Below are positions 1-46,472 of a DNA stretch of 46,472 nucleotides, one piece after another. The position numbers and the translations under genes were made by a program. The stretch comes from an uncultured Pelagibacteraceae bacterium (GTDB lineage Bacteria > Pseudomonadota > Alphaproteobacteria > Pelagibacterales > Pelagibacteraceae): assembly GCA_905612535.1 (NCBI GenBank), contig CAJQSJ010000037.1, positions 1-46,472 of the forward strand, written 5' to 3'. The stretch's first letter is position 1. Every line of letters starts with the position of its first letter. The notes under the pieces are model-generated. The model was given only the letters and a program-made list of their open reading frames with translations. It was not told the DNA's origin and did no database searches.

Positions 1-2
1 AA

Positions 3-1691
3 AATAAACAAGTTTTTGAGTTGCATATGATTCCTGAAGATGTACCTAACATAGAACAATTATTTTTCAAATTAGCTAGAATAATTAATTTTACGGAAAA
101 AGATAAAAAAAATATTTTGAGAAAATTAAAAAAACGAAAACCGTGGGAACCAATTATTATTTCTGATAATTTATCTTGGCGTGAATTTTCTAGATTAAAT
201 TTATACTTGCATGAAATTCAAGGAATAAAACCTGCCATTGCACTAGCTAGAGAATATACAGGAGACGGAGTGTCGTCTCATATTATTGGCTATGTATCAG
301 AAGTAAGTGTAAAAGATTTAAAACAAAGTAAATTATTGAGAGAGATTAATATTCCTGGACTTAAAACTGGAAAAATTGGAATAGAAAAAAATTTTAATGA
401 TTCTATGATTGGAACACCAGGCCTCCAAAGGTTTGAAGTTAATGCGTTTGGAAAAAGGATTAAAGAGTTAAAACTAATAAACGGAATCAAAGGTAGAGAC
501 TATAGAACTACCCTGGATCAAGAAGTTCAAAAATACACAAGTGAAGTCATGGAAGAAAACAGCGGTTCTGTCTGTGTTATGGATATATATACAGGTGATA
601 TTGTGGCCATGGTTTCAAACCCAACATTTGATGCGAACAAATTCGTCCATGGAATTAGCTCAAGTGAGTGGCAGGAATTAATTGAACATAAAAGAAAACC
701 ATTAATTAATAAAAGCGTATCTGGACTTTACCCTCCTGGTTCAATAATCAAACCTATTGTAGCTCTTTCAGCATTAGAAAACGAAGTTATTAGCAGCAAA
801 CTTGTTATTAAGTGCACAGGAAGTATAGAATTTTACGGACAAAAATATCATTGTTGGAAGAAAAAAGGTCATGGATTTATGAACTTAAGAAACGCACTCA
901 AACAATCATGTGATACTTATTTTTATGAAGTGGCTAGACGATTAGGAATTGATCGGTTGTCAGTTACGGCACAACAATTTGGATTAGGAAAAAAGGTTTT
1001 AGATTTCTTAAATGAAGAAAAACCAGGTGTAGTTCCAAATACCCAGTGGAAGTTAAAAAATATTGGGCAAAATTGGTATTTAGGAGAAACTATAATTAGT
1101 GGTATCGGTCAAGGATATTTTCAAACAACCCCAATACAGTTATGCTTAATGATGGCGCAACTAGCTAATGGTGGTTATAAAATCAAACCAAGAATATCTG
1201 ATGATAAATATGCATTGCGACCAACAATAAATGCTTGGAGAAGAGAATTTTTAATTAAAAAAAATAATTTAGACCTGCCAAATATAAATTTAGAAAAATT
1301 ATATAAAAATAAAGAAAATATTAAATTTATACTTGATGCATTATATGGAGCAACAAACGAACCACAAGGAACTTCTTATAAATCAAGGCTAACAAAGCCA
1401 GAATATATTTATGCAGGAAAAACAGGAACTTCTCAAGTTCGATCCATTTCGGCAGAACAAAGAAGGCTTGAATTAAAGAATAAAGACTTACCATACGAAT
1501 TTCGCGACCATGCACTTTTTGCTGGATTTGCTCCTTATCAAAAACCAAGGTATGCAATTAGCGTTGTAATTGAACATGGGGGCGCAGGAAGCTCAGGGGC
1601 CGCTCCAATTGCAAAAAAAGTATTAAAAAAAGTTTTAGATAGACACAAAGAAAGAAAAAAATATCAACTAGATTTATTCGGAGACGCCTAA
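3..1691 (+). CDS. mrdA: Penicillin-binding protein 2 (peptidoglycan transpeptidase), 5' end outside the window
   Basis: PBP2 is the cell-elongation transpeptidase that cross-links peptidoglycan in the periplasm as partner of RodA. The frame is open to the left edge, and the residues before the first possible start (TTG at 21) already match the PBP2 N-terminal domain (a V-x-E-L then IPEDVP pattern). The gene is therefore truncated by the window, and the membrane anchor is missing. Numbering from the TTG at 21, the catalytic SxxK motif (SIIK) is at residues 241-244, SCD replaces SxN at 296-298, and KTGT is at 467-470. The N-terminal dimerisation domain fills roughly the first 170 residues. The stop is 3 bases before the rodA start, the classic mrdA-mrdB pair. 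Confidence 0.93.
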   Translation, partial: NKQVFELHMIPEDVPNIEQLFFKLARIINFTEKDKKNILRKLKKRKPWEPIIISDNLSWREFSRLNLYLHEIQGIKPAIALAREYTGDGVSSHIIGYVSEVSVKDLKQSKLLREINIPGLKTGKIGIEKNFNDSMIGTPGLQRFEVNAFGKRIKELKLINGIKGRDYRTTLDQEVQKYTSEVMEENSGSVCVMDIYTGDIVAMVSNPTFDANKFVHGISSSEWQELIEHKRKPLINKSVSGLYPPGSIIKPIVALSALENEVISSKLVIKCTGSIEFYGQKYHCWKKKGHGFMNLRNALKQSCDTYFYEVARRLGIDRLSVTAQQFGLGKKVLDFLNEEKPGVVPNTQWKLKNIGQNWYLGETIISGIGQGYFQTTPIQLCLMMAQLANGGYKIKPRISDDKYALRPTINAWRREFLIKKNNLDLPNINLEKLYKNKENIKFILDALYGATNEPQGTSYKSRLTKPEYIYAGKTGTSQVRSISAEQRRLELKNKDLPYEFRDHALFAGFAPYQKPRYAISVVIEHGGAGSSGAAPIAKKVLKKVLDRHKERKKYQLDLFGDA

Positions 1692-1694
1692 CCA

Positions 1695-2816
1695 ATGATT
1701 GCAAATTATACACATTATGGGAATCAAAGCTTTAAAGAAAAATTTTTTTCTTTTGATTTTATGCTATTCTTTCTTATTTTAGCATTAGGTATAATAAGTA
1801 TTTTTGCTATGTATTCTACTGAACAAGGTAATTTTGGTTATTATACAAAAAGTCATCTTTATAGATTTTGTACCTTTTTTTTAATTTTTTTTTTTATTTC
1901 TTTTTTTAAAATAAAATTTTGGCTTAATTCTGCTTACTTATACTATGCATTAATATTAATTTTATTAGTAATAGTTTATTACTTTGGGGTGACAGCATCT
2001 GGTTCAAAACGTTGGATAAATTTAATTTTTATTAATCTTCAACCTTCTGAATTAATGAAAGTATCGTTAATCCTTTTTTTAGCAAAATATTATTATAAAA
2101 TTCCTTCTGAAAGCATTACTAGCATCAGATATATATTTGTTCCGCTTTTTGTTTTATTAATTCCTTTTTTATTAGTTGCCGCACAGCCAGATCTAGGAAC
2201 GGCAACACTAATATTTGCTGGAGGAATTGCCACAATGTGGCTGGCCGGCTTAAGAATGAAATACTTTATATATTCATTTGCATTATTTATTTGCTTAACT
2301 CCACTTGGAATATCTTTTTTAAAACCTTATCAAAAATCAAGAATTTTAACATTTTTAAATCCAGAAAGAGACCCGCTGGGTGCAGGCTATCAGATTATAC
2401 AATCTAAGATCGCTATTGGCTCAGGAGGAATATTCGGCAAAGGATATTTGCAAGGAAGCCAGAGTTATTTAGATTATTTGCCCGAAAAACATACGGATTT
2501 TATATTCACATTATTTTCAGAAGAATTTGGATTACTTGGTTCTATGGGATTATTGTTAATTTATGTTTTAATTGTTTATAGAATTGTTAGAGTTGGAAAA
2601 AGAGCAAGCAATAATTTTGCAAAATTGTATTGTTTTAGTTTTGCCACAGCCTTTTTTACCTATGTCGGTGTAAATATGATGATGGTACTTGGACTTTTGC
2701 CTATAGTAGGAGCGCCGTTACCAATCATGTCGTATGGCGGTTCTGCAATGCTATCAATTATGGCGGGACTAGGTATAGTTATGAGTTGTAAAGTACATGA
2801 GAAGGAAAGAACATAA
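1695..2816 (+). CDS. rodA: RodA, SEDS-family peptidoglycan glycosyltransferase
   Basis: RodA polymerises lipid II into glycan strands in the elongasome, working with PBP2. The 373-residue product is the usual RodA length, with about ten hydrophobic segments. Family motifs are visible: QPSEL at 116-120, PDLGTA at 165-170, LPEKHTDFIF at 262-271 (Asp268 matches the conserved catalytic aspartate of the SEDS loop) and SYGGS near the C-terminus. The ATG lies 3 bases after the mrdA stop, so the two are translated as one operon. The N-terminal third has very long T runs (8 and 11 T's near 1875-1895) that stay in frame. Confidence 0.94.
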   Translation: MIANYTHYGNQSFKEKFFSFDFMLFFLILALGIISIFAMYSTEQGNFGYYTKSHLYRFCTFFLIFFFISFFKIKFWLNSAYLYYALILILLVIVYYFGVTASGSKRWINLIFINLQPSELMKVSLILFLAKYYYKIPSESITSIRYIFVPLFVLLIPFLLVAAQPDLGTATLIFAGGIATMWLAGLRMKYFIYSFALFICLTPLGISFLKPYQKSRILTFLNPERDPLGAGYQIIQSKIAIGSGGIFGKGYLQGSQSYLDYLPEKHTDFIFTLFSEEFGLLGSMGLLLIYVLIVYRIVRVGKRASNNFAKLYCFSFATAFFTYVGVNMMMVLGLLPIVGAPLPIMSYGGSAMLSIMAGLGIVMSCKVHEKERT

Positions 2817-2907
2817 AGTTTTTTAGAACAACCCCTGATTGTATTATTGTTTAAGAAATATCAATTTTTATATATTTAAAACAACCAATATGTGTTTAAT
2901 TAAAGAA

Positions 2908-3372
2908 ATGTTTATAAATATTGGCAAAACAAAAAAAGAAAACTTAAACCACAGCGGTCGATCGTATATTGGTGAAACGCTTCAAATTGAAGGAGATCTA
3001 AGATCATCAGGAATTGTTGATATTGCCGGTTTAATAAATGGAAATGTTTATGTGGAAGATACGATAGTAAAAGAAACAGGTTCAGTTAGAGGCCACATAG
3101 AAGCAAACACAATAGAGGTTAATGGCCATATTGAAGGACAAATTACAGCAACAAATATTATTATAGGAAAAAATGCAATTATAAAAGGAGATATATTTTT
3201 TAAAAATACTCTTAAAACTGAAGAAGGCGCGGATATAGACGGGTATATCAAGAGAGTTAATAATGGCAAGCTAAAAACAGAAGAAGATATTGCTATTGAA
3301 GAAATTGTTGAAAGAGACGAGCGACTAGAAGCAGAAACAATTCCGGTAAGAACACACAAAGAAGCAGTATAA
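2908..3372 (+). CDS. Bactofilin family cytoskeletal protein
   Basis: Bactofilins (DUF583) form beta-helical filaments at the membrane and often guide peptidoglycan synthesis and cell shape. From residue 17 on, the product shows the repeating beta-solenoid pattern of short hydrophobic turns with G-x-I and G-x-V spacing, including GLINGNVYVED and HIEGQITATNIIIG, flanked by a short N-terminus and a charged C-terminal tail rich in Glu and Arg. I chose the ATG at 2908 (154 residues) because the product then begins like other bactofilins. The frame is open upstream, with an ATG at 2890 and a TTG at 2839, so the start is uncertain. It follows rodA by less than 100 bases and probably belongs to the same cell-shape operon. 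Confidence 0.85.
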   Translation: MFINIGKTKKENLNHSGRSYIGETLQIEGDLRSSGIVDIAGLINGNVYVEDTIVKETGSVRGHIEANTIEVNGHIEGQITATNIIIGKNAIIKGDIFFKNTLKTEEGADIDGYIKRVNNGKLKTEEDIAIEEIVERDERLEAETIPVRTHKEAV

Positions 3373-3422
3373 ACTGTCACCTCATCATTAGGTTCGAAAT
3401 AGCATATAATCAATAATGAATT

Positions 3423-4685
3423 ATGAACGAAGGTACAAACATAAAATCTTCAGTCGTAGTGATTGGCGCAGGAATACAAGGAGTATGTATTGCGCTTTCA
3501 CTTATAAAAAAAAAATTTAAAGTAACCCTTATAGATAAAGATGATCCAGGGAAAATATCTGCATCTTATGGTAACGCAGGCCATTTTTCGCCTTATGCAT
3601 CTGTTCCCATGAATAGACCAGATGTATTAGCAGACGTCCCGTCGATGTTATTAAATTCAAAAGGTCCGTTAGCTTTAAAATGGAACTACGTCATAAAAAT
3701 GATTCCATGGTTTTTAAAATTTATTAAAAATTGTAGTACAGAAAAAATGATGCACACTGCAAAAAACATGCATCAAATTTTAGATTTAGCAATCCCAGCA
3801 TATGATGAGCTTTTCCAAGATATTGATGTTTCTGAATTAATAGAGAGTAAAGGAATATTATATTTTTGGACTAATAAAGATTTAAAAAGCAGAGAATTAG
3901 AAATCAAAGTCAGAAACAAACTGGGCGTTAAGCAGCAATTACTTACACCAGATGAAATTCATGACCTTGAACCAAATATAAAAAGAATTTATCATGGAGG
4001 AATCTTATATCCTGACGCAAGACATACAAGAAATCCTAAAAAAATATTATTAAAATTATTTGATTTATTTAGAAGCAAGGGAGGAAAATTTGAAAAAAAA
4101 AATGTTCAATCAATTAGTTTTACTTCAGATAATAAGCCAATAATAAAAACAGATTTAAATTCTTATAATTTTGATAAAGCTGTTATTGCGTGTGGTGCCT
4201 TTTCAAAAAAATTAACCGACCAGGTAAATGAAAAAATTCCATTAGAAACGGAAAGAGGGTATCACGTGCATTTTAAAGGTTACGATCATCTATTGTCACG
4301 ACCTGTTATATTTTTAAATAGAGGTTTTGGTATTACTCCAATGGAACAAGGCTTAAGAGTAGTAGGAACTGTTGAGTTTGGTGGCCTTAAAAATCCAGCA
4401 AGTAAAAAAAGAATTTCAAATCTTATAAACAACGCAAAATATCTTTTGCCAGAATTAAAAGATCAAAAACATGAGGATGAATGGTTAGGCTTCAGACCTA
4501 CTTTACCAGATTTTTTACCTATTTTAGGTCCATCAAAAAATCATAAAAATTTATTTTACTCTTTTGGGCATCATCATTTGGGATGGACTCTGGGAGCGAT
4601 CTCAGGAAAAATAATTTCTGCAATGATAGCTGGAGAAAATACAAATTTAGATTTGTCCGCTTATAATTCAAAAAGATTTAGTTAG
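3423..4685 (+). CDS. FAD-dependent oxidoreductase, D-amino-acid dehydrogenase (DadA)-like
   Basis: This is a DAO-fold flavoenzyme that would oxidise a D-amino acid or secondary amine to a keto acid or imine. The 420-residue product begins with a Rossmann FAD motif, GAGIQG at residues 15-20. It ends with the family's C-terminal GxRP and PDxxPILG pattern, followed by an SFGHHHLGWTLG stretch that closes around the flavin. Length and motif order match the DadA small-subunit group rather than short sarcosine oxidases, but the substrate cannot be read from sequence. The downstream DMT exporter begins 8 bases after its stop, so the two are probably co-transcribed. Confidence 0.85.
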   Translation: MNEGTNIKSSVVVIGAGIQGVCIALSLIKKKFKVTLIDKDDPGKISASYGNAGHFSPYASVPMNRPDVLADVPSMLLNSKGPLALKWNYVIKMIPWFLKFIKNCSTEKMMHTAKNMHQILDLAIPAYDELFQDIDVSELIESKGILYFWTNKDLKSRELEIKVRNKLGVKQQLLTPDEIHDLEPNIKRIYHGGILYPDARHTRNPKKILLKLFDLFRSKGGKFEKKNVQSISFTSDNKPIIKTDLNSYNFDKAVIACGAFSKKLTDQVNEKIPLETERGYHVHFKGYDHLLSRPVIFLNRGFGITPMEQGLRVVGTVEFGGLKNPASKKRISNLINNAKYLLPELKDQKHEDEWLGFRPTLPDFLPILGPSKNHKNLFYSFGHHHLGWTLGAISGKIISAMIAGENTNLDLSAYNSKRFS

Positions 4686-4693
4686 GATAATTT

Positions 4694-5593
4694 TTGTTTA
4701 CAAAAAATAATAGTGCTTATATTTTTCTTATATTAGCGACTTTATTTTGGTCGGGTAATTTTATTGTAGGCAAAGCAGCAAGTTTTTTTGAAATTCCTCC
4801 TTTCTCTTTAAATTTTTATAGATGGTCTTTCGCCTGGCTAATATTAGCTCCATTTACTCTTAAAGAAATCATTCAAAAAAAAGACCATATATTACAAAAT
4901 ATAAAACTTATTCTAGTGCTAGGAATTACCAGTATTACTATATTTAATTCGATAGTTTATTATTCACTAAATTACACACAAGTCATTAGTGGAGTGTTAA
5001 TGATTTCTACTATTCCTGTTATGATAATTTTCTTTAGCTGGATATTTAAAATTGAAAAAACAAATACATATCAAATTTTGGGTATAATTTTTTCGTTATT
5101 GGGTGTTGCAATAATAGTAACCAAGGCAGATTTGAATATATTGATTAATCTAAATTTTAACAAAGGTGATTTATGGATGGTGGTTGCAATGTTTTCTTGG
5201 GCTATATACTCAGCTTTACTAAGAAAAAAAAAATTTGATTTATCTCAAGCTTCACTTTTACAGGTAATTATATCAGCTGGTTTAATTGTATTATTGCCTG
5301 CTTACCTAATTGAAAAGGCATTAGGGTTTGAACTAAATGTAAATCTACCTTTTATTTTAACTTTAAGTTATGTTGTCTTATTTCCAGGACTTGCTTCGTT
5401 TATTTGTTGGATTAAAGGAATTGCAATAATTGGTCCAAATAGATCAGGAATATTTTTACATCTAATGCCAATTTTTAGTACAGTTTTAGCTATATTAATA
5501 TTTAAAGAACAATTTATGAATTATCATTTATTCGGAGCAATTTTTATAATTGGTGGAATTTTTTTATCATCCAGGAAACTAAAAAATGGTTAA
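4694..5593 (+). CDS. EamA/DMT-superfamily transporter
   Basis: This is a ten-helix drug/metabolite transporter of the EamA (RhaT/YdcZ-like) group, typically an exporter of amino acids or other small metabolites. The 299 residues are almost entirely hydrophobic helices in two EamA halves; a WSGNF motif in helix 1 and the proline/glycine-rich last helices are typical. The start is TTG at 4694, supported by AGGA at 4684-4687 with six bases of spacing and by the lack of an ATG before the middle of the first half. It overlaps msrB by 8 bases. The substrate is unknown. Confidence 0.85.
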   Translation: MFTKNNSAYIFLILATLFWSGNFIVGKAASFFEIPPFSLNFYRWSFAWLILAPFTLKEIIQKKDHILQNIKLILVLGITSITIFNSIVYYSLNYTQVISGVLMISTIPVMIIFFSWIFKIEKTNTYQILGIIFSLLGVAIIVTKADLNILINLNFNKGDLWMVVAMFSWAIYSALLRKKKFDLSQASLLQVIISAGLIVLLPAYLIEKALGFELNVNLPFILTLSYVVLFPGLASFICWIKGIAIIGPNRSGIFLHLMPIFSTVLAILIFKEQFMNYHLFGAIFIIGGIFLSSRKLKNG

Positions 5594-5954
5594 ACAATTA
5601 AGCCCAGAGCAAAAAGATATTTTACTAAAGGAAGGTACTGAGCCACCAGGTTCAAGTCCTTTAAACAATGAAAAAAGGGAAGGCGATTACTTTTGTGTAG
5701 CTTGTGCAGCAAAATTATTTGAATCAAAAAGTAAATATGAAAGTGGAACTGGATGGCCATCCTTTTTCGAACCACTGCCAAACGCATTTGAAACAAAAAC
5801 AGATCATTTATTAGGTTACGCTAGAACAGAATATCATTGTAAAGAATGTGGTGGACACCATGGTCATATTTTTGATGATGGTCCAAAACCTGAAGGGAAA
5901 AGATATTGCAATAATGGTTTATGCCTAACTTTTGTTCCCAAAACAGATAAGTAG
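5586..5954 (+). CDS. msrB: Peptide-methionine (R)-S-oxide reductase MsrB
   Basis: MsrB reduces the R epimer of methionine sulfoxide in proteins, using thioredoxin as donor. The 122-residue protein has the four zinc-binding cysteines as two CxxC pairs (C37/C40 and C85/C88), the GTGWPSF block at 54-60, HHGH in the beta core and the catalytic cysteine in RYC (C108). The usual NSASL-type segment after the catalytic Cys reads NNGLCL here, which adds a possible second cysteine (C113). Its ATG overlaps the end of the transporter gene. Confidence 0.94.
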   Translation: MVKQLSPEQKDILLKEGTEPPGSSPLNNEKREGDYFCVACAAKLFESKSKYESGTGWPSFFEPLPNAFETKTDHLLGYARTEYHCKECGGHHGHIFDDGPKPEGKRYCNNGLCLTFVPKTDK

Positions 5955-5955
5955 T

Positions 5956-6184
5956 TTATTTTTTTTTTAAAATTACTCTAAATAGTTTTCTTAGAAACGT
6001 TCCTTCTTCAAAGCTTTCTATATTTATAACGTTAAATCCATCAACAATTTTTTTAATTCTTTGTTCTTGAAAAGATTTAAGTATGTTTACTGCAGTTTTA
6101 CAGGTTCTAAAACAAAAATCTCAGGCTTATTTTGGAAATTATTTCCCCAATGCTGAGACTGTTGTTCTAATATTTTTTATCCAA
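5956..6184 (-). pseudogene. Relic of a class I SAM-dependent methyltransferase (internal deletion plus two frameshifts)
   Basis: Read on the minus strand directly after the peroxiredoxin stop, this stretch encodes pieces of one protein family in order. A start-like TTG-GAT-AAA at 6184 is followed, after a one-base loss in an A run, by ILEQQSQHWGNNFQNKPE, which resembles the N-terminus of a small methyltransferase. A second one-base shift near 6105 leads to KTAVNILKSFQEQRIKKIV. The text then jumps to DGFNVINIESFEEG and RKLFRVILKK, which resembles the C-terminal strands of the same fold, ending at a TAA (5956-5958). The central part, with the SAM-binding glycine motif and active site, is absent. 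The family match is from memory of such proteins, not from a search. Confidence 0.55.
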
Positions 6185-6186
6185 AG

Positions 6187-6849
6187 CTATTTAGATGGAT
6201 CTGGAACTTTTCTTAAATATGGTTTTAAAGTTTTCCAACCGTCTGGGTATAATTTTTTTGCTTCCTCCTCTTTTACTGCAGGAACAATAATTACATCCTC
6301 ACCTTTTTTCCAGTTAGCTGGAGTAGCAACTTTATGTTTTGCTGTTAGTTGCATCGAGTCTATTACTCTTAATAATTCATGAAAATTACGACCAGTTGTC
6401 ATGGGATAGGTAAGAAAAAGTTTAATTCTTTTATCTGGACCAACAATAAATACCGTACGAACAGTTTTATTATCCATTGCAGTCCTGCCTTCAGAAGATC
6501 CTTCTATATCAACTTGTAACATATTATAAAGTTTAGCTATTTTTAGATCTTCATCTGCGATAATAGGATAGTTTGGTTTTAATCCACAAACATCCTTAAT
6601 GTCATCTAACCATTTAATATGGTCTGCAACAGGATCAACACTTAGTCCCATAACTTTAACATTACGCTTGTCAAATTCTGGTCTTAACTTTGCTAGTGAA
6701 CCTAACTCAGTAGTACAAACTGGTGTAAAATCTTTTGGATGTGAAAAAAGTACACCCCATCCATCTCCAATCCAATCATGAAAAGATACATCTCCTTCAG
6801 AAGTTTTTGCTTTAAAATCAGGCGCTACATCGTTAATTCTTAATGACAT
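6187..6849 (-). CDS. 1-Cys peroxiredoxin (Prx6 type)
   Basis: This thiol peroxidase detoxifies hydrogen peroxide and alkyl hydroperoxides in the cytoplasm. The 220-residue length and extended C-terminal domain fit the Prx6/1-Cys class rather than AhpC. The peroxidatic cysteine is C45 in the motif PVCTTELG, following HPKDFT. No resolving cysteine is placed as in 2-Cys enzymes. The gene starts at an ATG preceded by AGGAG on the minus strand (6852-6856) and is flanked by two gene relics. The nearby msrB and glutaredoxin suggest an oxidative-stress neighbourhood. Confidence 0.93.
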   Translation of the reverse strand: MSLRINDVAPDFKAKTSEGDVSFHDWIGDGWGVLFSHPKDFTPVCTTELGSLAKLRPEFDKRNVKVMGLSVDPVADHIKWLDDIKDVCGLKPNYPIIADEDLKIAKLYNMLQVDIEGSSEGRTAMDNKTVRTVFIVGPDKRIKLFLTYPMTTGRNFHELLRVIDSMQLTAKHKVATPANWKKGEDVIIVPAVKEEEAKKLYPDGWKTLKPYLRKVPDPSK

Positions 6850-6900
6850 GTTTTCTCCTTTATTATAATTAATTAAAAAATTATATAGTTAGATCATTAA

Positions 6901-7050
6901 AATTACAATAAAGTTTTTTCAACATATACCTACTTAATTTCTAGCGGCAATGAAAAAGAAGCATTAATAATAGATTCGATTGTAGAAAAAACCAATGAGT
7001 ATATCTTGCATTTAAAAAAACTAGATCTTAAGTTAGTTAAAGTCGCCTGA
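6901..7050 (+). pseudogene. Relic of an ETHE1-like persulfide dioxygenase (metallo-beta-lactamase fold), N-terminal piece
   Basis: A 49-codon open stretch without a start codon encodes FSTYTYLISSG, EALIIDSIVEKTNEYI and LKKLDLKLVKV, then a TGA (7048-7050). This is the N-terminal block of ETHE1-like sulfur dioxygenases (S-x-T-Y-T-Y-L-I ... ALIIDPV ... L-G-L-K-L), which is normally followed at once by DTHxHADH, the metal-binding motif. Here the reading ends just before that motif and no remainder follows. I read it as a decayed gene; the family match is from memory. The rest of the 369-base gap (6850-7218) holds the presumed prx promoter region and an AT-rich stretch in which I see no gene. Confidence 0.55.
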
Positions 7051-7218
7051 CCAATATGCAAAAATAATGAATAATTTAAGTTTTAAAGATTCAATATGAT
7101 AGATATTGCAATTCTTGCAAATATAAAAGGCAAAACACTAAATTGGGTAAATTAAGAAAGTAATTATTATCAATCTAAATGGGTTACAATTCTCAAATTA
7201 ATAGCCATATACCAAGCT

Positions 7219-7797
7219 ATGAGCAAATACCTTCAATCAATAATTGATAGAGATCCTGCTGCTAAATCAAAGTTAAGTATAATTTTAACTTATCCTGGTG
7301 TTAAAGCAATTTTTCTTCACAGAATTGCAAGTTTTTTTTGTATTGCAAAATTTGATTTAATTGCAAGAGTAATTTCTCAATTTTCTAGATTTCTTACTGG
7401 GATTGAAATTCACCCTAAAGCAAAAATAGGAAAAAATTTATTTATTGACCATGGCATGGGGGTAGTAATTGGAGAAACCTCAGAAATTAAAGATAATGTA
7501 ACTATTTATCATATGGTAACGTTAGGAGGAATTTCACCTAGCATAAATTCAAACGATCAAAGAGACATAAAAAGACACCCAACATTAGAGGATAATGTTG
7601 TTGTAGGATCAGGAGCACAAGTGCTTGGCCCCATCCTAGTTGGAAAAAATGCAAAAATTGGCGCGAATGCCGTTGTTACCAAGGATGTTCCTGAAAATGC
7701 TGTGATGATTGGAATACCAGCAAAAAATATTAACACTAAATCAGAGCCAGATAGCTCATTTAAACCTTACGGAATAGACCGCGAAAAGATTAAATAA
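7219..7797 (+). CDS. cysE: Serine O-acetyltransferase (CysE/EpsC type)
   Basis: CysE transfers acetyl from acetyl-CoA to L-serine, giving O-acetylserine, the precursor of cysteine. The 192-residue protein is the short form. It has a helical N-terminal part followed by a left-handed beta-helix of hexapeptide repeats from about residue 62. Catalytic Asp77-His78 sit in [13 protein letters not shown] and His98 in YHMVTLGG. It is followed by cysK after 5 bases, so enzyme and partner synthase are one operon, as expected for the cysteine synthase complex. A run of 8 T's inside the gene (7332-7339) keeps the frame. Confidence 0.94.
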
Positions 7798-7802
7798 TAA
7801 AA

Positions 7803-8804
7803 ATGAAAAATATACAAAATGATTTTATAGAAGGAATAGGTAACACTCCCTTAATAAAATTGCGAGGCCCTTCAGAATTAACAGGATGTAATATTTATGG
7901 AAAGGCTGAATACTTAAATCCAGGCGGATCCATCAAAGATAGAGCTGCATGGGCATTAATAAAAGATGCTGAAGAAAAAAAATTAATTTCAAAAGGAGGT
8001 ACCATTGTTGAGGGAACTGCTGGCAATACTGGAATTGGATTATGTTTAGTCGGTAATGCAAGAGGTTACAAAACTGTTATTGTAATGCCCGATACACAAT
8101 CACAAGAAAAAAAAGATACATTAAGAAACATTGGCGCTGATTTACGTTTAATTCCAGCTAAGCCGTATAAAGATCCTGACAATTATGTAAAATATTCAGG
8201 AAGGCTTGCAGAAGAATTAAAGAGTTCTAACAACAAAGGTGTTGTTTGGACCAACCAGTTTGATAATACGGCAAACTATAAAGGTCATTACGAAACTACG
8301 GGAAAAGAAATTTGGGAACAAACTGACGGTAAAGTAGATGGATTTATTTGCGCATCTGGCACAGGAGGTACTATTGCGGGCGTTAGCAATGCACTTAAAG
8401 AAAAAAATAAAAATATAAAAGTTTATTTATCAGACCCTAAAGGTTCATGTTTATATAATTATATAAAGACAAAAGAATTTAAGAGTGAAGGCAATTCAAT
8501 TACTGAAGGAATTGGATCAAGCCGAGCAACTAAAAATTTTGAAAAGGCCTTAATAGACGATGCATATTCAATAGACGACACAACAGCTCTTACAGTATTA
8601 TTTGATCTTATTGAACAAGAAGGTCTTAGTCTTGGAACAAGTTCTGGAATTAATGTAGCGGGAGCCATCAAACTTGCTCAAGAGTTGGGTCCAAACAAAA
8701 CAATAGTAACTATACTTTGTGATAAATCAGACAGATATCAAGGTAAATTATTTAACAAAAAGTTCTTAATGGATAAAAATCTTCCATACCCAAAGTGGCT
8801 TTAA
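7803..8804 (+). CDS. cysK: Cysteine synthase (O-acetylserine sulfhydrylase)
   Basis: This PLP enzyme of fold type II makes cysteine from O-acetylserine and sulfide. The PLP lysine is K45 in GGSIKDR, the substrate loop TAGNTG is at 72-77 and the phosphate-binding SGTGGT at 185-190. At 333 residues it is close to CysK length. It lacks a CBS extension, so it is not cystathionine beta-synthase. The C-terminal end after residue 300 (GKLFNKKFL and a terminal YPKWL) resembles the CysK variant common in marine Alphaproteobacteria. It is immediately downstream of cysE and converges on the glutaredoxin gene with only 2 bases between stops. Confidence 0.9.
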   Translation: MKNIQNDFIEGIGNTPLIKLRGPSELTGCNIYGKAEYLNPGGSIKDRAAWALIKDAEEKKLISKGGTIVEGTAGNTGIGLCLVGNARGYKTVIVMPDTQSQEKKDTLRNIGADLRLIPAKPYKDPDNYVKYSGRLAEELKSSNNKGVVWTNQFDNTANYKGHYETTGKEIWEQTDGKVDGFICASGTGGTIAGVSNALKEKNKNIKVYLSDPKGSCLYNYIKTKEFKSEGNSITEGIGSSRATKNFEKALIDDAYSIDDTTALTVLFDLIEQEGLSLGTSSGINVAGAIKLAQELGPNKTIVTILCDKSDRYQGKLFNKKFLMDKNLPYPKWL

Positions 8805-8806
8805 AA

Positions 8807-9064
8807 TTATATTCCCAAGAGTGAGTTGAGCTGGCCCGCAACCTCTAAAGATTTTAATTCGTTATATCCACCCACATATGTATCACCAATAAAAATTTGA
8901 GGAACAGTTCTTGCTCCATTAGTTTTTTCATGCATCTCTTGCATTTTTGATTGATCGGCTGCAATATCAAACTCTGTATAATCAACTTTTTTTTTATTTA
9001 ATAGGTGTTTCGCTGCTGAACAGTAACTGCACATTGGACCTGAATAAATTACTACTTTTTGCAT
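8807..9064 (-). CDS. grxC: Glutaredoxin 3 (GrxC type)
   Basis: This small dithiol oxidoreductase reduces protein disulfides and glutathione mixed disulfides. The 85-residue product is a single thioredoxin-like domain with a CSYC active site at residues 12-15 (the common form is CPYC), the cis-proline TVP in the middle and a GG-containing glutathione-binding loop (VGGYNEL) near the end. It is encoded opposite to cysK and forms part of the local thiol-redox group with msrB and the peroxiredoxin. Confidence 0.93.
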   Translation of the reverse strand: MQKVVIYSGPMCSYCSAAKHLLNKKKVDYTEFDIAADQSKMQEMHEKTNGARTVPQIFIGDTYVGGYNELKSLEVAGQLNSLLGI

Positions 9065-9112
9065 TTGACCTATTATATGGTGATTAAATAATAAATTTAA
9101 AGCTTAATATTT

Positions 9113-9574
9113 ATGAATAATAAAGAAAAACACTCTGGCGGATGTGCATGTGGTAAGGTTCGATACAGCAGCATTGGAAAACCAGCAAGAACAGGTCTTT
9201 GTCATTGCAGATACTGTCAATTACGAACAGGAACGGCCTTTGGAATTTCTGTTTATTTTAAAAAGGAAAACTTAATAATAGAGTCTGGCAACCTAAAAAA
9301 ATATCCATTTACTACCGAAAGTGGGAATACATTTGAAACCAGCTTTTGTACTAATTGTGGAACAAGTATGTTTTGGACACTTTCTCATATGAAAGATTTA
9401 ATGGGTGCTGCAGGAGGTACTTACGACCCCCCCACATTCTGGTTTGATATTCATAGAGAGCTATTTAAAAGAACTAAGGCTGAGTACGTAAGTATTAATT
9501 GTCCAGAAAACCATAAAACCTCGCCCTCTTATAAGCCAATTAAAAAAGATCCATCACGCCTAGATGGTGATTAA
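9113..9574 (+). CDS. GFA-domain protein (glutathione-dependent formaldehyde-activating enzyme/CENP-V fold)
   Basis: The 153-residue product has the cysteine pattern of the GFA family, which binds zinc: C11-x-C13, C30-x-C32-x2-C35 and C79-x2-C82. GFA enzymes are reported to speed the reaction of formaldehyde with glutathione, but many relatives have no known activity, so only the fold is sure. A formaldehyde role would suit a genome that demethylates amines, which is an inference. It is transcribed away from grxC, with 48 bases between the two start codons. Confidence 0.8.
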   Translation: MNNKEKHSGGCACGKVRYSSIGKPARTGLCHCRYCQLRTGTAFGISVYFKKENLIIESGNLKKYPFTTESGNTFETSFCTNCGTSMFWTLSHMKDLMGAAGGTYDPPTFWFDIHRELFKRTKAEYVSINCPENHKTSPSYKPIKKDPSRLDGD

Positions 9575-9639
9575 TTTAATAATTACACTTTAAAATTCTC
9601 TTTATTTAAATGTAGTGCTTATGTATTCTTCATTCCATT

Positions 9640-10410
9640 ATGAAATTAGGTTTTATTGGAACAGGGAAAATTACTTCTGCAGTTATTACTGGAATTTGTA
9701 CTTCCAAAATTTCCTTTAATAGAATTTTAATATCACCAAGAAATAGAAACATATCTAAAAAACTAAGCAAAAGATTTGCAAAAGTTAAAATAGCCAAAAC
9801 TAATCAAGAAATTGTTGATAAATGTAATTGGATTTTTTTGGCAATCACTCCAAAAGTTGGAGAAGAAATTATACCTAAACTAAAATTTAAACAGAATCAA
9901 AAAATAATTAGTTTTATTTCCACAATTGATTTAGCTCATTTAAAAAAGTTTATTAAAAAAAAGATTAAAATCGTAAGAGCCATACCTTTGCCACCTATTT
10001 CAATTGGAAAAGGCCCAGTTCCTATTTACCCGCCTGACAAACAGGTTAAAAGTTTTTTTGATAAAATTGGCACTACAATTGAAATTAATAGTGAAAAATT
10101 ATCTAATAACTTTTGGTCAATGTCCGGCATGATGGCACCATTTTATGAAATGCTAAAAATACAATCTGACTGGTTAGTCAAGAAAGGCATTGCAAGCAAT
10201 AAAGCTCAAAAATATATTACTTCATTATTTGTCGCTTTATCTGAAGACTCGGTGCTGAATTCCAAAAAACAGTTAAAGTATTTAGTGGCTAACTCCCAAA
10301 CTCCTGGAGGGCTCAATGAGCAAGGTGTAAAAGAATTGAGAAAATCGGGTTTTTATAAATCTCTAGAGAAATCTCTTAATAGTATTCTTAAAAGATTAAA
10401 TAAAGTATAA
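9640..10410 (+). CDS. Pyrroline-5-carboxylate reductase-like NAD(P)-dependent oxidoreductase
   Basis: The protein starts with a Rossmann motif (GFIGTGKI, glycines at 4, 7 and 9), and the following helix and strand order matches ProC. The C-terminal third has the ProC dimerisation-domain pattern, with a conserved TPGG element in the segment SQTPGGLNEQGVKEL. ProC reduces pyrroline-5-carboxylate to proline. At 256 residues it is slightly short, and the middle region is more basic and divergent than housekeeping ProC, so it may act on another cyclic imine. It ends 6 bases before the transporter operon. Confidence 0.75.
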   Translation: MKLGFIGTGKITSAVITGICTSKISFNRILISPRNRNISKKLSKRFAKVKIAKTNQEIVDKCNWIFLAITPKVGEEIIPKLKFKQNQKIISFISTIDLAHLKKFIKKKIKIVRAIPLPPISIGKGPVPIYPPDKQVKSFFDKIGTTIEINSEKLSNNFWSMSGMMAPFYEMLKIQSDWLVKKGIASNKAQKYITSLFVALSEDSVLNSKKQLKYLVANSQTPGGLNEQGVKELRKSGFYKSLEKSLNSILKRLNKV

Positions 10411-10416
10411 TTTTTT

Positions 10417-11211
10417 ATGCAGCCAGATACAAACATTCTGCAAGTAGATAATATTTATAAATACTTTGGAGGACTTGCTGCGGTATCAGATTGTTCAATA
10501 AAAATTAAAAAAGGTTCTATCACAGGAATAATTGGCCCTAATGGCTCTGGCAAAACAACATTATTTAATTTAATTGCCGGAAACTTAAAAGCTTCTAAAG
10601 GAACAGTTAGATTTGATGATGAAGACATTACAGACATTCCATCTTATGAGTTATTTTCAAAAGGATTGTTAAGAACCTTTCAAATTGCTCATGAATTTAC
10701 AAACTTAACAGTACTTGAAAATTTAATGATGGTTCCGGGTAATCAATCTGGTGAAAACTTGGTTAAAGCTTTATTTAAGCCAGGACTTATTAAAAAAGAA
10801 GAAATTAAATTAAAAAAAAAAGCTATTGAAGTAATTGATTTTTTAAATCTTAAACACTTATTAAATGAACTTGCAGGAAACCTATCTGGAGGGCAAAAAA
10901 AATTATTAGAACTTGGCAGAACTATGATGGTTGATGCCAAGCTAGTTTTATTAGACGAAGTCGGAGCAGGAGTAAACAAAACTCTTTTAAAAGATATTGG
11001 AAGCGCAATATTGAGATTAAATAAGGAGCAAGGGTATACATTTTGTATGATTGAACATGATATGGAGTTTATAAGCCGATTGTGTGACCCAGTAATTGTC
11101 ATGGCCGAAGGTTCTGTTTTGTTTGAAGGCACTTCAGATCAAGTTAAAAAAAATGAAAAAGTAATTGAAAGTTATTTAGGTAGAGGCTCAAAACTAAAAG
11201 ATGAAAATTAA
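10417..11211 (+). CDS. livG: Branched-chain-amino-acid-type ABC transporter ATPase LivG
   Basis: This is one of two cytoplasmic ATPases powering a HAAT-family importer. Walker A GPNGSGKT is at 40-47, the signature LSGGQ at 156-160 and Walker B LVLLDE at 176-181, where the usual DEP is DEV. The 264-residue length and long insertion between Walker A and the signature are typical of LivG as opposed to LivF. The stop codon overlaps the livF start by one base (TAATG). Substrate specificity depends on a binding protein that is not encoded next to it. Confidence 0.92.
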   Translation: MQPDTNILQVDNIYKYFGGLAAVSDCSIKIKKGSITGIIGPNGSGKTTLFNLIAGNLKASKGTVRFDDEDITDIPSYELFSKGLLRTFQIAHEFTNLTVLENLMMVPGNQSGENLVKALFKPGLIKKEEIKLKKKAIEVIDFLNLKHLLNELAGNLSGGQKKLLELGRTMMVDAKLVLLDEVGAGVNKTLLKDIGSAILRLNKEQGYTFCMIEHDMEFISRLCDPVIVMAEGSVLFEGTSDQVKKNEKVIESYLGRGSKLKDEN

Positions 11212-11918
11212 TGGCTTTTTTTGAGGGAATAAAAATGACAGGTGGCTATGATAATGGACCAGATATAATTTTCTCTTGTTCAGTCAATGTCAATCAAGGA
11301 GAAATAGTTTCTATACTTGGTCCAAACGGTGCAGGAAAATCAACAGCTATGAAAGCTATGTTAGGTTTATTAAATCTTAAGTCTGGAAGTGTAGTTATTA
11401 ACGGTAAAGATATTTCAAAATTATCTCCACAGGAAAGAGTAAAAGAAGGCATTTCATTTGTGCCACAAACAAGAAATGTTTTTCCGGGCATGAATGTCGA
11501 AGAGAATTTAGAAATAGGTGCTTTTTTGAGAGAAGAAAACTACCAAGAAGTACTTCATGAAGTTTACGAACTTTTCCCAATATTAAAAGAAAAAAAAAAT
11601 CAATTAGTAGGCGAGCTTTCTGGAGGGCAACGTCAGCAGGTAGCACTTGGAAGAGCTCTAATGATTAAACCTTCTGTTTTAATTCTTGATGAACCTACCG
11701 CTGGAGTTTCACCAATTGTTATGGATGAATTATTTGATCATATTGTAAAAGTTAAAAAAACCAATGTAGCTATACTAATGGTAGAGCAAAATGCAAAACA
11801 AGCATTGAGAATATCTGATAGAGGTTACGTTTTGGTAACAGGAGAAAATAAGTACACAGGAACTGGAAAAGAGTTATTAAATGACCCAAGAGTAAGAAGC
11901 TCTTTTCTAGGAGGTTAG
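11211..11918 (+). CDS. livF: Branched-chain-amino-acid-type ABC transporter ATPase LivF
   Basis: This is the second ATPase of the importer, 235 residues. Walker A GPNGAGKS is at 37-44, LSGGQ at 136-140 and Walker B VLILDEP at 156-162. The Q-loop region PQTRNVFPGMNVEENL is typical of LivF. It overlaps livG by one base and is followed one base later by livH, which indicates coupled translation. Confidence 0.93.
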   Translation: MAFFEGIKMTGGYDNGPDIIFSCSVNVNQGEIVSILGPNGAGKSTAMKAMLGLLNLKSGSVVINGKDISKLSPQERVKEGISFVPQTRNVFPGMNVEENLEIGAFLREENYQEVLHEVYELFPILKEKKNQLVGELSGGQRQQVALGRALMIKPSVLILDEPTAGVSPIVMDELFDHIVKVKKTNVAILMVEQNAKQALRISDRGYVLVTGENKYTGTGKELLNDPRVRSSFLGG

Positions 11919-11919
11919 T

Positions 11920-12930
11920 ATGGATTTCCTAAATGCGTTAATTTTATTATTGAATTATATATTTGTGCCTGCCCTTGCTTATGGATCACAGCTAGCACTT
12001 GGGGCTATTTTTGTAACATTAATTTATGGAATTTTAAGATTTGCTAATTTTGCAACAGGAGACATGATGTCCTTTGGCACAATGGTTGCTATTTTGTTTA
12101 CTTGGTATTTTCAATCGCTTGGGATAAGCCTGGGTGTATTGCCAACTGCATTACTAGCTATACCTCTAGCAATAGTCTTTATGATTATTTATATGCTTAC
12201 CATTGATAAATTTGTTTTTAGTTATTATAGAGTAAAAAAGAGTCCACCAGTTCAATTGGCCATGGTTAGTATTGGCGTAATGTTTATCACTCAAGCAATA
12301 GTTAGGATAATCATTGGTCCTTTTGATAGAAGATTTTTTGATGGAGAAAAATTTATAATGAAAGCCAATCAATTTAAAGAGATCACCGGGTTAAATGAAG
12401 GCTTAGCAATTAAATCGACTCAAGTTTTAACAATAATCATTACAATGATTGCAGTTTCAATATTATTTTGGTTTTTAAATAAAACTAAAACAGGAAAAAG
12501 CATGCGCGCTTATTCGGATAATGAAGATCTGGCTTTACTATCAGGAATAGATCCAAAACGAGTAGTAATGATTACCTGGATAATTGCAGGAATTTTAGCA
12601 ACCATTGGAGGGGTTTTGTATGGTTTAGACAAAAGTTTTAAACCATTTACTTATTTTAATAATATGCTTCCAATATTTGCGGCAGCGATTGTAGGAGGGA
12701 TTGGTAATCCGTTTGGAGCATTCCTGGGTGGATATGTAATAGCATTTTCTGAAATACTTATAACATATGCATACAAAAAATTTTTCATGTACATTCTTCC
12801 AGAAAGCATGGAGCCCAACACATTAATACAATTATTATCTACAGATTATAAGTTTGCAGTATCATTTACCATTCTAGTGATTGTTTTATTATTTAGACCT
12901 TCAGGTATTTTTAAAGGAAAAGTTTTATGA
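11920..12930 (+). CDS. livH: Branched-chain-amino-acid-type ABC transporter permease LivH
   Basis: This is an inner-membrane permease subunit of 336 residues with about eight to nine hydrophobic helices. The LivH hallmarks are present: an N-terminal segment with LIYGILRFANFATGDM, and a late cytoplasmic loop with GGIGNPFGAFLGGYVIAF that contacts the ATPases. An AGGAGG ribosome binding site (11909-11914) lies inside the end of livF, 5 bases before the ATG. The last four bases overlap livM (ATGA). Confidence 0.92.
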   Translation: MDFLNALILLLNYIFVPALAYGSQLALGAIFVTLIYGILRFANFATGDMMSFGTMVAILFTWYFQSLGISLGVLPTALLAIPLAIVFMIIYMLTIDKFVFSYYRVKKSPPVQLAMVSIGVMFITQAIVRIIIGPFDRRFFDGEKFIMKANQFKEITGLNEGLAIKSTQVLTIIITMIAVSILFWFLNKTKTGKSMRAYSDNEDLALLSGIDPKRVVMITWIIAGILATIGGVLYGLDKSFKPFTYFNNMLPIFAAAIVGGIGNPFGAFLGGYVIAFSEILITYAYKKFFMYILPESMEPNTLIQLLSTDYKFAVSFTILVIVLLFRPSGIFKGKVL

Positions 12931-14297
12931 GGCAGTACGCTAATGTAATAACAGCATACGCAATAATGATAGGACTTATAATTCTAGTAGGAATTTTTCA
13001 ATCATGGAGCATTGCTTTATCCATATTAAATTTTTGTTTAATTTCTGCGGTCATGACCATGGGCGCAAATATTCAATGGGGATATGCGGGTTTAATAAAT
13101 TTTGGGATTATGGGATATACAGCTCTAGGTGGGTTAGCTGCTGTTTTGGTTTCGGTGCCACCTGTCAGAGAAGCATGGCAAGTTGGTGGATTAAATATAA
13201 TTTTATGTGTTGGTATAATTGCATTAATTGCATTTGGGGTTAGGTACGTTTTAAAAAATTTTATAAAATCTAACAAAAGAACTATTGGAGTAGGTTTAAT
13301 TATTGTGTTTGGCCTAATAATTTTAAGATTAGTTTCTGAAACCGCCATAGAGTCTATTGAAGCAGTCAACCCAGCCAAAACGGGATTTTTAGGAGGGCTA
13401 GGATTGCCTATTATTTTTTCTTGGATAGTAGGAGCATTTTTTGCAGGAGCTTTAGCTTACATAATAGGAAAAGTTGCTCTTGGATTAAGGGCAGATTATT
13501 TGGCTATAGCCACTTTATTAATATCAGAAATTGTAATTGCTGTAATAAAACATGAAGATTGGTTAACCAGAGGGGTTAAAAATGTAATAGGCTTAAACAG
13601 ACCGGTGCCGTATGAGATTGATTTACAAAGCGCAGAATGGTTCATCATACTAGTTGCAAAATGGAATAGCGGAACTCTAAATTTAATTTCAGATATAACC
13701 GAAAAAAAAGTTTTGCTTTCACAATTAGTTATAGACGCATCCTCAGTATATGTAAAACTTTGCTATACAGGACTTTTTACAATCGTAGTAATAAGTTTAT
13801 TAATTATTACTCAAAAAGCGCTTTACTCACCATGGGGAAGAATGATGCGAGCAATAAGAGACAATGAGGAAGCCGCAAATGCAATGGGAAAAAATGTAAT
13901 TAAACAACATTTATTAATTTTTATTTTAGGATCTGCTATTGTTGGAATTGCTGGAGCTATGATGGTGACACATGATGGATTATTTACTCCCGGTAGTTAT
14001 AGGCCCATGAGATATACATTTTTAATATGGGTTATGGTAATAGTGGGAGGTAGTGGAAATAATTTTGGGGCAATCCTAGGCGGTTTTGCGGTTTGGTTTT
14101 TGTGGATCGAAGCTGCGCCGATTGCACTTTTTTTTATTAATTTATTTACATCAGGACTTCCGGAGACTCATAGTTTAAAATTACATTTATTAAATAGTGT
14201 TCCTTATTTTAGATACTTAATGATGGGTTTGGGTTTGCTGCTTATAATGAGATATAGACCCAAAGGCATTATTCCAGAAAAAATTAAGCATATTTAA
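12927..14297 (+). CDS. livM: Branched-chain-amino-acid-type ABC transporter permease LivM
   Basis: This is the second permease subunit. The 456-residue protein has the LivM pattern: NIQWGYAGLINFGIMGY near residues 48-64, SPWGRMMRAIRDNEEAANAMG in the coupling loop (with a one-residue variant spacing), and GGSGNNFGAILGG followed by YRPKGIIPE at the end. It is longer than the E. coli protein (about 425) because of added hydrophobic and loop segments at roughly 90-150 and 230-270. It is the last gene of livGFHM; no binding protein follows. Confidence 0.91.
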   Translation: MRQYANVITAYAIMIGLIILVGIFQSWSIALSILNFCLISAVMTMGANIQWGYAGLINFGIMGYTALGGLAAVLVSVPPVREAWQVGGLNIILCVGIIALIAFGVRYVLKNFIKSNKRTIGVGLIIVFGLIILRLVSETAIESIEAVNPAKTGFLGGLGLPIIFSWIVGAFFAGALAYIIGKVALGLRADYLAIATLLISEIVIAVIKHEDWLTRGVKNVIGLNRPVPYEIDLQSAEWFIILVAKWNSGTLNLISDITEKKVLLSQLVIDASSVYVKLCYTGLFTIVVISLLIITQKALYSPWGRMMRAIRDNEEAANAMGKNVIKQHLLIFILGSAIVGIAGAMMVTHDGLFTPGSYRPMRYTFLIWVMVIVGGSGNNFGAILGGFAVWFLWIEAAPIALFFINLFTSGLPETHSLKLHLLNSVPYFRYLMMGLGLLLIMRYRPKGIIPEKIKHI

Positions 14298-14404
14298 AAT
14301 TAATAAACCACTGAACTCAACATTTATGATGAACCTAAATTGGGTTATAGGTATTTACAACAGATATTAAAAGTGTTTGAATAGACCTTAAAGGAAAGCT
14401 TAAA

Positions 14405-14617
14405 ATGAATCAAAAAGCTAAGAAAGTTGATTCCATCAATAACACATTTGATGAATTTGAAGAAAAAAATCAACTAAAACCAAGAAGACTTGATATAAAC
14501 ACATTGCTTAAGAGGCTTGCAGACAAGAAAATTAAAGATAAAAAAATAACAGCAGTAACAGCAGTTTCAGTATTATTGATAATCTCTATCGTGATTGGAA
14601 TTAAATTAGTTCAATAA
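14405..14617 (+). CDS. Small single-pass membrane protein of unknown function
   Basis: The 70-residue product has a charged, helix-prone N-terminal part rich in Lys, Asp and Glu (residues 1-46) and one C-terminal hydrophobic helix (about 47-68), so it is probably tail-anchored with the N-terminus in the cytoplasm. A ribosome binding site (AAGGAAAG, 14389-14396) lies 8 bases before the ATG. It sits just upstream of ccmD and may be transcribed with the ccm genes, but I do not recognise a family. Confidence 0.6.
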   Translation: MNQKAKKVDSINNTFDEFEEKNQLKPRRLDINTLLKRLADKKIKDKKITAVTAVSVLLIISIVIGIKLVQ

Positions 14618-14733
14618 AGTAAAATTTAATATTTCATTCTAAATTAGTTTAAAAATCCAATGTTTTAGAAAGATTACAATAAATGAGACAATTGAATACT
14701 TGAATTTTTCAAAATATTAAGCATAATTTATTA

Positions 14734-14958
14734 ATGAACATAGATATTTTTATTTTAAACGGGTACGGACAGTTTATTTGGTCAGCTTTCATTTTAACAT
14801 TTTTAAGTTGTTTTTTATTATTTTTAAAAACAAAAAAGAAACTTATAAAACAAGAAAAAGCTCTTTTGCAGTATGACAAGCAGTCAAATGTTTTAAAAGG
14901 TAAAACTGCTCCCAAAGAAAATACCAAAAAGATTTTGTCTGGAAGCCCAGTTTTTTAA
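14734..14958 (+). CDS. ccmD: Heme exporter protein CcmD
   Basis: CcmD is a small single-helix membrane protein that helps release heme-loaded CcmE from the CcmABC complex. The 74-residue product begins with the CcmD-like NGYGQFIWSAF motif at the periplasmic start of its single transmembrane helix (about residues 12-32). A basic cytoplasmic tail follows. Family sequence is poorly conserved, so the call rests on this motif, size, topology and position directly before ccmE. Confidence 0.75.
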   Translation: MNIDIFILNGYGQFIWSAFILTFLSCFLLFLKTKKKLIKQEKALLQYDKQSNVLKGKTAPKENTKKILSGSPVF

Positions 14959-14985
14959 AAAATCTTTTGTCTCAAACAAATCTAT

Positions 14986-15411
14986 ATGTTGACCAAGAAA
15001 GCTAGATTAAGAATTTTTTATTTAACATTATTATCATTTTTTGTTGCTACAATTATTTTTTTAGTTCTTAAATCTTTAGAAGAAAATGTTGTTTATTTTT
15101 TTTCACCAACAGAGATTTATTATAAATCCAACATCTCATTAAACAAAAAAATACGCGTAGGAGGTTTAGTGAAAGAGGGGTCTGTCAAAAAAAAAGAAAA
15201 GGGTATAAATTTTGTTATTACTGACCTAAAAAATGAAATTATTGTTTCTTTCACAGGCATAGTTCCAAACTTATTTTCTGAAGGTAAGGGCGTTATAGCT
15301 GAAGGAAAATTAAGAGATAAGAAATATTTTATTACAAATAAGATTTTAGCAAAACATGATGAAAATTATATGCCGCCTGAAGTTAGTAAAGCTCTAGCAG
15401 GAACTAAATAG
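14986..15411 (+). CDS. ccmE: Cytochrome c maturation heme chaperone CcmE
   Basis: CcmE covalently binds heme in the periplasm and passes it to CcmF/H for attachment to apocytochromes c. The 141-residue protein has an N-terminal membrane anchor (about residues 9-29), a beta-barrel OB-fold domain and the heme-binding motif [10 protein letters not shown], with the attachment histidine at 124 and Tyr128. The spacing from ccmD (27 bases) and to ccmC (50 bases) suggests one transcript. Confidence 0.95.
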
Positions 15412-15461
15412 GTTTGCAATGATAAAATACTTTAACCATTAAATAATATACATTATGCATT

Positions 15462-16166
15462 ATGTTTAAAAATTTTCTTCCAAATAAAATTTTATCTATA
15501 AATAATAAATTAATAAATAATTTAATATCTTTAATGATTGTGATTTTGTTTATTGGTTTTATATACGCAATTTTTATATCACCACCCGATTATATCCAGG
15601 GTGATGCAGTAAGGATTATGTATGTACATGTACCCTCTTCATTCATCTCTTTAGGATGTTTTGCAATAATTGGGATTGCTTCTATTTTAAATTTAATTTT
15701 TAAAATCAAATTCATGCCCTTAATTGCTAAAAGTCTAGCTCCAATTGGTGCTGTTTTTACACTAATCTCAATTGCAACAGGCTCGTTATGGGGAAAACCT
15801 ACGTGGGGGGTTTGGTGGGTATGGGACGCAAGGCTAACATCTATGGCAATTTTATTTTGTTTTTATATCGCATATATGTTGACTTGGAAGCTTATAACCA
15901 AATATGAAAAAGCTAAAAAAGTATCTACAATAATAGCAATTCTAGGATTATTTAACTTACCAGTCATAAAATATTCTGTCGACTGGTGGAACACACTTCA
16001 TCAACCATCCAGCATAACACTTACATCTGCACCTACAATTCATTACACAATGTTGTTCCCTTTATTAATTATGCTCTTTGGTTTAGCAATCTATTCATTA
16101 GTAATTTTTTTAATGCAATATAAGTCTGAATTAATTAAATTTAAAATAAGTAATAAAAAAAAATAA
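15462..16166 (+). CDS. ccmC: Heme export/handling protein CcmC
   Basis: CcmC presents heme to CcmE at the periplasmic face. The 234-residue product has six hydrophobic helices and the tryptophan-rich heme-handling motif WGVWWVWDARLT at 115-126. Flanking histidines in MYVHVPSS (H56) and NTLHQPSS serve as axial heme ligands in this family. Its end converges on ccmH. ccmA and ccmB, which normally precede it, are not in this window. Confidence 0.95.
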   Translation: MFKNFLPNKILSINNKLINNLISLMIVILFIGFIYAIFISPPDYIQGDAVRIMYVHVPSSFISLGCFAIIGIASILNLIFKIKFMPLIAKSLAPIGAVFTLISIATGSLWGKPTWGVWWVWDARLTSMAILFCFYIAYMLTWKLITKYEKAKKVSTIIAILGLFNLPVIKYSVDWWNTLHQPSSITLTSAPTIHYTMLFPLLIMLFGLAIYSLVIFLMQYKSELIKFKISNKKK

Positions 16167-16184
16167 CTAATTTTTTTTAAAAAA

Positions 16185-16586
16185 TTAATTAGATTTTTTA
16201 TTATGATTTAAAATAACCAAAATACCAATTACTAGGAATATAAATGGCAAAAACCATAAAGCCACTGTATTGGATTTGAGGGGTGGTTTAAGCAGAACAA
16301 AATCTCCATATCGCTCTACTAAAAATTTATATATTTCTTTATCTTCGCTGCCTTCTTGTATTTTACTTCTTATTAAAATGCGAAAATCTCTTGCAATAGA
16401 AGAGTTAGAATCATCTATAGATTGATTTTGGCAAACCATGCATCTGATATTTTTAGAAATTTTTCTTGCTCTTAATTCTTGTTTTGGATCATTTAAGATT
16501 TCGTCAGGTTCTACAGCGTTACAGTTGCTCATATTAATTTGTATTAACAAAATACTTATAATAACTTTAAAAATATTATTTAACAT
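16185..16586 (-). CDS. ccmH: Cytochrome c maturation protein CcmH (CcmL-type thioredoxin-like reductase subunit)
   Basis: CcmH keeps the haem-binding cysteines of apocytochrome c reduced and is part of the haem ligation complex with CcmF. The 133-residue precursor has an N-terminal signal sequence, a three-helix domain with the redox motif CMVC (C49 and C52, the family LRCxxCQNQS block) and a C-terminal transmembrane helix near 107-127. The start overlaps the ccmG stop by one base. The TPR part found in longer proteobacterial CcmH/CcmI is absent. Confidence 0.94.
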   Translation of the reverse strand: MLNNIFKVIISILLIQINMSNCNAVEPDEILNDPKQELRARKISKNIRCMVCQNQSIDDSNSSIARDFRILIRSKIQEGSEDKEIYKFLVERYGDFVLLKPPLKSNTVALWFLPFIFLVIGILVILNHNKKSN

Positions 16587-17116
16587 TATTCTATTTCTTT
16601 AATTATTAAATTAATTTTTTTATATATTTTTGGTGTTATAGCTCCCACATGACGATATTTAATTATCCCTCTCGAGTTAATAATGAAAGTTTCTGGAATT
16701 CCATAAACCCCCCAATCTATTGCAATTTTACCATTTTTGTCTAACGCAACATTAGAATAAGGATTACCCAATTTCTTGAGCCATTCAATTGTTTTTTTAG
16801 GATTATCTTTATAATTTATACCAACTATCTTTATATTTTTTTCACTTGAAAAACGCATAATAAAAGCATGCTCATCTTTACAGGGTTTGCACCAGGTTGC
16901 AAAGAAATTTACTAACGTTACTTGATCACCAAATTCTTTAGAGGATGAAAATTTTTCATTTTTTACCAAAGTTTTAGTAACAAAAATTGGAACATTTTTA
17001 TTTAATAAAGCTGAAGGAACTTTTGCAGGATTTCTATCAATTATTAATAAATAAAAAAAAATAAATAAAATGATAAAAAATAATATAATTGGCAATTTTA
17101 AAAATTTATTTTTCAT
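16586..17116 (-). CDS. ccmG: Thiol:disulfide interchange protein CcmG/DsbE
   Basis: CcmG is a membrane-anchored periplasmic thioredoxin that reduces CcmH or apocytochrome disulfides. The 176-residue product has an N-terminal anchor (residues 7-26), then a thioredoxin fold with active site WCKPC (C76 and C79) and the CcmG-specific GVYGIPETF loop carrying the cis-proline. It overlaps the end of ccmF by 4 bases. Confidence 0.94.
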   Translation of the reverse strand: MKNKFLKLPIILFFIILFIFFYLLIIDRNPAKVPSALLNKNVPIFVTKTLVKNEKFSSSKEFGDQVTLVNFFATWCKPCKDEHAFIMRFSSEKNIKIVGINYKDNPKKTIEWLKKLGNPYSNVALDKNGKIAIDWGVYGIPETFIINSRGIIKYRHVGAITPKIYKKINLIIKEIE

Positions 17117-18990
17117 TTTGGCATTCTCTTTAAGCTTTTATTAATTGAAATAACGCCACCCAAGAATATTGTGAATGCGCCAATCCATATCCATACTACA
17201 AGAGGGTTATAATATAACCTGACAGTCCAACCTTCATTGATGTTTCCTTCTCCCAAAACAATATATAAGTCTCTAAATAAATTTGTATGAATAGAAGCTT
17301 CTGAAGTAAAATTTCCAGTAACTGGGTAAAATCTGTTTTCAGGTTTCAATTTTGCAATTATATTTTTTCCTTTATCATAAACTAAAAAATCACCTCTTAA
17401 AGATAAGTAATTAGAACCTTTAATTTCATTAATTTCATTAAAAAATATTTGATATTTATTAATTTCAGTTTCGCTTTTTAACTTCATTTTAATAATTTCT
17501 TCTACTTGCCAAATACTTGAAGCGGTTATACCAAGCATTAAAAACCCAACACCCAAGTGAGCCACGACCATTCCTGTTAAATTATTAAATTTATTTCTAT
17601 ATAGAGTAGTTAGATTATTAAAAATAATCCAAAAAGCCAAAACTATCCCTGCAATTCCTAAAAAAGTGTATGATTTATAAATTGAAAAAATAATTATAGT
17701 CATTGCTAATGTTATTATGAAAACAGAGGATACTTTTTTAGCTATTTCTAAAACACTTTCCTTTCCCCAAGAAAGGATTGGTCCTACTCCCATTATGAGA
17801 ATTGCTGGCAGCATTATCGGCACTACTGTGGAATTATAATAAGGTTCACCTATAGATATTTTATTTCCGGTTAAAGCTTCCATTAACAAAGGGTAGATTG
17901 TTCCCAAAAGTACAGTCGCACATGCAACAACCATAATAATATTATTTACCAAAATAGAACCTTCTTTACTAAAAAAATTAAAATAATTTTTTGTAGAATA
18001 TATTTTTGATTTTGAGCTAAATAACATCAAAGAGTAACCACCTAAAATTGCGATAAATAAAAGTATATAAATGCCCCTAGTTGGATCTAGTGCAAAAGCA
18101 TGAACACTAGTTAATATTCCAGATCTTACTAAGAATGTTCCAACCACACTTAATAGAAAAGCAAGTATTGATAAAAGCAAAACCCAAGCTTGAAGGGATT
18201 GTTTTTTATCCACTATAATTAGAGAGTGTAGTAATGCCGTTCCCAATAACCAAGGCATAAAAGACGCATTTTCAACTGGATCCCAAAACCACCAACCTCC
18301 CCATCCTAGCTCGTAGTATGCCCATAAAGATCCAAGGGCAATTCCTATTGTTAAAAATGTCCAGGCTACCATCACAAAAGGTTTCATATATTTGTACCAA
18401 GGAAAATTTTTTCCATTTTTTAATACTAAAGTAGCAACACTAATAGAAAATGCCGCTGAGAAACCCACATAACCAATGTATAATAATGGAGGGTGTATTG
18501 CTAAAGCTGGATCTTGTAAAATTGGATTAAAACCTAAACCATTTTCTTGCACCGGCACCATTCTTTCAAAAGGATTTGAAGTTAAGATTGTGAACACAAT
18601 GAAACCTAGAGTTATAAAAGATTGAATTTCTAAAGTTTTTGAAACAAAAATAAAATTTTTCTTATTATATAATTTAAAAATAAAATAATTAAATATAGTC
18701 AGCACTATAATCCACAAAAGCATAGAGCCTTCATGATTGCCCCAGACGGCTGTAATTTTATAAAATAACGGTTTTGTCGTATGGGAATTTTGAAATACAT
18801 TTAAAACACTAAAATCTGAAATTACATAAAGGTAAATTAATAGAAAAAAAGAAAATAAAGAGGAAATTAATAGCCCTATAACCGAGATAGATATTATTTT
18901 TAATTTATTTTTTTTTCGAGTGTTATAAAATTGAGAGCCAGCAAAAACAAGAGATAACCAAAGTGCAAGATTTCCTAAAGTAGGTGCCAT
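17113..18990 (-). CDS. ccmF: Cytochrome c haem lyase subunit CcmF
   Basis: CcmF is the large integral membrane component that attaches haem to apocytochrome c. The 625-residue protein has about fourteen or fifteen hydrophobic helices, the tryptophan-rich WWD motif (GWGGWWFWDPVENASF) and conserved histidines in neighbouring loops, with a large periplasmic domain before the last helix. It leads the ccmF-ccmG-ccmH operon, which points at ccmDEC from the opposite side. Confidence 0.95.
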   Translation of the reverse strand: MAPTLGNLALWLSLVFAGSQFYNTRKKNKLKIISISVIGLLISSLFSFFLLIYLYVISDFSVLNVFQNSHTTKPLFYKITAVWGNHEGSMLLWIIVLTIFNYFIFKLYNKKNFIFVSKTLEIQSFITLGFIVFTILTSNPFERMVPVQENGLGFNPILQDPALAIHPPLLYIGYVGFSAAFSISVATLVLKNGKNFPWYKYMKPFVMVAWTFLTIGIALGSLWAYYELGWGGWWFWDPVENASFMPWLLGTALLHSLIIVDKKQSLQAWVLLLSILAFLLSVVGTFLVRSGILTSVHAFALDPTRGIYILLFIAILGGYSLMLFSSKSKIYSTKNYFNFFSKEGSILVNNIIMVVACATVLLGTIYPLLMEALTGNKISIGEPYYNSTVVPIMLPAILIMGVGPILSWGKESVLEIAKKVSSVFIITLAMTIIIFSIYKSYTFLGIAGIVLAFWIIFNNLTTLYRNKFNNLTGMVVAHLGVGFLMLGITASSIWQVEEIIKMKLKSETEINKYQIFFNEINEIKGSNYLSLRGDFLVYDKGKNIIAKLKPENRFYPVTGNFTSEASIHTNLFRDLYIVLGEGNINEGWTVRLYYNPLVVWIWIGAFTIFLGGVISINKSLKRMPK

Positions 18991-19049
18991 AATTAACTTA
19001 TATTATTACTATTTAATTAGTATTAAAACCAACTATCAGTCGCACTAAA

Positions 19050-20597
19050 TTATTCAAGTTCTATAGTACCTGGAGGTTTTGACGTAATATCATATACAAC
19101 TCTATTAATACCTTTGACTGAGTTTACAATTTTATTTGATATTTTTTGCAAAAACATTTTATCAAAATTAAAAAAATCTGCAGTCATACCATCTTCAGAT
19201 GTTACCGCTCTTAAAAGGCAAATGTATTCATAAGTTCTGCTGTCACCCATAACACCAACCGTTTTCACCGGAAGTAAAGCGGCATATGCTTGCCAGATTT
19301 TATTATAATAATTTGATTTTTTTAATTCATTCATAAATACAAAATCAGCTTCTTGAAGAATTTCTACTTTTTGTTTTGTTACTTCTCCAGGAATTCGTAT
19401 TGCTAAACCAGGACCTGGAAAAGGGTGTCTATAAAGAATATCTTTGGACAAAGATAACTCTACGCCAAGTTTTCTAACTTCGTCTTTAAATAATTCTTTT
19501 AAAGGCTCAATTAATTCAAATTTCATTTTTTTGGGTAGCCCTCCAACATTGTGATGCGATTTTATTTTAGAAGAAGGACTTCCTGTAACAGTTTTGCTTT
19601 CAATTATATCCGGGTAAAGAGTTCCTTGAGCCAAAAACTTAACTTTTTTAATTTTTTTAGAATATTTTTCAAATAATAGAATAAATAATTTTCCAATAAT
19701 TTTTCTTTTCTCTTCGGGATTTGTGATGCCTTTTAATTTTTTTAAAAATAATTTTGATGCATTTATATAAATAAACTTAATTCTAAACTTTTTTTTAAAT
19801 GTTTTTATAACTTCTTTGGCTTCATTTTTTCTAAGTAAACCAGTATTAACAAAAATACAGGTAAGATTTTTGTTAATGGCCTTTTTCAATAACAAAGCTA
19901 CTACGCTACTATCTACCCCTCCTGATAAAGCACATATAACTTTATCATTTTGTGCTTTTTTTCTTATCTTAGCAATTAGCAACTTAGTTTGATTTTTTGG
20001 ATTCCAAGATTTTTTAATTTTACATATATCAAATAAAAAGTTTTTAATTAAAATTTTGCCATTTGTTGTATGACTTACCTCAGGATGAAACTGTATTCCA
20101 TAGTATTTTTTATTTTCATTAGCAATAATTGCAAATTTAGAGTTTGGACTAGAAGCAATTTTTTTAAACCCCTTTGGCAGCACGCTTACAACATCTTGGT
20201 GACTCATCCAAACAGAGTTTTTTTTTGTTGTAAAAAATTTTTTAGTAATAGGGCTTTCGGTAAAACTTTTTACATCAGCTCTTCCAAATTCTCTTTTTTT
20301 TGAAGCCCTGATTTTTCCACCAAGTTTTTTAGATAAAATTTGATGGCCATAGCAAATACCCAGTATTGGTATTTTTAAATTTAAGATCCTAGAGTTTAAG
20401 CCAGGTGTTTTTTTATTTGTAGCAGTTAATGGTCCGCCTGATAATATTATACCTTTTAATAATTTGTCTTTTCTTAAATTTTCAGTTTTTGAAAAATTAA
20501 TTATTTCTGAATAAGAACCTAACTCTCTAACTTTTCTTGCTATCAGTTGTGTAAACTGTGAACCATAGTCAACAATTATTATTTTTTCTCTGTTCAT
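19050..20597 (-). CDS. guaA: GMP synthase (glutamine-hydrolysing)
   Basis: GuaA aminates XMP to GMP with ATP and glutamine. The N-terminal class I amidotransferase has its nucleophile C82 in GICYGH and the partner residues H171 and E173 in FHPEVSH. The ATP pyrophosphatase domain has the P-loop SGGVDSS at 225-231, and the C-terminal dimerisation domain ends with the conserved [13 protein letters not shown]-like terminus (here with Leu for Trp). The 515-residue length is normal. It starts one base inside the guaB stop, forming guaB-guaA. Confidence 0.96.
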
Positions 20598-21658
20598 TAT
20601 TTTTTAATTTGATCAATATTGTGGACCATGCTTTCATAAAAACCCGCCTTAGTAATTTTTATAAATTCGCACTTTTTCTGCAAATCTTTAATTGTTTTTG
20701 ATCCCATATAACCCATGGAAGACTTTAATCCACCAACTAATTGATAAATAATTTTATCTACAGGACCTTTGAATTGAACTGTACCCTCAACTCCTTCAGC
20801 AACATATTTAGAAATATTTTTATTTTTTTTCTGAAAATATCTGTCAGCTGAACCAACAGACATAGCGCCTATAGATCCCATTCCTCTAAAATTTTTATAT
20901 AGTTTACCTTTGTTTTTAAATATTTTGCCTGGACTTTCCGTTGTGCCAGAGAATAATGAACCTATCATAACCGCATCTGCTCCCGCTGCTAATGCTTTAG
21001 AAATATCACCAGAAAATTTAATACCGCCATCAGAAATAATTTTAGTTTTATAATTCTTAAGCGCCTTTTTAACATCTAAAATTGCACTTAGTTGGGGAAC
21101 CCCTATACCTGTAACAAGTCGCGTTGTACAAATTGATCCAGGTCCTATTCCTACCTTAACTATGTTTGTCCCTGCGTCAGCTAAAAATCTTGCAGCCTTG
21201 CCAGTTGCTATATTTCCGGCACAAATAATACAGTTCTTTGAAATTTTTTTTATTATATTTATTGTATTTAATACTTTTTTGGTATGACCGTGGGCCGTAT
21301 CTATCACAATTAAATCAACTTTAGCTTCTAATAATTTATAAATTCTATCTATATCTTCTTCGCTAGTTCCAATAGCAGCTCCTACAATCATATTATTTTT
21401 TTTAACTTTTTTAACTTCTTCTGCCTGTTTTTTAGGAGTTAAATTTTTATGAATAATTCCTAGACCTCCCGATTTTGCTATTGCTAAAGCCATTTTAGAT
21501 TCAGTTATCGTATCCATAGCAGAAGATATTAGGGGTATATTTAACTTAAGATTTTTATTTAATTCAGTTCTTGTAACCGTTTCGTAAGGAAGGACAGAAG
21601 AATATTGAGGAACGAGAGTGACGTCATCGAATGTTAGTGCCTCTTTAATGATACCCAT
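20597..21658 (-). CDS. guaB: IMP dehydrogenase lacking the CBS regulatory domains
   Basis: IMP dehydrogenase oxidises IMP to XMP with NAD and commits the pathway to guanine nucleotides. The catalytic cysteine is C177 in GPGSICTTR; the flap block RGMGSIGAM and SADRY with VAEGVEG identify an IMPDH, not a GMP reductase. At 353 residues it is about 130 shorter than usual. The text runs directly from the [20 protein letters not shown] block (ending near 87) to the [11 protein letters not shown] strand, exactly where the tandem CBS (Bateman) domains are normally inserted. The catalytic barrel looks complete. The downstream gene is guaA. Confidence 0.94.
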
Positions 21659-21708
21659 ATTTAATTGTAAGCATTTTTTTATAAAAGAAAAGTAAATTAT
21701 TTTGCTGG

Positions 21709-22734
21709 TTAATAACCAAGGTTTTTATCAATTCGATTTACAAGCGTTTTATTGTTAATAAATAATTCTAAATTTTTAACAAATAATTCGAGAGTTAATC
21801 TTATGTAACTTTCCCCATCATCAGAAGAGACATGTGGTGTAATGATCAGATTAGGCGTATCCCAAAGTTTGGAATCAAGCTCAATAGGCTCAGGGTCAAA
21901 AACATCCAATATAGCTCCAGCCAATTCATTTGCTTTTAACTTTTCACACAAAACAACATAGTCCATAGCAGATTGCCTTCCTATATTAATAATTCCACAT
22001 GAAGATTTAAGAATATTTAAACGTTCACGATTAATAAGATTTTTAGTTTCCGGTGTTTCAGGAAGAGCTAAATAGAGAATATCCACTTCTGGTAAAATGC
22101 TATCAATTTTTTCTATTGTAACTACCTTTGAGCACCCATCTACGTCGCCACCTTTTTTGTTTACACCAATGATTTTAGCACCAAGTGGGGCAAGCAATTT
22201 TATCATCGAGCCACCAAGCGCACCCGTTCCAATTACCATAACTGTTTTTCCTGCAATTGGGTTGCTAAATAAAGATATAAATTTTTTATTTTTTTGATTT
22301 GTGATAATTTTAGGTAAATGATTTTGGAGCATTAAAACACTCATCAATCCGTATTCCCCAGCCTTTTTTGAGTGCACTCCGCTATTGTTTGTTAACACCA
22401 AACCTTCATGTATCCAATCCAGGGGGATTAAATGATTAATTCCTGAAGAAATACAATGTATCCATTTTAAGTTAGGAGATATTTTTTTTAAGTTTGAAGT
22501 AGGGAAGTTCCATGCAAGCAAAATATCTGAATTAGACATAGATGAATTAAAATTATCTTCATCCCAATCAATGTATATTTCTATTTTTTTTTTAATTTCA
22601 GGAAATTTTTCAAAAACTTTTTCAAAATGAGTGTTTGTTATGGTAAAAACTTTTTCTCCTTTCTCGTCGGTGGGAAATGTTCCGGGGCCCCAATGATTGT
22701 TTTTAACGTGTATTTTTATTTTTTTAGCGTTCAA
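21709..22734 (-). CDS. D-isomer-specific 2-hydroxyacid dehydrogenase
   Basis: This NAD(P)-dependent oxidoreductase interconverts 2-hydroxy and 2-keto acids. The 341-residue product has the Rossmann motif GTGALG at 169-174, and the catalytic Arg253, Glu282 (in DPEPIE) and His301 (in TPHVSS) are all in place. It is most like the hydroxypyruvate/glyoxylate reductase group, without a clear substrate. Its start overlaps the Rieske oxygenase stop by 4 bases, so it probably acts on a product of that oxygenase. Confidence 0.88.
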   Translation of the reverse strand: MNAKKIKIHVKNNHWGPGTFPTDEKGEKVFTITNTHFEKVFEKFPEIKKKIEIYIDWDEDNFNSSMSNSDILLAWNFPTSNLKKISPNLKWIHCISSGINHLIPLDWIHEGLVLTNNSGVHSKKAGEYGLMSVLMLQNHLPKIITNQKNKKFISLFSNPIAGKTVMVIGTGALGGSMIKLLAPLGAKIIGVNKKGGDVDGCSKVVTIEKIDSILPEVDILYLALPETPETKNLINRERLNILKSSCGIINIGRQSAMDYVVLCEKLKANELAGAILDVFDPEPIELDSKLWDTPNLIITPHVSSDDGESYIRLTLELFVKNLELFINNKTLVNRIDKNLGY

Positions 22735-24062
22735 AAATCACCACTTTTTTCCATGCTGGACAGTTTATTAATAATATGATCGTCGCGTTTTTTAAGAGGC
22801 ATTTTTTCTGCATCAAATTGTAATTTCATTACAGCTGAACCAATTGATTTGATAAAGCTACGGTCATCAATATTTCTTTTAGGAACTTTTAGAACTGTAT
22901 CTTGGCCATTAGTTTTTATTATATTGCCTTTTTCTGGTTGAGGTTGAGGAGGCTCTTTGCCTTCTTTTAAATCTTTAATTAGTTTTCTAATACGACGTCG
23001 ATAAATCATTACTCCATAATCAGTTGGCATCAAATGTTCTCCTTTATGAGCACTAATAGATCCCATTCCTTCTACCGCTTCTGCATCACCAGGTCTGTTT
23101 TGTTTTTCTTTCCAAGTTCGATCCATAATTTCTCCAGCTTCAATTCTTTCACATCCTTCTTTAGTGTTATATTCTATTGGATCAGCTCTTTCACCGAAAT
23201 TACCCCAAGCTAAAGCTACGCAATGGTCATTATCAACTGGAACTACCCATCTTGTAAATGAGCTACGACCAAAATAACGAGTTTTAGTTCCATCAGCAGC
23301 GAAAGCGGAACCTGCTTGCGTAAAATTGGGTAATATTAATTCATTAACTCTAACCCAAACAAAGTCATCTACTCTGCGTGTATTACACCCAAGATACTGA
23401 ACACCTCTTTCAAAAAATTCTAATTCACCGACTTCTGCAAAACCTTTAGAAAACTGTATTCCCGAACTTTGCCCATGCAAAAATGAAGTATGAACTGGAT
23501 CCATGATTGCATCGAGTACTTGTATCCAATTGCAATTATATTTTATTCGATAAGGTCTTCTAGTCACTTCCGGGATATCAAACGTATCATAGTGGGGAAA
23601 TTCTGGTATATTTTCTGGCGGGCCCAAGTAAGCAAATATCAAACCATTAAATTCAATTATTGGGTAAGCTCCAAGTTTAAATGTTTCTCTTAATTTAGCT
23701 GCTTGTTTTGAATCTGGATCTTCTCCTGGAGTTTCAAGAATTTCACCATCTGGAGCAAATAACCATCCATGATAACAGCAACGAATACCTTTTTTTTCAC
23801 ATTTTCCATAAACTAATGAAGCTCTTCTATGGGGGCAATTTCTATGAACTAATCCTATTTTGCTTTCTGTGGTCTTAAAAATAACTAAATCTTCACCAAG
23901 AATACGTATTTGTAATGGAGTAGTGCTTACTTCTGAGGATAGCGCAACAGGATGCCAGTACCGCCTCAGGTATTCCCCACCAGGAGAACTGGGTTCAGTT
24001 TGTGATATTGTTTCATCACTTTTTGGTAGTTTTGATTGTTTATAACCTCTAAAATTTTTCAT
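22731..24062 (-). CDS. Rieske non-heme iron oxygenase, phthalate 4,5-dioxygenase-like alpha subunit
   Basis: This is a ring-hydroxylating or demethylating oxygenase component. The Rieske cluster ligands are C76-x-H78 (CPHR) and C95-x2-H98 (CCYHGW). The mononuclear iron site is visible as H191 and H196 in the DPVHTSFLH block. The 443-residue length and N-terminal SPGGEYLRRYWHP segment match the phthalate dioxygenase group, whose members act on aromatic acids and other substrates. No reductase is encoded nearby, so electrons must come from a partner elsewhere. It is transcribed divergently from the second Rieske gene, 69 bases away, and followed by a hydroxyacid dehydrogenase. Confidence 0.88.
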   Translation of the reverse strand: MKNFRGYKQSKLPKSDETISQTEPSSPGGEYLRRYWHPVALSSEVSTTPLQIRILGEDLVIFKTTESKIGLVHRNCPHRRASLVYGKCEKKGIRCCYHGWLFAPDGEILETPGEDPDSKQAAKLRETFKLGAYPIIEFNGLIFAYLGPPENIPEFPHYDTFDIPEVTRRPYRIKYNCNWIQVLDAIMDPVHTSFLHGQSSGIQFSKGFAEVGELEFFERGVQYLGCNTRRVDDFVWVRVNELILPNFTQAGSAFAADGTKTRYFGRSSFTRWVVPVDNDHCVALAWGNFGERADPIEYNTKEGCERIEAGEIMDRTWKEKQNRPGDAEAVEGMGSISAHKGEHLMPTDYGVMIYRRRIRKLIKDLKEGKEPPQPQPEKGNIIKTNGQDTVLKVPKRNIDDRSFIKSIGSAVMKLQFDAEKMPLKKRDDHIINKLSSMEKSGDF

Positions 24063-24088
24063 GACTTTGATTATTATTGATTAATCTA

Positions 24089-24107
24089 TAAATCGCAATT
24101 AGATTTA
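24089..24107. promoter_or_regulatory. Inverted repeat in the divergent Rieske promoter region
   Basis: TAAATC and GATTTA form a 6-base inverted repeat with a 7-base spacer, centred in the 69-base gap between the two divergent oxygenase genes. It is placed where one regulator could control both directions. In a sequence this AT-rich such a repeat can arise by chance, so this is only a candidate operator. Confidence 0.25.
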
Positions 24108-24131
24108 GAATAATTTTTTGAAGGATTTAAA

Positions 24132-25247
24132 ATGGCTAAAAATGGTAAAACTATATATGGACTTCCCGCAAAGTCTTACACAGACCTTCAGTTTTGGAAA
24201 ACCGAATGTAATACTGTTTTAGCGAACGGCTGGTTGTTTGTTGGATTCGCTCATGAGTTTGTAAAATCTGGTGATGCAATTCCCGTTAAAATTGCTGACA
24301 TACCAGTATTACTTATCAAAAATAACACAAACGAAATTACAGCTTTTCATAACGTTTGCAGTCATCGATGCCTTAAATTAGTTAATGAGAAAAAAAATGT
24401 AGGAAAAATTATTCAGTGTCCTTACCATTCTTGGATATACGGCTTAGATGGTAGCTTAAAAGCCTCTCCTCATTTTGGGGGAACCAACAATCATAAACCG
24501 AAAGGATTTAACAATTCAGATCATGGACTTAAACCTATACGTATCCATGTTTGGCATGACTGGATTTTTATAAATTTAAATGGAAAAGCAAAAAAATTTA
24601 AGGAATATGCGAAACCATTAATTAAAAAATTTGATGATATTGATTTTAAAAAATTAAAATATGCAGCAACTTTAGATTTTGGAAAAATAAATACTAATTG
24701 GAAATTTCTTATAGAAAATTTTATTGAACCTTACCATGTTCAATTTGTTCACAAAACAACAACCAATCAACCCTTAAAAGATCATTATACAATTGTAGAC
24801 GGAATTTGTTATGGCAGTGGAGTTGATGTAAAAGAAGAAGATAATAAAAATAGTAGCGCTCTATCTGTTACCTCACGCTACTTATCTCTTTTTCCTAATT
24901 TTATAATTGGGACTTATTTTCCTAATCAAGTTGGGGTGTATTTAAATATACCAATAAGTCCTGGAGTTACATCTCAAAAAAGAATAATTTATACTACTGA
25001 TGGACAAGAAATGACTAAAGAAGAAAGTAATACAGTAAAAAAAATTTGGTGGAGTGTTCACAAAGAAGACCACGAAATGTGCGAAAGATTACAAGAAGGC
25101 AGAGCATCGCCAGCCTCTGATCGTGGCGGACTTTTATCTCCTCACTGGGAAAAAGGGGTTCAGGCATTTAAGAAACTCATAATAAAAGCAACAATGAAAT
25201 CTTCTAAAAGATTGAAAGGGGAAAAAAATGTTCAAAGAAATAAGTAA
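24132..25247 (+). CDS. Rieske non-heme iron oxygenase, choline-monooxygenase/GbcA-like alpha subunit
   Basis: The Rieske ligands are C76-x-H78 and C96-x2-H99 (CPYHSW); the catalytic iron ligands H202 and H207 sit in NFIEPYHVQFVH. The 371-residue length and the short Rieske-to-iron spacing resemble oxygenases acting on quaternary or methylated amines (choline, glycine betaine, carnitine), but the exact substrate is unknown. It is first in a seven-gene operon; the next gene starts 20 bases inside its 3' end with a GGGG-containing ribosome binding site. No reductase gene is present in the operon. Confidence 0.86.
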   Translation: MAKNGKTIYGLPAKSYTDLQFWKTECNTVLANGWLFVGFAHEFVKSGDAIPVKIADIPVLLIKNNTNEITAFHNVCSHRCLKLVNEKKNVGKIIQCPYHSWIYGLDGSLKASPHFGGTNNHKPKGFNNSDHGLKPIRIHVWHDWIFINLNGKAKKFKEYAKPLIKKFDDIDFKKLKYAATLDFGKINTNWKFLIENFIEPYHVQFVHKTTTNQPLKDHYTIVDGICYGSGVDVKEEDNKNSSALSVTSRYLSLFPNFIIGTYFPNQVGVYLNIPISPGVTSQKRIIYTTDGQEMTKEESNTVKKIWWSVHKEDHEMCERLQEGRASPASDRGGLLSPHWEKGVQAFKKLIIKATMKSSKRLKGEKNVQRNK

Positions 25248-25647
25248 TGATGGATACAGATTAGCTCATACAATGATTAGAGTTAGAGACCTAGAAGCCT
25301 CTTTCAATTTTTATTGCAAAACTCTAGGAATGAAAATTTTAAGAAAAACAGATTATTCAGACGGTCGATTTACGAATGCATTTATCGGCTATGGTCTCGA
25401 AACAGAATCTCCATGCTTAGAACTTACTCATAATTGGGACCAAAAAGAAAATTATGACAAAGGTAATGGCTGGGGCCACGTTTGTATAGAAACTCGAGAT
25501 GTTTACAAAGCATGTGAAGACCTCTCTAAACTAGGTGTAAAAATTACTCGTGCACCCGGCCCAATGAAACACGGAACCAGAGTAATTGCTTTTTGCGAAG
25601 ATCCAGATGGATACAAAGTAGAGCTAAATGAACCAGTAAAAGTATAA
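25228..25647 (+). CDS. Glyoxalase I-like (VOC family) protein
   Basis: The 139-residue product is one vicinal-oxygen-chelate unit pair with the four metal ligands of lactoylglutathione lyase: H14, E65, H84 and E132. The FYCKTLGM and GHVCIE segments and the CEDPDGYKVEL ending are typical GloA. It may detoxify an alpha-ketoaldehyde made by the pathway, or act on a pathway intermediate as other VOC enzymes do. It overlaps the Rieske gene and precedes the cupin by 18 bases. Confidence 0.85.
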   Translation: MFKEISNDGYRLAHTMIRVRDLEASFNFYCKTLGMKILRKTDYSDGRFTNAFIGYGLETESPCLELTHNWDQKENYDKGNGWGHVCIETRDVYKACEDLSKLGVKITRAPGPMKHGTRVIAFCEDPDGYKVELNEPVKV

Positions 25648-25665
25648 AATAGAAAGGAAATAAAA

Positions 25666-26061
25666 ATGTCAAAAAAACCACAATTATATAAGTTTAAAGA
25701 TATCGAAAATAGACTTCACACACTAGAACCAGGGAAAAGTTATATCAAACCATTTGTAACTAGCAAAGTTAGTAACACGATGTGTGGAGGGTTAAATTTT
25801 CTAAATAAAGTTTCTGTGCCATGGGATTTAACTTGTGATGAAATTATTTATTGCATGGAAGGAACTTTTCGTCTGACTTGTGATGGGCAATCTTATATTT
25901 GTAACCCAGGAGATGTTCTTTATATTCCAAAAGATAATCATATAGCTTACGAATGCGATGAGAAGTGTGTAATTTTTTATGCAGCTTACCCCCATGACTG
26001 GAAGCAAAAAGCAGGCATAACTTTTGTACCAGGTATAGATCCGGAAGACATGCCTAAATAA
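25666..26061 (+). CDS. Cupin-domain protein (EutQ/DUF861-like)
   Basis: The 131-residue product is a single beta-barrel cupin. Its core has the pattern GTFRLTCDGQSYICNPGDV followed by YIPKDNHIAYEC, in which the G-D-x2-YIP turn is typical of DUF861/EutQ-like cupins. Metal ligands of classical cupins are only partly present, so it may be a small-molecule binding or isomerase-type protein. A clear AGAAAGGAAA ribosome binding site precedes it. Its function is not known. Confidence 0.75.
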   Translation: MSKKPQLYKFKDIENRLHTLEPGKSYIKPFVTSKVSNTMCGGLNFLNKVSVPWDLTCDEIIYCMEGTFRLTCDGQSYICNPGDVLYIPKDNHIAYECDEKCVIFYAAYPHDWKQKAGITFVPGIDPEDMPK

Positions 26062-26081
26062 AAACAGAAAAGGAGATTTGA

Positions 26082-27506
26082 ATGAATAGTAAAATAGAAA
26101 AAATTTATTATGAAAACTTTAAAGATGCAGTTGAACGAAATAGAAAAAAACTACCAGCTCTTCATAAAAAACTAAAAGACGCAGGTGTAAAATACATTTT
26201 ATCTAGCTGGATTGATCTCCACGGCATACCAAAATCTAAACCAGTTCCTATGAGTGATTTTGAACCTTTGTGTTTAGGTAAAGGTCCACAATTCGCAGTT
26301 CATTCTATTTCCTTTGTTCCTGAACTCACTCCAGCGGACTCAGATCAAGTAATGCTGCCAGATCTAGATTCAGTTTATATTTGTCCATGGGACAAAACAA
26401 CAGCTATAATTTTCGCAGATCTTTTTTGGGAAGACAAACCTTACAATGTTTGTCCCAGACAAGCTTTAAAGCGCGCTATGCAAAAAGCTCAAGATGCAGG
26501 ATATAAAGGTATGGCAGGTATCGAACCCGAATTTATTGCTATGAAGTATGATGAAAATGGGCAACCTGTAAAAGCAATTGATACTGATCCTATCAAAGGA
26601 ATTAGACCAAGACGACAAGCTTTTGGCTACGACGTAGAACATTCAATAGACTCAATGCATTTTCTAAAAGAATTAATAGATATTCTTAACGATTTAGGAT
26701 GGAAATTACACGACGTTGTTGCAGAAGGTGCTTACTCACAATTTGAATTAGATTTTCATTACACAAATCTTTTAGAGATGGCTGACAGGCTAGTTTTTTT
26801 ACGTATTCTATTAAAAGAAGTAGCTAAGAAAAATAATATGTTTATTACATTTATGCCAAAACCAACAATAGGTGATTGGAGATCAGGAGCACATATTAAT
26901 TTTTCGATGGTTGACGAGTCTGGTAAAAATATTTTCGATGGAGGAAACAAATGGTCCAAAGAAACTTTATTTGCAGTTGGCGGATTAATGAAGCATTCGG
27001 AAGCTCTAACTTCTATTACATGCTCAACAGTAAACTCTTACAATGGGTTAGTTCCAAGAGTCGGAGGTTTCGAAGGTGGCACTGTTACTTGGGCACCAAC
27101 TAATATTACTTATGGCCACAACAATAGATCAGCGCAATTTCGTTTACCACAAAACAGATATTGTATTGAAAATAGAGCTGCAGATATGACGATGAATGTT
27201 TATTTGGCACTTTCTATGACTATTTCAGCTGCGGTTGAAGGAATAGAAAAAAAAATTCACCCAGGAGAGCCAACTGATCAGGATTTATACAACATGACCG
27301 AAAGTGAATTTAAAAAACTTGGCATCAAAAGACTACCAAGAAATTTACTAATGGCTATTGAAGCTTTAAAAAATGATAAACTATCTGATGAAGTTTTGGG
27401 ACCTGTTATGAAAAAATCATTACTTACTTATAAAAATGATGAATGGGAACGTTATCACCAGGCAGTTACTGACTGGGAAGTAAAAGAATATCTCAGATTG
27501 TATTAA
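26082..27506 (+). CDS. Type III glutamine-synthetase-like gamma-glutamyl-amide ligase
   Basis: This is an ATP-dependent ligase of the glutamine synthetase fold. The 474-residue product shows the N-terminal beta-grasp domain, the metal-binding GIEPEF motif (near 147), SGAHINFSM in the ATP/glutamate site and NRSAQFRLP with an active-site arginine. Together with its length, this fits the GlnT/PuuA/gamma-glutamylmethylamide synthetase group, which joins glutamate to amines, rather than housekeeping GlnA. It lacks the adenylylation-loop context of GlnA. AAGGAGA, 6 bases before the ATG, is the strongest ribosome binding site in this operon. Its amine is most likely the substrate or product of the neighbouring oxygenase. 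Confidence 0.85.
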   Translation: MNSKIEKIYYENFKDAVERNRKKLPALHKKLKDAGVKYILSSWIDLHGIPKSKPVPMSDFEPLCLGKGPQFAVHSISFVPELTPADSDQVMLPDLDSVYICPWDKTTAIIFADLFWEDKPYNVCPRQALKRAMQKAQDAGYKGMAGIEPEFIAMKYDENGQPVKAIDTDPIKGIRPRRQAFGYDVEHSIDSMHFLKELIDILNDLGWKLHDVVAEGAYSQFELDFHYTNLLEMADRLVFLRILLKEVAKKNNMFITFMPKPTIGDWRSGAHINFSMVDESGKNIFDGGNKWSKETLFAVGGLMKHSEALTSITCSTVNSYNGLVPRVGGFEGGTVTWAPTNITYGHNNRSAQFRLPQNRYCIENRAADMTMNVYLALSMTISAAVEGIEKKIHPGEPTDQDLYNMTESEFKKLGIKRLPRNLLMAIEALKNDKLSDEVLGPVMKKSLLTYKNDEWERYHQAVTDWEVKEYLRLY

Positions 27507-28520
27507 TGAAAGATTATGAGACTTTTGATTTAGGAGACACAAATCTCCTTTCGGGAGAAATTTTAAAATCTGCAAAGTTGACCTACAAAACATACGGAAA
27601 TTTAAATAAAAATTCTGATAATGTTATAGTTTTACCCACTTTTTATACCGGGACACATAATAGAAATGAAGGTTTTTTTGGATCAGGTCGAGCCATTGAT
27701 CCAAATAAACATTTTGTTGTTTCAATCAATATGTTTGGAAATGGCTTGTCATCATCACCAAGTAATAGTGAGAATCTACAAGATGGACCACGTTTTCCTG
27801 ACATAACATTGTGGGATAATATTAATTGTCAGCAAAAACTATTAACTCAAAAATTAAAAATAACTAAAATTGCTTTAGTGACTGGCTGGTCAATGGCCGG
27901 TTGCCAAGCTTATCAATGGGCAGCTCAATTTCCTGATATGGTAAAATCTATTCTACCATTTTGTGCTTCAGCAAAAACATCCATACATAACCATGTTTTT
28001 TTTAGAAGGTGTTAAAGCCGCACTTATTGCGGATAAAAATTGGAATAATGGAGATTACAAATCACCTCCAATTGCAGGACTAAAATCATTTGGCAGAGTG
28101 TACGCAGGCTGGGCATTTTCACAGGATTTTTTTAGAGAGGAACTTTTTAAAAAACTAGGATTTGAAACAGCAGAAGAATTACTTAAAGATTGGGAGGATG
28201 ATCATGCTAAACATTGGGACGCAAACAACTTATTAGCTAAACTTAAAACATGGCAAACATCTGATATTAGTTCTGGACCCACTTATAATAATGATTTTAA
28301 AAAAGCATTGAGATCAATAACAGCTCGCACAATTTTAATGCCGTGTAATCAAGATTTATATTTCAGAACTAAAGATAATGAAATTGAATCTAAATATATT
28401 CCAAATTCAGTTTTAAAACCTATAGATTCTTCTTTTGGTCATTGTGCGGCTAATCCGGGGAATGATAAAAATTTTGAATTACAATTAGATCAAAATATTA
28501 GCAAATTATTAAATGAATAA
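27506..28520 (+). pseudogene. MetX-like alpha/beta hydrolase (homoserine acetyltransferase family), one frameshift at an 8-T run
   Basis: The two halves are in different frames. The first (from ATG 27506) has the MetX-type start and the nucleophile elbow GWSMAG (Ser129). The second has the remaining core, with an acid residue in NQDLYF and the catalytic His in SSFGHCAANPG. Removing one T from the 8-T run at 27996-28003 joins them as HNHVF-LEGVKAAL and gives a normal 337-residue protein. The family includes homoserine and serine acetyltransferases and plain hydrolases. It starts on the last base of the ligase stop codon (TAATG). It could be a sequencing error, a real mutation, or rescued by slippage. 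Confidence 0.75.
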
Positions 28521-29683
28521 AAATTTATTACTATTAACTCTAAGTCAGGTTTTTGGGTTTACAAATGCAACTATTACAGTTTTTTTTAGGTGGAATTATA
28601 GGGTCGCAAATTACTTCTATAAAATCTTTATCTACATTGCCTGTAGCTTTATCAGTTGTGGGTACGGCAATTTTTACTTTTTTTGCAGCGAAAATTATGA
28701 GCAAAATAGGCAGAAGGCTAGGTTTTATTTTTTCAGCTTTAGGAAGTTCAGCAGCCACTTTGCTAGCTGCTTTCGCTATCACTCAACAAAACTTTATTTT
28801 ATTTTGTATCTCATGCTTATTTCTTGGTATGGGGATGGCATTTACTCATCAATATCGTTTTGCAGCAGCAGAAAGCGTAGAGAAGGAAAAAGCACCAAAA
28901 GCTATTTCTATTTTAATGTTAGCTGGAATTGTTTCTGGTTTTATGGCTTTAACTTTAGCAAATTATACAAAAAATCTTATCCCGGAGCATTTATATGTTG
29001 GGTCTTATCTTTTGCTTGCTGTATTTACTTTTATCCCAGCAATACTTTTATTTTTTTATAAAGATAATGAAAAAATAAAAATAGATTTTAATAACAATCA
29101 CAATGGGCGCAGATTATTTGAAATACTTTTTCAACCAAGATTTTTACAAGCAGTAACTGCAGCTGCAGTTGCTTATGCTGTAATGTCGTGTTTAATGACT
29201 GCCTCACCTTTAAGTATGCACGTGATGGAAAAAATGAGTTTAGAAAAAACAGGGATAGTTCTTCAATTTCATTTAGTAGCTATGTTTCTTCCGTCATTAA
29301 TTACAGGACATTTAATTAAAAAGTTTGGACATAGTAATATAATGTATATAGGAGTTTTGTTTTATGTTGCGACAATAATCTTAAGTTTATTTGAACAAAC
29401 ATATACAAATTATATGTTAGCTCTAATATTTTTAGGATTAGGATGGAATTTTTTATTTATTTCTGGAACTAGTTTAGTTATTTTACATTATAAAGAAGAG
29501 GAGAAATTTAGAGCACAGGGAATGAATGATTTGATTGTATACTCCACAATGGCACTAGCAAGTTTATCAGCAGGAATATTGTTAAGTTTTACAGGTTGGA
29601 AAATGATGAATTTATTTTGTTTACCACCTTTAATTCTTACTGTTTATATAACTTTTAGAGCAGATGTACTAAGTAAAAAATAG
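28513..29683 (+). CDS. MFS transporter, frame interrupted at an 8-T run near the N-terminus
   Basis: This is a twelve-helix major-facilitator-type transporter. The ATG at 28513 overlaps the preceding stop and gives the first part of helix 1. The rest is one base out of frame after the 8-T run at 28580-28587. Removing one T joins NATITVF to LGGIIGSQ and gives 389 residues. An ATG at 28565 in the downstream frame could instead start a nearly complete protein, so function may be kept. The loop between helices 2 and 3 has the short MSKIGRRLGF basic motif of MFS proteins. The substrate is unknown and is presumably that of the operon. Confidence 0.75.
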
Positions 29684-29684
29684 A

Positions 29685-30446
29685 ATGGATTTTTTATCTT
29701 ATTTTCAGTTAAGCGTAACTGAAATGCTCATAGTTATTTTTACAGTATTTATAGCATCAATAATCAGAGGTTTTAATGGTTTTGGTTTTTCAGCGGTATG
29801 TATTTCAGGTTTTTCATTCATACTACCAGCTATAGAAATTGTTCCTATAATTTTAATTTTAGAGGTTTTAGTAAGTATTTTTATGATTCCTTATGTTTGG
29901 AATAAGATTGATTGGAAATTCGTTTTCCAGATGCAGATTGGAATTATAATTGGCACTCCAATTGGCCTATATTTATTAAAATTTTTATCACCAGATATTA
30001 CCCATCTATCAATTTGTTTAATTATTATTTTCTTTTCTATGCTTTTGATGAAAGGATATTCAAATCAGAAACTTAATATATATCCAGTTAAAATTTTTAC
30101 AGGAATAGTTTCGGGGACACTTAATGGTCTTACAACATTAGGAGGTATGCCAGTAGCTGTTTTGCTACTTGTCATCAATATTCAGCCAATCATTATAAGA
30201 GGCTCTTTAGCTGCATTATTTTTCATAACAGATATTTATGCTTTTATTTTAAGTTTTTTTGTAGGAATTGTAGATTTAACAACTATTTATAGAACTATTC
30301 CATTAGTAATTATTTTGCCTATAGGCATAGCTATAGGGAATAGATTTTTTATAAAAAGCAGGGAAGAGATTTATAGAAAAGTTGTTTTTTATTTTCTTAT
30401 TGTCATTTCAGTAGTTGGAATAATGAAAGTAATGAGCAATATTTAG
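29685..30446 (+). CDS. TauE/SafE family membrane transporter
   Basis: The 253-residue protein has about eight hydrophobic helices and the two-repeat pattern of the TauE/SafE (DUF81) family, including IRGFNGFGFSA in helix 1 and a glycine-rich TLGGMPVAV repeat in the second half. Members export or import sulfite, sulfonates or other organic anions. It begins one base after the MFS gene stop, ends the seven-gene operon, and is followed by a hairpin terminator. The substrate is not known. Confidence 0.82.
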   Translation: MDFLSYFQLSVTEMLIVIFTVFIASIIRGFNGFGFSAVCISGFSFILPAIEIVPIILILEVLVSIFMIPYVWNKIDWKFVFQMQIGIIIGTPIGLYLLKFLSPDITHLSICLIIIFFSMLLMKGYSNQKLNIYPVKIFTGIVSGTLNGLTTLGGMPVAVLLLVINIQPIIIRGSLAALFFITDIYAFILSFFVGIVDLTTIYRTIPLVIILPIGIAIGNRFFIKSREEIYRKVVFYFLIVISVVGIMKVMSNI

Positions 30447-30450
30447 ATAC

Positions 30451-30484
30451 AAAAAAACCTCAGCAGTTTTCACCGCTGAGGTTT
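30451..30484 (-). terminator. Rho-independent terminator of the binding-protein gene
   Basis: A perfect 10-base stem (AAACCTCAGC at 30455-30464 with GCTGAGGTTT at 30475-30484) encloses a 10-base loop. On the minus strand the stem is followed by a run of seven T's (30451-30457 as A's on plus), so it ends the leftward binding-protein transcript. It lies 13 bases after that gene's stop. With a poorer T tail it may also stop the rightward operon. Confidence 0.85.
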
Positions 30485-30497
30485 ATAAAATTAATTA

Positions 30498-31679
30498 TTA
30501 TCTTTGAGCTTTAGTCTTAAATTTACCACCTTTAACTTCTTTTTCTAAGAAAGAACCAAAAGATTCTCCAACGTCCGTGAAGGTAACAGCGGTTGCTCCT
30601 TCATAATCAACTGCTTTTCCTTTAGCCAAAAGGTCTAACCCCTTTTTTAATTGACCAGGATAGATTTTTGTTCCTGGGCCATTAGCTACAGCCATTACGT
30701 TTTTAGCAATTGAAGCACGATCAGCTGAATTGCCAGCTTGCATCGCAAGAACGATTAAAGCTGCTGCGTCGTAAGATTCTCCAGTGTATGGACCAGATGA
30801 ATCTATTCCAGCTGCTTTTGCAACTTTAGTAAATACTCCAGCACCTTTACCGGTAGAACCTGGTAAAGAACCAAATGATTTATTTAAACTTTTACCAAAA
30901 GTATCTGTAAGAGAATCGCCGATCATACCATCTGATAATATAAATGTATCAAAGGCACCAGAATCCATAGATCCTTGAATAATTCCTTTACCACCTTGAT
31001 CAAGATATCCAATCACGGCAACAGCATCTCCACCTGCGGAAGCTAATACTGCAACTTCAGAGCTATAGTCAGCTTTACCATCTTCGTGTGCTGCTACTGT
31101 TGTAACTTTAATACCATGAGCTTTAACTGCTGCTTCGTAAACATCAGCTAAACCTTTACCATAGTCATTGTTAGTATATGTGACTGCAACACTTTTAATT
31201 CCTCTGTCTTTAGTAATGTCAGCAAGAATTTGACCACCACGCGCATCAGATGGAGCGGTTCTAAAAAAGAAACCTTTATCATCTAATGTAGTTAAACCAG
31301 GTGATGTTGCTGAAGGCGAAATCATAATTACACCTTTTGGTACCGCAACATTACTTGCAATCGCTCCAGTAACACCAGAACAATCTGCTCCCATAATTGC
31401 AACAATACCTTGCGATATTAATCCTTCTGCGGCAGTTGTTGCGGCAGCTGAATCAACACAAGTTGAATCTGCTCTTAAAGGTTTAATTGTTTCTCCACCA
31501 AGCAAAGAACCTGAATCAGAAGCTTCTTTAAATGCTAATTCTGCTGACGCTGCCATTGCTGGAGTTAGAGACTCAATAGGACCAGTAAATCCTAAAATAA
31601 TTCCCACTTTGATTTCTGCAAATGTGCTTGTCGATATTAAAGACAATGACATAATTGCAGCTATAAATAGTTTTTTCAT
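30498..31679 (-). CDS. Branched-chain-amino-acid-type periplasmic binding protein (Peripla_BP_6)
   Basis: The 393-residue precursor has a signal peptide (positively charged start, hydrophobic core, cleavage after STFA, about residue 21). It is followed by the HAAT-family binding-protein start EIKVGIILGFTGPIESLTP and a two-lobed Leu/Ile/Val-receptor fold, with TNNDYGKGLADVYE in the hinge region. Such proteins feed LivHMGF-type importers and bind amino acids, amides or aromatic acids. No permease gene is beside it. It has its own promoter and terminator, which fits high expression of a receptor. The livGFHM genes about 16 kb upstream lack a binding protein and could be its partner. Confidence 0.9.
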   Translation of the reverse strand: MKKLFIAAIMSLSLISTSTFAEIKVGIILGFTGPIESLTPAMAASAELAFKEASDSGSLLGGETIKPLRADSTCVDSAAATTAAEGLISQGIVAIMGADCSGVTGAIASNVAVPKGVIMISPSATSPGLTTLDDKGFFFRTAPSDARGGQILADITKDRGIKSVAVTYTNNDYGKGLADVYEAAVKAHGIKVTTVAAHEDGKADYSSEVAVLASAGGDAVAVIGYLDQGGKGIIQGSMDSGAFDTFILSDGMIGDSLTDTFGKSLNKSFGSLPGSTGKGAGVFTKVAKAAGIDSSGPYTGESYDAAALIVLAMQAGNSADRASIAKNVMAVANGPGTKIYPGQLKKGLDLLAKGKAVDYEGATAVTFTDVGESFGSFLEKEVKGGKFKTKAQR

Positions 31680-31712
31680 ATTTTATCCTCTTAATATTAT
31701 TATAATTTGAAG

Positions 31713-31741
31713 AGTATTTACTGTTAGACTTTATTTATCAA
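31713..31741 (-). promoter_or_regulatory. Predicted sigma-70 promoter for the binding-protein gene
   Basis: On the minus strand, TTGATA (31741-31736) and AATACT (31718-31713) are separated by 17 bases, close to the consensus in sequence and spacing. The start codon lies about 35 bases downstream, after a strong AGAGGAT ribosome binding site. This fits an independently transcribed receptor gene behind the aldehyde dehydrogenase operon. Confidence 0.4.
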
Positions 31742-31779
31742 TAGAAAAATTTATTGAATTTATAAGGTTGATTTGAACA

Positions 31780-33261
31780 TTATCGCATTGAAAATGGGTC
31801 CTGAGTTGGTTTATCAGAAGTATGAAACCAAACTGTTTTTACTCTTGTATAATCCTTAATAGATTCAATGCCCGCCTCTTTACCATATCCACTATCTTTT
31901 ATACCTCCGAAAGGAGCTGAAGGAGAAATTAATCGATAAGTATTAACAAAAGTAATTCCCGCCCGGATTGCTTTTGATACTCTAAGGCCTCTACCAAGAT
32001 CTTTTGTATAAATCCCCGAAGATAAACCATACTGATTGTCATTCATTTTTTTTATCACTTCATCTTCAGTATTAAATTTCATTACCGATAGGACGGGACC
32101 AAAGAGTTCATTTTCTGCAGTTGGAAGATTATGGTTTTCACATTCAATAATTGTGGGGGGAAAATAATAACCTTTATTTGAAAAGGCATGTCTTTTCCCT
32201 CCACATTTTACTTTTCCACCCTGATCAATTGTAAGTTTTATATTTTTTTCTATTATTTCTAATTGTTTAAAATTACTTAGTGGCCCCATTTCTGTATCAT
32301 CATCCATAGGAGCTCCAATCTTAATTTTTTTTGCACGACTTGTTAGCTTATTTAAAAACTCATTATAAATACTATTTTGTAAGTATAACCTTGAGCCAGC
32401 AATACAACTTTGACCACTAGCTCCAAATATTCCTGCTGTTATTCCATTAATTGCGTTTTCTTGATCTGCGTCTTCAAAAACAGCAACTGGACTTTTCCCG
32501 CCAAGCTCTAAACTTACTTCAGATAAATTTTCTGCAGAGTTTTTGATTATATGTCGTGCAGTATTAGGACCACCCGTAAAGGCAATTTTTTCTACAAGCT
32601 TATGTGTGGTTAGTGACTTTCCACATGGATCACCAAAACCAGTAATTACATTAACAACACCTTTGGGGATTCCAGTTTTTTCTATTAATTTTGCAAATTC
32701 AAACATTACTGCAGGTGCCAACTCTGAAGATTTAATTACAACCGTATTTCCCATTGCTAATGCTGGCGCGAGCTTAGTTGCGGTTAATAACATTTGAGAA
32801 TTCCACGGGATAATAGCAGCAATTACTCCAATAGGAATTCTGGTCGTTATAACTTGTGTGTTAGGTTTATCAATTGGCAAAACAGTTCCTTCAACTTTAT
32901 CTGCCATACCCGCATAGTAATCATAATATTCTGCTATATAATTTGCTTGTTTTTTTGTTTCTCTAAACAATTTACCTGTGTCTATTGTTTCAATTTTTCC
33001 TAATAGCTCAGCATTGTCTCTTAGTTGATTACCTATTGATCTTAAAAATTTACCTCTCTCTCGTGGCATGAGTTTTGGCCATTCGCCTTCGAATGCTTTT
33101 TGCGCAGCCTTAACCGCTTTATCAACATCTTTAGCATTAGCTTCAGGCACTTTCGCCCAAGGTTCATTGTTTTCTGGGTTTAGAGTTTCAAAAGTTTTTT
33201 TACTCTCAGATTCGATCCACTCTCCATCAATGAACATTTTATATTCTTTAAGTTTAGGCAT
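31780..33261 (-). CDS. NAD(P)-dependent aldehyde dehydrogenase
   Basis: This enzyme oxidises an aldehyde to its acid. With the ATG at 33261 the product has 493 residues. The catalytic cysteine is C286 in GASGQSC, the general base E252 in LELGG and N154 in the PWN motif. I chose this start because GGA lies just ahead of it and the product begins like other family members; other starts (ATG 33264 and 33270, TTG 33276) are possible. It overlaps the start-proximal hydrolase stop region by a few bases and is last in the LLM-DUF1185-hydrolase operon. Relatives include betaine-aldehyde and aromatic-aldehyde dehydrogenases; the substrate is unknown. Confidence 0.9.
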   Translation of the reverse strand: MPKLKEYKMFIDGEWIESESKKTFETLNPENNEPWAKVPEANAKDVDKAVKAAQKAFEGEWPKLMPRERGKFLRSIGNQLRDNAELLGKIETIDTGKLFRETKKQANYIAEYYDYYAGMADKVEGTVLPIDKPNTQVITTRIPIGVIAAIIPWNSQMLLTATKLAPALAMGNTVVIKSSELAPAVMFEFAKLIEKTGIPKGVVNVITGFGDPCGKSLTTHKLVEKIAFTGGPNTARHIIKNSAENLSEVSLELGGKSPVAVFEDADQENAINGITAGIFGASGQSCIAGSRLYLQNSIYNEFLNKLTSRAKKIKIGAPMDDDTEMGPLSNFKQLEIIEKNIKLTIDQGGKVKCGGKRHAFSNKGYYFPPTIIECENHNLPTAENELFGPVLSVMKFNTEDEVIKKMNDNQYGLSSGIYTKDLGRGLRVSKAIRAGITFVNTYRLISPSAPFGGIKDSGYGKEAGIESIKDYTRVKTVWFHTSDKPTQDPFSMR

Positions 33262-34048
33262 CATTTCCATTATCAATAAATTCTCTGATTGTTAAATTAA
33301 AATTTTCAGCACATTCGATATTACAGAGATGTCTTCCACTTTTTATTATTTTACACAAGCTTCCTTTAATTAATTTGCATATTTCTTCACTCATTCTAGG
33401 TTTTGATCCTATATCTTCTTCGCCAGTTATTATAAGAGTTTTGGCTGTAATTTGTTTTATTTTTATATCATCATCCTGATGTTCAACAAAAAATTTGTAA
33501 ACTTTTAACCAAGTTTCTTGATTAGTTTTTTCTAATATTGAGTAAATTTTTTTATAAATCATAGGGTTTTCTTTTAAAAACTTTTCTGAAAACCATCTTT
33601 GCACAGCTTTTACTTTAGTGTTATCTTTTTTCAATTTCATTGTTTCGTACCTATTAATTATCTGTCTTTTTTCATCTTCTGACCTCTTATAAACAGTTCC
33701 AAAAAGTACAAGTGAACTTAATCTATTGCTAAAAGAAGAAGCAAAATCTCTTGCAATAAGTGATCCCAATGAAAAACCCACTAAATGAAATTTATTTATT
33801 TTTAAACCATCGACTAATTTAAGCAATTGTTTAGAAAAATCTTTCATAGCAATTTGTTTATTATTGAAAGGTGTTTTTCCGTGACCAATTAAGTCATAAA
33901 CAATTGTATTGTAGTTCTTAAAATAATTTATTTGTTGATCCCATATTTCATGATTTAGACCAATACCATGAATAAATATTATTGGAATATTCTCATTATG
34001 CTTATTAAATTTATAATAAGTTTCAAAAGAATCTGATGTTTTTGACAT
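33254..34048 (-). CDS. Alpha/beta hydrolase (3-oxoadipate enol-lactonase-like)
   Basis: The 264-residue protein has the HG oxyanion motif (27-28), the nucleophile Ser93 in GFSLG, a cap region in the middle and a C-terminal histidine in SGRHLCNIE. The pattern resembles PcaD-type enol-lactonases and RutD-like hydrolases, but the substrate is not shown. In the operon it could open an ester or lactone made by the flavin monooxygenase. Its stop overlaps the aldehyde dehydrogenase start. Confidence 0.8.
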   Translation of the reverse strand: MSKTSDSFETYYKFNKHNENIPIIFIHGIGLNHEIWDQQINYFKNYNTIVYDLIGHGKTPFNNKQIAMKDFSKQLLKLVDGLKINKFHLVGFSLGSLIARDFASSFSNRLSSLVLFGTVYKRSEDEKRQIINRYETMKLKKDNTKVKAVQRWFSEKFLKENPMIYKKIYSILEKTNQETWLKVYKFFVEHQDDDIKIKQITAKTLIITGEEDIGSKPRMSEEICKLIKGSLCKIIKSGRHLCNIECAENFNLTIREFIDNGNDA

Positions 34049-34052
34049 GGCG

Positions 34053-34649
34053 CTAAGTCGTTTTAGGATCTTTTATTCCCATTTCTTTCATATCTTGATA
34101 GCGATCGCCAGTTCTTGCATGAGCTCGCCCACTAGATGAGCCGCCAATAGCTATCACAATTTCGTCTTCACATGGAGCGTCATGAATAGTAAATTCATGA
34201 GTTAAGTAATAAGGTCTCAAACCTGAATCAGTTTTATGCATCATTGGAATTGAAATTTTACAGCCAGCAGGCCCCCTTGTGTTTGTAAAACTTAAGTAAG
34301 AAGTTCCACCCACGGCCTCTCTAAATTTATTTCCAAATCTTAATGTATGAATAAAAGCAGAAGCGTGTTCAATTTCACCTTTTAAACCAACAACACCCGC
34401 TTTACCGTAAGCTAAAATTTTTTCTGGAGATCCTATTTCTTTAATTAATTCTGGAACAAGTACATCGCCAAGTTTAGGTGCCAAATCTAATATTATTGGT
34501 TTTAAGTCTTCTACAAAACCTTTTTCAGACCAAGGATTTTTAATTACGGCAGCAACAGAAACTAACAGGACAGGTTCTTTTGCCACTTTACCACCTTCAA
34601 TGAAAGTTTTGTCTACAAATTTTGAAAATTTTCTTAGTTTTAAATCCAT
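34053..34649 (-). CDS. DUF1185 (amino acid synthesis family) protein
   Basis: The 198-residue product matches the DUF1185 pattern: a central AAVIKNPW motif, the AFIHTLRFGNKFREAVGGT block and the ending RAHARTGDRYQDMKEMG. The family has a solved fold but no established reaction. It is often annotated as an amino acid synthesis protein, which is not evidence of function. It sits between an LLM monooxygenase and an alpha/beta hydrolase with gaps of 1 and 4 bases. Confidence 0.85.
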   Translation of the reverse strand: MDLKLRKFSKFVDKTFIEGGKVAKEPVLLVSVAAVIKNPWSEKGFVEDLKPIILDLAPKLGDVLVPELIKEIGSPEKILAYGKAGVVGLKGEIEHASAFIHTLRFGNKFREAVGGTSYLSFTNTRGPAGCKISIPMMHKTDSGLRPYYLTHEFTIHDAPCEDEIVIAIGGSSSGRAHARTGDRYQDMKEMGIKDPKTT

Positions 34650-34650
34650 A

Positions 34651-35817
34651 TTAACTTGCGCGCTTAATATTTTGTTTACTTGTATTAATCTTAGGAATCA
34701 CCTCTTCATTAAAAAGCTTTATACTTCTCATCGCATCTTCATGTCTAACTCCTGGAAAATTAGACCAAACTAACAAATTTTTAAGGTTTAATTCTGCTTG
34801 TAATTCTTTTATTTTTTCTATCACGTAATCAGGGGTACCAAATAACATATTTCTTTTATGTAAAAATTCATAATCTAACAAGTCTGTTTTACCTTTAGTT
34901 ACAGGAAGTTCTTCGCCAGGATCCATATGATTTCCTAACCCTCTCCAGTGGCAAACCCATTTCATATAATTTACCATATGTTCTCCGGCTAATTTTTTTG
35001 CATCTTCCATTGTTTCGGCAACAAACATGTCTCTAACCAAAGTAATCCCTTCTCCCATAGGAACATCTCTTTTTTCTGTTTCAGATTTAGCATTCTTATA
35101 AACTTCAAATCTTTTTTTTAAAGTTTTGACTGTTGGAATCCACATAATACAATTAATTCCATTTTTTGCAGCCCATTCAATTGAACTAACGGAGTCGACA
35201 ACTTGCGTTATAGGAGGATGAGGCTTTTGATATGGTTGAGGTATAACACTTATTTTTTTAATCTCATTTGTTTTTAAATCTACAATTTCTTTGTTTGGTG
35301 GGCTCATATCATGCTTCCAAACATAATTGGGAGATGGATAAGTATAAAATTCACCCTTATGGTTAAAAAATTCTTCCGTCCAAGCTTTTTTCATTATTGA
35401 TAAAGTTTCTTGAAATAGTCTTTTATTTTTCGCTTGGTCTTTTAAATCTGCTTCTACGTTCAGATGAACAGCTTCTCTTCCGTAAACACCTCTGCCGATT
35501 CCAACTTCAACTCTTCCTTTAGAAAGGTGATCTAATATTGCTATATCTTCCGCTAATCTAATTGGGTTCCAAAAAGTTATTGTATTACAAGCTTGTCCCA
35601 GTCTTATTTGTTTTGTTCTTGCGGCTATATCCGTGCACATAATTAATGGATTAGGACATGCTTCCATACCCTCATGATTAAAATGATGTTCAGTAAACCA
35701 AATAGAATTCCAATTATTAGCATCGCAGTATTTAGCAATCTCTCTAGCTTCGTTTAAAATTTCTATATGAGGCTTTTTATTCCAATTGGTCGTATTACAA
35801 AAATACCCAAACTTCAT
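34651..35817 (-). CDS. LLM-class flavin-dependent oxidoreductase (luciferase-like monooxygenase)
   Basis: This is a flavin-dependent monooxygenase with a TIM-barrel luciferase-like fold of 388 residues. Characteristic blocks are WFTEHHFNHEG near residue 40, RTKQIRLGQACNTITFWNPIRLAED and the GRVEVGIGRGVY loop. Such enzymes need reduced FMN from a separate reductase, and none is encoded in the operon. It is the first gene of a leftward operon with DUF1185, an alpha/beta hydrolase and an aldehyde dehydrogenase, so it probably starts that pathway by oxygenation. The TATCTCCC-type ribosome binding site on the minus strand is clear. Confidence 0.88.
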   Translation of the reverse strand: MKFGYFCNTTNWNKKPHIEILNEAREIAKYCDANNWNSIWFTEHHFNHEGMEACPNPLIMCTDIAARTKQIRLGQACNTITFWNPIRLAEDIAILDHLSKGRVEVGIGRGVYGREAVHLNVEADLKDQAKNKRLFQETLSIMKKAWTEEFFNHKGEFYTYPSPNYVWKHDMSPPNKEIVDLKTNEIKKISVIPQPYQKPHPPITQVVDSVSSIEWAAKNGINCIMWIPTVKTLKKRFEVYKNAKSETEKRDVPMGEGITLVRDMFVAETMEDAKKLAGEHMVNYMKWVCHWRGLGNHMDPGEELPVTKGKTDLLDYEFLHKRNMLFGTPDYVIEKIKELQAELNLKNLLVWSNFPGVRHEDAMRSIKLFNEEVIPKINTSKQNIKRAS

Positions 35818-35860
35818 TATTATCTCCCTTAAAGATTTTTAAAGTCGATCGATCCCACTT

Positions 35861-35873
35861 TCGTAATTTACGA
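35861..35873. promoter_or_regulatory. Palindrome in the divergent region upstream of the amidinotransferase
   Basis: TCGTAA-T-TTACGA is a perfect 13-base inverted repeat located 44 bases upstream of the LLM start and 127 bases upstream of the amidinotransferase start. It lies in the 182-base gap between two divergent operons, where an operator is expected. A second, weaker repeat (CTAAT-4-ATTAG, 35962-35975) lies closer to the rightward gene. No regulator gene is visible in the window. Confidence 0.35.
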
Positions 35874-35999
35874 TGAGTTATGTATCGCTTGATAGTTAAA
35901 TAATAAATTAGCAATTACCTAAAAGCAATGATTTTAAAATAGGCCAGATAAACAATTTATGCTAATTTTCATTAGTTTATTTATGAGATATTAAACTTT

Positions 36000-37112
36000 A
36001 TGAATAAAAAAACAGTAGTAAATAGCTGGAATGAGTGGGATCCATTAAAACATGTTATTGTTGGTCGCGCTGATGGTTCATGCATACCTGCATCTGAACC
36101 GGCTCTTGATGCAAAAGTTCCCGAGGATTCGGACATGAAAGGCAAGCATGGTCCTAGACCGCAAGAAACAGTTGATAAAGCAAATGAACTTCTTGATAAT
36201 TTTGTTTCTATTTTAGAAAAACGTGGAATCACTGTTGATAGACCAACGCCAATTAATTTTAATCAATCAACATCGACGCCTGACTGGAAAGCAGAAACAA
36301 TGTTTGGATGCATGCCTCCAAGAGATGTGCTTTTAACTGTTGGAAAAGAAATTTTAGAAGCAACTATGAGTTATAGATGTCGTTGGTTTGAGTATTTATG
36401 TTATAGATCAATTTTACAAAGATATTATAATGAAGATCCAAAAATGCGCCATGAAGCAGCACCTAAACCAAGGCTTACAGATTTGGATTATCATAAAGAT
36501 TATTTATCAGATAAAATTGGAGTACAAAAAAGATTAGAGTGGGCAGAAAAAAAATTTTTTGTGACTACCGAAGAAGAACCTTTATTTGATGCAGCAGACG
36601 TTTTGCGATTTGGTAAAGATTTAATGGTTCAACATGGTTTTACAACAAATTTAAAAGGAATTGATTGGTTAAAAAGACATTACAAAGATCATAGAGTACA
36701 CGCATTAAATTTTCCTGGAGACCCTTACCCAATTCATATTGATGCAACTTTCACACCAATTAAACCTGGGTTAATTATAAATAATCCGCAAAGACGTTTA
36801 CCAAAAGAATTAAGAAAAATTTTTGAAAAAAATGATTGGAAAATTGTAGATTCAGCCCAACCAGCACACAATGAACCCCCTCCACTTTGTTATTCATCAA
36901 CATGGTTGTCAATGAACGTTTTGATTTTAGATCCAAAAACTGTATGTGTTGAAAAAAGTGAAGTTTATCAATGCGAGCAATTAGATAGATTGGGAATGGA
37001 AGTTATCCAAGTTGATCTAAGAGATGCGTACGCTTTTGGTGGAGGCCTGCACTGCTGTACAGCGGATGTGTACAGGGAAGGCAAATGTGAGGATTATTTT
37101 CCAAATCAATAA
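36000..37112 (+). CDS. Amidinotransferase, glycine amidinotransferase (AGAT)-like
   Basis: AGAT enzymes move the amidino group from arginine to glycine or another amine. The 370-residue protein carries the family's active-site blocks in order: FDAADVLRFGKD near 196-207, FPGDPYPIHIDATF with the catalytic His246, and LGGG-type C-terminal GGGLHCCTADV with catalytic Cys352. These match eukaryotic AGAT closely. Bacterial relatives also use lysine, inosamine or other acceptors, so the acceptor is unsettled. The creatinase gene starts 2 bases after its stop, which suggests a linked use of guanidino compounds. The start has no strong ribosome binding site. Confidence 0.85.
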   Translation: MNKKTVVNSWNEWDPLKHVIVGRADGSCIPASEPALDAKVPEDSDMKGKHGPRPQETVDKANELLDNFVSILEKRGITVDRPTPINFNQSTSTPDWKAETMFGCMPPRDVLLTVGKEILEATMSYRCRWFEYLCYRSILQRYYNEDPKMRHEAAPKPRLTDLDYHKDYLSDKIGVQKRLEWAEKKFFVTTEEEPLFDAADVLRFGKDLMVQHGFTTNLKGIDWLKRHYKDHRVHALNFPGDPYPIHIDATFTPIKPGLIINNPQRRLPKELRKIFEKNDWKIVDSAQPAHNEPPPLCYSSTWLSMNVLILDPKTVCVEKSEVYQCEQLDRLGMEVIQVDLRDAYAFGGGLHCCTADVYREGKCEDYFPNQ

Positions 37113-37114
37113 TT

Positions 37115-38329
37115 ATGAATAGACCTGACTTTTTTGAATTAAAAAATGGATCTAAGGTAAAGCTTCCATTTTCTACATCCGAGTATCAAAGTAGATTAGA
37201 TAATCTAAGAAAAGTCATAAGTAAAAACAATCTAGATATGATTATTTTAACATCAATGCACAATATTGCTTACTACACTGGGTTTATTTATTGCTCATTC
37301 GGAAGACCATACGCTTGCGTCATTACAGAAAAAAAAATAGTAACGATTTCTGCCAATATTGATGCTAGTCAGCCGTGGAGACGTTCAGCGTATGATAATA
37401 TTATTTATACGGATTGGAAAAAAGATAATTTTTTAAAAGCTATTGTTTCAATAATTCATAAAGATGAGCCTCCCAAAAATATAGGCATCGAAAATGATCA
37501 TGTAACCGTTGAAATGAAAGAAAATTTAAGTTCTCTATTTAGTTTTTCAAATTTTAATGATGTTTCAAAGGAATTAATGAAACTTCGCATGATCAAATCT
37601 AACGAAGAAATAAAAATAATAAAAGATGGTGCAAAAATAGCTGATATTGGAGCCGAAGAAATGATTAAACATATTAAAGTGGGCGCTAGCGAATTGGAAA
37701 TCGCAATATCTGGAAGAGATAAAATGGAAGTTGAAATTGCAAAGTTGCACCCAAATGCTGAATATATGGATACATGGGTGTGGTTTCAATCGGGTATCAA
37801 TACAGATGGTGCACATAACCCAAAAACATCAAGAAAATTAATCTCAGGCGACATACTTTCGCTCAATACATTTCCGATGATATCTGGTTACTATACTGCA
37901 TTAGAAAGAACATTATTTTTAAATAAAGTTGATGACGAATCCTTAAAAGCTTGGGAAGCGAATATAAAAGCACACAAGAGAGGTTTAGAGCTAATAAAAC
38001 CTGGTGCAAAATGCTCAGCAATATGCGAAGAATTAAATGATATTTTCGCTCAACTTGGTTATCTTCAATATAGAACTTTTGGGTATGGGCATTCTTTTGG
38101 AATTCTCTCCCACTTTTATGGAAGAGAATCTGGATTAGAACTTAGAGAAGACGTCGACACTATTTTAAAACCGAATATGGTTATTTCTATGGAACCAATG
38201 ATAATGATTCCAGAAGGAAAACCTGGAGCTGGAGGGTATCGAGAACATGATATTCTTGTTATTAAGGAAAATAGCGCTGAAAATATTACAAAATTCCCTT
38301 TCGGACCAAACCACAACATAATAAAATAA
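37115..38329 (+). CDS. Creatinase (creatine amidinohydrolase), M24-fold
   Basis: Creatinase splits creatine into sarcosine and urea. At 404 residues the product matches the length of the Pseudomonas enzyme (403). It also shares creatinase-specific blocks: TISANIDASQPWRRS with DNIIYTDW near 77-101, MDTWVWFQSGINTDGAHNP with the catalytic His234 (His232 in Pseudomonas), TFPMISGYYTALERTLF and MPEGKPGAGGYREHDIL in the creatine-binding region. It ends with FPFGPNHNIIK. The M24 metal site of aminopeptidases is not kept, as in creatinase. Close relatives might act on other guanidino acids. It overlaps or nearly touches its neighbours, so it is in one operon with the amidinotransferase. Confidence 0.88.
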   Translation: MNRPDFFELKNGSKVKLPFSTSEYQSRLDNLRKVISKNNLDMIILTSMHNIAYYTGFIYCSFGRPYACVITEKKIVTISANIDASQPWRRSAYDNIIYTDWKKDNFLKAIVSIIHKDEPPKNIGIENDHVTVEMKENLSSLFSFSNFNDVSKELMKLRMIKSNEEIKIIKDGAKIADIGAEEMIKHIKVGASELEIAISGRDKMEVEIAKLHPNAEYMDTWVWFQSGINTDGAHNPKTSRKLISGDILSLNTFPMISGYYTALERTLFLNKVDDESLKAWEANIKAHKRGLELIKPGAKCSAICEELNDIFAQLGYLQYRTFGYGHSFGILSHFYGRESGLELREDVDTILKPNMVISMEPMIMIPEGKPGAGGYREHDILVIKENSAENITKFPFGPNHNIIK

Positions 38330-38333
38330 TTTA

Positions 38334-39083
38334 ATGTTAATAAAATCAAAATATATAACTCCAGAGTTTAAAAAGAAATATAATCCAAAAGTAGGTTTAC
38401 TTGCATTGTCCACTGATCTTACTATAGAGAAAGATTTTAATTCTATATGCAATAAACTTCCACTTGATGTATTTGTTAATCGAATCCATAACGAAAATCC
38501 GTTAACTACAGAAAACCTTTTAAAAATGCGTGAACAAATTGAGTTGATTACAGAAAAAATTTTACCTGGAGAAAAAATTAATACAGTAGCTTATGGTTGC
38601 ACATCCGGAACAATAGCTATTGGCGAAGACAAAGTTAAAGAAAAAATTCAATTAGCTAAACCAGATTGTTACGTAACCACGCCAATTACCTCAGCCATTA
38701 AAGCTTTTAAATTGATGAATATAAAAAAAATTGCCGTTTTTACACCGTACCCAGAATCTGTAAATAAAACTATTTATCAATATTTTTTTAAAAAAAATAT
38801 TGAAGTTCTGTCATTTGGTACATTTAATTTAGAGTTAGATGCTGATTTTGCAAACATTGATCCAAAATATTTATCAGAAACCCTAATTAAATTAGACACA
38901 AACGGTGCGGATGCACTTTTTATCTCATGTACAGCTTTACCTGCTTTAGAGATTCTTAATGAAGTGGAAAAAAAAATAAGCAAACCAGTTTTTTCTAGTA
39001 ATCAAACATTAATTTGGGATACCATAAGATCTGTTGGATATAAAACTCCAGTAGAAGGATATGGTCAACTTTTTAAGAAATAA
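38334..39083 (+). CDS. Asp/Glu racemase-superfamily protein, ectoine utilisation EutA-like
   Basis: The 249-residue product has the two-cysteine active site of the Asp/Glu racemase, maleate isomerase and arylmalonate decarboxylase group: C89 in YGCTSGT and C199 in SCTALPALE. Length and the PITSAIKAF block resemble EutA of rhizobial ectoine-use clusters, where it stands beside the ectoine hydrolase. Here the DoeA-like gene follows after 2 bases. Its reaction in ectoine use is not firmly known. Confidence 0.7.
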   Translation: MLIKSKYITPEFKKKYNPKVGLLALSTDLTIEKDFNSICNKLPLDVFVNRIHNENPLTTENLLKMREQIELITEKILPGEKINTVAYGCTSGTIAIGEDKVKEKIQLAKPDCYVTTPITSAIKAFKLMNIKKIAVFTPYPESVNKTIYQYFFKKNIEVLSFGTFNLELDADFANIDPKYLSETLIKLDTNGADALFISCTALPALEILNEVEKKISKPVFSSNQTLIWDTIRSVGYKTPVEGYGQLFKK

Positions 39084-39085
39084 AA

Positions 39086-40255
39086 ATGCTTTTTGAAAAA
39101 ACAGAATACAAAGAAAGATTAAAAAAAATTAAAGGAGCAATGCAAAAAAAAGGCATTGACTTATTAGTAGCCCATGATCCGGCTAATATGAATTACCTTA
39201 CAGGGTATGACGCTTGGTCTTTTTATTATGCCCAATGTGTTTTGGTTCATATCAATGAGGAAGAGCCAATTTGTTTTCTCAGAGCGCAGGATGCTGGCGG
39301 AGGTCACATAAAAACTTATGTACACTCAAAAAACATTATAGCTTATGACGAAAAATATATTCACACATGGCCACTTCATCCATATCAATATTTAGTTGAA
39401 ATAATAAAAGAAAGAAAGTGGGAGAAATCTATTATTGGTCTTGAGATGGATAGTCATTATTTTACTGCTTTTTGTTATGAAACAATAAAAAAAGGATTGC
39501 CCAATGCGAAATTCAAAGATGCAGAACGCTTGGTTAATTGGGCAAGAATTGTTAAATCAGATTCAGAAATTAAATTAATGCAAGCGGCTGCTCTTATAAG
39601 CGAAAAAGCAATGAAAACAGCTTTCAATATTATTAATCCCGGAGTCAGACAGTGCGATGCTGTAGCAGATATCCAAAAGTCTTTGTTTAATGGAACACCA
39701 GAATTTGGTGGAGATTATGCTAGTATTGCGACTTTGCTACCTACAGGAAAAGGAACTTCAGCTTCACATCTAACGGCAACTGAAGATAAATTTGTCAAAG
39801 GCGAAGCTACTATTATTGAAATTTCAGGTGTACATAAAAGATATCATTGCCCCATGGCTAGAACAGTATTGTTGGGAGAAAAGAATCAGAAAAAAATAGA
39901 CACCATGAAAGCAACAAACGAAGCGTTAGATGCTGGTATTGCTGCAACAAAACCAGGCAATACAGCAGATGATGTTGCTCAAAAGTTTTGGGGAGTTTTA
40001 GATAAATACGGAATTAAAAAAGAGTCTAGAACTGGATACTCAATAGGTATTGGTTACCCGCCAGACTGGGGTGAACAAACATTAAATATATTAAAAGGTG
40101 ATAAAACGATCTTACAACCTAATGTTACATTTCACATGATAGCTGTAATGCAGTTTGGTGAATGGGGAGTAGAGGCCAGCGAATCTGTAAGAGTCACAGA
40201 AACAGGATCAGAATTATTCTGCAGTTTATCTAGAGAATTACATATTAAAGCATAA
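39086..40255 (+). CDS. M24-family hydrolase, ectoine hydrolase DoeA/EutD-like
   Basis: The 389-residue pita-bread protein is homologous in fold to creatinase but clearly different. It has MNYLTGYDAWSFYYAQ near residue 33, GLEMDSHYFTAFCYE, VNWARIVKS and the IGYPPDWGEQTLNI block that is typical of DoeA/EutD ectoine hydrolases, which open ectoine to N-acetyl-diaminobutyrate. DoeB and DoeD-type partners are absent from the window, so an alternative substrate such as another cyclic or amidine solute is possible. It follows the EutA-like gene by 2 bases. Confidence 0.65.
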   Translation: MLFEKTEYKERLKKIKGAMQKKGIDLLVAHDPANMNYLTGYDAWSFYYAQCVLVHINEEEPICFLRAQDAGGGHIKTYVHSKNIIAYDEKYIHTWPLHPYQYLVEIIKERKWEKSIIGLEMDSHYFTAFCYETIKKGLPNAKFKDAERLVNWARIVKSDSEIKLMQAAALISEKAMKTAFNIINPGVRQCDAVADIQKSLFNGTPEFGGDYASIATLLPTGKGTSASHLTATEDKFVKGEATIIEISGVHKRYHCPMARTVLLGEKNQKKIDTMKATNEALDAGIAATKPGNTADDVAQKFWGVLDKYGIKKESRTGYSIGIGYPPDWGEQTLNILKGDKTILQPNVTFHMIAVMQFGEWGVEASESVRVTETGSELFCSLSRELHIKA

Positions 40256-40299
40256 AACCCTTGAAATAATTTTTTACAAATGTTTAATAATTAAAAATT

Positions 40300-41391
40300 A
40301 TGACAACTGCTGAAAATTTTGTAAAATTTGAAAAAGTTGATAAGAGCTATGACGGCGAAGTCCTAGTTGTTCAAGATCTAAATTTGGATGTTCCAAAAGG
40401 TGAATTTCTTACAATGCTTGGACCGTCAGGATCTGGAAAAACCACAACATTAATGATGCTGGCTGGATTTGAAACTCCTACGGGTGGAGAAATATATTTA
40501 GAAGGTGAGGCTATTAATAAAATTCCTCCTAACAAAAGAGGAATTGGAATGGTTTTTCAAAACTATGCTTTGTTTCCACATTTGACAGTAAATGAAAATC
40601 TTGCTTTTCCGCTTGAAGTTAGAAAATTAAACAAATCAGACGTTGAAGAAAAAGTAAAAAAAACTTTGGACATGGTCGAGCTAGGTAGTTTTGGAAATCG
40701 AATGCCTTTACAATTATCAGGTGGCCAACAACAACGTGTTGCTTTAGCAAGATCTTTAGTTTTCGAACCAAGGTTAGTTTTAATGGACGAACCTTTAGGA
40801 GCGCTTGATAAAAAACTCCGTGAGCAAATGCAATATGAAATAAAACATATTCATGAACGTATAGGAATAACAGTTGTCTACGTGACTCACGATCAAAGCG
40901 AAGCACTAACGATGTCAAACCGCATTGCGGTATTTAATGATGGAAAAATTCAACAGATATCATCACCAAATATTTTATACGAAAAACCTGAGAATGCATT
41001 TGTTGCAAATTTTATCGGTGAAAATAATCAGCTTAAAGGAAAAGTAAAATCTATCAATGGAAAAAATTGTGTTGTAACCACCGATGGAGGCGACGAGATT
41101 ACATCTCTTAAAATAAATGTTAATTCTGTGGGAGACTCTTCAACCGTATCTTTAAGACCAGAAAGAGTTGAGATTAATTCATCAGAAGGTAATTTTGAAA
41201 ATTCTTTTGACGCAAAAGTAAAAGAGTTAATTTATTTAGGTGATCACATTCGAACAAGAGTTGAAGTTTGTGGTAACGATCAGTTTATCGTAAAAGTTCC
41301 GAATTCTTATAAGGGTGCAAATTTAAAAGAAGGAACATCTGTGAAACTTTCTTGGAAAGCCAGCGATTCAAGGGCATTAGATCTAGGTTAA
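40300..41391 (+). CDS. Polyamine-family (PotA-like) ABC transporter ATPase
   Basis: This is the cytoplasmic ATPase of an importer in the spermidine/putrescine-related (POPT) family. Walker A GPSGSGKT is at 41-48, followed by LSGGQQQRVALARS and a Walker B LVLMDEPLGALD. The C-terminal TOBE domain (about 240-363) is typical of PotA. The cognate binding protein and two permeases follow, so this is the full set. The substrate is likely a small cationic or zwitterionic compound used by the upstream enzymes. Confidence 0.9.
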   Translation: MTTAENFVKFEKVDKSYDGEVLVVQDLNLDVPKGEFLTMLGPSGSGKTTTLMMLAGFETPTGGEIYLEGEAINKIPPNKRGIGMVFQNYALFPHLTVNENLAFPLEVRKLNKSDVEEKVKKTLDMVELGSFGNRMPLQLSGGQQQRVALARSLVFEPRLVLMDEPLGALDKKLREQMQYEIKHIHERIGITVVYVTHDQSEALTMSNRIAVFNDGKIQQISSPNILYEKPENAFVANFIGENNQLKGKVKSINGKNCVVTTDGGDEITSLKINVNSVGDSSTVSLRPERVEINSSEGNFENSFDAKVKELIYLGDHIRTRVEVCGNDQFIVKVPNSYKGANLKEGTSVKLSWKASDSRALDLG

Positions 41392-41476
41392 TTTCTTTTT
41401 TTTTTATTTTACAGCACTTTCTCAATATGTTTTAATCTTCTACTTATACGTATAATTAATCAAATAGAGGGTACAT

Positions 41477-42541
41477 ATGTTTAAATTATTAAAAGCTACT
41501 TTTCTTGGATTGATCGCGATGGCATTTACTGCATCATCATATGCAGACATCACGTTCGTATCTTGGGGCGGGGCTTATACAGCGAGTCAACAAAAGGCTT
41601 ACGTAGATACTTGGAGCAAAGGCTCTGGAGTTACTGTTGAAAGTTACAACGGTGGCCTTGGAGAAATCAAAGCACAAGTAGAAGCAGGAAACGTAACTTG
41701 GGATGTAGTAGACGTACTTCCAGACCAAGCGATTACTGGTTGTGATGAAGGTTTATTTGAAAAAGTAGATCAAAGTTCATTTATAAATGATTTGGTAACT
41801 CCACCAGTATCAGAGTGTGTAGTGCCACAAATTTTTTGGGCTTACACAGCGTTTTATAGCAAAAGTGCTTTTCCAGGCAAGAAACCAAAAAATATTAAAG
41901 ATTTCTTTAATGTTAAGAAGTTTCCTGGAAAAAGAGGAATACATACATGGGCAAACGCTTTAATAGAAATGGCACTAATTGCTGACGGCGTTAAAGCAAG
42001 CAAAGTATACGATGTAATGAGTACTCCTGAAGGAATAGATAGAGCATTTGCAAAACTAGATACAATTAAAGATCATGTTGTATTCTGGTCAGCTGGTTCT
42101 AAACCACTTGAATTAGTATCAAGCGGTGAAGTTGTTATGGCTTTAGCATACAACGGTAGAATTGGTGCTGCTATCCTTTCTGAAGGTAAAGACTTCGAAT
42201 ACATTTGGGATGCAACAGTTCTTGAGCAGGAATACCTTGTAGCAATTAAAGGTGGAAAAAATACTGCTGAAGCACTTGAGTTTATGGCTCACGCTTCAAC
42301 TGCAGTATCGAATGCTGAACAAGCTAAATACATTCCATACGGCCCTATGAGAAAATCTGCTATCGCTATCATCAAAAAAGGTGAACCTTGGTTCGTAAAA
42401 GATGGTGGAAATATTGATATTATGCCTCATATGCCTACACATCCGAAAGTACTTAAGAGAGCTGTTATAGCTGACCCGTTTTGGTGGGCTGATAATGGCG
42501 CTGAAGTAAACGAAAGATATGGAGCTTGGAAAGGTAACTAA
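41477..42541 (+). CDS. Periplasmic binding protein of a PotD-like ABC transporter
   Basis: The 354-residue precursor has a signal peptide with cleavage after SSYA (about residue 23). The mature protein begins ITFVSWGGAYTASQQ, as in the SBP_bac_8 group that binds polyamines, betaines or amino acids. C-terminal ALEFMAHASTAVSNAEQAKYIPYGP is typical of the fold. A TATAAT sequence (41451-41456) with weak -35 lies just upstream, with AGAGGG 6 bases before the ATG. A strong terminator follows, so this gene is probably made in excess over the permeases. Codon use here is richer in C and G than in the neighbours, as expected for a highly expressed gene. Confidence 0.9.
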   Translation: MFKLLKATFLGLIAMAFTASSYADITFVSWGGAYTASQQKAYVDTWSKGSGVTVESYNGGLGEIKAQVEAGNVTWDVVDVLPDQAITGCDEGLFEKVDQSSFINDLVTPPVSECVVPQIFWAYTAFYSKSAFPGKKPKNIKDFFNVKKFPGKRGIHTWANALIEMALIADGVKASKVYDVMSTPEGIDRAFAKLDTIKDHVVFWSAGSKPLELVSSGEVVMALAYNGRIGAAILSEGKDFEYIWDATVLEQEYLVAIKGGKNTAEALEFMAHASTAVSNAEQAKYIPYGPMRKSAIAIIKKGEPWFVKDGGNIDIMPHMPTHPKVLKRAVIADPFWWADNGAEVNERYGAWKGN

Positions 42542-42557
42542 TAATTCGTAATATTTT

Positions 42558-42589
42558 AAAAAAGGCGAGATGCAAATCTCGCCTTTTTT
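42558..42589 (+). terminator. Strong hairpin terminator/attenuator between binding protein and permease genes
   Basis: A-run 42558-42563, GGCGAGAT (42564-42571), a GCAA tetraloop (GNRA type), ATCTCGCC (42576-42583) and six T's form a perfect 14-base stem that can end transcription in both directions. It lies 16 bases after the binding-protein stop and 17 bases before the permease start. It probably lets only some transcripts read through into the permeases. Confidence 0.9.
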
Positions 42590-42605
42590 GTTTAGGGATA
42601 AATTT

Positions 42606-43858
42606 ATGAACGAAACAACAGCAGGAACTATATTAACTACAGACGGAATTCCGTTAAAAATTAGTCTTCAAAAATCTGAAAGAAAAAATAAAATAAGAGC
42701 TTTTCTTTTAGTAACACCACTTTTATTTTTTATACTTTTTACATTCTTAATTCCTATCGGTGATATGTTGCTTCGAAGTGTTGACGATAGCTATATTAAT
42801 ACAGTTTTCCCAAAAACTTTTGAAAAATATAAAAAATGGGACAGGCAAGGTTTACCATCCGAAGAACTTTATGAAACAATGTTCTTTGAAATCAAAGAAG
42901 GTTCAGGCTATAGCGTAGGTAAAGCTACTACCCGAATGAATTACGCAAAATCGGGTTGGAAAAGTTTACTAAAAAAATCAAAACGTAAATTTAAAAAAAT
43001 TGAAGAAGGTCCATTCAAAGAACAAATGATTGCAATCGACAAAAGATGGGCTGATATGGAATATTGGAAAGCTATAGGAGTGATGGTTGATCCCACAACA
43101 GCAGGATATTTTCTAAATGCAGTTGATTTAAAATATGATGTTAACAAAGAAGTTATTCGACAAAAGGAAAATAGAAGAATTTACAATGCCACATGGTTTA
43201 AAACATTTAAGGTGAGCGTTTTAGTTATGTTTTTTTTGTTTGATTTTGGGTTATCCAATTGCTTACTTACTAGCTACACTACCTTTGAAATACAGCAATC
43301 TTTTAATGATATGTGCTGCTGCCTTTTTGGACATCCTTGCTTGTTCGAACTGTAGCGTGGATGGTTATGTTGCAACAAAAAGGTGTTTTTAATAATTTAT
43401 TAGTTATGTCTCATATTATTGCAGATGAGAACCGCTTTGCACTTATGTATAATCAAACAGCAACTATCATTGTAATGACGCAAATATTATTACCTTTTAT
43501 GGTTTTGCCTCTGTACAGTGTTATGAAAACAATTTCGCCAAACTATATGAGAGCAGCTTTAAATCTAGGAGCTTCTCCTTTACATGCTTTTTATAAAGTT
43601 TATATGCCAAATTCAGTACCAGGAATTAGCGCGGGATGTATGCTCGTGTTTATACTTGCGATTGGATACTATATAACACCTGAATTGGTTGGAGGTAAGG
43701 ATGGCCAAATGATAGGAAATTGGATTGCTTACCATTTAAAAACAACTTTAAATTGGGGGCTGTGTGCAGCTTTAGGGGCTATTCTTTTAGGTGTGATGAC
43801 AGTTTTATATTGGGTTTATAATAAATTAGTTGGAATAGAAAATATTAAATTAGGATAA
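42606..43858 (+). pseudogene. PotB-like ABC transporter permease, two frameshifts
   Basis: The start is ATG 42606, after an AGGGAT site; an upstream ATG at 42570 lies inside the terminator stem. The first 200 residues have a membrane helix and the large periplasmic insert of the marine PotB type. The frame is lost at the 8-T run 43230-43237. Removing one T gives MFFCLILGYPIAYLLATL. A second shift near 43308-43314 (two bases missing, or one too many, in ATATGTGC) then leads to VLLPFWTSLLVRTVAWM and the EAA loop LNLGASPLHAFYKVYMP. The repaired protein would be about 416 residues. Without it the importer would lack one permease. Confidence 0.8.
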
Positions 43859-43860
43859 TT

Positions 43861-44745
43861 ATGGCTTTACCATCGTATGCAACGCCTGGACAAAGAATAG
43901 GTTACTATTCTTTTTTAACCTATTGTGGATTAGTCTTTTTCTTTTTAATTGCGCCTATTTTTATAATTCTTCCGTTGTCATTTAGTGCTTCACCATTTTT
44001 TGAATTTACTAGAGAGTTTATGAATTTAGAACCAGAAGCTTGGTCTCTTAGATGGTACAGGCAAATGGTTGGTATTAGCAGCATAGGAGATACAACGGTT
44101 GTTACTAACAAGTGGATGCTAGGAACTAGAAATAGTTTTTTCATTGGAACTTGTGCCACATTATTAGCAACTGCTCTAGGTACTGTTGCTGCTTTGGGTT
44201 TAAGCAGACGTAGTATGCCGTTCAAAGGTACTATTATGGCAATACTAATTTCTCCGATGATTGTTCCATTAATTATTACATCAGCAGGAATGTTTTTCTT
44301 TTACTCAAAAATTGGATTAACTCATACTTATTTAGGATTAATTCTAGCACACACTGCGCTTGGAACACCCTTTGTTGTAATTACAGTTACAGCAACTTTA
44401 ACAGGTTTTGATACAAATTTAATTCGAGCATCACACAGTTTAGGTGCAGATACAATGCGAACATTTTTTAAAGTTATTATGCCTTTAATTCTTCCTGGTG
44501 TTATTTCTGGAGCTTTATTTGCTTTTATTACTTCTTTTGATGAAGTGGTGGTTGTTATGTTTGTTGGAAGCGTTGAACAAATAACGATACCTAAACAGAT
44601 GTGGGCAGGTTTGCGTCAAGAAACAAGCCCTGTAATTTTATGTATGGCCACTTGTTTAGTTTTTTTATCAATAGCTTTATTGACGACAGTTGAGCTATTA
44701 AGAAGAAGAGCGGAACGACTACGTGGTATAAAATTACACAATTAA
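43861..44745 (+). CDS. PotC-like ABC transporter permease
   Basis: This is the second inner-membrane permease of the importer, 294 residues with about six helices. The EAA coupling loop reads SLGADTMRTFFKVIMPLILPG, and the helices before it (MIVPLIITSAGMFFFYSKIGL) are typical of PotC. It starts 2 bases after the PotB-like gene stop. Confidence 0.92.
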   Translation: MALPSYATPGQRIGYYSFLTYCGLVFFFLIAPIFIILPLSFSASPFFEFTREFMNLEPEAWSLRWYRQMVGISSIGDTTVVTNKWMLGTRNSFFIGTCATLLATALGTVAALGLSRRSMPFKGTIMAILISPMIVPLIITSAGMFFFYSKIGLTHTYLGLILAHTALGTPFVVITVTATLTGFDTNLIRASHSLGADTMRTFFKVIMPLILPGVISGALFAFITSFDEVVVVMFVGSVEQITIPKQMWAGLRQETSPVILCMATCLVFLSIALLTTVELLRRRAERLRGIKLHN

Positions 44746-44812
44746 TCTGAAACTGTGCCTACTACCCATAACGCAGCTACAATATATAACCAAATCATGT
44801 TAAATATATTAT

Positions 44813-45793
44813 ATGAATTTAAAATCTTTTAGAATAGACAACTTACAGTATTGCAATTGGTCAAAAGAAATATTTCAAATTAATAATCAAGCCAAATTAG
44901 ACGCAATTCATGTCACTATTGCTTATCATGAAGATTTTAATGAAGTAGAAAAGAACATAAATATTTGGAATAAATACTTTAAAGAATTCAAAGATTTAAT
45001 TTTTCATGGAAAAACATACAAAGATATAGAGAAAGCTCATAAAGAAAAAAAAACTGCAGTTTTTTTTGGTTTTCAAAACTGTTCTCCAATTGGAAACAAT
45101 ATAGGTTTAGTTGAAGAAATTCATAAATTAGGAATAGTTTTTATGCAGCTGACTTATAACAATCAATCTTTGTTAGCCACTGGTTGTTATGAAGAAAATG
45201 ATAGTGGTGTTACCAGAATGGGAAAAGAAGTTATTAAGGAAATGAACAAACTTGGTGTGGTGGTTGATATGTCTCATTCAGCTGAAAAATCTACATTAGA
45301 TGCAATTAAAATATCCTCTAAACCTATAGCAATAACACATGCAAACCCATCTTTTTGGTTTGAGGCAAAAAGAAATAAATCAAATGAAATTTTAAAAGCC
45401 TTAGCTGAATCTGGTGGAATGATAGGGCTTTCTTTATATCCGCACCATTTAAAAGATAAATCAAATTGCACCTTAGAAAGCTTTTGTGAAATGGTTGCTA
45501 AAACTTCAGACTTAATTGGAATTAAACATATAGGAATTGGTTCAGATCTTTGCATAGGACATCCAGACTCTGTTGTTGACTGGATGAGAAATGGAAAATG
45601 GACAAAAACAAAAGATTATGGAGAGGGAAGTTCTTCAGATGTAAGTTTTCCTAAACAACCTATTTGGTTTGAAGATGCAAGAGGTTTTAAAAACTTAGAG
45701 GATGGTTTAAAAAAAGTTGGTTTCAAAGAATCTGAGGTAAATGACATACTAGGAAATAATTGGTATAATTTTTACCGAGGTATAAACAGTTGA
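44813..45793 (+). CDS. M19 membrane-dipeptidase-like protein with altered metal site
   Basis: The 326-residue protein has the M19 barrel blocks LTYNNQSLLATGCYE, VVDMSH (H155), ITHANP (H176), RNKS (R187) and GIGSDLC (D245). Compared with renal dipeptidase, the first metal site is changed: the usual HxD reads H33-V-T, and the bridging glutamate is Gln88 in GFQN. Only part of the binuclear zinc site remains, so it may be a mononuclear hydrolase of another substrate. It lies 67 bases after the permease gene, and the next gene overlaps its stop, so it is likely linked to transport of a dipeptide-like or amide compound. Confidence 0.8.
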   Translation: MNLKSFRIDNLQYCNWSKEIFQINNQAKLDAIHVTIAYHEDFNEVEKNINIWNKYFKEFKDLIFHGKTYKDIEKAHKEKKTAVFFGFQNCSPIGNNIGLVEEIHKLGIVFMQLTYNNQSLLATGCYEENDSGVTRMGKEVIKEMNKLGVVVDMSHSAEKSTLDAIKISSKPIAITHANPSFWFEAKRNKSNEILKALAESGGMIGLSLYPHHLKDKSNCTLESFCEMVAKTSDLIGIKHIGIGSDLCIGHPDSVVDWMRNGKWTKTKDYGEGSSSDVSFPKQPIWFEDARGFKNLEDGLKKVGFKESEVNDILGNNWYNFYRGINS

Positions 45794-46472
45794 ACAAGTT
45801 GAATATAAAATTTAGAAACCCCAATGAAATAATGAAGCTTTCAAGACTGGGATCATTTCACCAGTCCAAGCTTTCTTTCTTGAGAAGCTTTATTAGAGAA
45901 TTTAAAGATTGGGACTATAAAAGAAACTCATTTGATTTAGACGAAAGAGGTTATGGTACAGCAATCTATTCGTTTAGCAAAAACCAAAGAAACTATTCTC
46001 TAGTTTGTTTTGCACAACATATTAATCCAGATGAAAGATCAGATAGAGTTATAGCAACAAAATGGGACGCCGCTTTTGTTTTGCACGACGGTGTTCCAAC
46101 TAAAGAAGATATTAAACGCTTAAAAGAAAATGTGCCCAAACAAGAAGTAGGAAGAGTAACATATAAAGAACTCACTCTATCAAGGGCAAATAAGTCAGTA
46201 AGAGCATTTGATCATGTTGTTGATTTTTTAAGTCTGGGAAAACAGCCAGATAAAAAATTATTAAATAAAGTCGGATATCTATATCGTACAACAGCCGTTT
46301 ATGGTTCTGGAAAATTTGGTTTAGCTGATCGCTTTAGAATTAAAGATAGAAAAGAAATTTATGGACCATTTAGATTAGAAATGATGCTTGTCTATTTAGT
46401 AAGACAATTTACTTTTGATCAAGTTAACCATATAGCAAAGTCTCAAAACCCAGATAAAGCTGTTGAGTTAGA
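45790..46472 (+). CDS. Unknown conserved alphaproteobacterial-type protein, 3' end outside the window
   Basis: A frame of 227 codons runs off the right edge without a stop. Possible starts are TTG 45790 (overlapping the dipeptidase stop), TTG 45799 or ATG 45832. Visible features are a basic, mostly soluble sequence with SRLGSFHQSKLSFLRSFIRE near the start, RVIATKWDAAFVLHDGVP in the middle and TTAVYGSGKFGLADR later. I recall similar proteins of unknown function encoded beside M19-like genes, but cannot name a family. Coupled start and same strand suggest it works with the dipeptidase-like protein. Confidence 0.7.
   Translation, partial: MNKLNIKFRNPNEIMKLSRLGSFHQSKLSFLRSFIREFKDWDYKRNSFDLDERGYGTAIYSFSKNQRNYSLVCFAQHINPDERSDRVIATKWDAAFVLHDGVPTKEDIKRLKENVPKQEVGRVTYKELTLSRANKSVRAFDHVVDFLSLGKQPDKKLLNKVGYLYRTTAVYGSGKFGLADRFRIKDRKEIYGPFRLEMMLVYLVRQFTFDQVNHIAKSQNPDKAVEL

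Follow-up and report, generated by a model that had tools for sequence, protein, structure and literature searches.

The window, that is the whole stretch of 46,472 nucleotides analysed here (contig CAJQSJ010000037.1), comes from a SAR11 bacterium. On its minus strand lies a set of four genes, encoding an LLM oxygenase, a DUF1185 protein (PF06684, AA_synth), an alpha/beta hydrolase and an aldehyde dehydrogenase (ALDH). A gene for a binding protein follows.

34651..35817, minus strand: LLM (luciferase-like) monooxygenase, 388 aa, leading the operon; PF00296, E-value 6.8e-41, 141.1 bits against a cut-off of 27.9
34053..34649, minus strand: DUF1185 (AA_synth) protein of 198 aa, a member of the TgnF-like subfamily; PF06684, E-value 5.6e-63, bit score 212 (cut-off 27), profile positions 1-175 of 175
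33254..34048, minus strand: alpha/beta hydrolase, 264 aa, TgnD-like; PF00561, E-value 1e-23
31780..33270, minus strand: ALDH, 493-496 aa depending on the start chosen (ATG at 33270, 33264 or 33261); PF00171, E-value 9.2e-163
30498..31679, minus strand: HAAT-type periplasmic binding protein (Peripla_BP_6), probable uptake partner; PF13458, E-value 4.7e-29

The preliminary description had proposed an operon of these four genes, and both the coordinates and the Pfam matches (PF00296, PF06684, PF00561 and PF00171, each above its cut-off) confirm it. The LLM and DUF1185 genes are separated by 1 base and the DUF1185 and hydrolase genes by 4 bases, while the hydrolase and ALDH genes overlap by 8-17 bases, depending on which of the three in-frame ATG codons starts the ALDH. 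A scan for promoters and terminators was uninformative (22 promoter-like sites with 20.3 expected, 1 terminator-like site with 2.0 expected).

To examine the conservation of the gene set, we used 80 SAR11 loci, the best 80 of 468 relatives picked by likeness to the window's DUF1185. All four genes are present and in order in 70 of them, and in the remaining ten a contig end falls inside the gene set. The set is therefore more than a chance arrangement, and the earlier view of one conserved unit holds. Of 147 Pelagibacterales genomes, 48 have DUF1185, 51 have the LLM and 47 have the two together (Fisher p 1.6e-32, uncorrected for relatedness). Three of the four genomes with only the LLM are explained by contig ends and so, judged by position, is the single genome with only DUF1185. 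The median identity to the window's proteins in the SAR11 operons is 91% for DUF1185, 83% for ALDH, 75% for the LLM and 48% for the hydrolase, i.e. DUF1185 is the best-conserved protein of the operon. In 27 of the 78 SAR11 loci having both LLM and DUF1185, an extra gene lies between the two. It encodes a TPP enzyme, which rules out a second ALDH at this place, and it is absent from the window's own operon. The HAAT-type binding protein, already remarked on in the preliminary description, is linked to the operon: it is found on the same strand and at most 1.6 kb from the ALDH in 45 of the 62 SAR11 loci whose downstream sequence extends for 2.5 kb or more.

According to our tree, DUF1185 divides into two subfamilies, and the window's member belongs to the TgnF-like clade with a support of 100 (all trees are quick trees, with SH-aLRT support only). 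The Pseudomonadota loci of this subfamily number 22. Every one of them has both an ALDH and a hydrolase, 19 have an LLM, and 15 (16 with locus L156) have a TgnA-type reductase. In contrast, among the 51 loci of the other subfamily there are four with an ALDH, four with a hydrolase and none with an LLM. Neither the genome of the window nor a fragment of 40 residues (G159:C12) is counted among these 73 loci, and tandem copies count as one locus. A link to LLM or hydrolase genes, which had been expected of DUF1185 in general, thus exists for the window's subfamily but is ruled out for the whole family, and the context in the window therefore informs one DUF1185 branch only. DUF1185 had also been described as having no known reaction. 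A functional lead exists: extracts of PMC7913881, citing the trigonelline-pathway paper, state that the homologue TgnF stimulates the TgnE-dependent oxidation of succinate semialdehyde in Acinetobacter baylyi. The same extracts mention HcdD, which is a DUF1185 protein from a different pathway and had no effect in the authors' assays.

Compared with the survey's 19 LLMs of the TgnB/L156 type, the window's LLM is 24-26% identical, and it forms a separate branch from the TgnB-type LLMs in the trees, which rules it out as a TgnB orthologue. It is probably FMNH2-dependent. The flavin reductase was rightly noted as missing: no match to PF01613 occurs in the genome of the window (57.55% complete) or in any of the 35 Pelagibacteraceae carriers. 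PF03358 (FMN_red family) proteins, found in all ten Pelagibacter carriers examined, are candidate FMN reducers, while a nitroreductase was rejected for this role, being present in only one of the ten carriers. In locus L290 of the alphaproteobacterial genome G728, a PF01613 flavin reductase precedes a window-type LLM, and the genes for DUF1185, hydrolase and ALDH come next, ordered as in the window. The LLM of L290 is 55% identical to a SAR11 LLM, and the presence of the reductase beside it supports a two-component, FMN-dependent enzyme. We rejected a restriction of the LLM swap to SAR11, because L290 and L291 (G742) both have a window-type LLM near a TgnF-like DUF1185, a hydrolase and an ALDH. 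Seven further loci with window-type LLMs (L292-L298) have no DUF1185 nearby, and neither L200 (G099), with an LLM of 33% identity, nor a match on a Peribacillus plasmid has DUF1185-, hydrolase- or ALDH-type neighbours.

The closest NCBIfam models of the hydrolase are of the PcaD type, below cut-off. Identity to the hydrolase of a tgn-like locus, L180, is 29-36% for the Pelagibacterales hydrolases and 30-36% for those of Pelagibacteraceae, with a weak placing in the tree. The ALDH is of the TgnC type: the Pelagibacteraceae ALDHs are 48-52% identical to the ALDH of L180, and the ALDH tree places the window's protein as sister to the ALDHs of TPP-enzyme operons (SH-aLRT 89). Sequence comparison thus shows DUF1185, hydrolase and ALDH to be kin of tgn-type proteins, while the oxygenase differs.

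His144 of the DUF1185 protein BB2672 has been called strictly conserved (PMC2954203). In the window's protein the equivalent residue is Tyr147. Position 147 is Tyr or Phe in all 18 Pelagibacterales rows of the alignment and His in 75 of the 77 rows outside Pelagibacterales; this histidine is a conserved residue, not a definer of the Pfam family. Nine other residues (R6, N38, K83, H95, R110, R145, D157, E163 and R179) show a conservation of 90% or more in all three groups of rows, tgn-type, Pelagibacterales and other. Being polar or charged, they would suit a catalytic or ligand site. The structural model of DUF1185 is of modest confidence (mean pLDDT 63.9). In a structure comparison the two solved relatives, 2qtp and 3byq, come on top (Z 15.6 and 15.1). 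Next are Rid-family, chorismatase and chorismate-mutase chains with Z 4.7-5.9, where values below 8 may reflect a common arrangement only. Cyanuric acid hydrolase was rejected as a fold relative (Z 4.4 only).

Given the likeness to trigonelline-breakdown genes, the different oxygenase and the lack of an adjacent flavin reductase, the operon probably opens and burns an N-ring nutrient such as homarine or trigonelline. Stated in full, we infer a substrate and reaction steps in which the operon follows the tgn plan with a different LLM, cleaving an N-heteroaromatic ring and breaking down what results, and we consider the chances of this reading to be even. The binding protein would deliver a small N-heterocycle of zwitterionic nature, with the N-methylpyridinium carboxylates homarine and trigonelline as the likeliest candidates, and a housekeeping flavin reductase encoded elsewhere in the genome would feed FMNH2 to the LLM. 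The LLM would then insert O2 and cleave the ring, giving an N-formyl enamide that bears an aldehyde, or its lactol. The ALDH would oxidise this aldehyde, and the hydrolase would take off the formyl group as formate, after which hydrolysis of the enamine would give methylamine and a C4-C5 acid. DUF1185, whose fold may be Rid/chorismate-mutase-like, would probably accelerate a slow spontaneous step, either enamine/imine hydrolysis or the lactol opening that feeds the ALDH. The chain proposed earlier is of the right kind, taken as oxygenation, hydrolysis of an amide or ester, and aldehyde oxidation; the lactone opening also proposed there is possible.

In favour of this reading, extracts of PMC8269262 describe homarine as plentiful in marine particles (0.6-67 nM) and trigonelline as scarce. 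Several observations count against it. The substrate is set by the oxygenase, the very part not common to tgn. The same extracts argue on steric grounds that homarine is an improbable substrate of the TgnA/TgnB machinery. The tgn chemistry has no known step calling for a TPP enzyme, and yet such an enzyme is encoded in 27 of the 78 SAR11 operons noted above. The low Z values, the modest confidence of the DUF1185 model and the lack of effect of HcdD also weigh on the negative side. A more specific and speculative version, which we regard as unlikely, is that SAR11 opens the ring of homarine (N-methylpicolinate) by a second, TgnB-independent LLM, with DUF1185 as a Rid-like enamine hydrolase or lactol opener that the His-to-Tyr/Phe change in Pelagibacterales tunes to a new intermediate.

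The operon could also be a plain trigonelline operon, with the same substrate and products, where an LLM from a different subfamily took the place of TgnB and genome streamlining removed the reductase. Three of the four proteins group with tgn-type proteins, L180 has the same gene order with a flavin reductase behind, and trigonelline supported growth of Ruegeria pomeroyi better than homarine did (extracts of PMC8269262). However, the LLM is strongly different from the TgnB type, the family-wide histidine is lost in every Pelagibacterales row and sea particles contain little trigonelline (1-300 pM, same extracts), and we find this explanation unlikely. A non-pyridinium substrate (a lactone, an aromatic amide, or a quaternary or cyclic amine of another kind), with tgn-like helpers now working on an aldehyde or amide intermediate of similar type, appears slightly less improbable. 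It agrees with the TPP enzyme of many SAR11 operons, with the Rieske oxygenase and FAD amino-acid-oxidase-like protein that adjoin the L290 operon, and with a DUF1185 gene that belongs to a coumarin pathway without a nitrogen ring (extracts of PMC7913881). On the other hand, in the closely examined tgn-type loci the DUF1185-hydrolase-ALDH trio occurs with an LLM and NCS1 or ABC transporters.

Compatible with any of these substrates, DUF1185 may be a stabiliser or regulator of the dehydrogenase and not an enzyme. The stimulation of TgnE is the sole effect told in the extracts of PMC7913881, and DUF1185 is missing from two of the five TPP-enzyme loci (L268 and L271), which keep LLM, ALDH and hydrolase. 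The nine residues conserved across all three groups of rows, and the rank of DUF1185 as the best-conserved protein of the operon, speak against such a role, which we think improbable.

The substrate of the operon would be in the diet of some of the sea's commonest cells, as the marker gene occurs in about one third of the sampled Pelagibacterales genomes (48 of 147). The long-open question of DUF1185 is also narrowed by the split of the family, which links one branch to ring-opening catabolism and leaves the second with neighbours of other kinds.

Literature searches on SAR11 with trigonelline and homarine, and on homarine with operon, gave nothing useful, and the tgn names returned mostly noise. 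The homarine catabolism of marine bacteria (Ferrer-Gonzalez et al. 2026, through extracts of PMC13390433) possibly concerns the same substrate class.

Among the closest known systems is the tgn operon of Acinetobacter baylyi (Perchat et al. 2018, known here from general background and from extracts of PMC7913881 and PMC8269262), which also clusters a TgnF-like DUF1185, a hydrolase, an ALDH and an LLM. In an Acinetobacter locus, from the genus where the trigonelline pathway was worked out, the consecutive genes are DUF1185, hydrolase, flavin reductase, LLM, ALDH, an NCS1-type permease and a second ALDH. The pSymA plasmid of S. meliloti carries the same five core genes (DUF1185, hydrolase, flavin reductase, LLM and ALDH), behind which lie genes for an ABC transporter and a protein annotated as succinate-semialdehyde dehydrogenase, and the title of a 1991 paper places trigonelline genes on the pSym of Rhizobium meliloti. 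The window differs from tgn in the subfamily of its LLM, in the lack of a flavin reductase in the cluster (and of PF01613 in the Pelagibacteraceae carriers), in having no second ALDH beside the operon and in the Tyr at position 147. The TPP-enzyme operons of alphaproteobacteria (L156, L268-L271) have an ALDH and a hydrolase that are kin of the window's, with DUF1185 in three of the five, and an LLM nearer to TgnB than the window's LLM is. Their TPP enzyme resembles that of many SAR11 operons (58-62% identity in the four measured). L290 shares the gene order and the LLM type with the window but keeps the flavin reductase and His147, and is flanked by a LysR regulator in addition to the two oxidative enzymes.

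PF06684 (DUF1185) is present in 59 of 398 Pseudomonadota genomes. We compared 73 DUF1185 neighbourhoods from Pseudomonadota genomes, grouped by their likeness to the window DUF1185, and obtained a clean split: 22 loci score 190-238 bits, the other 51 only 46-98. All 22 window-like loci contain an aldehyde dehydrogenase (ALDH) and an alpha/beta hydrolase, 19 contain a luciferase-like monooxygenase (LLM), and a TgnA-type reductase is found in 15, or 16 counting L156, a locus with a TPP enzyme. Among the other 51, ALDH and hydrolase occur in four loci each, LLM and TgnA-type reductase in none. The Tgn names are those of proteins of the trigonelline (tgn) pathway. Some neighbours in the other group are branched-chain-type ABC transporter parts and MarR regulators, in agreement with an excerpt of PMC2954203.

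Tandem DUF1185 genes were also seen. On plasmid pDCT5 of Arthrobacter dokdonellae (L277, 2353-7068) two of them stand with a hydrolase and an ALDH, together with a TgnB-type LLM and a gene of the tautomerase family, and several further genomes have such pairs.

Judged by its sequence, the window comes from a SAR11 genome: its DUF1185 is 87-95% identical to that of 80 loci mostly labelled Pelagibacteraceae or Pelagibacterales. The genes concerned are:

31780-35817, minus strand: operon in the order LLM (PF00296), DUF1185 (PF06684), alpha/beta hydrolase (PF00561), ALDH (PF00171)
30498-31679: HAAT-type binding protein, after the ALDH

Between the first three genes the gaps are 1 and 4 bases; the last two genes overlap by 8-17 bases. 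The 80 SAR11 loci compared are the best 80 of 468 relatives, chosen by DUF1185 likeness. Seventy of these keep all four genes in the same order, and in the remaining 10 the set is interrupted by contig ends. A TPP-enzyme gene lies between LLM and DUF1185 in 27 of the 78 loci having both, and the farther neighbours vary in gene content. Where at least 2.5 kb is available downstream, a HAAT-type binding protein follows on the same strand at most 1.6 kb from the ALDH in 45 of 62 loci. For near-full-length matches, the median identity to the window protein is 91% for DUF1185 (80 loci), 83% for ALDH (69), 75% for LLM (74) and 48% for the hydrolase (75), a ranking that favours DUF1185 because of how the loci were chosen.

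Among 147 Pelagibacterales genomes DUF1185 is found in 48, LLM in 51 and both in 47 (Fisher p = 1.6e-32, relatedness not corrected for). A contig end separates the LLM from the rest of the operon in G435, G437 and G447, DUF1185 starts 628 bases from the contig start in G423, and G496 carries a different kind of LLM.

The window LLM shares 24-26% identity with the 19 surveyed LLMs of TgnB/L156 type; those of them that were compared with each other mostly share 36-78%. It also has an insertion of about 26 residues that they lack. In two trees it lies apart from the TgnB-type and L156-type LLMs (supports 98 and 93). Its nearest relative outside Pelagibacterales in the sample is in genome G728, 55% identical to a SAR11 LLM; there a flavin reductase gene precedes LLM, DUF1185, hydrolase and ALDH, in that order. 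Flavin reductase (PF01613) was found in none of the 35 Pelagibacteraceae operon carriers and in 7 of 13 from the other Pelagibacterales family; PF03358 proteins are present in all ten carriers examined, a nitroreductase in one. In some SAR11 genomes another LLM, of 347 aa, precedes a hydrolase, with no adjoining DUF1185, next to a carnitine-dehydrogenase-like gene (L249, 16229-19084) or an ALDH (L245, 3405-6725).

Five loci outside SAR11 (L156, L268-L271) combine ALDH, hydrolase and TPP enzyme, and four of them also have LLM, three DUF1185; all four of these other genes are absent from L272, a sixth TPP locus. The SAR11 ALDH is sister to the ALDHs of the TPP-enzyme loci (support 89), whose LLMs cluster with TgnB, unlike the window LLM. 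The TPP enzyme is similar to acetolactate synthase and to sulfoacetaldehyde acetyltransferase, but scores under the cut-off of each.

Among the DUF1185 positions conserved at 90% or more in the tgn-type, the Pelagibacterales and the remaining rows alike are R6, N38, K83, H95, R110, R145, D157, E163 and R179. His144 of BB2672 is strictly conserved and solvent-exposed according to an excerpt of PMC2954203. When this position is placed on the window protein through alignment, 75 of the 77 rows from outside Pelagibacterales have His there and all 18 Pelagibacterales rows have Tyr or Phe. L290 (in G728) and L291 also have His. The predicted model (pLDDT 63.9) matches 3byq (Z 15.6) and 2qtp (Z 15.1), followed by Rid, chorismatase and chorismate mutase chains (Z 4.7-5.9); the likeness to these last chains may reflect a common arrangement only.

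Elsewhere in the window, a homoserine-acetyltransferase-like gene (MetX-type, 27506-28520) lies in two overlapping frames, likely through a frameshift or assembly error, as does a PotB-like permease gene (42570-43858); both were named by eye. At 36000-40255 a divergent, ectoine-like catabolic cluster encodes a protein like arginine deiminase, two peptidases of the M24 family, and a EutA-like protein (205 bits, cut-off 318), then a PotABCD-like transporter. One of the peptidases is DoeA-like, with 461 bits where the cut-off is 613. Parts of the cluster adjoin the operon again in many of the 80 SAR11 loci. Branched-chain-type ABC transporter ATPases and permeases at 10417-14297 have no adjoining binding protein, and the one at 30498-31679 may serve them. 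Two Rieske oxygenase genes lie at 22731-25247, one of them GbcA-like with 142 bits where the cut-off is 670. The L290 operon, too, has a Rieske gene next to it.

The most economical account is a putative N-heteroaromatic ring-opening operon that follows the tgn plan but uses a different oxygenase. An attractive putative substrate is homarine, because it is plentiful in marine particles where trigonelline is scarce, according to an excerpt of PMC8269262, which also argues that TgnA/B would not accept homarine. According to PMC13390433, the enzyme Mgd is involved in homarine catabolism, and a 2026 study of that catabolism is cited there; if the latter describes the same gene set, the operon is already known.

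The tgn-like locus L180 has LysR, NCS1 permease, LLM, DUF1185, hydrolase, ALDH and flavin reductase. In an Acinetobacter locus the genes are DUF1185, hydrolase, reductase, LLM, ALDH, NCS1 permease and another ALDH. The core set recurs on S. meliloti pSymA, accompanied by a succinate-semialdehyde dehydrogenase and an ABC transporter. In the trigonelline pathway the ring is opened by TgnA/TgnB (excerpt of PMC8269262), and in A. baylyi TgnF, a homologue of a DUF1185 protein, stimulates TgnE-dependent succinate-semialdehyde oxidation (excerpt of PMC7913881).
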